Assembly (NCBI GenBank): GCA_900552945.1
Contig: USBI01000010.1
Coordinates: 1 to 42,994 of the forward strand
DNA from: an uncultured Oscillospiraceae bacterium
GTDB lineage: Bacteria; Bacillota; Clostridia; Oscillospirales; Ruminococcaceae
DNA length: 42,994 nt
Direction: 5' to 3'
Numbering within the stretch: position 1 is the first letter of the stretch; each line of letters opens with the position of its first letter. Shown here in pieces: positions 1 to 42,994 of the stretch. A model generated the notes under the pieces. The model saw only the letters and a program-made list of their open reading frames with translations, ran no database searches and had not been told where the DNA came from. A program made the position numbers and the translations under genes.

Positions 1-2
1 CA

Positions 3-593
3 TCCAGCTACTACTGCTACGGCTTGGGCATGCGGATTTCCGGCGTGCCGTTCAAACCGGATTATCTGCCGATCGATGAAAAGCATCCGTGCTACCCGGA
101 AGACACCTATTCCCTTTCCAAACACCTCGGCGACGAGATCATGGAAGCATTCTGCCGTGCGTATGATATGAACGGTGTTGCTATGCGTTTGATGGGCGTA
201 TATTATCCGGACCTGGAACGCAGCCGCAACCTTTATAAAATGGGAATCGACTATGTTGTTCCGGAAACCGAAGACAAAGGTTACATCAACGGCGATACCC
301 ACCAGTATGTAGACGCGCGTGATATCGCTTACTTTGTTGGCCTTGCGCTGGAGAAAAAACTCCCGGGCTTTGAGGCGTTCAACCTTATTACTGACACCAC
401 CTTTACCCCGGATTCCGCTTCCTTCTACGCGAAACGCTTCCCGTATATTGCCGATATGTGCGGCAATCTGAAGGATCACGAAGGAATCTTCAGCACCAAA
501 AAGGCAAAAGACTTGATGGGCTATGAGTCCCAGTACACCTGGAGAAAGGGTAAAAACTTAATGCAGGACAACGATATTTTCGATAAAGACTAA
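3..593 (+). CDS. NAD-dependent epimerase/dehydratase family protein (SDR paralog 1), 5' truncated
   Basis: This is the C-terminal part of an extended short-chain dehydrogenase/reductase; the N-terminal Rossmann half lies before the window. The frame is open from base 3 and reads SSYYCYGLGM, matching the ATSYFSYGLG segment of the two complete paralogs downstream. The catalytic Tyr-x-x-x-Lys is visible as YSLSK, followed by a C-terminal substrate region with YVDARDIAYF and NLITD. It is the first of three tandem paralogs in an apparent sugar or polyol catabolic cluster. The region between YY(P/H)D and YVDARD differs strongly from the other two copies, which suggests another substrate or reaction step. 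The family (NAD-dependent redox or epimerase chemistry on sugars, including uronate-dehydrogenase-like enzymes) is clear; the substrate is unknown. Confidence 0.85.
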   Translation, partial: SSYYCYGLGMRISGVPFKPDYLPIDEKHPCYPEDTYSLSKHLGDEIMEAFCRAYDMNGVAMRLMGVYYPDLERSRNLYKMGIDYVVPETEDKGYINGDTHQYVDARDIAYFVGLALEKKLPGFEAFNLITDTTFTPDSASFYAKRFPYIADMCGNLKDHEGIFSTKKAKDLMGYESQYTWRKGKNLMQDNDIFDKD

Positions 594-964
594 TCGTTCC
601 TGCTGTTTGAAACGTATCCTTCTGAAACATTTGATCTACTAACAACCCGGCTTTCAATCCAGCAAAAATAAAACAGAAAACAGAATATGTAAGGATACGG
701 CGTGGTTCATAAGCCGAACCGAATGAATATTCCAAATAGATACCGGCAAACACAACAGTTTTCATCACAGCAAACAACCTTCCGGCATACCGCATACGCT
801 GCAGAAACGGCTTTGAACCATCGGCATCTGACCGCGAAGAGATGGGGCGTGTTTTGTTCCATCTCTTGCGTGGTATATACGGAAAAACGTTTAAAACAGA
901 CAAATCGAATCACAGCACTATTCTTTTGATACAATAATCTCTACATTGAAATGAGGAATCAGAC
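594..964. other. 371-bp intergenic region between SDR paralogs 1 and 2
   Basis: No convincing gene is present. Open frames here are short, lack ribosome binding sites and resemble no family. No strong terminator is seen after paralog 1. A weak extended -10 (TGATACAAT, about 927-935) lies 30 bases upstream of the next gene without a good -35, so transcription may restart here. The gap is much longer than the other gaps in the cluster. Confidence 0.4.
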
Positions 965-1948
965 ATGGTAAAAAATATTTTGATTACCGGCTTTTCCGGT
1001 AAACTCGGCAATTTTGTTGCTCCCTACCTGCAGGACAAAGGTTACAACATCGTTGGTACCGACATTGTTTTGCCAAATCCGGAGAGTGAAAACGCGAAAC
1101 GCCGCATTCCGTTTGTGAAAGCGGACCTTTTGAACATCGGTGACCTGATGAAAGCCATCGCTATGGCGCAGCCGGACGTCATCATCCATCTGGGTGCTAT
1201 CCCGTTCAACTCCGAACTCCAGCCGCCGTATGACACCACCCCAAAGAAGGGCCCGTCGCTGGATGGCGTTCGTTCCAACTACTCCATGCCGGAAGACAAC
1301 ACCATGAACATCAACACCATGGGCATGTTCTACATTCTGGATGCTGCCCGCCGGATGGGCGTGAAAAACGTAATCGCAGCGACCAGCTATTTCTCCTACG
1401 GTCTGGGCTTCCGTTTGAGCGGCGAGCCGTTCGTTCCGGAATATCTGCCGATCGACGAGGAGCATCCCTGCTGGCCGGAAGACACCTATTCCCTTTCCAA
1501 ATACTTGGGTGAGGAGATCATGAAAGCGTTTACCCGCGCGTATGACATGAACACCGTTGCTATGCGTTTGATGGGTGTTTATTACCATGATATGGAACGC
1601 AGCCGCGCGATGTATGACCTCGGACAGGGCCAGTCCTATCCGGAGACTCCGGAAGACGGCGTGATCACCGGCAACACCTACCAGTATGTAGATGCGCGTG
1701 ACATTGCTGTATTCACCGGACTTGCCATTGACAAGCTGGGCAAACTGCCGAACCAGTACGAGGCGTTCAACGTTATTACCGACGTTCGTTTCGACGTTCC
1801 GGATACCAAAGAATTTTATGAAAAACGCTTCCCGACCCTCAAAGATAAGCTGGACGGCCTGCGTGAAGGCGAAGGCCTCTTGAGTATCCGCAAGGCGGAA
1901 GAGCTGCTGGGTTATCATCCGCAGTATTCCTGGAAGAATCAGAAATAA
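965..1948 (+). CDS. NAD-dependent epimerase/dehydratase family protein (SDR paralog 2)
   Basis: This is a complete 327-residue extended SDR. Seen directly: the glycine-rich dinucleotide motif TGFSGKLG at residues 8-15, Asp33 at the end of strand 2 (VGTD), which favours NAD over NADP, the Ser segment ATSYFSYG (139-146), and the catalytic pair Tyr175/Lys179 in YSLSK. The start follows a TGAGGAA ribosome site. Family knowledge supports reversible oxidation, epimerisation or dehydration of a sugar, sugar acid or cyclitol in the cytoplasm. It lies between two paralogs and upstream of an IolE-like protein, so it probably catalyses a redox step in the same pathway. The exact substrate cannot be read from the sequence. 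Confidence 0.88.
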   Translation: MVKNILITGFSGKLGNFVAPYLQDKGYNIVGTDIVLPNPESENAKRRIPFVKADLLNIGDLMKAIAMAQPDVIIHLGAIPFNSELQPPYDTTPKKGPSLDGVRSNYSMPEDNTMNINTMGMFYILDAARRMGVKNVIAATSYFSYGLGFRLSGEPFVPEYLPIDEEHPCWPEDTYSLSKYLGEEIMKAFTRAYDMNTVAMRLMGVYYHDMERSRAMYDLGQGQSYPETPEDGVITGNTYQYVDARDIAVFTGLAIDKLGKLPNQYEAFNVITDVRFDVPDTKEFYEKRFPTLKDKLDGLREGEGLLSIRKAEELLGYHPQYSWKNQK

Positions 1949-1964
1949 AAACGGATGTTTTGCC

Positions 1965-1984
1965 TGCGGGTAACCGCACCCGCA
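1965..1984 (+). repeat. Short intercistronic stem-loop after SDR paralog 2
   Basis: A perfect 7-bp inverted repeat, TGCGGGT/ACCCGCA, with a 6-base loop starts 17 bases after the stop codon and is followed by TTTCCCC. It could be a weak terminator or a 3'-end-stabilising hairpin. A second small repeat, CCCATG/CATGGG, lies at 2059-2077 upstream of the next ribosome site. No poly-T tract supports full termination. Confidence 0.35.
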
Positions 1985-2112
1985 TTTCCCCCGAATCCGA
2001 AGAACAAACGATAAAATCCATACCAAAATGATCAGAAACAGAACAAACCGACTTGATACCCATGAGTCAAACATGGGCTGACTTACACACGATGTAATCG
2101 GAGGAATTTATC

Positions 2113-3096
2113 ATGATCAAAAATGTATTGGTGACCGGTGCTTCCGGTAAACTTGGAAATTTTGTTGTACCATATTTGCAGGATCAGGGCTATAACGTTG
2201 TTGGGACAGACATTGTACTTCCCCGCCCGGACAGTGAAAACGCGAAACGGGGCGTTCCGTTTGTGAAAGCGGATCTTTTAAACATCGGCGACCTGATGAA
2301 AGCCATCGCCATGGCGCAGCCGGATGCGATCGTCCATCTGGGCGCGATCCCGTACAATGTGGAGCTTCAGCCGCCGTATGCGGACCGCACCGGGATCGGC
2401 GCGGCGAGCGACGGCATCCGCACTACCTGGACCCAGCCGGAAGACAACACGATGAAGATCAACACAATGGGTGTGTTCTATGTGATGGACGCTGCCCGCC
2501 GGATGGGCGTGAAAAACGTTATCACGGCGACCAGCTTCTTCTCCTACGGCATGGGCTTCCGCATTTCGGGACATGACTTTATGCCGAAATATCTGCCGAT
2601 CGACGAGGAACATCCCTGCGAGCCGGAAGACAGCTATTCTCTTTCCAAATATTTGGGCGAGGAGATCATGAAAGCGTTTGTCCGCGCGTATGATATGAAC
2701 GCCATTGCGATGCGTCTGCTTGGCGTGTACTACTACAATTCCGAAGCCAGCCGCAAAACCCATGTGTTCCACCGTGGATTTGAGCTGATTCCGGACAATG
2801 AGCGTGAAAAGGTTATGACCTGCACCATCTATGAATATGTAGATGCGCGTGACATTGCTGTTTTCACTGACCTGGCTCTTCAGAAGATCGGCAGCCTGCC
2901 GCATCCGTACGAGGCGTTCAACGTTTGGACCGACACCCATCTGGAGCCGGAGTCGGCGGAATTTTACGCAAAACTTTACCCGAAACTGGCGGACATGGTC
3001 AAAAACCTGAAAGGGCATGACGGCCTGTTCTCTATTGAAAAAGCAAGAAAACTGCTGGGCTATGAGCCGCAATATTCCTGGAGAAATGAGAAATAA
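2113..3096 (+). CDS. NAD-dependent epimerase/dehydratase family protein (SDR paralog 3)
   Basis: This is a complete 327-residue extended SDR with the same layout as paralog 2: TGASGKLG at 8-15, Asp33, ATSFFSYG at 139-146, and Tyr175/Lys179. A strong GGAGG precedes the ATG. The first 80 residues are almost the same as paralog 2, and long stretches are near-identical in DNA (around NIGDLMKAIAMAQPD). The segments at about residues 88-110 and 208-235 have diverged, and these normally shape the substrate pocket. This fits tandem duplication followed by specialisation. It is followed after 37 bases by the IolE-like gene and is probably cotranscribed with it. Reaction type is predicted; substrate is unknown. 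Confidence 0.88.
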   Translation: MIKNVLVTGASGKLGNFVVPYLQDQGYNVVGTDIVLPRPDSENAKRGVPFVKADLLNIGDLMKAIAMAQPDAIVHLGAIPYNVELQPPYADRTGIGAASDGIRTTWTQPEDNTMKINTMGVFYVMDAARRMGVKNVITATSFFSYGMGFRISGHDFMPKYLPIDEEHPCEPEDSYSLSKYLGEEIMKAFVRAYDMNAIAMRLLGVYYYNSEASRKTHVFHRGFELIPDNEREKVMTCTIYEYVDARDIAVFTDLALQKIGSLPHPYEAFNVWTDTHLEPESAEFYAKLYPKLADMVKNLKGHDGLFSIEKARKLLGYEPQYSWRNEK

Positions 3097-3133
3097 TTCC
3101 GGCAGCCGGCAGAGAAAACAAGGAGGTCAATGA

Positions 3134-4024
3134 ATGAGCGAGCAGAAACTTAGAATCGGCCATACAGGTATTACCTGGCTGAATGACGATGATTATGAGG
3201 ATGCTATCCGCACCATTGCGGCGGAGGGCTTCGGCGGGATCGAGCTGTTTGGCTGGGTTCTTCCGAAAATCAAGGCGCAGGGGAAACTCGGCCTGTTTGA
3301 GGAATGCGGACTTCCGCTCTGGTCGGCTTATTTCTCGCATGATATCATCAACCCCGACAAGCGTCAGGAGCAGTTTAACAAGATCAAAGAACAGGGCAGC
3401 ATCCTGCTTTCGCAGGGCGGTACCCATGTTGCGTTCGGTGGTGACATTGTCGACCGCAGAAAGGTAAAATACCTGGAGCACCGGGATTATATCGTCGATT
3501 TTGTCAACGAATGCGGCAAAATGATGCAGGATATGGGCCTGACCCTCTGCTATCATCCGCACACCGGTACCCCGGTCGAGACCAAAGAAGAGATCATGGA
3601 TTTCTTCCAGAGAATCGACCCAAGATATGTCGCTATGGCGCCGGATATCGGACAGATTCAGAAAGGCGGCGCGGATCCGCTGGAGATCATCAAGACCTTT
3701 GAGCCGCTGGTCAAGCATGTTCACTTTAAAGATTTCGGCGGCAAGCTGGAATTTGACTCCACCCTCAATGACGTTGCTGAAGGCGAAACCTACTTCAACT
3801 TCGGCGAAAACGGCAAAGAGATCGACGCAACCGGTTACATCAACTACTGCATCCTGGGCGACGGTGTAGTTGACCTCAAGGGTATTCTTGATTACTTTGC
3901 GGCGAGAGATTTTAAAGGTGCGGTCATGGTCGAGCTGGATGCCGGTATCAATATGCCGGTCACCCCGCAGGAAGCCGTACACGGCAACAAGCTGTATCTG
4001 GAAAAGATTGGCTACATGAAATAA
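3134..4024 (+). CDS. Sugar phosphate isomerase/epimerase family TIM-barrel protein, IolE-like
   Basis: This 296-residue protein belongs to the xylose-isomerase-like TIM-barrel (AP endonuclease family 2) group and most resembles inosose dehydratase IolE. Visible metal and active-site positions are Glu37 (GIELFGW), His141 and His143 (YHPHTGT), Asp171 (APDIG), His197 (VKHVHFKDF) and Glu267 (VELDAG), in the order expected for the family. The LGDGVVDLKGIL segment is also typical. The start has AAGGAGG at the right spacing. Family members isomerise, epimerise or dehydrate keto-sugars and keto-cyclitols using a divalent metal. Next to SDR oxidoreductases it most likely acts on their keto product. 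Isomerase versus dehydratase is not decided by sequence alone. Confidence 0.85.
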   Translation: MSEQKLRIGHTGITWLNDDDYEDAIRTIAAEGFGGIELFGWVLPKIKAQGKLGLFEECGLPLWSAYFSHDIINPDKRQEQFNKIKEQGSILLSQGGTHVAFGGDIVDRRKVKYLEHRDYIVDFVNECGKMMQDMGLTLCYHPHTGTPVETKEEIMDFFQRIDPRYVAMAPDIGQIQKGGADPLEIIKTFEPLVKHVHFKDFGGKLEFDSTLNDVAEGETYFNFGENGKEIDATGYINYCILGDGVVDLKGILDYFAARDFKGAVMVELDAGINMPVTPQEAVHGNKLYLEKIGYMK

Positions 4025-4035
4025 ATACCCGGTTA

Positions 4036-4061
4036 CCGGCCGGCGTTTATACACCGGCCGG
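4036..4061 (+). repeat. Strong GC-rich intercistronic hairpin (CCGGCCGG arms)
   Basis: Two CCGGCCGG arms flank a 10-base loop between the IolE-like gene and the DUF362 gene. No T-tract follows, so it is more likely an mRNA processing or stability element than a terminator. Confidence 0.5.
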
Positions 4062-4094
4062 CAGGGTCGCATAACAGAAGCAGGAGGGAGAAGC

Positions 4095-5366
4095 ATGGCA
4101 AAAAAATCAATTGTATCCATCGCACATTATGACGGCGACCTCGGTACTCCGTCCAACTACACGCAGGAGCATGTGGAGCGGATCAAAGACATGATCCGCC
4201 AGATCGCCGATGATACCAAAGGCGGCATGCAGAACATCGTTCACGAGAGTGACGTTGTTTTCATTAAGATCAATACTGTTAATACATCCCCGGCCGAAAA
4301 TGGTTTTACCACCGACCCGAGAATGCTCCAGGCGCTCATCGAAGTGGTCAACGAGCAGAAACCGAAAAAGGTTCAGATCGGTGAACGCTGCGCACTTGGA
4401 CAGGACACCATGAAGTGCTTCGAGGTCTGCGGCATCAAAGCGGTCGCGGAGAAGACCGGCGCTGAGCTGGTCGCGCTGGAAAATACCGAGTGGGAAATGC
4501 ACAACATGAACCGCCCGATTTCCTATGCCTGCTTCCCGTTCCCGAAGGTGGTCAAAGAAGCAGACGTTTACATCGGCCTGCCGAAGATGAAAGTACATAT
4601 CCACACCGGTCTGACCAATGCTATGAAGCTGCAGTTCGGTCTCTGCCCGGATTATAAGTGGATGTCTGAATGCCACCGTGATGATATCTACCAGAAGATC
4701 GCGAACCTCACCTCGGCTGCTGATCCGGACTGGTTTATCGTTGACTCGCTCTGGACCTGCCAGGGCAATGGGCCGTTCAGCCCGTATCCGGACGACCGTA
4801 TCGTTGACTGGAACACCACCTACGGCGGTTCTGACCCGGTCGCAATCGACACCGTTGCGGAAATGCTGATGCAGTGGGACAACCCGGGCAATCTGCCGTC
4901 TACTGTTATGGGCGCGGCGGAAGGCCTCGGCACCAACAAGCTGGATGAGATTGAGCTCAAAGGCGTGCCGGTGGAGAAGGTTTCCCGTCATTTCAACCGT
5001 CAGGACAGTGTGCTCTGCGGTAAATTCAAAAATGTCAACGTCATTGTCGGTTCCGCTTGTGAGCCGGGCTGCCGTGTTATGGTCCGCATGGGCTTGGATG
5101 CCGCGTATGTTGCAGGTCTCTTGGATAAGCTCCGTGAGCCGATCACCATTTTTGTCGGTTTGCAGTTTGAGCCGTACATCAAGGATGTAAAAGGCCCTGT
5201 GCTCATTTACGGCCAGTGCGCAAAGAAGATGGCGGAGTTCTATCCGGATGCGTACACCTGGTTCCCGACCGAGGAACACCCGACCTGTGTACCGATGTAT
5301 TCCAACATTCCGGGACGCGGTATTCCGGATATTATTCAGAAGATCATCGACAGTTACGATAAATAA
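4095..5366 (+). CDS. DUF362 domain-containing protein
   Basis: This 423-residue protein has the hallmarks of DUF362: KINTVN near residue 57, the central PKMKVHIHTGLTNAMK stretch, a conserved His after SEC, then ADPDWFIVDSLW and GGSDPVAIDTVAEML. Several cysteines (GERCALG, KCFEVCG, LCPDYKW, SACEPGC) could bind a metal or cluster, but there is no classical CxxCxxC ferredoxin motif. The start has AGGAGGGA upstream. I know of no firmly assigned biochemical role for this family in sugar breakdown. Its fixed place between the IolE-like enzyme and transketolase suggests a catalytic role in the same pathway rather than a bystander. Confidence 0.82.
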   Translation: MAKKSIVSIAHYDGDLGTPSNYTQEHVERIKDMIRQIADDTKGGMQNIVHESDVVFIKINTVNTSPAENGFTTDPRMLQALIEVVNEQKPKKVQIGERCALGQDTMKCFEVCGIKAVAEKTGAELVALENTEWEMHNMNRPISYACFPFPKVVKEADVYIGLPKMKVHIHTGLTNAMKLQFGLCPDYKWMSECHRDDIYQKIANLTSAADPDWFIVDSLWTCQGNGPFSPYPDDRIVDWNTTYGGSDPVAIDTVAEMLMQWDNPGNLPSTVMGAAEGLGTNKLDEIELKGVPVEKVSRHFNRQDSVLCGKFKNVNVIVGSACEPGCRVMVRMGLDAAYVAGLLDKLREPITIFVGLQFEPYIKDVKGPVLIYGQCAKKMAEFYPDAYTWFPTEEHPTCVPMYSNIPGRGIPDIIQKIIDSYDK

Positions 5367-5379
5367 GGTTTTTTCTGCG

Positions 5380-5410
5380 TTGCGGCAGACCTGAAAACGG
5401 CCTGCCGCAA
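5380..5410 (+). repeat. Intercistronic hairpin before the transketolase gene
   Basis: A 9-bp perfect inverted repeat TTGCGGCAG/CTGCCGCAA with a 13-base loop lies 13 bases after the DUF362 stop. It is followed by TGTTTGGG, not a T-run, so it is probably a stability or partial-termination element within the operon. Confidence 0.45.
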
Positions 5411-5453
5411 TGTTTGGGAAAACCGAAGATTTTTTGAAAGGACTCGTACCAAG

Positions 5454-7532
5454 GTGGAAAAGATTTACAAAAACGATCCAGCAATCGAAGAAGGCTTGTT
5501 GAAGCTTCTTGAAATCAAGGATTCCGATATACGCAATTCCATCCTTCAACAGGGGCTGGATGCCATCGATCACGGCGTGCACGCCGGCGGCGCGTTTTCC
5601 GCAGTTGTGACGATGGTCAGCCTGTACTATGGCGGCGGCATGAAACTGAACGTGGAGCAGCCGACCGAACCGGGACAGGATCAGTTTATTTTGAGCAAAG
5701 GGCATGCGGTTGCGGCGCTTGCCGCAGTTTATGCGGACAAGGGCTATTTTGACGCTGAGCTGCTCAAGGGTTCCCGTTCCTACGAAAGCATTTTAAACGG
5801 CCACCCCGGGCCGATTCTGCCGGGTGTGCCTATTTCGACCGGTCCGCTCGGGCAGGGCATTTCCGCGGCAGTCGGGCTTGCCATCGCCGCGAAAGAGTAT
5901 CCGCAGAGTGATGTGTACTGCATGGTCGGCGACGGCGAAATGCAGGAGGGCGGCGTTTGGGAAGCGCTTATGTACGGCGCTGAAGCGCGGCTTGACAACC
6001 TGTGCGTCATCGTGGACAAAAACGGCGGACAGCTTGATAATGTGAGCAAAATGATCGTCTGCATGGACGATATTTCCGACAAACTGCGCGCGTTCGGCTA
6101 CCGTGTAATCGAAGTGGACGCGACCGGATATGCGCCGGTCAAAGCGGCGTTTGACGCGTTCCATGAAAACCGGAACGGAAAACCGACCGCGATCGTCTGC
6201 AACGCGACCAAAGGTTCCGGCAGCTTCGCGAGCGCCATCAACGGGCATAAAATCACCTTAAACGAAGAGGTCGGCAAGCAGGAGATTATCATGCAGCTGA
6301 ACCGCCGCGCCGGCCGGGTGGACGCGTTTGTTTCCTATTATAACGCGCTGGCGTGCGACAAAGCGAAAGCGGCTTTGCGTGAAGCGGCCGAAGAGATGAA
6401 CCTCTGCTTAAAGCTCGACAGCGACGGCCGTGCGACTGCAGTAGAGCCGGGCGTTCCGGTGGTCAAGACCAAACCGGCAGCTCCCCGCGACAAAGCAGTC
6501 CGTTACGACGAAGCGAAGCTTCCTGTGGTAGAGGCTGGAAAATCCTACGCGGCGTCTGACATCGTCAAAGGGATGATGAAAGAATTCGCGAAAGACCAGA
6601 AGATCGTTACAGTCGACTCTGACCTTTCTTCCACCAGCGGCCTGCAGGAAGGCGCTATTTTGGTGGATAAGACCCGCGCGCTCAACGTGGGCATTGCGGA
6701 AAGCAACATGATGAACATCGGCGAAGCGTTTGCTTCGGTCGGTAAGAATGTTTGGGTTTCGACCTTCTGCCCCTTCTTTGACTGGAGAGTCATGCGCCGT
6801 ATTGCGGTCAGCTATCAGGAACGCCTGGAAGCGATGGAGACCGAAGGCGGCTGGCTCACCGAAGGACATGGGCTGGATCTCACCTTTGTGGCGACTGCCC
6901 CGGATATGGAGACCCAGACCAATGGCGCCACACACATGGGCAACGACGACATCCTCTTCTTTGACCAGATGGCCCATTTGAAGATCATCACCATCTGCTG
7001 CCCGGCACAGCTCAAGGCAGCGATGAAATGGATCGCGGAAGGCAACAAAGGGCTTGTGTACCTGCGTATTCTGCGCAAGGCGTCCGCGGCTATTTATCCC
7101 GACGATATGAAGTTTGAGTACGGCAAAGGCTACACCCTGCGGGAAAGCGATGATGACCAGGCGGTTATTGTTTCTTACGGGCGCGGTGTGTATGAAGCGC
7201 TTGCCGCGGCGGATGCCCTGAAAGAAAAGGGTATTTCCGTGAAGGTAGTGGATATGCCGTCGGTCGACGAGGAGATGCTCCTCACCCTGTACCGTTCCGG
7301 CAAACCGGTTGTCCTGGCAGAGCAGAACAACGGCTACCTTGCAAATAAACTGCCGAAGCTGTTGCTGCGTGAGGGAGAGGTCATGGACCCATCCCGCATT
7401 CTCACCGTCAACATGCTGGATGAGACCGGCGCGCCGCAGTTCGTGCATTCCGGCACCTACGCGCAGCTCACCAAAGCCTTTGGGCTTTCTGGCGCTCAGC
7501 TGGCCGAACGCATCGAACAGAAACTCGGTTAA
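5454..7532 (+). CDS. Transketolase, fused single-chain, divergent substrate region
   Basis: This 692-residue TPP enzyme starts with GTG behind AAAGGA. Seen in order: His43 (VHAGGA), His84 (SKGHA), STGPLGQG at 128-135, the TPP motif GDG at 159-161 with Asn190, His265 (INGHK), then the pyrimidine domain with the TPP-activating Glu416 (VGIAES), and a C-terminal domain ending near 692. In canonical transketolases a GEDGPTHQ-like loop follows; here the region reads PDMETQTNGATHMGNDD and is preceded by an extra MRRIAVSYQERLEAMETEGG-type stretch. That divergence suggests an unusual donor or acceptor. The role would be moving or releasing a C2 ketol unit from a ketose made by the upstream genes. Many gut Clostridia have split transketolases, so the fused form sets this copy apart from a housekeeping pair. 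Confidence 0.9.
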   Translation: MEKIYKNDPAIEEGLLKLLEIKDSDIRNSILQQGLDAIDHGVHAGGAFSAVVTMVSLYYGGGMKLNVEQPTEPGQDQFILSKGHAVAALAAVYADKGYFDAELLKGSRSYESILNGHPGPILPGVPISTGPLGQGISAAVGLAIAAKEYPQSDVYCMVGDGEMQEGGVWEALMYGAEARLDNLCVIVDKNGGQLDNVSKMIVCMDDISDKLRAFGYRVIEVDATGYAPVKAAFDAFHENRNGKPTAIVCNATKGSGSFASAINGHKITLNEEVGKQEIIMQLNRRAGRVDAFVSYYNALACDKAKAALREAAEEMNLCLKLDSDGRATAVEPGVPVVKTKPAAPRDKAVRYDEAKLPVVEAGKSYAASDIVKGMMKEFAKDQKIVTVDSDLSSTSGLQEGAILVDKTRALNVGIAESNMMNIGEAFASVGKNVWVSTFCPFFDWRVMRRIAVSYQERLEAMETEGGWLTEGHGLDLTFVATAPDMETQTNGATHMGNDDILFFDQMAHLKIITICCPAQLKAAMKWIAEGNKGLVYLRILRKASAAIYPDDMKFEYGKGYTLRESDDDQAVIVSYGRGVYEALAAADALKEKGISVKVVDMPSVDEEMLLTLYRSGKPVVLAEQNNGYLANKLPKLLLREGEVMDPSRILTVNMLDETGAPQFVHSGTYAQLTKAFGLSGAQLAERIEQKLG

Positions 7533-7557
7533 ACCGGCAAAAAAGGAGTAAGTGAAC

Positions 7558-7947
7558 ATGATCAACGTACGCGAAAGCGACATTCCGGAAAACGACCTTC
7601 CCGGCAGAAAACTGCGCTGGGTCATCACACCGGAAAAAGACGGCTGTGAATTTCTTTCCAGCTGTGTCATCCGGGTGGCACCCGGTGCAAAGGTAAAACC
7701 GGCGCATTCCCATCCAAACGGCGAGGAACTCGTCTATATCATCTCCGGTTCGGGGCGTGTGCTCATCGACGGCGAGGTAGAACCGGTTGAAACCGGCAGT
7801 GTGATTGTTTTCCCAAAAGGAAAGATTCACATGCTGCAGAACACCGGTGAAACCGAAATGAAAGCGGTCTGCGTTTACGCACCTGCGGCAGATCCGTCTG
7901 GTTACCGTTATCACGAGGACGTCGACATCGACGACTATGTGAAATAA
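7558..7947 (+). CDS. Cupin domain-containing protein
   Basis: This is a 129-residue single-cupin protein. Metal ligands are visible as His50, His52 and Glu57 in AHSHPNGEE, plus His91 in KGKIHML, matching the two cupin motifs. An in-frame GTG at 7552 is only 3 bases from the AAGGAG site, while the ATG at 7558 has normal spacing, so the ATG is chosen. Small cupins in sugar operons act as isomerases, epimerases, lyases or sensors; this one is intact in its metal site and therefore likely catalytic. It lies 25 bases after transketolase and 29 before the aldehyde dehydrogenase. The reaction is unknown. Confidence 0.85.
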   Translation: MINVRESDIPENDLPGRKLRWVITPEKDGCEFLSSCVIRVAPGAKVKPAHSHPNGEELVYIISGSGRVLIDGEVEPVETGSVIVFPKGKIHMLQNTGETEMKAVCVYAPAADPSGYRYHEDVDIDDYVK

Positions 7948-7976
7948 AATCACACTACAAAAGAGGGATTACAACC

Positions 7977-9479
7977 ATGGAAAAACTCAAAATGTTCATC
8001 AACGGCGAGTTCGTCGAGTCCAAGACCGACAAATACTATGACCTGCACAACCCGAGCACCGGCGAAAAGACCGGCGAAGCTCCCTGCTGCACCGAAGAAG
8101 AAGTCAACGCGGCAATCGCGGCGGCAAAAGCGGCATATCCGGGCTGGAGCAGCACTCCTGCTATCAAACGTGCGCAGATCATGTACAAGATCCGCGACCT
8201 CATCATCGAGCGTATGGATGAGCTGACCATGTGTGTTGCCAAAGAAAACGGCAAGGTTTGGTCGGAAGCGGAAGGTGACGTTCTGAAAGCGAAAGAAGGC
8301 ACCGAAGTTGCAACACAGGTTCCGTCTTTGATGATGGGTGAAAGCCTGATGGATGCTTCCAGAGGATTTGATACGGTTCTTTACCGTGAATCAATGGGCG
8401 TTTTTGCCGGCATCGTTCCGGTCAACTTCCCTGCCATGATTCCGTTTGGCTGGATGACCCCGATCTGCATCGCGTGCGGTAATACCATCGTTCTGAAAGC
8501 GGCAAGCCTTACTCCGAAAACAGCGATGATGTTCGCGCAGCTTTACAAAGACGCCGGCGTTCCGGACGGTGTTGTCAACATCGTTACCTGCTCGAGAAAT
8601 GAGATCGACACCATTCTGGAGCATCCGGATGTTAAAGGTATCACCTTTGTTGGTTCTACCCCGGTTGGTAAGAAGATCTACCAGAAAGCGGCGGCAAACG
8701 GCAAACGCGTTCAGTGCCTGACTCAGGCGAAAAATCATGCGCTTGTTATGTCTGACGCGCCGATTGAGCGTACCGTTGCGGGCGTTATCAACTCCGCGTA
8801 CGGCTGTGCCGGTCAGCGCTGCATGGCTCTCTCCTGCTGTGTTGTTGAGGAAGCAATCGCGGACAAATTTGTGGAAGAGCTTGTGAAACAGGCGAAGAAC
8901 ATCAAAGTTGGCCCGGCTTATGACAAGACCTCCAAGCTCGGCCCGATCACCTATAAAAAACACTATGACGAAGTCATCGCCGACATTGACAAGGGCGTTC
9001 GTGAAGGCGCGAAACTGGTTCTTGACGGCAGAAATTACAAGGTAGAAGGATATGAGGAAGGCTATTATGTCGGCCCGACCATCTTCGACCATGTGACCGC
9101 TGACATGACCATCGGCGACGAAGAGGTCTTTGGCCCGGTTCTGTGCATCAAACGTGTGAAGAACTTCGAGGAAGGCCTTGCGGTTATGAACGCGAACCCG
9201 TATGCAAACGGTTCGGTCATCTTCACCCAGAACGGTTACTTTGCGCGTGAGTTCGTTCGTCATACCGACGGCGGTATGGTCGGCGTCAACGTTGGCATTC
9301 CGGTACCGGTTGGCTTCTTCCCGTTTGCCGGTCATAAAGATTCCTTCTTTGGCGATCTGCACTGCCTTGGCAAAGATGCTTACCGCTTCTTCACTGAGAG
9401 CAAATGTGTGACCCAGCGCTGGTTTGACGAGGAAGAAAAACAGAACAAAGAAGTTTCCACCTGGGACGGCACCATCTAA
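7977..9479 (+). CDS. Aldehyde dehydrogenase, methylmalonate-semialdehyde dehydrogenase (IolA/MmsA)-like
   Basis: This is a 500-residue NAD-dependent aldehyde dehydrogenase. The catalytic Cys282 lies in CAGQRCMALS, and QAKNH replaces the ELGGK block of hydrolytic aldehyde dehydrogenases, as in the CoA-acylating MMSDH/IolA branch. The C-terminal GMVGVNVGIPVPVGFFPF...GHKDSFFGD is also characteristic of that branch. The likely reaction is oxidation of a small semialdehyde to an acyl-CoA with NAD reduction, serving as the exit step of the cluster. AGAGGG precedes the ATG. A terminator follows directly, marking the operon end. The real substrate could be a semialdehyde other than methylmalonate semialdehyde. 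Confidence 0.9.
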   Translation: MEKLKMFINGEFVESKTDKYYDLHNPSTGEKTGEAPCCTEEEVNAAIAAAKAAYPGWSSTPAIKRAQIMYKIRDLIIERMDELTMCVAKENGKVWSEAEGDVLKAKEGTEVATQVPSLMMGESLMDASRGFDTVLYRESMGVFAGIVPVNFPAMIPFGWMTPICIACGNTIVLKAASLTPKTAMMFAQLYKDAGVPDGVVNIVTCSRNEIDTILEHPDVKGITFVGSTPVGKKIYQKAAANGKRVQCLTQAKNHALVMSDAPIERTVAGVINSAYGCAGQRCMALSCCVVEEAIADKFVEELVKQAKNIKVGPAYDKTSKLGPITYKKHYDEVIADIDKGVREGAKLVLDGRNYKVEGYEEGYYVGPTIFDHVTADMTIGDEEVFGPVLCIKRVKNFEEGLAVMNANPYANGSVIFTQNGYFAREFVRHTDGGMVGVNVGIPVPVGFFPFAGHKDSFFGDLHCLGKDAYRFFTESKCVTQRWFDEEEKQNKEVSTWDGTI

Positions 9480-9504
9480 ACCGAAAAAAGTAGACAGTGA
9501 AAGA

Positions 9505-9538
9505 CGGGGCGGACCGAAGCCGGTCTGTCCCGCCTTTT
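9505..9538 (+). terminator. Intrinsic terminator closing the catabolic operon
   Basis: A 12-bp stem CGGGGCGGACCG/CGGTCTGTCCCG (two G-T wobbles) with loop AAGC is followed by CCTTTTGTT. It lies 25 bases after the aldehyde dehydrogenase stop. Confidence 0.85.
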
Positions 9539-9605
9539 GTTCGGCAGTGGGGTGTGAACTCCCGCGGAATTTTTTGTCTGCTGTTTTTTATGAGGGATTT
9601 CACTT

Positions 9606-10871
9606 ATGAACAAAAACACAACCGTCAACCTGCGGTACGGATTGCTTCAGGGAATGTACTGGATGGCTCAGTGCACCATTTTACAGTTCTCGGTCATGCT
9701 GTACAACAGCCGCGGGTATGACAACTACTCTATCGGCGTGGCAACCATGCTGGTGGCGCTGAGCAATGTGCTGGCGCAGCCGCTGTGGGGGCTTCTTTGC
9801 GACCGCCGGCCGAAAATCAAAAAGATTTTTCTGCTGGGTCTGCTTGTTGCCATGCTTGCTTCACTCATCATCCCTTTTTCGGAAAGCAGCATGCCGCTTA
9901 CCGTGTTTGCCATGATGGTGGTTGGCTTTATGTACCAGCCGCTGGCGCAGGTGATCGACGCCTGGATCATGCGGCTCAACGCCAACGGCCATCACATCAA
10001 CTATGCCGCGGTGCGCAGTTTCGGTTCTATGGGCTACGCGTTTACCGCGTTCGGGTACGGGCTTCTGCTCGACCGGTTCGGCATGTGGCTGATGACCCCC
10101 TCTTTCCTGCTTTGCTGTATTGTTTTCTGCCTGATCGTGCTGAAAACAAAAGAGCCGGCCGCCGTCATCGCCAAAAAGCGTTCGGAGGCGAAGGAAGGCG
10201 AGGAATGTTTTTCGGATATTCTAAAAAAACTCATCAAAAACCGCCCGTTTCTCATCCTTGTTGTCACCTATATGCTTATGACGACCGGGATGAATGCGGG
10301 GCACACCTTCATGTCGGTCAAGCTCACCGAGCTTGGCGGCGGGAACATGGATTACGGCATTGTTCTGTCGGTCATGTCCGGGGTGGAGATGTGTTTTCTT
10401 CTGCTGATGTCGAGGGTTGCCCACCGGTTTCGTCCGGCGGCGCTCATGTGCGTGGGATACACTTCGATCCTCATTAAAATGTTCCTGCTCGCGGCGGCGG
10501 ACAGCATCCCGGCGATTATTCTGGCGCATGTCTTCCATGGACCGGCTTACGGCATTATGCTGTGCGCGGTCGTTATGTACATCCAGCAGGTGGTGGATCA
10601 CCGTTCGCTGTTTACGGCACAGACGACTTACGGCGCCTGCATGGGGCTTGGTAACATCATGGGAAGCTATCTTGGCGGGGTCGTTTCGACCGCGCTGGGG
10701 GTTGACCGTATGATTTTTGTGATGATGCTCCTGCCTGCGGTCAGTCTGGTGGTCATGTTCTGTAACACGGTTTACCAAGGGAGAGCGGAACAGCGGCTGG
10801 AATCTGCACAGCCACCGGAAGAAACTGGTTCGGAAACAGTTTGCTGCCCGGTGGAGCAGCCGGAAATTTGA
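9606..10871 (+). CDS. MFS transporter (MFS_1_like / LacY-related type)
   Basis: This 421-residue integral membrane protein has about 12 hydrophobic segments and a loop between TM2 and TM3 reading GLLCDRRPKIKK, the usual MFS gating motif position. The N-terminus (NLRYGLLQGMYWMAQCTILQF) is typical of the sugar/nucleoside proton-symporter-like branch. A charged loop (KKRSEAKEGEE) separates the two halves. GAGGGA precedes the ATG. It is separated from the catabolic operon by a terminator and has its own terminator, but it is the nearest transporter and may import that pathway's substrate. The transported compound is not evident. Confidence 0.85.
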   Translation: MNKNTTVNLRYGLLQGMYWMAQCTILQFSVMLYNSRGYDNYSIGVATMLVALSNVLAQPLWGLLCDRRPKIKKIFLLGLLVAMLASLIIPFSESSMPLTVFAMMVVGFMYQPLAQVIDAWIMRLNANGHHINYAAVRSFGSMGYAFTAFGYGLLLDRFGMWLMTPSFLLCCIVFCLIVLKTKEPAAVIAKKRSEAKEGEECFSDILKKLIKNRPFLILVVTYMLMTTGMNAGHTFMSVKLTELGGGNMDYGIVLSVMSGVEMCFLLLMSRVAHRFRPAALMCVGYTSILIKMFLLAAADSIPAIILAHVFHGPAYGIMLCAVVMYIQQVVDHRSLFTAQTTYGACMGLGNIMGSYLGGVVSTALGVDRMIFVMMLLPAVSLVVMFCNTVYQGRAEQRLESAQPPEETGSETVCCPVEQPEI

Positions 10872-10892
10872 TTGTATAAAACGACAGGCTGT

Positions 10893-10917
10893 CAGACTGC
10901 TGGCAGTCTGTTTTTTT
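10893..10917 (+). terminator. Intrinsic terminator after the MFS gene
   Basis: The stem CAGACT/AGTCTG (extendable to CAGACTGC/GCAGTCTG) is followed by seven T residues, 21 bases after the stop codon. Confidence 0.85.
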
Positions 10918-10963
10918 ATATCTGAGGCCGCAGAGCAAGGCGGGCGACTTCTGCCTTGCGGGC

Positions 10964-10992
10964 TTGCGGCGTGCCGTTGGATATGATATAGT
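10964..10992 (+). promoter_or_regulatory. Predicted sigma-A promoter upstream of the GNAT gene
   Basis: TTGCGG (10964-10969) and TATAGT (10987-10992) are separated by 17 bases, and the GNAT start codon lies 27 bases further on. The -10 is good and the -35 moderate. Confidence 0.5.
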
Positions 10993-11019
10993 GAAGGAAA
11001 CAAAACGGAGGGATGTTTC

Positions 11020-11466
11020 ATGCAGTTTCGTGATTTTACCGAACAGGACCGGGAGCAGTTTCTTACCATGTGCCGGGACTTTTACTCCGGCGATGCGGTG
11101 GACCACGTCATCCCGCCGGAACATATGCAGCGCACCTTTGACGAGATTTTGAAACAAGGGCCTTATCTGCGCGGTGTGATGTTTGAGGAAGACGGCGTTT
11201 GCGCCGGTTACGCGCAGCTTTCGTTCACCTTTTCCAACGAGGCGGGCGGCAAGGTGGTCTGGCTGGAAGAGATTTATACCCTGCCCCAGTTTCGAGGCAG
11301 AGGAATCGGCGGCGCTTTTCTTGACTGGGTCCGGAACGAATACCCGGATGTAAAACGCTTTCGCCTGGAGGTCTGTGAAAGCAATCAGGGGGCGGCAAAT
11401 CTTTACCGCAGGAAAGGGTATGAGCCGCTCGATTACCGCCAGATGGTGCTGGACCGCCCGGAATAG
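11020..11466 (+). CDS. GNAT family N-acetyltransferase
   Basis: This is a 148-residue single-domain GNAT protein. The acetyl-CoA pyrophosphate-binding motif is QFRGRGIGGAF at about residues 91-101, followed by the conserved NQGAANLYRRKGYEPLDYRQM end typical of the fold. CGGAGGG precedes the ATG. It would transfer an acetyl group from acetyl-CoA to an amine on an unknown small molecule or protein. It follows its own predicted promoter and may be cotranscribed with the deacetylase gene 72 bases downstream. Confidence 0.85.
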   Translation: MQFRDFTEQDREQFLTMCRDFYSGDAVDHVIPPEHMQRTFDEILKQGPYLRGVMFEEDGVCAGYAQLSFTFSNEAGGKVVWLEEIYTLPQFRGRGIGGAFLDWVRNEYPDVKRFRLEVCESNQGAANLYRRKGYEPLDYRQMVLDRPE

Positions 11467-11497
11467 AGCATGCCCCGCGGCGCATAGAATGGAATCA

Positions 11498-11514
11498 GCC
11501 GGTTTACTGCCGGC
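11498..11514 (+). repeat. Small hairpin upstream of the deacetylase gene
   Basis: GCCGG/CCGGC with a 7-base loop is followed by GTTCTTTTCTG. It is a weak terminator or attenuator candidate between the GNAT and deacetylase genes. Confidence 0.35.
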
Positions 11515-11538
11515 GTTCTTTTCTGTGGAGGGATTGCG

Positions 11539-12405
11539 GTGGTTATCCGGCTGAACATAAAGCACCTGTTTGTTACCTTGTTCGCCGCTTTGGCGGTCTT
11601 TCTTGCGGGCCTGCCGGCTTTTTCTGCCGATGAGGCACTGCCCGCGTCGGCAGACGGCGCGGTCACCCTGCCGGTCATCATGTACCACAGCATTTTGAAG
11701 GACCCGGCGCTGACCGGCACCTATGTTCTCCCGCCCGAACAGCTGGAAGCGGACCTTTGTTACCTGAAGGAAAACGGGTACACCGCTGTGACCATGCGGG
11801 AGGTGCTTGCTTATGTGGACGGTACCGGGACGCTTCCGCAAAAACCGGTCGTTCTTACCTTCGACGACGGGTATTATAACAATTATGTTTATGTGTATCC
11901 CCTCATGAAGCAATATGGGATGAAGTGCGTTCTTTCGGTATTCGGCCGGCCGACCGATGAACTCGCGCCCGGTGAGCACCAGAGCCCCAATTACTCCCAT
12001 GTGAGTTGGGAACAGATTTCGGAAATGAGCCGTTCCGGTCTGGTGGAGATTGCTAACCACAGCTATGACATGCACACCATGGAAGGCCGGCGCGGGGCCA
12101 GCAAGCGCCCGGATGAGACCGAGGAAGCCTACCGGCAGGCGCTTACAGCGGATGTTGGAAAGCTGCAGCAGCTTTTGCTGGAGCACACAGGAAAATATCC
12201 GGTGACCTTTGCTTACCCTTACGGGCAGTACGCGGAGCATTCGGAAGAGATTCTTTCTTCCATGGGGTTCCGGGTGACCCTTTCCTGCGACGAGGGGCTT
12301 AATCAGATCCGGCCCGGGGATGAGCTTTCCATGCTCCGGCGATGCAACCGCGCGCCCGGTGAAACGAGCGAGGCGTTTTTTGGCCGCATATTGAGCGGCG
12401 GATGA
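11539..12405 (+). CDS. Exported polysaccharide deacetylase (NodB homology domain, CE4)
   Basis: This 288-residue protein begins with GTG behind GGAGGG. It has a signal peptide or N-terminal anchor (HLFVTLFAALAVFLAGLPAFS) at about residues 9-29. The NodB domain follows: MYHSI near residue 50, the first catalytic motif LTFDDGYYNN with paired Asp, the metal motif NHSYDMH, and TFAYPYGQY. It most likely deacetylates N-acetyl groups on cell-wall or other surface glycans outside the membrane. The stop codon lies 20 bases before the next start, so it may be coupled to Maf expression. Confidence 0.88.
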   Translation: MVIRLNIKHLFVTLFAALAVFLAGLPAFSADEALPASADGAVTLPVIMYHSILKDPALTGTYVLPPEQLEADLCYLKENGYTAVTMREVLAYVDGTGTLPQKPVVLTFDDGYYNNYVYVYPLMKQYGMKCVLSVFGRPTDELAPGEHQSPNYSHVSWEQISEMSRSGLVEIANHSYDMHTMEGRRGASKRPDETEEAYRQALTADVGKLQQLLLEHTGKYPVTFAYPYGQYAEHSEEILSSMGFRVTLSCDEGLNQIRPGDELSMLRRCNRAPGETSEAFFGRILSGG

Positions 12406-12425
12406 AACAACAAAGGAGAAGAAAC

Positions 12426-13004
12426 ATGCTGATATTGGCTTCCGGTTCGCCCCGGAGAAAAGAGATTTTGACCATGCTGGGGTATTCCTTTTTGGTAGAC
12501 CCGGCGGATGTGGATGAAAGCCTTCCCGAAGGCATCGCCCCGCACGACGCGGTGGCTGAGCTTTCCCGCCGGAAGGCACTGGAGACCGCCGCGCGCCGCC
12601 CGGATGACGTTGTGCTTGGTTCGGATACGGTCGTGTCGGTCGCCGGGGAGATTTTAGGCAAGCCGCGTGACCGGGAGGACGCCGCCCGGATGCTCCGCCT
12701 GCTTTCGGGAAAGACCCATCAGGTCTACACGGGGGTCACACTGGCGGGACGTGGAGATGTGCAGACGGTCGTTGCCGAAGCGGACGTCACCTTTCTTCCT
12801 ATGACCGAAGAACAGATACAGGCCTATCTGACAACCGGCGAGCCGTTTGACAAGGCGGGTGCGTATGCGGTGCAGGGGCGCGGGAGCGCTTATATCCGCT
12901 CCATCAGCGGGGATTTTTTCGCCATTATGGGGCTGCCCTCTTCCCAGACGGTTCGGCTGATGGAACGGTTTGGCATCCGGCCGGATGAGGGCGACAAACA
13001 ATAA
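12426..13004 (+). CDS. maf: Maf family nucleoside triphosphate pyrophosphatase
   Basis: This is a 192-residue Maf protein. The N-terminal LILASGSPRRKEIL signature is diagnostic, and VLGSDTVVS, GKPRD and GKTHQVYTGV follow in family order. An upstream ATG at 12402 overlaps the deacetylase stop, but the AAAGGAG at about 12412 fits the ATG at 12426, which also gives the normal Maf N-terminus. Maf proteins hydrolyse non-canonical or UTP/dTTP nucleotides to monophosphates and are linked to septum control. Which specificity applies here is not assigned. Confidence 0.92.
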   Translation: MLILASGSPRRKEILTMLGYSFLVDPADVDESLPEGIAPHDAVAELSRRKALETAARRPDDVVLGSDTVVSVAGEILGKPRDREDAARMLRLLSGKTHQVYTGVTLAGRGDVQTVVAEADVTFLPMTEEQIQAYLTTGEPFDKAGAYAVQGRGSAYIRSISGDFFAIMGLPSSQTVRLMERFGIRPDEGDKQ

Positions 13005-13393
13005 TTGTCCGGAGAAGATTCGGCACGGTAAAACACTTGGAGGATGTTTAAAGTTTAGCTGTTTCAAACGGCATTTTCAATCTGCCGGAACCCATGTTTT
13101 ACCGGTGTTTTTGAATTTCGCCTGAAGCGATGGAATTGTACGCGCCTAAATTCTCAAGGCTGTTTTTGGAACGATTGAACGGCAGACGGTGAGCGGAAAG
13201 CATTTCCCCCTTGTTCTGAGAACGCGAAGATAGGAACCGGTCGCGCCGGGATGGTCGGCGGTCGATGTCGGAGAACAGGATTCCGCCTGTGTTCAAAAAC
13301 ACTGGTTCTCAAACGCCGGCGTTGATTCGGCCGCCGGTCGGTATGGCTGGAACAAAACCCGGGAAGCATTTGACAAAAAACGGAGGAATGGAC
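13005..13393. other. 389-bp noncoding stretch upstream of the radical SAM gene, with nested inverted repeats
   Basis: No credible gene is seen; the reading frame of the radical SAM gene is open back to 13265, but that extension has no ribosome site and no family resemblance. A nested structure lies at 13271-13310: GAGAAC pairs with GTTCTC, and inside it GTGTT/AACAC closes a CAAA loop. It could be a leader RNA or a chance fold. Confidence 0.3.
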
Positions 13394-14281
13394 TTGATTT
13401 GTGATTTGTGCCCGCGGCACTGCCATGCGCCGCGTGAAGAGCAAACAGGCGCCGGTTACTGCCGGCAGGGCACCCTGCCCCGTCTGGCGCGCGCGGGCCT
13501 GCACCACTGGGAGGAGCCGTGCATCAGTGGGACAAACGGGTCCGGCACGGTGTTTTTTTCCGGCTGTACGCTGGGCTGTGTCTTCTGCCAGAATGACTTG
13601 GTCAGCCACGGCGGATACGGCGAAACGGTGAGCGAGCAGCGGCTGGAGGAGATTTTTAGGGAGCTGGTGGCACAGGGGGCGCACAACATCAACCTTGTCA
13701 GCCCCACGCCGTATATCCCGGTGCTGGAACGGGTGCTTACCCGGTACCGGCCGCCGGTCCCCGTGGTGTACAATACAGGTGGATATGAAACGGTGGAGAG
13801 CTTAAAACGCTTGGAGGGTTTGGTGGATGTTTATCTGCCGGATTTAAAATACATCTCCCCGGAACTTTCCCGCACCTATTCGGGTGCGGCGGATTATTTT
13901 GCGTATGCGTCCGCCGCCATATTGGAGATGTGCCGCCAGACCGGCGCTCCGGTATACGATGAAAACGGGCTGATGTGTTCGGGCACGATGGTGCGGCACC
14001 TCATTCTTCCCTCGCACCAGGATGAGAGCGAACGGGTGCTGGAGTGGTGCAAAGAACATCTGCCGGACGGTACGCCGGTGAGCGTGATGGCGCAGTACCT
14101 CCCCTGCGGCAGGGCCCCCAATTTTCCGGAGCTGAACCGCCGGATCTCCAAACGGGAGTATGACCGGGTGCTAGACAGGCTGTTTGAACTGGATTTGGAT
14201 GGATATGTGCAGGAGCGCGCATCCGCCAAAAAGGAATACATTCCGCCGTTTGATTTGAGCGGCGTGCGAAAGGAGGACTGA
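13394..14281 (+). CDS. Radical SAM protein, PflX/COG1313-like
   Basis: The protein has about 295 residues. The radical SAM cluster motif CxxxCxxC is visible as GCTLGCVFCQN, and an additional N-terminal cysteine set (ICDLCPRHCHAPR...GYCRQG) precedes it, as in PflX-type pyruvate-formate-lyase-activase-like proteins. ATG at 13388 sits immediately against GGAGG, so the TTG at 13394 with about 7-base spacing is the better start; both give nearly the same protein. The NLVSPTPYIP stretch follows as expected. It generates a 5'-deoxyadenosyl radical, probably to activate or modify a partner protein. The partner is unknown. It is coupled to a 57-residue protein gene 2 bases downstream. Confidence 0.85.
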   Translation: MICDLCPRHCHAPREEQTGAGYCRQGTLPRLARAGLHHWEEPCISGTNGSGTVFFSGCTLGCVFCQNDLVSHGGYGETVSEQRLEEIFRELVAQGAHNINLVSPTPYIPVLERVLTRYRPPVPVVYNTGGYETVESLKRLEGLVDVYLPDLKYISPELSRTYSGAADYFAYASAAILEMCRQTGAPVYDENGLMCSGTMVRHLILPSHQDESERVLEWCKEHLPDGTPVSVMAQYLPCGRAPNFPELNRRISKREYDRVLDRLFELDLDGYVQERASAKKEYIPPFDLSGVRKED

Positions 14282-14283
14282 CA

Positions 14284-14457
14284 ATGGAACCGATCGATTA
14301 TCTGGTCGTGCGCATCAACGGGGATTATGCCATGCTTCGCCGGGTGGACGCCCCCCAGGAGGAAGAACTCAACCCGGTCGCGATGGCGCTTCTCCCGCCA
14401 GGCGTGGATGAGGGGATGACCCTGCATTGGGAAAATTTTGAATACACAATTGTATAA
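14284..14457 (+). CDS. Small DUF3006-like protein
   Basis: A 57-residue reading frame starts 2 bases after the radical SAM stop with AAAGGAGG at good spacing. It begins MEPIDYLVVRINGDYAMLRR and contains the ALLPPGVDEGMTL turn, a pattern typical of DUF3006 proteins (a small beta-barrel-like domain of unknown function). It ends just before a noncoding stretch and a strong terminator. Translational coupling suggests a shared function with the radical SAM protein, but DUF3006 has no assigned role. Confidence 0.7.
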   Translation: MEPIDYLVVRINGDYAMLRRVDAPQEEELNPVAMALLPPGVDEGMTLHWENFEYTIV

Positions 14458-14488
14458 ATTGATTCTTTTATACTTGTTGTAAAAAATA

Positions 14489-14538
14489 TAGCGACCGATC
14501 ACCTGCGGAGGCAGTGCTTTAACCCGAGCCTGTCGCTT
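14489..14538. other. Small structured intergenic segment, function unknown
   Basis: AGCGAC and GTCGCT form an outer 6-bp stem around CTGC-GGAG-GCAG and AGGC/GCCT inner pairings. On the minus strand the outer stem is followed by ATATTTTTTA. It matches no riboswitch or small RNA that I recognise and may be a weak secondary terminator. Confidence 0.25.
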
Positions 14539-14562
14539 TGTGCGATGTCTGAAGCCGCTGAA

Positions 14563-14608
14563 AAACACAAAACAGCCGTCGGAATTTTCCGGCGGCTGTT
14601 TTGTGTTT
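14563..14608. terminator. Bidirectional intrinsic terminator between the radical SAM unit and amt
   Basis: Two 16-base arms, AAACACAAAACAGCCG and its complement, flank a 14-base centre. The A-rich outer ends give a T-tract on either strand. It separates convergent transcription units. Confidence 0.88.
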
Positions 14609-14683
14609 CAGGCATCCGATTTCCCGGGAAAGCCTGTTCCTTGCCGAAACAAATAGACGGCTTCAAAAGGAGTAGGATGAAAG

Positions 14684-14719
14684 GAATAAAAAGACCGGGG
14701 ATGCATATCGCATCCCCGG
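14684..14719 (-). terminator. Intrinsic terminator of the ammonium transporter gene
   Basis: On the minus strand a 10-bp stem CCGGGGATGC/GCATCCCCGG with a 5-base loop is followed by TCTTTTTATT. It lies about 90 bases after the amt stop codon. Confidence 0.85.
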
Positions 14720-14807
14720 CCCTTCTGGGGGGGTAAGAGGTTGATTGGATTGCTGTTTAAACGTTTATGTACCTGTTGCCGGTCAACCGGCGGCTTTTAA
14801 CGTGCTG

Positions 14808-16562
14808 TTAGTCCTCGTTATCATACTGCAGCGCGTCGTAGCCGTGTTCACCAGTACGCACTCTGACAACATCTTCCACATCGTAGACGAAGATTTTACC
14901 GTCGCCCACGTTGCCGGTATACAGTGCCTTGCGTGCGGTGTCGATCACTGTTTTGACCGGTACTTTGCTTACAACGACTTCAACTTTGACTTTCGGCAAC
15001 AGTTTTGCCTGATCGAGTTGAACACCACGGTAGAAGACGGGGTGCCCTTTCTGGATGCCGTAGCCCAGAACCTGGGTCACAGTCATACCGGAAACACCAA
15101 TTTCATTGATGGCTTCTTTGAGTGCTTCAAACCGCTCTTGATTGAAGACCATGACGATTTTGGTCAGCTTTTTGCCGTCTGCCTCAGCGGAAACCGTTTC
15201 AGCCGGAACGTGCTCGACCGGAACTGCGGAAGCAACCGGAACACTCTGCGGCATCACAGCGGCGATGCGTGGAGCATATTCTGTTTCACCGGTAAGAACC
15301 TGCGGCGGTACCGGCATGAAGTCAGCATAAGAGCTTTCAATGCCGTGCTCTGTAATATCCAGGCCGCGGATTTCTTCTTCACGGCTAGCACGCAGACCAA
15401 CTGTTTTCTTGATGACAAGGAAGACAATGGTCATGGTCACACCAACCCAGGCAATGACCGAAACAACACCCAAAGCCTGTGTTCCGAGGAACTGGAAGCC
15501 GCCGCCGTAGAACAGGCCGAGCGGATTTCCGTTGTCGTCGGTCAGATAGCGGGCGAACAGGCCGGTCAGCAGGGTACCGGTTGCGCCGCAGAAACCGTGA
15601 ACGCCGATTGCGCCAACCGGGTCATCGATTTTGAGGACTTTATCCACAAATTCAATACCGAATACAACAACGAACGCGGCGATGAGGCCAATGAAGAACG
15701 CGCCAATCGGGTCGACCACGTCACATCCTGCCGTGATGGCAACCAAGCCGGCAAGCGAACCGTTGAGCGTCATGGAAATGTCCGGTTTCTTGTAGCGGAT
15801 CCAGGTGATGATCATAACAGCAACCGTAGAAGTTGCGGCAGCCAGGTTGGTCGTTACAAAAATGTTGCCTGCGCTGGTCAGGGCATCGTCACCAGTCATG
15901 GACAGGGTGGAGCAGCCGTTGAATCCGAACCAGCAGAACCAGAGGATGAACACACCCAAGGCGCCAAGCGTTAAGCTGTGGCCAAGAATGGCACGCGGTT
16001 TACCGTTTTTATCGTATTTACCAATACGGGGACCGAGGATTTTAGCACCAACCAGTGCCGCGACACCGCCGACCAAGTGAACGGCTGTGGAACCGGCGAA
16101 ATCATGAAAGCCAAGCTGTGCGAGCCAGCCGCCGCCCCAGATCCAGTGACCGGAGATGGGGTAGATCACAGCGCTGATGACTGCGCTGTAAATACAGTAG
16201 GAAATGAATTTCGTACGTTCTGCCATCGCGCCGGAAACAATGGTTGCGGCAGTCGCGCAGAACACAGTTTGGAAAATGATAAACGCCGGAGTTGGAACCG
16301 ACAGGCCAAGGAAGGAATAGTCCCCCTGAATGGTCGGGTCAAACCCGCCGACCAATGCGCCGGTGCCCGCGAACATCAGCCCGAAACCGAGCAACCAGAA
16401 GATCGGCGTGCCTATGGCGAAATCCATTAAGTTTTTCATAATGATGTTGCCGGCGTTTTTCGCACGGGTAAAACCGGTTTCTACCATTGCGAAACCCGCC
16501 TGCATGAAGAATACCAGTGCGGCTCCCAAAAGGACCCAGATGGTATCAACTGACTGAAACAT
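14808..16562 (-). CDS. Ammonium transporter (Amt) with C-terminal fused PII (GlnB/GlnK) domain
   Basis: This is a 584-residue protein. Residues 1 to about 390 form an Amt channel with the twin histidines His162 (STAVHLVGG) and His322 (GVHGFCG). A linker of about 70 residues, rich in Pro, Val and Glu, leads to a complete PII domain (about 465-584). That domain has a full T-loop (IQKGHPVFYRG), the signature YTGNVGDGKIFV and the nucleotide-binding RVRTGE. PII proteins normally bind Amt as a separate trimer and plug it when nitrogen is plentiful; here sensor and channel are one chain. ATG at 16562 is preferred over 16568 because AGGAGG is then 9 bases away. It has its own promoter and an attenuator-like leader, and lies downstream of the glutamine/glutamate operon. 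Confidence 0.93.
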   Translation of the reverse strand: MFQSVDTIWVLLGAALVFFMQAGFAMVETGFTRAKNAGNIIMKNLMDFAIGTPIFWLLGFGLMFAGTGALVGGFDPTIQGDYSFLGLSVPTPAFIIFQTVFCATAATIVSGAMAERTKFISYCIYSAVISAVIYPISGHWIWGGGWLAQLGFHDFAGSTAVHLVGGVAALVGAKILGPRIGKYDKNGKPRAILGHSLTLGALGVFILWFCWFGFNGCSTLSMTGDDALTSAGNIFVTTNLAAATSTVAVMIITWIRYKKPDISMTLNGSLAGLVAITAGCDVVDPIGAFFIGLIAAFVVVFGIEFVDKVLKIDDPVGAIGVHGFCGATGTLLTGLFARYLTDDNGNPLGLFYGGGFQFLGTQALGVVSVIAWVGVTMTIVFLVIKKTVGLRASREEEIRGLDITEHGIESSYADFMPVPPQVLTGETEYAPRIAAVMPQSVPVASAVPVEHVPAETVSAEADGKKLTKIVMVFNQERFEALKEAINEIGVSGMTVTQVLGYGIQKGHPVFYRGVQLDQAKLLPKVKVEVVVSKVPVKTVIDTARKALYTGNVGDGKIFVYDVEDVVRVRTGEHGYDALQYDNED

Positions 16563-16609
16563 TACCATGAACCTCCTTGCTTAAAACAAATACATGGCCA
16601 ATGTATTCG

Positions 16610-16650
16610 AAAAAAGGCGCTGCGGGAATTTTTCCCACAGCGCCTTTGCT
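16610..16650 (-). promoter_or_regulatory. amt leader: AAAGGC hexaloop hairpin overlapping an intrinsic terminator
   Basis: On the minus strand, just after the predicted transcription start, AGC-AAAGGC-GCT can form a small hairpin (extendable with one bulge). Its loop GGC and 3' arm are also the first bases of a 13-bp terminator stem, GGCGCTGTGGGAA/TTCCCGCAGCGCC, followed by TTTTTT. The two folds exclude each other, as expected for antitermination. The same hexaloop recurs in the glutamate synthase and GSIII leaders, and an ANTAR protein is encoded nearby. ANTAR proteins are known to bind hexaloops with A at position 1 and G at position 4, which this loop satisfies. Confidence 0.65.
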
Positions 16651-16657
16651 TGTTTTT

Positions 16658-16685
16658 ATTATAACAAACTCTATGTAATTGTCAA
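16658..16685 (-). promoter_or_regulatory. Sigma-A promoter of amt
   Basis: On the minus strand the consensus TTGACA (16685-16680) and consensus TATAAT (16663-16658) are separated by 16 bases. They lie in the AT-rich 212-bp gap between purF and amt, so amt can be transcribed independently. No strong terminator follows purF, and read-through into this leader is possible. Confidence 0.85.
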
Positions 16686-16780
16686 TCGATTTGCAAGATA
16701 AAATCATAAAAACTTCATATTTTGTTGGATTAACTAAAATACGAGCTTATAAAAGCAATATTTTTGCAAGTTATAATGAT

Positions 16781-18157
16781 TTAAATTGAATTTGTATGAC
16801 TGTATAAACGGGTTGGATATTGCCCGCCGAAGCAGGCGAAACAGAATTGCTCACCGCCGTAAATTTCTTTTAAATCATCTGAGGTGAGGAAATGGAGCGA
16901 ATCCGCTTCCAGTTCCCGGCAGAGTTCCTGTTCGGACAACCGGGCGGAGATGAGCTCCTCACGGGTAGAGGTATCCACCCCATAAAAACAGGGAAAGAGA
17001 ACCCGCGGCGACGCGATGCGCAGATGCACCTCAGCCGCACCGGCGTTTTTCAACAGCCGTATAGTGCGTTTGGAGGTGGTGCCGCGGACGACCGAGTCGT
17101 CGACGAGTACGATCCGCTTGCCGGCGATGACCGCTCGGTCGGCGGAGAGTTTCATCCGCACGCTCAGGTCACGCTGGGCCTGGTTCGGTTTGATGAAGGT
17201 GCGGCCGACATATCGGTTTTTGATAAGCCCCAGCTCATACGGCAATCCACTGGCCTCGCTGTATCCAATCGCGGCGGGAAGGGAGGAATCCGGAACACCG
17301 ATGACAAGATCGGCTTGCAGCCGGCCTTTGTCCTGTTCAGCGAGTCGGCGGCCGGTCTGTTTGCGCATTTCATGCACACTGCGTCCGTCAATGCGGCTGT
17401 CCGGGCGGGAGAAGTAGATGTACTCCATAGCGCAGAGGCGGGGCTCTGTCCGCGCGGTATAAAAACAGCTTTCCATCCCATGTGCGGAGCATTTTACAAT
17501 CTCGCCGGGGGCGATGTCGCGAAGAAAGGAGGCGCCTACCCCATCGAACGCGCAGGTCTCGCTGCTGACGCAGAATCCTTCCCCCAAACGGGCAAGAGAA
17601 AGCGGCCGGAGCCCGTTCCGGTCGCGGATGGCGTACAGGCTTTTTTCGGTGAGGATCAGCACCGAAAAAGCGCCGTCAAGCTGACAACAGGCAGACTTGA
17701 TCTTTTCCAAAAGGCTTCCCTTTGCCCGCTGGATGAGATGGAGGATGATTTCACTGTCACTGCTGCCGTGGAAGATGCTTCCCTGCTCTTCTAACGATTC
17801 ACGCAGTTCGTCGGCATTGACGATCTGCCCGTTGTGCGCTACGGCAATGCAGCCGATTTTGGAACGCGCGACAATGGGCTGTACATTTTCCAGTTCGCTT
17901 CCTCCGGAAGTGGAGTAGCGCACATGACCGATGCTGTTGCAGCCGGAAAGCTGTTCGAGTTCATCCGAAGAAAAAACCTCTGTGACCAGTCCGTGCCCTT
18001 TGCGGCAGCTGACGGTACTGCCGTTGCTTACCGCAATGCCTGCGCCTTCCTGCCCGCGGTGCTGGAGGGCGTGAAGGCCGAAATAGGCCAGTGAAGGAGC
18101 ATCTGGATGATTGTATACACCAAATACGCCGCATTCTTCATGCAGTTCGTTTTCCAA
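16781..18157 (-). CDS. purF: Amidophosphoribosyltransferase (glutamine PRPP amidotransferase)
   Basis: This is a protein of about 458 residues that catalyses the first committed step of purine synthesis, PRPP plus glutamine to phosphoribosylamine. The class II glutaminase nucleophile is Cys9 in HEECGVFGV, so an 8-residue leader would be removed as usual for PurF. HALQHRGQEGAGI, GHVRYSTSG and the PRPP motif VLVDDSVVRGTT are intact. The start is TTG, placed by AAGGGGG 8 bases upstream and overlapping the end region of dapL; the longer frame has no ribosome site. C-terminal cysteines (FCFACFGGQYP) are in the position of the Bacillus-type Fe-S ligands. It is the last gene of the minus-strand glutamine/glutamate series. 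Confidence 0.92.
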   Translation of the reverse strand: MENELHEECGVFGVYNHPDAPSLAYFGLHALQHRGQEGAGIAVSNGSTVSCRKGHGLVTEVFSSDELEQLSGCNSIGHVRYSTSGGSELENVQPIVARSKIGCIAVAHNGQIVNADELRESLEEQGSIFHGSSDSEIILHLIQRAKGSLLEKIKSACCQLDGAFSVLILTEKSLYAIRDRNGLRPLSLARLGEGFCVSSETCAFDGVGASFLRDIAPGEIVKCSAHGMESCFYTARTEPRLCAMEYIYFSRPDSRIDGRSVHEMRKQTGRRLAEQDKGRLQADLVIGVPDSSLPAAIGYSEASGLPYELGLIKNRYVGRTFIKPNQAQRDLSVRMKLSADRAVIAGKRIVLVDDSVVRGTTSKRTIRLLKNAGAAEVHLRIASPRVLFPCFYGVDTSTREELISARLSEQELCRELEADSLHFLTSDDLKEIYGGEQFCFACFGGQYPTRLYSHTNSI

Positions 18158-18170
18158 CCTGATCGCCCCC

Positions 18171-19349
18171 TTATTTGTAAGCCTCTTCAAACCGCTGCAT
18201 AGCAAGTGCCGTATTTTCCGGGCTTCCGAACGAGGTCAGGCGGAAAAAGCCTTCGCCGTTTTTTCCAAAGCCGGCACCTGGGGTTCCAACAACGCCCGCG
18301 CGGGAGAGAAGATCATCAAAAAACACCCAGGAATCCATCCCGTTCGGGCACTCCAGCCAGATGTACGGGGAGTTCTTTCCGCCGATGTGCCAGATGCCCA
18401 GCCGGGTGAGGGTTTCTGAAATGAGTTTGGCGTTCTGCTGATAAACGGCAAGGTGCTCCATGCAGCCCTTCATCCCTTCCGGTGTGAAGACGGCCGCGGC
18501 CGCTTTCTGAACCGGATAGGATACGCCGTTGAATTTTGTGGTCTGGCGGCGCAGCCACATTTTGTTGAGCGACATCCCGCCGCGGGTGAGGTTCACTGGT
18601 ACAACGGTGTAGCCGCACCGTGTTCCGGTGAAACCTGCCGTTTTGGAGAAGGAACAGAACTCGATGGCGCAGTCCCGCGCGCCGGGCACCTCGTAAATGC
18701 TGTGGGGCAGTTCGCCTTGTACAAATGCTTCATAAGCGGCGTCAAACAGAATGACCGCATCCTGCCGCACAGCGTAATCCACCCATTCTTGAAGCTGTTC
18801 TCTGGTGTAAACCGCACCGGTGGGATTGTTCGGCGAGCAGAGGTAGATGATATCCGCCTTCACCGATTCATCCGGCATGGGAAGAAAACCATTTTCCTTG
18901 GTGGCGTTCATATAGATAATCCGGCGTCCCGCCATCAGGTTGGTGTCACAGTAAACCGGGTAGACCGGGTCGGGGATGAGGACGGTGTTGTCGGTATCGA
19001 ACAGGTCGAGAATGTTGCCGAGATCGCTTTTTGCGCCGTCGCTGACGAAAATCTCATCCGGCTCCACCATAACGCCGAAGGTGTGGTAGTGTTCTACGAT
19101 CGCCTGTTTTAAGAAATCGTACCCCTGTTCCGGTCCATAGCCGTGAAACGCGGAGGGATCTCCCTGCTCTGCCGAAGCGGCGACCAGCGCGTCAACAACC
19201 GGTTTGCAGAGCGGAAGGGTCACGTCGCCGATCCCCAGCCGGATGATCTCCCGTTCCGGGTGGGACTCTTTGAATTCCGCCACCTTTCGGGAGATGGTGG
19301 AAAACAGGTAGCTTTCCGCCAGATTGCTGTAATTGCGGTTGACTTTCAT
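18171..19349 (-). CDS. dapL: LL-diaminopimelate aminotransferase
   Basis: This is a 392-residue class I/II PLP aminotransferase. The family signature SPNNPTGAV, the PLP lysine in FSKTAGFTGTRCGY, and GIGDVTLPLC near the N-terminus identify DapL, which makes LL-diaminopimelate directly from tetrahydrodipicolinate with glutamate as amino donor. The second ATG is chosen since AGGAGG lies 7 bases upstream of it but only 1 base from the first. It overlaps closely with pyrG (stop 3 bases upstream of the start) and is followed by purF after 13 bases, so translation is likely coupled. Confidence 0.92.
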   Translation of the reverse strand: MKVNRNYSNLAESYLFSTISRKVAEFKESHPEREIIRLGIGDVTLPLCKPVVDALVAASAEQGDPSAFHGYGPEQGYDFLKQAIVEHYHTFGVMVEPDEIFVSDGAKSDLGNILDLFDTDNTVLIPDPVYPVYCDTNLMAGRRIIYMNATKENGFLPMPDESVKADIIYLCSPNNPTGAVYTREQLQEWVDYAVRQDAVILFDAAYEAFVQGELPHSIYEVPGARDCAIEFCSFSKTAGFTGTRCGYTVVPVNLTRGGMSLNKMWLRRQTTKFNGVSYPVQKAAAAVFTPEGMKGCMEHLAVYQQNAKLISETLTRLGIWHIGGKNSPYIWLECPNGMDSWVFFDDLLSRAGVVGTPGAGFGKNGEGFFRLTSFGSPENTALAMQRFEEAYK

Positions 19350-19351
19350 GC

Positions 19352-21834
<2,483 letters not shown>

Positions 21835-21878
21835 GGTGTTCCTTTCCTATCTTAAAAAGTTATGGCGCAAAACCGGGA

Positions 21879-22451
21879 TTACTGTTCTACGTTGTGCAGC
21901 CGCAGAACTTCTTCTGCGACCTCCCGCCGGGTCATCCGCCGGTCCATCGCCTGTTTTTCCAGGTAACGGTGGGCTTGTTCCTCGCTCATCCCCGAATATT
22001 GGATGAGCAGGCATTTTGCCCGGTCGATGGTGCGGATATCCTGTATTTTCTGTTCCAGACGCTCGGTTTTCGGCGCGGTAAGCGCAAGGCGGCGGTGTAC
22101 CGCACGGCAAAGATGAACAGCGGAGAGGAACATTCTGCGCCCCATTCCCGGGTGATAAAGCAGAATCCCTTTTTCCTCCTGTTCGGAGAGAAGCCGGCAG
22201 GTTTCCGCGTCCCGCACAACCAGCAGAACACCGGCAGTGGTTTCTGCCGCCTCGGCCGCGAGGGAAACACCGGAACCGTCCGGCAGGGGAACGGCAATCA
22301 CGATGACTGAATATTGCCGCGAGGAAAACAGTTTTTTGGCTTCTGCCGCGGTTTTAACCGTTTCCGGAAGTTTGCCGAACTGCTCGGCGAGAAGCTCAGA
22401 CAAGGTTTTTACCGCTTTTTCATTTCCGGATATGAGCAGAAAGTTTTCCAA
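21879..22451 (-). CDS. ANTAR domain RNA-binding antiterminator, NitR-like
   Basis: The protein has about 190 residues. The C-terminal 60 residues form an ANTAR domain: a coiled stretch (ERLEQKIQDIRTIDRAKCLLIQ) then GMSEEQAHRYLEKQAMDRRMTRREVAEEVL. The N-terminal 120 residues resemble a response-regulator receiver, but VIVIAVPLPDG lacks the phosphorylatable Asp, so it is a pseudo-receiver and probably senses another signal or partner. The start is TTG, set by AAAGGGGG 7 bases upstream; longer frames run into glnA. ANTAR proteins bind hexaloop RNA hairpins and prevent terminator formation. Its position directly after glnA matches NitR of solvent-forming clostridia, and three candidate target leaders are in this window. 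Confidence 0.88.
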   Translation of the reverse strand: MENFLLISGNEKAVKTLSELLAEQFGKLPETVKTAAEAKKLFSSRQYSVIVIAVPLPDGSGVSLAAEAAETTAGVLLVVRDAETCRLLSEQEEKGILLYHPGMGRRMFLSAVHLCRAVHRRLALTAPKTERLEQKIQDIRTIDRAKCLLIQYSGMSEEQAHRYLEKQAMDRRMTRREVAEEVLRLHNVEQ

Positions 22452-22480
22452 TGGTATTCCCCCTTTCATCCTGCATATGC

Positions 22481-23803
22481 TTATATCTGCTGGAACCATT
22501 GTTCCAGCTCGAACATGTGGGTGTTGCCCGCCTGAACGCAGGCTTCCCATTCCTGTTGTTTCGCGGCGCGGTATTTGTTCCACATTTCATCCGGCAGAAT
22601 CCGGTGGATCAGTTCGCTCTGATCGGCCAGCCGAAGCGCTTCCTGTAAATTTTCCGGAAGCCGCGCAATGCCGGAGCCGGCTTCGGGCAGGCTTTCTTCC
22701 TGAAGATTTCGGTTGCAGGGCGCAACCAGTTTCGTGTGCCGCTCAATTCCATCCAGTCCGGCGTGAAGCAGCAGAGCGAAGGCTAAATACGGGTTGCAGG
22801 ATGGGTCCGGCGAGCGGAGCTCCATCCGGTTGTCCTCCCCGAAGGATGCGGGGATGCGGATGAGCTGAGAGCGGTTCTGATGAGACCAGGTCACATACCG
22901 GGGCGCTTCAAAGCCGCCCAGTCTGCGGTAAGAGTTGGTGAGCGGATTGAGGAAGACAGACAGCTCGGCCGCGTGCTCCAATATCCCCGCAATAAAACTT
23001 TCGGCAGACTCACAGTGCTCCGGCCCGGTGCGGAACATGTTTTTTCCGAATTTGGAAAGCGAAAGGTTTACGTGAAGCCCGTTGCCGCTGTTGTTGGCTA
23101 GCGGTTTCGGAAGGAAGGAAGCGTACAGCCCGCTTGCTGACGCAATGGCTTTGACCGCCGTTTTGAAGACAAGAAAGTTGTCAGCGGCGGTCAGCGGTTC
23201 TGAGTAGCGGAAATCCACCTCGTTCTGGCCCGGACCATGCTCATGGTAGGAACGTTCCGGCAGAAGCCCCATCTGCTCGAGAGCGAGGCAGATGTTACGG
23301 CGGATGTTTTCCCCTTTGTCAAGAGGTGCGATGTCGGCGTAGCCGCCATTATCCATCGGCCGGGTCGACGGCAGGCCGTTTTCCTCTGCCTGGAAAAGGT
23401 AAAACTCACATTCGGTTCCAATTCGGCAGAGAAGCCCCATGCCTGCGGCGCGTTCCACCGCCTGTTTTAAAAGATTTCGGGTGTCTCCCGCGTAATCGCT
23501 TCCATCGGGGTTTTTCACGCTGCAAACCATCCGCATGACCCGTTCGTGCGATGGGCGCCACGGCAGAATGCTGATGCTGGAGCAGTCCGGCACCAGAAAC
23601 AGGTCGGAGCATTCCACCGGCTGAAATCCGGCGATGGAGGAGGCGTCGAACAGAATGCCGTGCTCAAACGCCTGTTCCAGCTGAGAGGAAAGAATCGCGA
23701 TGTTTTTGGGCGCGCCGAACAGGTCGCAGAACGCAAGGCGGATGAATTTCACATCATTTTCCTGCACAAAGCGGAGGATTTCGGTTTGGGTTTCGGTCAG
23801 CAT
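22481..23803 (-). CDS. glnA: Glutamine synthetase, type I
   Basis: This is a 440-residue GSI, the short alpha-like form. Visible motifs include FDASSIAGF, CEFYLF (metal Glu), GNGLHVNLSL (ATP/glutamate site), NSYRRLGG and RMELRSPDPSCNPYLA. It makes glutamine from glutamate and ammonia with ATP. The ATG at 23803 is chosen because AAGGGAG lies 8 bases upstream; the seven-residue-longer frame overlaps the previous ribosome region. It lies 14 bases after the GXGXG glutamate synthase part and is followed by the ANTAR regulator. A second, unrelated-type synthetase (GSIII) is encoded divergently. Confidence 0.94.
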   Translation of the reverse strand: MLTETQTEILRFVQENDVKFIRLAFCDLFGAPKNIAILSSQLEQAFEHGILFDASSIAGFQPVECSDLFLVPDCSSISILPWRPSHERVMRMVCSVKNPDGSDYAGDTRNLLKQAVERAAGMGLLCRIGTECEFYLFQAEENGLPSTRPMDNGGYADIAPLDKGENIRRNICLALEQMGLLPERSYHEHGPGQNEVDFRYSEPLTAADNFLVFKTAVKAIASASGLYASFLPKPLANNSGNGLHVNLSLSKFGKNMFRTGPEHCESAESFIAGILEHAAELSVFLNPLTNSYRRLGGFEAPRYVTWSHQNRSQLIRIPASFGEDNRMELRSPDPSCNPYLAFALLLHAGLDGIERHTKLVAPCNRNLQEESLPEAGSGIARLPENLQEALRLADQSELIHRILPDEMWNKYRAAKQQEWEACVQAGNTHMFELEQWFQQI

Positions 23804-23817
23804 AGTCTGGTCTCCCT

Positions 23818-24540
23818 TCAGCATGAGGTGTAAAGCTGTTTGTAAGGGTTGCTGCTGTCTGGTGTGATGACGTAAAACGGCAGCGCGTCGATGGCGGCGC
23901 GGCTTTCGCCGAACAGTTCGCAGAACCGGTCGAGCGCGGGAGCAATCTCTTCCAGGTCTTTTGTATCCGCACGGGTGCAGATCAATCGGTCTGCGATCCG
24001 CTTGGGCGGATTTTCACACCGCAGAAAGATTTTTCCGCCGTGCATACCCATGCCGCAGAAGTTGCCGGTGGGAACGGCTCCGCCGCTGTTGAGCCCCAGG
24101 ATAATGATCGTGCCGCCTGCCTGGTATTCTCCCAGAAAGCTGCCTGCACAGCCGCCTGCAACCAGCAGAGGTTTTTTGTCTTTGTACTGTTTCATGTGAA
24201 TGCCCGCGCGGTAGCCGATGTCTCCGTGTACATAAATGCTTCCGCCGCGCATGGCGTATCCGGCGGCATCTCCCGCGAGCCCGTCAATGGCGATGCAGCC
24301 GCTGTTCATGGTGTCGCCCGCGGCATCCTGCGCGTCTCCGTGAACGAAGAGTTCGCATCCGTCCAGATAGGAGCCGAGCGCGTTCCCCGGCGTGCCGAAG
24401 ATTTCGATCTGTTTTCCGGAAAGCCCGCTTGCGATATACCGCTGACCGCAGCAGCCGTCGATCACGATGGATGAATCGGGGGCTGAACGGATCATCTGAT
24501 TGAGCTGTTTAAAGTGAAGCCCTTGGGCATTGATCTTCAT
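23818..24540 (-). CDS. Glutamate synthase GXGXG-domain subunit (GltB C-terminal part)
   Basis: This is a 240-residue protein made of GXGXG beta-helix repeats (FGTPGNALGSYL, GDAQDAAGDTM, GLAGDAAGYAM, GDIGYRAGIHM), corresponding to the C-terminal domain of the large glutamate synthase subunit. It is structural in the enzyme and helps hold the ammonia tunnel. An ATG at 24540 with AAGGAGG 7 bases upstream is the start. It lies directly behind the FMN subunit gene, so the three pieces form one enzyme. Confidence 0.9.
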   Translation of the reverse strand: MKINAQGLHFKQLNQMIRSAPDSSIVIDGCCGQRYIASGLSGKQIEIFGTPGNALGSYLDGCELFVHGDAQDAAGDTMNSGCIAIDGLAGDAAGYAMRGGSIYVHGDIGYRAGIHMKQYKDKKPLLVAGGCAGSFLGEYQAGGTIIILGLNSGGAVPTGNFCGMGMHGGKIFLRCENPPKRIADRLICTRADTKDLEEIAPALDRFCELFGESRAAIDALPFYVITPDSSNPYKQLYTSC

Positions 24541-24568
24541 GTTTGTTCCTCCTTGCGTTTCGCACGGG

Positions 24569-26074
24569 TCACTCACCCGCGTGGCGGATTCCCAGAATGG
24601 AAAGTTCCTTTTCAGTCATGCCGATCCCGCGCAGCATGAGCCGGTTGCCCCGCAGCGCTTCGATCGAGTTGATGCCCATGCCGCCCATCATCTCTTTGAT
24701 TTCGTGGGTCCATGCCTGTACCAGACGGGTGAGACGTTTTGCTCCTTCTTCCGGATCAAGCCGCTTGACCAGTTCCGGCTGCTGGGTGGCAATGCCCCAG
24801 TTGCACCGGCCGGCGTGGCAGGAGCGGCAGAGATGGCAGCCGAGCGCGATCAGTGCGGCGGTGCCGATATAAACCGCGTCCGCGCCAAGAGCAATGGCTT
24901 TTACCACATCGGCGCTGGAACGGATGCTTCCCCCCGCAATGATTGACACGTTTCCGCGGATGCCCTCTTCCCTCAGCCGCTGATCCACAGCGGCGAGTGC
25001 CAGCTCAATGGGAATGCCGATGTTGTCACGGATGCGGGTCGGCGCCGCGCCGGTACCACCGCGGAATCCGTCGATGGCGATGATGTCTGCCCCGGACCGC
25101 GCGATGCCGCTGGCGATGGCGGCAATGTTATGCACAGCCGCGACTTTGACGATAACCGGCTTTTTATATTCAGTCGCTTCTTTGAGCGAAAAGACCAACT
25201 GATGCAGGTCTTCAATGGAATAAATGTCGTGATGAGGCGCGGGGGAGATGGCGTCGGTCCCCTGTGGGATCATACGGGTTTTGGAGACATCCTCCACGAT
25301 TTTAGTGCCCGGAAGATGTCCGCCGATTCCCGGCTTTGCCCCCTGCCCGATCTTGATTTCGATGGCGGCGCCGGCTTCCAGATACTGCTTGTGTACGCCG
25401 AACCGCCCGGACGCTACCTGCACGATGGTGTTTGGGCCGTACTGATAAAAGTCTTCATGCAGGCCGCCTTCGCCCGTGTTATAAAAGGTTCCCAGCTGTT
25501 TTGCCGCTTGGGCAAGGGCTGCGTGCGCGTTGTAGCTGATGGAGCCGTAGCTCATGGCTGAAAACAGGATGGGGGTGGCCAGTGAGAGCTGCGGGGTCAG
25601 ATTGTTGATGATCGCTCCGTTTTCATCCCGTTCAATCTGCGTTGGCTTTTTGCCAAGGAATACACGGGTTTCCATCGGTTCACGGAGCGGGTCGATGGAA
25701 GGATTTGTCACCTGGGAAGCGTTCACAAGGATTCGGTCCCAGTAGGTGGGATATGCGTTCGGGTTGCCCATTGAGGAAAGCAGTACCCCGCCGGAATCCG
25801 CCTGACGGTAAATCTGTTCGATGACATCCGCTGTCCAGTTTGCGTTCGGGCGGAAGGTGTGCTCGCTTTTGACGATTTTAAGTGCCCGGGTCGGGCAAAG
25901 AGCGACACAGCGGTGGCAGTTGACACATTTTGCGTCGTCTGCTGTTAGTCTGCCCGTTGCCGGGTCAAACGTATGCACCCCGTTGGCGCACTGGCGTTCG
26001 CAGACGCGGCAGCCGATGCAGCGGTCTATATCGCGGCGGACTTCAAATTCAGGAAAAATATAATTTATCGGCAC
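24569..26074 (-). CDS. Glutamate synthase FMN/Fe-S synthase subunit with N-terminal ferredoxin domain
   Basis: This is a 501-residue protein. The N-terminal 65 residues carry two 4Fe-4S motifs (CIGCRVCERQCANGV and CVNCHRCVALCPTRAL). The FMN-binding TIM barrel of GltS/GltB follows: GQGAKPGIGGHLPG, AIDGFRGGTGAAP and GGSIRSSADVVKA. Then comes the 3Fe-4S motif CHLCRSCHAGRCNWG. It reduces 2-iminoglutarate to glutamate, with electrons likely entering through the ferredoxin domain; no NADPH-type small subunit gene is seen here. GTG start, 10 bases after AAAGGAG, overlapping the glutaminase gene by 10 bases. Confidence 0.93.
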   Translation of the reverse strand: MPINYIFPEFEVRRDIDRCIGCRVCERQCANGVHTFDPATGRLTADDAKCVNCHRCVALCPTRALKIVKSEHTFRPNANWTADVIEQIYRQADSGGVLLSSMGNPNAYPTYWDRILVNASQVTNPSIDPLREPMETRVFLGKKPTQIERDENGAIINNLTPQLSLATPILFSAMSYGSISYNAHAALAQAAKQLGTFYNTGEGGLHEDFYQYGPNTIVQVASGRFGVHKQYLEAGAAIEIKIGQGAKPGIGGHLPGTKIVEDVSKTRMIPQGTDAISPAPHHDIYSIEDLHQLVFSLKEATEYKKPVIVKVAAVHNIAAIASGIARSGADIIAIDGFRGGTGAAPTRIRDNIGIPIELALAAVDQRLREEGIRGNVSIIAGGSIRSSADVVKAIALGADAVYIGTAALIALGCHLCRSCHAGRCNWGIATQQPELVKRLDPEEGAKRLTRLVQAWTHEIKEMMGGMGINSIEALRGNRLMLRGIGMTEKELSILGIRHAGE

Positions 26075-27171
26075 AGGGATTCATCTCCTTTCGGCTGGAG
26101 CCGTACAATGACCGGTTCGCCGCCCTTTGGCGCCCATACCCGGTCGGGATTCGGTTCAATGGTGAGGATGGCGGCTTCTTCACTGGCGATATAAAACAGG
26201 TCGCCTTTTTCTGCCGCGACCATGGAACGGAGCTTCAGCCGGTCGTTTAACGCCATCATGCCGTTTTCAAATCCAACCAGAATGGAAAACGGCCCGGTGA
26301 TGAGCAGGCTGGAAAAGGTGTTTCGCAGGTAGGTGAGCCGATCGCGTTCCTGCTGCGGGAGCGCCGCGATGGTTTCCCAAAACGGAGCGGCTACCACCTG
26401 TGCGGCCTCTTCCATGGAAAGCCCCTGCCGGCGGATCAGGTAATCAAAAATATAAGCGATGACTTCGGTGTCGGTCAGCAATGTACAGCGATAACCGAAC
26501 ATTTCAACATAACGCCGGTTCGCGTCGTAAGAAGAAATCTCTCCGTTGTGAACGACCGAAAGGTCCAGCAGTGCAAACGGATGCGCGCCGCCCCACCAGC
26601 CGGGCGTGTTGGTCGGGTACCGGCCGTGTGCTGTCCAGCAGTAGCCGCTGTACTCTTCCAGCCGGTAGAATTCCCCTACGTCTTCCGGATAGCCGACCGC
26701 TTTGAACACACCCATGTTTTTGCCGCTGGAAAAAACATATGCCCCGTTGATCTGCGTGTTCACCCGGATGACACATTTTGCCACGAATTCTTTTTCCGGA
26801 AGCTGGCTGTCGGAAAGTTTATGCGGAAGCGGTGTGACGAAATAGCGCCAGATGAGCGGTTCATCGGTGATGCCGGGCACCTTGCGGGTCGGAATCTTGG
26901 AGAGGTTGATGATGTCGAAATGCCGTTCCAAAAATTGTTCGCACTCGGCTTTGGCGGCGGTGTCATCATAAAAAACGTGGAACGCATAATAATCTTTATA
27001 CTCCGGATAGATACCGTACCCTGCGAAGCCACCGCCAAGGCCGTTGCTGCGGTCGTGCATCACCGCGATTGAACGGACGATGGCGTCTCCGCCGACCGGT
27101 TTCCCGCTTTTTGAAAAAATGCCGGAAATTGCGCAGCCGGACGGTATTCTGATCTGCCCCTCTTTTAACAT
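26065..27171 (-). CDS. Glutamate synthase glutaminase subunit (class II glutamine amidotransferase)
   Basis: This is a 368-residue class II glutaminase-type protein corresponding to the N-terminal domain of GltB. The candidate nucleophile is Cys13 in PSGCAISGIFSK, implying removal of a 12-residue leader. WTAHGRYPTNTPGWWGGAHPF, VVHNGEISSYDANRR and LLTDTEVIAYIFDYL match the class II fold. It would hydrolyse glutamine and pass ammonia to the FMN subunit. The ATG at 27171 follows AGAGGGG; the seven-residue-longer TTG frame is less likely. It is first in the long minus-strand series, behind a promoter and an attenuator-like leader. Confidence 0.9.
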   Translation of the reverse strand: MLKEGQIRIPSGCAISGIFSKSGKPVGGDAIVRSIAVMHDRSNGLGGGFAGYGIYPEYKDYYAFHVFYDDTAAKAECEQFLERHFDIINLSKIPTRKVPGITDEPLIWRYFVTPLPHKLSDSQLPEKEFVAKCVIRVNTQINGAYVFSSGKNMGVFKAVGYPEDVGEFYRLEEYSGYCWTAHGRYPTNTPGWWGGAHPFALLDLSVVHNGEISSYDANRRYVEMFGYRCTLLTDTEVIAYIFDYLIRRQGLSMEEAAQVVAAPFWETIAALPQQERDRLTYLRNTFSSLLITGPFSILVGFENGMMALNDRLKLRSMVAAEKGDLFYIASEEAAILTIEPNPDRVWAPKGGEPVIVRLQPKGDESLCR

Positions 27172-27190
27172 GAAAACCCCTCTTTTCCCC

Positions 27191-27282
27191 AAAAATAGAG
27201 AAAGCGCCTGCAGGATAAACCGGCCGAAAACGGCCCTGTTCCGCTTTCAAGGAACCATTACCCTGCAGACGCCTTTGTCTGC
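27191..27282 (-). promoter_or_regulatory. Glutamate synthase operon leader: AAAGGC hexaloop hairpin versus terminator
   Basis: On the minus strand, GCAGAC-AAAGGC-GTCTGC (27282-27265) forms a perfect 6-bp hexaloop hairpin beginning a few bases after the predicted start site. Its 3' arm is also part of a long-range 15-bp stem, GCGTCTGCAGGGTAA (27272-27258) with TTATCCTGCAGGCGC (27218-27204), followed by TTTCTCTATTTTT. Inside that stem lie GTTCC/GGAAC and GGCCG/CGGCC hairpins. The hexaloop and the terminator cannot form together. This fits ANTAR-controlled antitermination of the whole operon. Confidence 0.7.
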
Positions 27283-27292
27283 TATGAAATAT

Positions 27293-27321
27293 AGTATAAT
27301 ATTATGCAGGATTCATGTCAA
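27293..27321 (-). promoter_or_regulatory. Sigma-A promoter of the glutamate synthase operon
   Basis: On the minus strand TTGACA (27321-27316) and TATACT (27298-27293) are separated by 17 bases. It drives the series from the glutaminase subunit towards purF. It is about 100 bases from the divergent GSIII promoter. Confidence 0.85.
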
Positions 27322-27420
27322 CAAATTTCATAAATTTCTTTTATTTCACTAAAAAGAGCAATTTTGAAGGGAGACTAACTATTAAAACTGACGGTTTTGA
27401 AAAACAAAACTGCAAAATCC

Positions 27421-27449
27421 TTGACAAACGACCGCGTATGAGGTATTAT
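27421..27449 (+). promoter_or_regulatory. Sigma-A promoter of the type III glutamine synthetase gene
   Basis: TTGACA (27421-27426) and TATTAT (27444-27449) are separated by 17 bases. The predicted start site lies directly upstream of the hexaloop/terminator leader. Confidence 0.85.
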
Positions 27450-27459
27450 CAGAGCAGAA

Positions 27460-27507
27460 CAGCAAAGGCGCTGCGGTCGGATAACCGGCTGCGGCGCCTT
27501 TTGTTTT
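27460..27507 (+). promoter_or_regulatory. GSIII leader: AAAGGC hexaloop hairpin versus terminator
   Basis: CAGC-AAAGGC-GCTG (27460-27473) forms a hexaloop hairpin. Its loop GGC and 3' arm are also the left arm of a 14-bp terminator, GGCGCTGCGGTCGG/CCGGCTGCGGCGCC (27467-27498, loop ATAA, some wobbles), followed by TTTTGTTTT. The synthetase start codon lies 60 bases beyond. Loop sequence and overlap geometry match the amt and glutamate synthase leaders while the stem differs. Confidence 0.7.
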
Positions 27508-27566
27508 AGCGATTCGTACGGTACAGGATATGCCTGACCGGAACGAAAAAGAAAGGGAGATGCAAG

Positions 27567-29678
<2,112 letters not shown>

Positions 29679-29705
29679 AATTTGCTTTATCAATCAGACC
29701 AAACC

Positions 29706-29750
29706 AAAAGCCCGACAGGATATATTCCTGCCGGGCTTTTTATTGTTTTT
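29706..29750 (+). terminator. Intrinsic terminator of the GSIII gene
   Basis: AAAAGCCCGACAGGA pairs with TCCTGCCGGGCTTTT (one mismatch) around TATAT and is followed by TATTGTTTTTT, 28 bases after the stop. Confidence 0.88.
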
Positions 29751-29853
29751 TCAAAATGCGTGAAAGCGCTGAAGTTTTGAAAGATATGTTGCATGAGCAA
29801 ACAGATTGGAATCCGGTTATGTCTGTGTTGTAAATACGCCGTGTACAAAGCGA

Positions 29854-30417
29854 TCAAACGGCAAAAACAAATTCCATTTCCAGTTCGTGGTTGTCGTAAG
29901 CGATACGGATGTCATCAAACGCTTGTTCTTGAGCGGTGGGACGAATATCAGACAGTTCATCGAAGTTTTTGGGATGCTTGCCGTAAGAGTGGCGTACCCG
30001 GTGGTCGTCCAGCGACCAGAAGTACCCGCTTCCCTCCAGCAGCCCGAAATGCATGAGACCGTCTTCCAGACGGCAGCCGCCTGCTCCGGTGCTGAGTTCT
30101 GCTCCCGCGCGGCCGATGCAGCGAGCGGTGACGGCTAAAAGGGAATCCCCTTCCGGAAGATAAAATACACAAGAGGGAGAAAGCGGCAGAAACTGGGCGG
30201 TCAGGCGCAGGCAAAACCTGTTTGAGGATTCATCGCGCAGACCAACACAGCTTCCTCCAAAACTGTTGAAAAACGGCAGCAGGATTTTGACCGCCTGCCG
30301 AAAAGGTTCCCAACGTGCGCTCGGCCCGGTTTGGATTCCTGCCTGGCCGGCGGCAGAGAGGATTTTTTTCAAAAAAGCGGGTTCGTTTTCAAACGGTACG
30401 GTAAATACTTGTTTCAT
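29854..30417 (-). CDS. Hypothetical protein, 187 residues
   Basis: I do not recognise the family. The protein begins MKQVFTVPFENEPAFLKKIL and is soluble, with no signal peptide or membrane span. It has four cysteines in the N-terminal two thirds (SCVGLRD, NRFCLRL, PSCVFYL, ARCIGRAG), two more further on, and an acidic C-terminus (YDNHELEMEFVFAV). AAAAAGGAGG at correct spacing and a TGCTATAAT extended -10 upstream support that it is expressed. It stands alone between the GSIII terminator and a divergent GNAT gene. Confidence 0.7.
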   Translation of the reverse strand: MKQVFTVPFENEPAFLKKILSAAGQAGIQTGPSARWEPFRQAVKILLPFFNSFGGSCVGLRDESSNRFCLRLTAQFLPLSPSCVFYLPEGDSLLAVTARCIGRAGAELSTGAGGCRLEDGLMHFGLLEGSGYFWSLDDHRVRHSYGKHPKNFDELSDIRPTAQEQAFDDIRIAYDNHELEMEFVFAV

Positions 30418-30480
30418 ACAAATGCCTCCTTTTTGCCGGAGTACAGCCTCAAAATCCGGAAAATTTTCCTGTTTGAGGCC

Positions 30481-30489
30481 ATTATAGCA
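30481..30489 (-). promoter_or_regulatory. Extended -10 promoter element for the 187-residue hypothetical gene
   Basis: On the minus strand TGCTATAAT gives an extended -10 about 64 bases upstream of the start codon. The -35 region is poor. Confidence 0.45.
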
Positions 30490-30571
30490 TATTTTTCAAA
30501 AAAAGAATGAAAATATGCCGGATTACGCAGTTATGCACAAAAATTTTTTCATACTTTGTTGTTTTTTATCC

Positions 30572-30600
30572 TTGTTGGATTCATGGCAGATTGGTATAAT
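30572..30600 (+). promoter_or_regulatory. Sigma-A promoter of the second GNAT gene
   Basis: TTGTTG (30572-30577) and consensus TATAAT (30595-30600) are separated by 17 bases, 34 bases upstream of the chosen start codon. Confidence 0.75.
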
Positions 30601-30634
30601 TGATTTATACAACTTTGTCATGGAGGTGATGCAC

Positions 30635-31162
30635 ATGGAAAGCGATGTTAAAATTTCAGTCGCTCACAATGAGATCGAGTTTGCGGAAATCGCGGCGCTG
30701 GCGGATGAGATCTGGCACGAACACTATAAAGGCCTGCTTTCGGATGAGCAGATCGATTATATGGTTGAAAAATTCCAAAGCCAGAAAGCCATTACGAAAT
30801 CTGTACTGGAAAACAATTACACCTACTACATCATGCGGGACGCTGGGCAGATCATTGGGTACTGCGGAGTACAGCCTCAGCCGGAAGATAATTCGCTGTT
30901 TTTGAGCAAGTTATATCTTCACAAGGATTACCGCGGGAAACATCTTTCCCGAATGGTGATGGCAATGCTTTGCGAACGGTGCGTCACCGAAGACCTTGAT
31001 TCCATTTGGCTGACGGTCAACCACGGCAATACCGATTCCATTCAGGTTTACCGCCGTTTGGGATTCTCGGTGGAACGGGAACAAAAAGAAAACATTGGCA
31101 ATGGGTATTTTATGGATGATTACGTCATGCGCTATCTTCTTCCATCTCCGACCATACAATAA
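30635..31162 (+). CDS. GNAT family N-acetyltransferase
   Basis: This is a 175-residue GNAT protein. The acetyl-CoA motif is DYRGKHLSRMVM, preceded by the strand LSKLYLHK and followed by the NTDSIQVYRRLGF segment. The chosen ATG follows GGAGGT by 7 bases; the frame stays open further upstream, but that extension overlaps the promoter. The N-terminal WHEHYKGLLSDEQIDYMVEKF is typical of a subgroup common in Firmicutes whose substrates are mostly unknown. It is monocistronic, closed by a bidirectional terminator. Confidence 0.85.
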   Translation: MESDVKISVAHNEIEFAEIAALADEIWHEHYKGLLSDEQIDYMVEKFQSQKAITKSVLENNYTYYIMRDAGQIIGYCGVQPQPEDNSLFLSKLYLHKDYRGKHLSRMVMAMLCERCVTEDLDSIWLTVNHGNTDSIQVYRRLGFSVEREQKENIGNGYFMDDYVMRYLLPSPTIQ

Positions 31163-31172
31163 CACCACGATA

Positions 31173-31212
31173 ACAGCAAAACCGGCCGAGCTTTTTCGGC
31201 CGGTTTTGCTGT
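31173..31212. terminator. Bidirectional terminator between GNAT and AraC genes
   Basis: ACAGCAAAACCGGCCG and its complement flank an 8-base loop. The arms contain AAAA/TTTT runs but only short T-tails, so termination strength is moderate. It serves two convergent genes. Confidence 0.75.
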
Positions 31213-31226
31213 ATCCGAAAAAGGTG

Positions 31227-32150
31227 CTACTGGTTGCTTTTGGAATCCATCCAGGCGCGGTAGACGGAAGGGGTCATACCCTCCAGCTGTTTGAACAGCC
31301 GGCTGAAGTAATAGAGATTATCGAACCCGCTGGAAAGAGCCGCTTCGGTGATGTTCATAGAGCTTTTGCGCATCAGTTCTTTTGCGTGTTCAATCCGCAG
31401 ACGGTTTAAATACTTAACGGGCGAGAGCCCTGTTTCGGTTTTAAACAGCCGGGCCAGATATTGTTGAGAAACATGCAGAGTTTGTGCAAGTTCCGTCATC
31501 TTCACCGGTGCGGTGAGGTGCTCGTTTAGGTAGAGGATAGCGTCCTGCACCAGCTTGTTCTGCTCCCGTTCTTCCGGGCTGGGGGTGAGCGGGACGGTTT
31601 TTGCCATCCAGCACTGGGCAAGCAGAGTGAGAATCTGCGCCGCCTGCAGTGAGATGAGCAGAGCGCTGTGGATGGTTTCGTGGTTGCGTTCCAGCAAAAG
31701 CCGTTGAAAGAGGGTGAAAATCTCGCTTTTATAGGATGCGGTGTCCATCCGCTGGCCGAGGCAGACCATGGCCTGTTCCTGTTGGATGGGATTTAAGAAA
31801 AAGAATCCGCCCGGACGGTTTGCAACGCTTTCCGCGTAAGCTGTGAGGATGGCTTCTTTTTCCCGTTTGCGGATGGGGCGGCATGGCGCTTTAAAGTGCA
31901 GGTAGAAAAAACGGCAGGAGGTGTTTTCGGTAAACTGGTCGACTGGTGTGCCCGCGGGGATGACACAGCTTTCCCCTTCCCGAAGGACAAACGCTTCTCC
32001 GCCCACGTTGCAGCAGAGCTGCCCGCGGTAGACAACGATTAGTTCGGATTCTTCCAGCGTGCGCCCGCAAAGGCTCCAGCCGGGGCGGCAGACCGAATGG
32101 CCGGCCAGTGCGATTTGCGGCAGAGTGTGTAGTTCAATGCAGTATTCCAT
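31227..32150 (-). CDS. AraC family transcriptional regulator (cupin sensor + HTH)
   Basis: This is a 307-residue protein. The N-terminal 150 residues form a cupin-type ligand domain (VLREGESCVIPAGTPVDQFTENTSCRFFYLHF). The C-terminal 100 residues hold the double helix-turn-helix: MTELAQTLHVSQQYLARLFK and then IEHAKELMRKSSMNITEAALSSGFDNLYYFSRLFKQLEGMTPSVYR. It is divergent from the GH31 gene with a 154-bp AT-rich shared control region, so it most likely senses a sugar and activates that glycosidase gene. The ribosome site (GAGAGAAG) is moderate. Confidence 0.88.
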   Translation of the reverse strand: MEYCIELHTLPQIALAGHSVCRPGWSLCGRTLEESELIVVYRGQLCCNVGGEAFVLREGESCVIPAGTPVDQFTENTSCRFFYLHFKAPCRPIRKREKEAILTAYAESVANRPGGFFFLNPIQQEQAMVCLGQRMDTASYKSEIFTLFQRLLLERNHETIHSALLISLQAAQILTLLAQCWMAKTVPLTPSPEEREQNKLVQDAILYLNEHLTAPVKMTELAQTLHVSQQYLARLFKTETGLSPVKYLNRLRIEHAKELMRKSSMNITEAALSSGFDNLYYFSRLFKQLEGMTPSVYRAWMDSKSNQ

Positions 32151-32218
32151 GAATCTTCTCTCGTTTCAAAATAGTCCATTTGTTTCATTTTGTATAAATA
32201 ATATTATAAATGTTTATT

Positions 32219-32245
32219 TTGAAAATGCAACCGGCGTTTTATAAT
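32219..32245 (+). promoter_or_regulatory. Candidate promoter of the GH31 gene
   Basis: TTGAAA (32219-32224) and consensus TATAAT (32240-32245) are only 15 bases apart. Short spacing and an AraC gene next door suggest the promoter needs an activator. AT-rich partial palindromes at 32190-32220 may be operator sites. Confidence 0.5.
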
Positions 32246-32304
32246 ACGGGTATGGAAGGTGCCGCGGCAGAACCTGCCCGGCCGTGATTAGGGAGGCTTA
32301 CAGC

Positions 32305-34335
32305 ATGAAAGAATTTTTCAAGGTGGAGAACGGTTCGCTGTTCTTCAAATACCGTTATGAGACCGTCTGGGTCATGCCGTGGGGCAATGGTCTGCGTGTG
32401 CGTGCAACCCAGAACCAGACCTTTACAAGCGAAGACTGGGCGCTGACCATGCCGGCTGACGCGCAGGCTGAGATCACCGTGACCGAAGAGGGCGCGACTG
32501 TGAAAAACGGCAAGATCCGTTTGGAGATGAGCCCGTACGGCCGGATGCGCTTTTTCAACGACAAAGACGAGCTGCTGCTCGATGAGTTTTACCGTTGCTG
32601 GAACCATGGTGTGGATTACTCCAAATACCTCAACACCATCACCAACCTGAAACGCTGTGCGCGTGAGTACAAAGGCACGCCGAGCAATAACTTTGAGATC
32701 ACCATGACCTTTGAATCCGACCCGGACGAAAAACTGTTCGGCATGGGTCAGTACCAGTACCCCTACCTCGACCTGAAAGGCTGCCTGCTTGAGATGGCGC
32801 AGCGCAACACCCAGGCGAGCGTTCCGTTCCTGCTTTCCAGCAAGGGTTACGGCTTCCTCTGGAACAACCCGGCGGTCGGCACGGCGAATTTCGGCAAAAA
32901 CCTGACCGAGTGGAAGGTCCGTTCCTCCAAACAGATCGATTACTGGATCACCGCGGGTGACACTCCGGCGGAGATCGAGGAAAACTACGCGAAAGTAACC
33001 GGTACCGTTCCCATGATGCCGGATTATGGTACTGGCTTCTGGCAGTGCAAGCTCCGTTACCAGACGCAGGATGAGCTGCTGAAGGTTGCTCGTGAATATC
33101 ATAAACGCGGCATCCCGGTGGATGTTATCGTTGTGGACTTTTTCCACTGGCCGCATCAGGGCGACTGGAAATTCGACGAGCAGTTCTGGCCGGACCCGGA
33201 AGGAATGATCAAAGAGCTGGATTCCATGGGCATGCATCTGATGACCTCTGTCTGGCCGACGGTCGATAAAGAGAGCGAGAACTACAAATACATGCAGGAG
33301 CATGACCTGCTGGTGCGTGTTGACCACGGCATCAACTTTACCATGGACTGCTTCGGCGCGGAAGGTTTCTTTGACGCGACCAATCCGGAAGCGCAGAAAT
33401 TCGTTTTTGACACCTGCAAGAAAAATTATCTCGACAAAGGCGTTACCCTCTTCTGGCTGGATGAGGCTGAGCCGGAGTACACGGCGGTGGATTTTGAAAA
33501 CTACCGTTACCACAAAGGCGCCGCTCTTGAGGTGGCAAACGCTTACCCGGTTGGCTATGCCAAGGCGTTCTATGACGGCATGAAGGCCGAAGGACGTGAG
33601 GAGATCGTCAACCTCATCCGCTGTGCGTGGGCCGGTTCCCAGCGTTACGGCGCGCTGGCATGGTCGGGCGACGTGCCGTCCACCTTTGACGCGTTCCGCT
33701 ATCAGCTCGCGGCCGGACTCAACATGGGCCTTGCGGGCATCACCTGGTGGACAGCTGACATCGGCGGGTTCCACGGCGGAAACATCCATGATGATAAATT
33801 CAGAGAACTGCTCACCCGTTGGTTCCAGTTCGGCGCCTTCTGCCCGGTCATGCGCCTGCACGGCGACCGTGACCCGCACGATCAGCCGCAGCTGGTCGCT
33901 TCCGGCGGAGGATTCTGCCCGCCGACCGGCGCGGACAACGAGGTCTGGAGCTATGGTCCGGAAGCGGAAGCGGTCATGACCCGTTACATCAAGATGCGTT
34001 ACCGCCTGAAACCGTACATCAAAGAGGCGATGAAGGCGGCCCACGAAAAAGGCACGCCGGTCATCCGCCCGGTCTTCTACGACTTCCCGGCGGACAAAGC
34101 CGCATGGGATGCGCATGAGGAGTATATGTTCGGTTCTGACATTCTGGTCGCTCCGGTGCTTTATGAAGGCGCGCGCACCAAAGAGGTTTATCTCCCCGCG
34201 GGCTGCCGCTGGGTAGAAGCTGAAACCGGCAAGGTGTTAGACGGCGGATGTGCCGTTACCGTTGACGCCCCGCTGGAGATCATCCCGCTGTTCGTCCGTG
34301 AGGGCGCAGACGCGCTGGATATGATCCGCGGATAA
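32305..34335 (+). CDS. Glycoside hydrolase family 31, alpha-xylosidase/alpha-glucosidase-like
   Basis: This is a 676-residue GH31 enzyme. The nucleophile is Asp386 (FWLDEAEPEY) and the acid/base Asp456 (WSGDVPSTF). Around them are DFFHWPHQGDWKFD, TSVWPTVDKES, CAWAGSQRYG and ITWWTADIGGFHGG, all as in the alpha-xylosidase-like branch. There is no signal peptide, so it acts on imported oligosaccharides. GGGAGG lies 8 bases before the ATG at 32305. Flanking AraC genes on both sides suggest sugar-induced expression. Xylosidase versus glucosidase activity is not settled. Confidence 0.9.
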   Translation: MKEFFKVENGSLFFKYRYETVWVMPWGNGLRVRATQNQTFTSEDWALTMPADAQAEITVTEEGATVKNGKIRLEMSPYGRMRFFNDKDELLLDEFYRCWNHGVDYSKYLNTITNLKRCAREYKGTPSNNFEITMTFESDPDEKLFGMGQYQYPYLDLKGCLLEMAQRNTQASVPFLLSSKGYGFLWNNPAVGTANFGKNLTEWKVRSSKQIDYWITAGDTPAEIEENYAKVTGTVPMMPDYGTGFWQCKLRYQTQDELLKVAREYHKRGIPVDVIVVDFFHWPHQGDWKFDEQFWPDPEGMIKELDSMGMHLMTSVWPTVDKESENYKYMQEHDLLVRVDHGINFTMDCFGAEGFFDATNPEAQKFVFDTCKKNYLDKGVTLFWLDEAEPEYTAVDFENYRYHKGAALEVANAYPVGYAKAFYDGMKAEGREEIVNLIRCAWAGSQRYGALAWSGDVPSTFDAFRYQLAAGLNMGLAGITWWTADIGGFHGGNIHDDKFRELLTRWFQFGAFCPVMRLHGDRDPHDQPQLVASGGGFCPPTGADNEVWSYGPEAEAVMTRYIKMRYRLKPYIKEAMKAAHEKGTPVIRPVFYDFPADKAAWDAHEEYMFGSDILVAPVLYEGARTKEVYLPAGCRWVEAETGKVLDGGCAVTVDAPLEIIPLFVREGADALDMIRG

Positions 34336-34346
34336 CATTCCGAAAT

Positions 34347-34381
34347 AAAAACGCCGTTCGTATAAAACGAACGGCGTTTTT
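34347..34381. terminator. Bidirectional intrinsic terminator after GH31
   Basis: AAAAACGCCGTTCGT pairs perfectly with ACGAACGGCGTTTTT around a 5-base loop. It separates GH31 from the convergent AraC gene. Confidence 0.92.
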
Positions 34382-34481
34382 GCTTTGCGGATAAGCAGAA
34401 GGGAGCCAAAGCCATGGTTTCGGCAGCAAAAAGGCGCGCGGCGGCTCGGCTGTATGCGGAAAGAACGCCCGGTCGCCCGGT

Positions 34482-35711
34482 TTACCAGTTTTTGCGGTAG
34501 TTTGCTTCCCGGTATTTTTTGGGGGTAACACCGGTGTGGCGCTTGAATACACTGGTAAAGTAGCTTTGGGAACTGAAGGCCAGAAATGTGCTGATTTCGG
34601 AAATCTGGTAATCGGAAAAGCGCAGCAGGTTTTTGGCCTCTTCGATCCTCTGCAGCTGGATGAAGTCGGCCAATGCCATGCCGGTTTCCTTTTTGAACAG
34701 CACCGAAAGATAAGCGGGGCTCAGTCCGGTTTCGGCGGAAAGAGCTTCCAGTGTGACCGGTTCGTGCAGATGATGAAAGATGTAACCGGTACAGCGCACG
34801 ATGTGTTCGGAGTAACTAATATGCTGTTTCTGCTGGCGGATGCGTTCGGTAAAATCCGAAGCGGCGGTATACAATAGAGAGGTGACTTCCAGCGGCGTTT
34901 TGCATTGATCTGCCTTCTGGATGTAGACGCGGCACATGTTGAACGCCAGCTCTTCGTCCAGCCCGCCTTCCACCGCGAATCGGGTGGTGAGGGTGACGGC
35001 GCCGACAAAGTAGTAGACCGCCTGGCGGAGCGGATCGGCGGAAAGGCGCAGAGCGCTCTGCGGCATAAAGGCGGAAGCGAAGTATTCCAGATTATTGAGC
35101 TCGCCGGATTTGATGGCGTTGAGCAGCAGCAGTTCCTGCGCATAGGGTGTATGCACTGTTTCGGATTCCCGCTGCTCAAACACCGATGTACTCAGTGCCT
35201 GTGAGATGCTGTGCGGGGCGGTGATCTCCGCGCTGTGTTCGATCAGCTCCCGCACGGTGATGTCGCGGTCGGTAAACGCGGTATATAAAAGCCGGACGAA
35301 CCCCGCGAACTGGGTGACGCTTACCACCGGAGTCATGCAGATGATCTTTTCCAGTTCATCGCTTTTGAGCGGTGGGAAGAAAGAAAGCGAATGGCTGCGT
35401 TCCAGCGAATACGGGCGCACCAGAAGCGCCGGACCGACGGCCAGATAATGGGTGCGTTCCTGATAGGTAAACGGGAAAAACGCCATCATTTCCATGGCGT
35501 TTAACACACACAGGGTGGGCTGGCAGTCGCCTTCCCGAATATAACGGCGGTAAAGTCCGCTGCTAAAATCGGTGTTCTGAAAGGATTCGGTATCAAACGA
35601 ACTGTAAAGAACGCGGCGGGCCGGGTCCAGGATCCGAACAGGAATGCGGTTGTATTCAAACAGCAGGTCCAGCAGGCGGCTGCCCGTCTGGAAAATCGTA
35701 ATCAAACTCAT
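34482..35711 (-). CDS. AraC family transcriptional regulator, large sensor domain
   Basis: This is a 409-residue protein. The C-terminal 100 residues are an AraC HTH (VTLEALSAETGLSPAYLSVLFK ... IEEAKNLLRFSDYQISEISTFLAFSSQSYFTSVFKRHTGVTPKKYR). The 300-residue N-terminal part is an unassigned sensor region, predicted soluble. ATG at 35711 is set by AGGAGGG; the longer frame lacks a site. It has its own promoter. Its closest sugar gene is the convergent GH31, but targets could lie elsewhere. Confidence 0.85.
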   Translation of the reverse strand: MSLITIFQTGSRLLDLLFEYNRIPVRILDPARRVLYSSFDTESFQNTDFSSGLYRRYIREGDCQPTLCVLNAMEMMAFFPFTYQERTHYLAVGPALLVRPYSLERSHSLSFFPPLKSDELEKIICMTPVVSVTQFAGFVRLLYTAFTDRDITVRELIEHSAEITAPHSISQALSTSVFEQRESETVHTPYAQELLLLNAIKSGELNNLEYFASAFMPQSALRLSADPLRQAVYYFVGAVTLTTRFAVEGGLDEELAFNMCRVYIQKADQCKTPLEVTSLLYTAASDFTERIRQQKQHISYSEHIVRCTGYIFHHLHEPVTLEALSAETGLSPAYLSVLFKKETGMALADFIQLQRIEEAKNLLRFSDYQISEISTFLAFSSQSYFTSVFKRHTGVTPKKYREANYRKNW

Positions 35712-35733
35712 AAGCACCCTCCTATGTTGTTTC

Positions 35734-35762
35734 AATATAGCACAGGAATTGCAAAAAAACAA
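35734..35762 (-). promoter_or_regulatory. Promoter of the second AraC gene
   Basis: On the minus strand TTGTTT (35762-35757) and TATATT (35739-35734) are separated by 17 bases, 22 bases upstream of the start codon. Confidence 0.65.
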
Positions 35763-35849
35763 TAAATTATGATATAATTCTATATATATTAATATTGACT
35801 TGTCGTATTTTGTGTTAAGCTATTGTTAGTTCAAAAAAGGGGGTTGTGC

Positions 35850-36107
35850 ATGATGAAAGATACTGTAAAAGACTCGATGAAGGATTCCTGGACGTTTATT
35901 GGGCTGGTTATTCTTTCTGTTCTTTATTTGTTTGAGGTTGACTTTTTTCATTTGACCTGGCTCAATGGCGTGGCGTTTGTGATTATTGCCGTAACGCTCA
36001 TTCCGCTTCTGGTCAGCATTACCCGGCGGTTTATCCGGTTTTACCAAAAACATTCCGCTTCCGGAAAACAGGCGGAAAACGGCAAATCACAGGAGGAATC
36101 GCGTTGA
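35850..36107 (+). CDS. Small membrane protein, two predicted transmembrane segments
   Basis: This is an 85-residue protein with a charged N-terminus (MMKDTVKDSMKDS), two hydrophobic helices (WTFIGLVILSVLYLFEV and GVAFVIIAVTLIPLLVSI) and a basic, polar C-terminal tail. AAAGGGGG lies before the ATG. I do not recognise a named family. Its stop overlaps the TTG start of the next gene, which implies translational coupling to the HPr-like protein. Confidence 0.7.
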   Translation: MMKDTVKDSMKDSWTFIGLVILSVLYLFEVDFFHLTWLNGVAFVIIAVTLIPLLVSITRRFIRFYQKHSASGKQAENGKSQEESR

Positions 36108-36355
36108 GAAGCTGCCGGATCAAATTAAGCAGTGCGGAAGATGTGAAACGGTTTATTGGCATCATCACGGAACAGCCGTATGAGCTTTATCTGGTCGACG
36201 GTCCGCGGCGGGTGAATGCCAAATCGCAGATGCAGGTGTTTTCTTTGAACCTCACTCACCCGCTTGAGCTTCTTCTGCCGGACGAGGAAGATGGCTTGAT
36301 CAAACGGCTTTCCCCCTATTTGTATCAGTCGTCCGATCATGGAGGAACCATTTGA
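36104..36355 (+). CDS. HPr-like protein lacking the phosphorylatable histidine
   Basis: This is an 83-residue protein of the HPr fold: KLSSAEDVKRFIGIITEQPYELYL, then RRVNAKSQMQVFSLNLTHPLELLL, corresponding to the beta-alpha-beta core with the Ser46-region helix (AKSQMQVFSL). The usual GLHARPA stretch with the phospho-His is absent, so it cannot carry PTS phosphate and is more likely a regulatory or binding module. The TTG start overlaps the previous TGA (TTGA) and has AGGAGG 7 bases upstream. Similar proteins are common in Clostridia, without a proven role. Confidence 0.75.
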   Translation: MRSCRIKLSSAEDVKRFIGIITEQPYELYLVDGPRRVNAKSQMQVFSLNLTHPLELLLPDEEDGLIKRLSPYLYQSSDHGGTI

Positions 36356-37092
36356 AACAGGTGCTTTTTCTTTTCTGCTGTTTTGTGATATACAGCTTTT
36401 TGGGCTGGATCTGCGAAACGGTATATTGCTCTATTATTGAGCGCAGGTTTGTAAACCGGGGCTTTTTAAACGGTCCGTTCTGCCCGGTTTACGGATTCGG
36501 AGCGCTGCTCATCCTGCTGTTGTTTTCCCGTTACCGGGATGATTTGGTTGCCTTGTTCCTGCTTAGTATGGTTGTGACCAGCGCGTTGGAATACGCTGCA
36601 AGTTTCTTGTTGGAGAAACTGTTTCATATGACCCTGTGGAATTATTCCGGCCGGCGCTGGAACATCAACGGAAGGGTCTGTCTGAGAAACTCTGTTCTGT
36701 TCGGTGTGATGGGGGTCCTCATGGTTCGGCTGATCCATCCTGGGCTTATCGCGTTTTTCGCATGGCTTCCCCATATGGCAGTGGTTATTTTTGTTGGCGT
36801 GCTGGGCGTATATTTCATACTGGACCTGATCGTTACGGTCATGGCGGTGGCCCATATCAACCGGGAAGCAGGAGCGCGTCAGCTGGAACTGGATGGACTT
36901 TCGGAAATCCGCGCGCAATATTTAGACGAATTGCGCCGAAAAGCGCAGAAACGGCGTGAGCGGTTTCTTGTTCCGTTTTCCCGCCGTCTGTTGAAAGCGT
37001 TTCCGTCCATGCGTTCTCAGGCGTTTCCGGATGGGATCAAAGAGCTTTTAAAAAACGTAGGACAGAGCAAAAAAGGAAAACAGAGAAAATAA
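36352..37092 (+). CDS. PF06541-type membrane protein (putative ABC transporter permease, CmpB-like)
   Basis: This is a 246-residue membrane protein. The N-terminus (FVIYSFLGWICETVYCSI), VNRGFLNGPFCPVYGFGAL, the ALEYAAS turn and LWNYSGRRWNINGRVCLRNS mark the PF06541 family, annotated as a putative permease without firm evidence. About five or six helices are followed by a basic cytoplasmic tail of about 75 residues (RRKAQKRRER ... KKGKQRK). The start is TTG, again overlapping the preceding TGA, with GGAGG upstream. Transport is not demonstrated for the family and no ATPase is nearby. Confidence 0.8.
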   Translation: MKQVLFLFCCFVIYSFLGWICETVYCSIIERRFVNRGFLNGPFCPVYGFGALLILLLFSRYRDDLVALFLLSMVVTSALEYAASFLLEKLFHMTLWNYSGRRWNINGRVCLRNSVLFGVMGVLMVRLIHPGLIAFFAWLPHMAVVIFVGVLGVYFILDLIVTVMAVAHINREAGARQLELDGLSEIRAQYLDELRRKAQKRRERFLVPFSRRLLKAFPSMRSQAFPDGIKELLKNVGQSKKGKQRK

Positions 37093-37125
37093 AAATGTTT
37101 TCGATAAAAGAAGGAGGCGGGGAAG

Positions 37126-39051
37126 ATGAAGATCGTGCTGGTGATCGATCAATTTGACGATGGCAACAATGGCACGACAGTCACGGCGCGCCGTTTTGCG
37201 CATGAACTGCGCAAGCTGGGTCATCAGGTGACCATCCTCGCGGGAGGGGAACCGGCGGAAAATAAAATTTGCGCCCCAATACATAAGGTTCCTGTTTTTC
37301 AGAAGCTCATTGAATCACAGGGAATGTGTTTTGCCAAACCCTGTGATGAGGCGTATTATGAAGCATTTCATGATGCGGATATCGTTCATTTTTACATGCC
37401 GTTTCGTTTCTGCCGCAGAGGAGAAGAGCTCGCCCGGCAGATGAACATTCCAACCATTGCGGCATTTCATGTACAGCCTGAAAATATTACATCGAGTATT
37501 AAAATGGGTAAAAACAAAACAGTAAACCGCTTTTTATACTGGATGTTTTATCATATTTTTTATAATCGGTTCCGCTGCATTCATTGCCCGAGTGAGTTTA
37601 TTGCCGGACAATTGGCGGAGCATGGCTATGACGCCAAGTGTTACGTTATTTCGAATGGCGTGGACGATGTGTTTGTTCCCCATCCGGAAATCAAACAGAC
37701 CCGCCGACCGGATGAGGTGTTCCGCATTCTCATGATCGGGCGCCTTTCGGGTGAAAAGCGGCAGGATCTTATTATTGAAGCGGCAAAAAGAAGCCGTTAT
37801 CACAAACGCATTCAGCTCATCTTCGCGGGAAAAGGACCAAAGGAAGCAGAGTACCGCAAACTTGCCAAAGGACTTCAAAAAATGCCGGTGTTCGGCTTTT
37901 ATTCGACCGATGAACTGGTTAAACTGATTAATAGCTGTGATTTATATGTTCACGCGTCAGACGCGGAGATCGAAGGCATTTCCTGCATGGAGGCGCTTTC
38001 CTGCGGGCTGGTCCCGGTGATCTCCAACTCCCCTCTTTCCGCGACCATGCAGTTTGCGCTGGATGAGCGGAGCCTGTTTTCCGCGGGTGACGCCCAGTCG
38101 CTTGCCGACCGGATCGATTACTGGATCGAGCATCCGGAGGAGCGGCTTGAGATGGAACAGGCGTACGCGCACAGCGGGGACGGGATGCGTGTGAGCAGTT
38201 GTGTTCGCCGCGCGGAAGAGATGTACCGTCAGGCGATTGAGCTGTTTGAGAAGAAAGGGTATAAGCATCCGGAAGAAACAGCTATTCGCAGACTTACTCA
38301 TCCCAACACGGAAAAGGTAGCCAGAGCGTTTGCCAAACATTCGGGATTCGGCCGGTCGGTGACGGCGGTATTCACCAACGTGATTTCAGCCATCATGGCG
38401 GTATTTGATCATTTCTTTTTAGGGTTCAGCGTGGTCGGCCGGGAAAACTTAACCGGTATTCAGGGCGGCGCGGTCACGGTGAGCAACCATGTGCATGAAC
38501 TGGACTGCACTATGGTGAAAGCAGCCCTTTTTCCGCATTTTCTTCGCTTTTTGAGTTTAAGACGAAATCTTGAACTTCCGTTTGTAGGCTGGCTGCTGCG
38601 CGCGTGCGGCGTTCTTCCGCTGCCGGAGCATCCGGTCAAGCTGGCGAAATTTCAGCATGAGCTGGAACGCGCGATTGCGGACGGCGAATGGCTTCATTAC
38701 TATCCCGAGGGGATGCTGGTGAAATACCATCCCGGTATCCGCCCGTTTCACTCCGGCGCTTTCCTTACGGCTGTGCGGGCGCATTGCCCGGTCATCCCTC
38801 TGAGGGTGACCTATCAGCCGCCGCAGGGAAGATTGTGCGCCCTTTGGCGGAAAAAGCAGTTTTTGCGGGTGGAAATCCTTCCGCCTCTGTACGCAAACCC
38901 ACTACTTTCCCGCCGTGAAGCGGTGACTGAACTGATGGAGCGGACACAGCAGGCGATGCAGAAGGACCGTACGTACGGAGAACCTTTGCTGGAGCCGAAA
39001 CCCTGCCCGGATGTTGTAGAGGAGAGCCCGGCAGAACAGGTTACGCTGTAA
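37126..39051 (+). CDS. Fusion of GT4 glycosyltransferase and PlsC-type acyltransferase
   Basis: This is a 641-residue two-domain protein. Residues 1 to about 370 form a GT4 (GT-B) glycosyltransferase: N-terminal DQFDDGNNGTTVTARRFAHELRKLG, central PSEFIAG and ISNGVD, then IGRLSGEKRQD and the EGISCMEALSCG acceptor/donor motif. Residues from about 430 form a 1-acylglycerol-3-phosphate-type acyltransferase with the catalytic HX4D (NHVHELD) and YPEGMLV motifs, separated by a hydrophobic stretch (TAVFTNVISAIMAVFDHFFLG). The combination implies sequential glycosylation and acylation of a membrane lipid. AAGGAGG precedes the ATG. A CDP-alcohol phosphatidyltransferase follows with overlap, which supports a lipid role. 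Confidence 0.88.
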   Translation: MKIVLVIDQFDDGNNGTTVTARRFAHELRKLGHQVTILAGGEPAENKICAPIHKVPVFQKLIESQGMCFAKPCDEAYYEAFHDADIVHFYMPFRFCRRGEELARQMNIPTIAAFHVQPENITSSIKMGKNKTVNRFLYWMFYHIFYNRFRCIHCPSEFIAGQLAEHGYDAKCYVISNGVDDVFVPHPEIKQTRRPDEVFRILMIGRLSGEKRQDLIIEAAKRSRYHKRIQLIFAGKGPKEAEYRKLAKGLQKMPVFGFYSTDELVKLINSCDLYVHASDAEIEGISCMEALSCGLVPVISNSPLSATMQFALDERSLFSAGDAQSLADRIDYWIEHPEERLEMEQAYAHSGDGMRVSSCVRRAEEMYRQAIELFEKKGYKHPEETAIRRLTHPNTEKVARAFAKHSGFGRSVTAVFTNVISAIMAVFDHFFLGFSVVGRENLTGIQGGAVTVSNHVHELDCTMVKAALFPHFLRFLSLRRNLELPFVGWLLRACGVLPLPEHPVKLAKFQHELERAIADGEWLHYYPEGMLVKYHPGIRPFHSGAFLTAVRAHCPVIPLRVTYQPPQGRLCALWRKKQFLRVEILPPLYANPLLSRREAVTELMERTQQAMQKDRTYGEPLLEPKPCPDVVEESPAEQVTL

Positions 39052-39080
39052 TGGCTCGGACCAAGAACAAGAAAGGAAGA

Positions 39081-39710
39081 ATGAATTTGAAGAATAAACT
39101 TCGGGAGTATTTCAGTATTCCGAATATTTTGACTTATATCCGCATCATATTGATTCCCTGTTTCGTCTGGGCTTATGTTTCTGCGAGAGAACCGAAGGAT
39201 TACTTTCTTGCTGCGGGTTTGCTGCTGCTTTCCGGGCTGACCGACGTAGCGGACGGGTTTATCGCCCGGCATTTTCACATGATTACCGACTGGGGAAAAG
39301 CTGTTGACCCGGTGGCGGATAAACTCACGCAGGCGTCGATTGCATTCTGTTTGGTGTTCCGCTACCCGTGGATGTGGCTGCTGCTGGGGCTTTTTGCGGT
39401 GAAAGAGCTGTATATGGGCATCGCGAGCCTTTATCTTCTCCGCCGCGGAAAGCGGCTCAATGGGGCGATGTGGTTTGGAAAGGCGTCCACCGCTGTTTTC
39501 TATATTGTCACCATCATCCTCATTGCCTACCCTCCTATGCCGCTTCCTATCGCTTATTCGATGATGACGGTTTCGGGCATCTTTTTGCTGATGGCGTTTT
39601 TATTGTATATTCCGCAGTTTACAAAGCTTTATCAGGAATACCGTGCCGAGCAGGAGCAGGGCTCGGACCAGAAACAAAATGCACAGCCGAAAGACGGCAC
39701 AGCCGTTTAA
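39081..39710 (+). CDS. CDP-alcohol phosphatidyltransferase, PgsA-like
   Basis: This is an integral membrane protein of about 209 residues. The catalytic motif D-x2-D-G-x2-A-R-x8-G-x3-D-x3-D is complete in DVADGFIARHFHMITDWGKAVDPVAD. Several hydrophobic helices surround it, and IPNILTYIRIILIP opens the domain as in phosphatidylglycerophosphate synthases. The start is uncertain: ATG at 39051 overlaps the previous stop but lacks a ribosome site; AAAGGA at 39072 serves either ATG 39081 (tight) or TTG 39087 (better spacing). It makes a phospholipid from a CDP-diacylglycerol and an alcohol, likely glycerol-3-phosphate. Confidence 0.87.
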   Translation: MNLKNKLREYFSIPNILTYIRIILIPCFVWAYVSAREPKDYFLAAGLLLLSGLTDVADGFIARHFHMITDWGKAVDPVADKLTQASIAFCLVFRYPWMWLLLGLFAVKELYMGIASLYLLRRGKRLNGAMWFGKASTAVFYIVTIILIAYPPMPLPIAYSMMTVSGIFLLMAFLLYIPQFTKLYQEYRAEQEQGSDQKQNAQPKDGTAV

Positions 39711-39729
39711 CTGTGTTGGGGTTTTAAAT

Positions 39730-39775
39730 GCAGCGTGTCTTTTATGGATGCGCTGCTTATTTTTTATTCTGTTTT
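39730..39775 (+). terminator. Intrinsic terminator of the lipid/membrane unit
   Basis: GCAGCGTGTC pairs with GATGCGCTGC (two wobbles) around a 7-base loop and is followed by TTATTTTTTATTCTGTTTT. Confidence 0.8.
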
Positions 39776-39905
39776 GATGCGTTTAGTCGATGCGGATTTA
39801 TGAATATTTTGAGCGGAAATCGGCCTCAATTGCAGGGTGTGATTTGTAATAAGGGGGCAAAATTTTCGCTTTGGTAAAAAATTTTTTCTTTTTTAAAAAA
39901 CCCCG

Positions 39906-39932
39906 TTGACAAATGGCATCAGTGTATATAGT
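39906..39932 (+). promoter_or_regulatory. Promoter of the GH42 gene
   Basis: Consensus TTGACA (39906-39911) is followed by TATATAGTCT from 39925; the best -10 reading is TATAGT at 15-base or TAGTCT at 17-base spacing. The start codon lies about 36 bases downstream with GGAGGG. The AT-rich stretch 39776-39905 holds no gene. Confidence 0.6.
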
Positions 39933-39967
39933 CTGGAAGGGAATAAAACGCATGGAGGGTTGAATAC

Positions 39968-42049
39968 ATGCAGAACAAAAACATTTCAAAAACACCGCCG
40001 GTATTTAAAGATGTTCCCCATCTTGTTTACGGCGGGGACTATAATCCGGACCAGTGGCTGGACCGCCCGGATATTTTAAAAGAAGATGACCGGCTGATGC
40101 GGCTTGCAAACATCAACAGCGCTTCGGTGGGAATTTTCGCCTGGCACGCGCTGGAGCCGGAAGAAGGCCGTTACACCTTTGAGTGGCTGGATGAAACGCT
40201 TGACCGGCTCGCGGAAAACGGCGTGTCTGTTGTGCTCGCTACCCCGTCCGGTGCCCGTCCTGCTTGGATGGACCGCAGCCATCCGGAAGTGCTGCGGGTA
40301 AATGCCGACCGGGTGAAAAATCTGCACGGATTCCGTCACAATCACTGTCTGACCTCGCCTTATTACCGGAATAAGGTGCGGGAGATGAATACCCTGCTTG
40401 CCAAACGGTATGGGAATCACCCCGCGGTGAAGATGTGGCACATCTCGAACGAGTACGGCGGCGAGTGTCACTGTGAGCTTTGCCAGCAGGCGTTCCGGGC
40501 ATGGCTGCGCAAAAAATACCACAACAATATTGATGAACTCAATGCGCAGTGGTGGTCGGCGTTCTGGAGCCATACATTTAACAGCTTTGATGAGATTGAG
40601 TCCCCGGCGCCACAGGGAGAAATGCACCTGCATGCGCTTAAGCTGGACTGGAAGCGGTTCGTGACCGACCAGACGGTGGACTTCATGCGCAATGAAATCG
40701 AACCGCTTAAGCAGTACGCGCCTGATATCCCTGTAACGACTAACTTGATGGGCACCTACACCGGCCTTGACCCATGGAAGGTCGCCCCCCATCTGGACCG
40801 GGTTTCGTGGGACAGCTATCCCCAATGGCACAATGATTTTCAGCCGTTCTGGGAGCTGGGCGCGGAAACGGCGTTCGTGCATGACATCCACCGTTCTCTC
40901 AAGACGGGAACGCCGTTTATGCTGATGGAAAACACCCCCAGCATTGTCAATCACAAAACTTATAATAAGCTCAAACGCCCGGGCGTCAATCAGCTGAGCG
41001 GTCTGCAGGCGATTGCTCATGGTTCAGATACGGTTCAGTATTTTCAGTTTAGAAAAAGCCGCGGTTCGTCCGAAAAATTCCACGGGGCGGTGGTGAGCCA
41101 CGCGGGGCATGAAAATACCCGCGTATTCCGTGAGGTGTCGGAGCTCGGCGCGGTTCTTAAGCGGCTGGACGGTGTGGCAGGAACCAGTGTCCGCCCGGAA
41201 GTTGCCATCGTTTACGACTGGGAGAACCGCTGGGCGATTGATGACATTCAGGGCTGGAATATGGCGCATAAGGATTATGAAGAGACCTGTATGAATCATT
41301 ACAAATCCTTCTGGAAACGCGGTGTTCCGGTGGATGTGATTTCGATGGACTGCGATTTTTCGCCTTATAAGGTTGTTGTAGCGCCCATGTTGTATATGCT
41401 CCGTCCGGGCGTTGCGGGGCGTCTGCGCGAGTTTGTGGAAAACGGCGGCACTTTGGTGACGACCTACGGTACCGGATGTGTCAATGAAAACGACCTTTGT
41501 TTTCTGGGCGGATTCCCTGGCGACGGCCTGATGGAGCTCACCGGTGTCTGGGCGGAAGAACTGGACAGCCTCTTCCCTTCCGATCACAACGGCGTGGCGT
41601 TCCGGCAGAATTCCGACGGGCTTGCCGGTGTATTCGCTGTGCGTGAGATGGCGGAAATCATTCATCCGAAGGAAGGCTGTGAGGTGCTGGCGGTCTACAC
41701 CGATGATTTTTATAAAGATACACCCGCTGTTACCAAGAATCGGGTTGGAAAAGGCAGCTGCTATTATTTTGCGGCGAGAACCGAAAATGCTTGTCTGGAC
41801 GCGTTTTACGGCTGTATTGTTCAGGAGCTTGGGATTGAAATGGCGTTTGGCGGAGAATTTCCGCTTGGCGTTACCGTTCAGCAGCGGTATGGAGACGGCG
41901 AGACCTATTATTTCGTGCTGAATTTCAATGCGGAGCCAAAACAGGTGGTGCTTCCGGGCGGACGGTATTATGATTTCGTTGGTGAAAGCGAAGCGGAAGG
42001 CTCCATTGAGCTTCCGGCATATGGTACAGCTGTTTTGAAAAAACGGTAA
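39968..42049 (+). CDS. Beta-galactosidase, glycoside hydrolase family 42
   Basis: This is a 693-residue GH42 enzyme with no signal peptide. The acid/base is Glu162 in WHISNEYGG and the nucleophile Glu321 in MLMENTPS. The N-terminal YGGDYNPDQWLD and IFAWHALEPEEGRYTFEWLD are diagnostic. Cysteines in GECHCELCQQAF are placed as in the zinc-binding cluster of GH42 enzymes. The trimerisation domain and a short beta C-terminal domain follow. It cleaves terminal beta-galactosides imported into the cell. It is monocistronic with its own promoter and terminator; no transporter or regulator is adjacent. Confidence 0.93.
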   Translation: MQNKNISKTPPVFKDVPHLVYGGDYNPDQWLDRPDILKEDDRLMRLANINSASVGIFAWHALEPEEGRYTFEWLDETLDRLAENGVSVVLATPSGARPAWMDRSHPEVLRVNADRVKNLHGFRHNHCLTSPYYRNKVREMNTLLAKRYGNHPAVKMWHISNEYGGECHCELCQQAFRAWLRKKYHNNIDELNAQWWSAFWSHTFNSFDEIESPAPQGEMHLHALKLDWKRFVTDQTVDFMRNEIEPLKQYAPDIPVTTNLMGTYTGLDPWKVAPHLDRVSWDSYPQWHNDFQPFWELGAETAFVHDIHRSLKTGTPFMLMENTPSIVNHKTYNKLKRPGVNQLSGLQAIAHGSDTVQYFQFRKSRGSSEKFHGAVVSHAGHENTRVFREVSELGAVLKRLDGVAGTSVRPEVAIVYDWENRWAIDDIQGWNMAHKDYEETCMNHYKSFWKRGVPVDVISMDCDFSPYKVVVAPMLYMLRPGVAGRLREFVENGGTLVTTYGTGCVNENDLCFLGGFPGDGLMELTGVWAEELDSLFPSDHNGVAFRQNSDGLAGVFAVREMAEIIHPKEGCEVLAVYTDDFYKDTPAVTKNRVGKGSCYYFAARTENACLDAFYGCIVQELGIEMAFGGEFPLGVTVQQRYGDGETYYFVLNFNAEPKQVVLPGGRYYDFVGESEAEGSIELPAYGTAVLKKR

Positions 42050-42065
42050 TCAATCATTTTATATG

Positions 42066-42107
42066 AAAAGCGGAAGAACAGAGAATGTTCTTCCGCTTTT
42101 TCTTTTT
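42066..42107 (+). terminator. Intrinsic terminator after GH42
   Basis: AAAAGCGGAAGAACA pairs perfectly with TGTTCTTCCGCTTTT around GAGAA, followed by TTCTTTTTC. Confidence 0.92.
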
Positions 42108-42317
42108 CCAAAAATCAAAAAACGGACTATATTAATATTTTTTTAAAGTTATTTCCGAATTATTGGTATTTTATTGGCATTTGACAGGGAAACGGATATC
42201 ATGGTAAGTGAGTAAAACTATATATTATCGACAGAAAAGAACAAATAAAAATCGGTCAAAACTTTTGTTTTTGAAAAAAGTTTGATTGTTTTCATAAAGT
42301 TTTGTTGGAGGGCAATT

Positions 42318-42994
42318 ATGAAGATTCAGAGCTTATTGCGGGAAAAATTATGTCACTTAGGGAAAAAATCCATTGCTTTTATTATGGCCTTGATCTTCAT
42401 TTGCAATATCGCGCCTTCCGGTGCGCTGGAGGCGATGGTTGCCGCTGCAAACAGCTCGCTTCCGGCATTTCAGATGACGTTTAATCAGGTCACTAACGCG
42501 AATCAAATGAACGAAGACCAGCCGGCCTATATGCTTAACGGAGGAAAAACCGCCGCATACAGGCTCCAGCTATCTCCGGGCTATACCAGCGGTGAGGCGT
42601 CCGGAATCACGGTGCAGCTCGCTTCTCCGTATTTATATTATGATGAGTATGGCCTCCTTCAGGATACTTATGACAAGCCGCAGACGCCTTCTTCCAGCTG
42701 GATGATCCTGCGCACGATGGTTTCCGATCTTCCGTCGGCCAACTGGGCCCTTTACGGCACAGACAGCACTACGGTTTTCCGGGAAGATGGTACTATTAAT
42801 GACAACGGCGGCGCCGGATGGGATGGTCTGCCCCTGCCGGAAGAAAACTTTTATTTCTGCGGAAAGATCACGGCAAAGCTGCTTGGCACTGCGCAACCGT
42901 CTCCGATCGTCTTTTCCCTGCTATTACAATAAATTTGGACAGGAATGCCGGGCAGCCAGTCCGGCTTTCTTTCCATCTCGTGCCTAAGCTACAA
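42318..42994 (+). CDS. Exported protein, 5' part, with an apparent one-base frameshift near 42912; runs off the window
   Basis: The start ATG follows GGAGGG. The N-terminus has a basic region, then a hydrophobic core (SIAFIMALIFICNIAPSGA) ending near AANS, a signal peptide. The mature part is polar and rich in Ser, Thr, Gly and Tyr, as in large surface proteins. The frame ends at a TAA at 42930-42932. From 42914 in the +2-shifted frame, translation continues as FPAITINLDRNAGQPVRLSF, which reads like continued beta-rich protein up to the window end. One extra T in the TTTT run at 42912-42915 would join them. It is either a sequencing or assembly error or a real mutation. An AT-rich 210-bp upstream gap carries only weak promoter signals (TTGACA at 42181). 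Confidence 0.7.

Follow-up and report, generated by a model that had tools for sequence, protein, structure and literature searches.

The first genes of the window, a stretch of 42,994 nucleotides from an uncultured Oscillospiraceae bacterium, raise the question of what is degraded by an operon that joins extended SDRs, an IolE-like protein, a DUF362 protein, a divergent transketolase (TK), a cupin and an aldehyde dehydrogenase (ALDH). We give roughly even odds (about 50%) to the reading that its substrate is a sugar or sugar acid of plant origin, broken down with no phosphorylation step. The first-pass annotation knew of no described pathway with this gene set, and none matching was found in the literature we searched.

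Layout and families of the operon

An ORF check of the window placed all eight genes (8/8) on the + strand at the positions first assigned to them, and domain searches agreed with their proposed families. SDR1 (3..593), an extended SDR (PF01370), has no start, its 5' end lying beyond the window edge. SDR2 (965..1948) is an extended SDR with a YxxxK motif, and its nearest solved chains include uronate dehydrogenases. The three SDRs are paralogues; SDR3 (2113..3096) shares 66% identity with SDR2, and SDR1 61%. An IolE-like xylose-isomerase-type TIM barrel (PF01261; 3134..4024) is followed by the DUF362 gene (4095..5366), the TK gene (5454..7532) and a gene for a small cupin (7552..7947; PF07883 by Pfam match), perhaps an isomerase. 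The last gene (7977..9479) encodes an ALDH of the MMSDH/IolA type. It scores 575.9 bits against TIGR01722 (cut-off 448.5), and 10 of 10 solved relatives among the matches listed (E ≤ 1e-90) are named MMSDH. Its subfamily membership, as judged from sequence, supports the CoA-acylating type predicted before.

The intergenic gaps are 371 bases after SDR1, then 164, 37, 70, 87, 19 and 29. The intrinsic terminator predicted at the operon end (9505..9532, + strand) appears real. Its hairpin has 12 pairs (-27.7 kcal/mol, z -4.1) and none of 200 shuffles was as good; the related loci L001 and L002 also carry strong hairpins directly 3' of the ALDH gene, with sequences that differ from that of the window. 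The upstream end is lost at the window edge, and the operon may begin before it because L002 and L003 have second TIM-barrel genes upstream. An MFS transporter, recognized as an ORF with a family match, is encoded 3' of the terminator (9606..10871, + strand). It possibly, though not surely, belongs to the system; among 24 loci, an MFS transporter gene lies near DUF362 in L001 only.

A partly conserved neighbourhood and its likeness to inositol breakdown

The search for a conserved neighbourhood that the first-pass annotation had suggested recovered the gene set, in part, at 24 loci in Clostridia, Treponema, Acidobacteria and one Chloroflexi MAG. As it recurs, partly, in loci of four groups, the grouping is not due to chance. 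L005 and L006 lie in one MAG, and 23 operon genomes were hence counted. The carriers are gut or rumen, termite-gut and soil bacteria. Of 19 loci, 16 encode a cupin close to DUF362. L005, L009 and L021 each have an SMP-30-type protein immediately next to the ALDH or cupin, L006 has a fragment of one, and a member in L015 is SMP-30 by Pfam. This lactonase in relatives points to a route from sugar through lactone to sugar acid. LplB/YtcP-type ABC genes are found in L004, L005, L006 and L009, and a GH39 gene lies downstream in L018. Many Acidobacterial copies have no adjacent SDR, IolE-like or ALDH genes, two Treponema loci (L006 and L009) have no TK or ALDH nearby, and L012 is without TK and cupin. 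Because these loci lack members, the parts do not always form one fixed pathway. A plasmid search with DUF362 gave two weak matches, none covering >80% of the query.

The operon had been likened to inositol breakdown. The likeness holds for enzyme types, as both systems have a dehydrogenase, an IolE-like TIM barrel, a ThDP enzyme, a cupin and an IolA-type ALDH, but it is weak at the points that matter most. Against the IolE equivalog (TIGR04379; cut-off 290), the IolE-like protein scores 91.2 bits, the SDRs are extended and, unlike in myo-inositol catabolism, there is a TK instead of IolD, a DUF362 protein and, in relatives, a lactonase. IolB, IolC, IolD and IolJ, which were said to be absent, were indeed not among the 29 window proteins scanned (nine from the operon region and 20 more, the main but not all ORFs of the window). 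In a variant inositol (cyclitol) pathway, an SDR would form an inosose and the IolE-like enzyme a dione, the TK would open the ring in place of IolD, the cupin would stand in for IolB, and the ALDH would be IolA. The TIM barrel has IolE as its best-named relative and the ALDH falls in the MMSDH/IolA subfamily, in line with the overall match of enzyme types. Yet the IolE-like score, the Iol proteins missing from the scanned set and the SMP-30 lactonase of relatives, which suits a lactone and not a cyclitol, argue against such a pathway, and hydrolysis of ring diones by a TK is not known to us. We consider it unlikely.

The transketolase and a proposed route without phosphorylation

The TK has the N, pyrimidine and C domains and the ThDP/Mg/His residues of a transketolase. 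H26, H66, H100, D155, N185, E411 and H473 (E. coli TktA numbering) are kept in the window enzyme and in 18 of 18 relatives. Its scores fall below the cut-offs of two models, with 151.8 bits against the bacterial TK equivalog TIGR00232 (cut-off 682) and 292.5 against 488 bits for NF004559. H261 is lost in the window enzyme and in all 16 fused relatives, and D469 is also lost; with both gone, the chemistry may have changed. At the positions of TktA R358, S385, H461 and R520, which we take to be the phosphate clamp, the window enzyme has S, T, A and R, leaving the clamp partly lost. Both R358 and H461 are missing from the window enzyme and the fused relatives (16/16), H461 is lost in 18/18 relatives, and R520 is kept in 18/18. 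It may still be phosphate that the retained Arg holds, and the genome may encode a kinase at another place.

From the gene set, its co-conservation, the families and the residues of the TK and DUF362 proteins, we infer a sequence of steps. One SDR would oxidise the sugar to a lactone, which a lactonase, in relatives the SMP-30 protein, would open. At the hydroxyl beside the acid group, the LarA-like DUF362 protein would act as an epimerase that moves a hydride, perhaps with the help of a nickel-pincer cofactor (NPN). Oxidation, dehydration or isomerisation by a second SDR, the IolE-like enzyme or enzymes and the cupin would then lead to a keto-acid that ends in a ketol. The retained Arg of the TK would hold the carboxylate where a phosphate would otherwise sit, and the TK would take off the two-carbon ketol and hand it to an acceptor, an aldose phosphate from the pentose pathway. 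The MMSDH-type dehydrogenase would turn the leftover semialdehyde acid, which from a five-carbon donor would be malonate semialdehyde, into an acyl-CoA. The earlier proposal of a substrate oxidised, isomerised or dehydrated, split by C2 transfer and finished as an acyl-CoA gains partial support from the co-conserved set of catabolic type, the MMSDH-type ALDH and the TK residues; its substrate, order and products are what we still infer.

A precedent for the TK step is the sulfoquinovose transketolase pathway, where a TK splits a sugar bearing an acid group in the place of the phosphate. The TK donor proposed here would likewise bear an acid and not be phosphorylated. The isomerase and dehydrogenase set of that pathway differs from that of this operon, and none of eight papers listed on it is among nine that mention DUF362. 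The operon might instead serve a modified-sugar pathway of the apiose, sulfoquinovose or 3-keto-sugar type, with the TK splitting a known intermediate. TK-split routes are known for sulfoquinovose, and 3-keto-disaccharide-hydrolase genes lie near some copies. These hydrolases, however, turned up only at Acidobacterial loci, and marker enzymes for sulfosugars or apiose were not noticed in an incidental reading of the scanned neighbours. We consider this alternative very unlikely.

A LarA-like fold in the DUF362 protein

The DUF362 protein, proposed here as a sugar-acid epimerase, scores 137.1 bits against PF04015 (cut-off 24). It is no extra that defies assignment: it lies within the conserved core of the neighbourhood, and by structure comparison it has the N-domain fold of LarA, a rare nickel enzyme that inverts hydroxy acids. 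The top 12 entries had Z scores of 14.4-16.8 (the next 5.9), with 214-230 of 423 residues aligned. Eleven are named LarA or malate racemase, and one is an unnamed Thermotoga protein (4nar). Whole-chain TM-scores with LarA were low (0.28-0.42). No further fold family stood out in this comparison, which does not by itself show absence. A profile comparison with broader alignments matched LarA (Prob 86.9, E 4e-6), and ten other families and reversed LarA, as controls, reached at most 0.5. The profile from the operon DUF362 proteins alone did not find LarA; only the broader alignments did. Lar_N (PF09861) was absent from the Pfam matches of 29 members at E ≤ 10, a search in which HMMER filters drop most weak matches, and when PDB sequences were searched with that family's own profile, just two matches came up, both at chance level.

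H168, K178 and H194 are invariant (120/120, best 120 of 323 relatives) and all 21 of the other DUF362 proteins fetched carry them too. The 30 DUF362 loci comprise nine of operon type, 16 in the broad alignment and five missed by the operon model (L045, L047, L051, L072 and L073); all five of the latter have the three residues, the last His being less sure in L073. In a remote alignment to LarA, made with no cofactor-bound structure, K178 and H194 match the NPN-linked Lys184 and the nickel ligand His200, and H168 matches the catalytic His174, while the position of His108 is A100. With the LarA superfamily of NPN racemases and epimerases, the DUF362 protein has in common the N-domain fold and three positions, those of one catalytic His, of the Lys linked to NPN and of the His that binds nickel. 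It differs in having no Lar_N match, no His108 counterpart and, in its C-terminal part, four Cys that are invariant or nearly so. LarA homologues with a single catalytic His exist. LarASp and LarABw have Asn at the His174 position, keep the other His and have a carbohydrate gene context like that seen here (PMC12611868), but in the DUF362 protein it is the other His that is missing, and they are LarA proteins, not DUF362.

The four Cys could point to another function. C322, C375 and C398 occur in 120/120 and C326 in 119/120 sequences (best 120 of 323 relatives), and could form a metal or Fe-S site of a dehydratase or oxidoreductase, the LarA-like fold being mere ancestry. DUF362 proteins often carry Fe-S domains, according to two papers (PMC5742341, PMC7955657), and the family is widespread among genomes in which LarC was not detected. 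To our eye, the Cys spacing is unlike that of ferredoxin, though, and the LarA NPN-Lys and nickel-His positions are invariant. We judge this function rather unlikely and prefer an epimerase.

LarC is encoded in 20 of the 23 operon genomes, and LarC or a strong LarA in 23/23, against high LarC base rates: 144/150 genomes in an Acidobacterial order, 67/98 in the Treponema family and 31/100 in the family of L001. DUF362 is present in 91/98 and 65/100 genomes of the latter two. With such base rates, and with DUF362 also in genomes without detected LarC, co-occurrence was rejected as proof of NPN use. Within the L001 family, the LarA set was defined by a best Lar_N E ≤ 1e-8 (30 genomes) and the DUF362 set by a best E ≤ 1e-13 (63 genomes; two of the 65 over the cut-off were dropped). 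LarC was found in 27/63 genomes with DUF362 vs 4/37 without (Fisher p 7e-4), and in 16/30 with LarA vs 15/70 without (p 0.002). Among LarA-carrying genomes, the counts were 16/25 with DUF362 vs 0/5 without (p 0.014); among those without LarA, 11/38 vs 4/32 (p 0.14). For genomes of at least 2 Mb, the LarC link had p 0.07 for DUF362, 0.0008 for LarA and 0.72 for DUF362 without LarA. The DUF362 term stayed positive in a logistic fit with LarA and genome size (1.6; bootstrap 0.5 to 3.6). The Treponema family showed no DUF362-LarC link (LarC in 62/91 with DUF362, 5/7 without), and in one Treponema genome DUF362 was not noticed beside LarC in the LarC neighbourhoods. Incomplete genomes blur these statistics, as LarA itself is found without LarC in 14 of the 30 LarA-carrying genomes of the L001 family. 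Of the 14 genomes used as controls, Synechococcus elongatus and Haloferax volcanii matched LarC and DUF362 but not Lar_N.

Which protein uses NPN in NPN-making genomes without LarA is an open question, and the authors who raised it expect a fold unlike that of LarA (PMC11796402). DUF362 might be this missing NPN holoprotein, and the operon might encode a kinase-free sugar-acid pathway that depends on nickel, with a DUF362 epimerase supplying a carboxylate-gripping TK, a speculative and rather doubtful extension of our main reading. No assigned role for DUF362 was found in the literature searched. If right, these readings would describe a phosphate-free, TK-based route for plant-sugar breakdown in rumen, termite-gut and soil bacteria, provide the first testable function for a common family, and offer a concrete candidate protein for NPN use in organisms without LarA.

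Layout and conservation of the operon

The eight ORFs reported in the first-pass annotation lie where it had placed them, all on a single strand (3-9479, +), and Pfam and NCBIfam bear out all its family names. They encode three extended-type SDRs (PF01370), a xylose-isomerase-type, IolE-like TIM barrel (PF01261), a DUF362 protein (PF04015), a transketolase (TK; PF00456, PF02779, PF02780), a cupin (PF07883), and an aldehyde dehydrogenase (ALDH) exceeding the NCBIfam cut-off of the CoA-acylating MMSDH subfamily. The first SDR is truncated at the window edge and followed by a 371-base gap; the remaining intergenic gaps are 19 to 164 bases. The predicted terminator was also recovered as a hairpin of 12 base pairs followed by a T-rich tail at the operon end (z -4.1), and different strong hairpins are found directly 3' of the ALDH gene in two related loci, L001 and L002. 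An MFS gene is positioned past the terminator and, among the relatives' loci, is near DUF362 in L001 only. The observation of an eight-gene run is sound.

Elsewhere in the window, 16781-29678 is a nitrogen-assimilation block: three ORFs carry glutamate synthase parts, and two glutamine synthetases, of which one is type III, a CTP synthase, and a DAP epimerase are also encoded there. The stretch 31227-42049 encodes GH31 and GH42 glycosidases, a pair of AraC regulators, and a glycosyltransferase-acyltransferase fusion.

To date the pathway is apparently undescribed, as had been suggested: none with this gene set was found in the literature searched. The search, with most subscription journals outside its coverage, found no publication on DUF362 together with transketolase, and the portions of the literature available assign DUF362 no function. 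Titles and abstract openings on transketolase, inosose, sugar acids, and gene clusters name no such pathway, nor do titles on apiose name one with a transketolase. Transketolase pathways are on record for sulfoquinovose.

An alignment of 29 DUF362 proteins searched against GTDB genome contigs gave 24 loci, all from MAGs by title. They represent rumen and other Clostridia, Treponema, Acidobacteria (Bryobacterales, Solibacter, and others), and one Chloroflexi MAG. Counts of same-strand neighbors within 6 kb cover the 19 loci whose sequence reaches at least 1 kb left and 2.5 kb right of DUF362; L014, L019, L020, L022, and L023 are left out. The neighborhood is conserved across loci, and based on these counts the conserved core is DUF362-TK-cupin, with a cupin in 16 loci and a TK in 16 (15 fused, one split). 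The suggested SDR-IolE-like-DUF362-transketolase neighborhood is kept in part, with the IolE-like gene in 10 of the 19 loci and a related SDR in seven. An ALDH is encoded nearby in seven, a second TIM barrel in six, and an SMP-30 protein in five. Three loci speak against a rigid pathway: TK and ALDH are both missing nearby in L006 and L009, and L012 is without TK and cupin.

Operon-type DUF362, defined by E 1e-100 or better, has a patchy distribution: it is present in 9 of 150 genomes in an Acidobacterial order, 2 of 98 in a Treponema family, and 1 of 100 in the family of L001, each sample containing the genome around which it was drawn. The Treponema MAG G005 encodes two copies of the system (L005 and L006), the L006 copy being without TK and ALDH nearby.

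The SMP-30/gluconolactonase-like protein, an assignment checked with Pfam on the L015 member, directly adjoins ALDH or cupin in L005, L009, and L021 and is a fragment in L006. LplB/YtcP-type ABC transporter genes, named by reading with one confirmed as BPD_transp_1, flank four copies. Four Acidobacterial loci (L012, L013, L023, L024) encode, within the fetched stretch, a PQQ-dehydrogenase-like enzyme (Pfam on the L023 member) that could be a periplasmic stand-in for an SDR. No sugar kinase was noticed in the clusters (30 neighbors scanned with Pfam, others by eye); the L005 glycerate kinase is outside the cluster on the opposite strand. By Pfam, L018 has a "cyclase"-type hydrolase gene within the cluster and a GH39 gene downstream. 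Upstream of the latter, a 419-residue protein (L018 14168-15427) with no Pfam match reads as a putative uronate-isomerase-type amidohydrolase, a hint of uronates.

Transketolase residues and a proposed pathway

We aligned the window enzyme with E. coli TktA, together with 18 related TKs (16 fused, two split). All retain H26, H66, H100, D155, N185, E411, and H473. At the phosphate-binding set of TktA, which we take to be R358, S385, H461, and R520, the window enzyme has S, T, A, and R. H461 is gone and R520 retained in all 18 relatives; R358 is gone in all 16 fused enzymes, as are H261 and D469, the latter replaced by N. The split enzymes, encoded by two genes in place of the fused TK (L005 11269-13065, L020 1865-3647), have R at the R358 position and retain H261. 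These substitutions suggest the fused enzymes may use a donor with a carboxylate in place of phosphate, and an altered reaction is possible.

Past family and residue identity, we infer the following steps. An SDR would convert a sugar to a lactone, a lactonase would yield the acid, and DUF362 would epimerize the position next to the acid group. Oxidation, dehydration, and isomerization by an SDR, the IolE-like enzyme, and the cupin would then give a keto-acid with a terminal ketol. The TK would take off the ketol and transfer it to a pentose-pathway aldose phosphate, with the MMSDH-type enzyme forming an acyl-CoA from the remainder. With a five-carbon ketol acid, the remainder would be malonate semialdehyde, a classic substrate of the MMSDH subfamily.

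DUF362 and its possible link to the nickel-pincer cofactor

In a remote alignment, residues H168, K178, and H194 of DUF362 match LarA His174, Lys184 (NPN-linked), and His200 (nickel ligand). DUF362 might be the missing NPN holoprotein in NPN-making genomes without LarA. All 23 operon genomes encode LarC or a strong LarA: LarC in 20 and LarA in the other three (G002, G006, G020). In four (G005, G012, G015, G021) LarC is present with Lar_N matches absent or weak. G005 encodes two LarC, yet its Lar_N match is weak. Base rates are high, however, and DUF362 in general often occurs where LarC is not detected. In the L001 family sample (100 genomes), 55 have neither LarC nor LarA, and 27 of these encode DUF362; of the 91 Treponema genomes that encode DUF362, 29 gave no LarC match. 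That H168, K178, and H194 are invariant across DUF362 at large may thus have a cause other than NPN, and we give the holoprotein reading about one chance in five.

In the 14 genomes used as controls, LarC and DUF362 both match in Synechococcus elongatus and Haloferax volcanii with no Lar_N match. Bacteroides ihuae has DUF362 and no LarC, and the opposite pattern, LarC and no DUF362, is seen in Corynebacterium glutamicum and Methanocaldococcus jannaschii. In the family of L001, DUF362 is associated with LarC about as strongly as LarA is; among its genomes without LarA, the DUF362-LarC association is not significant. Of the 30 genomes with strong LarA in this 100-genome sample, 14 show no LarC, for which incomplete MAGs or a different cofactor source may be the explanation.

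A further DUF362 subfamily, of Acidobacterial genomes (L052, L054, L055, L057, L062), has a His-Arg motif one column off the LarA His108 position and, judging from the alignment, may keep both catalytic His. Toward the C terminus of operon-type DUF362 (window 4095-5366), four cysteines (322, 326, 375, 398) are invariant or near-invariant, a possible metal or Fe-S site. A Treponema LarC (L088 5911-7698) adjoins a small conserved protein and, by reading, an ABC transporter/hydantoinase-like gene run. The link between DUF362 and LarA is the part of the case most deserving bench work.
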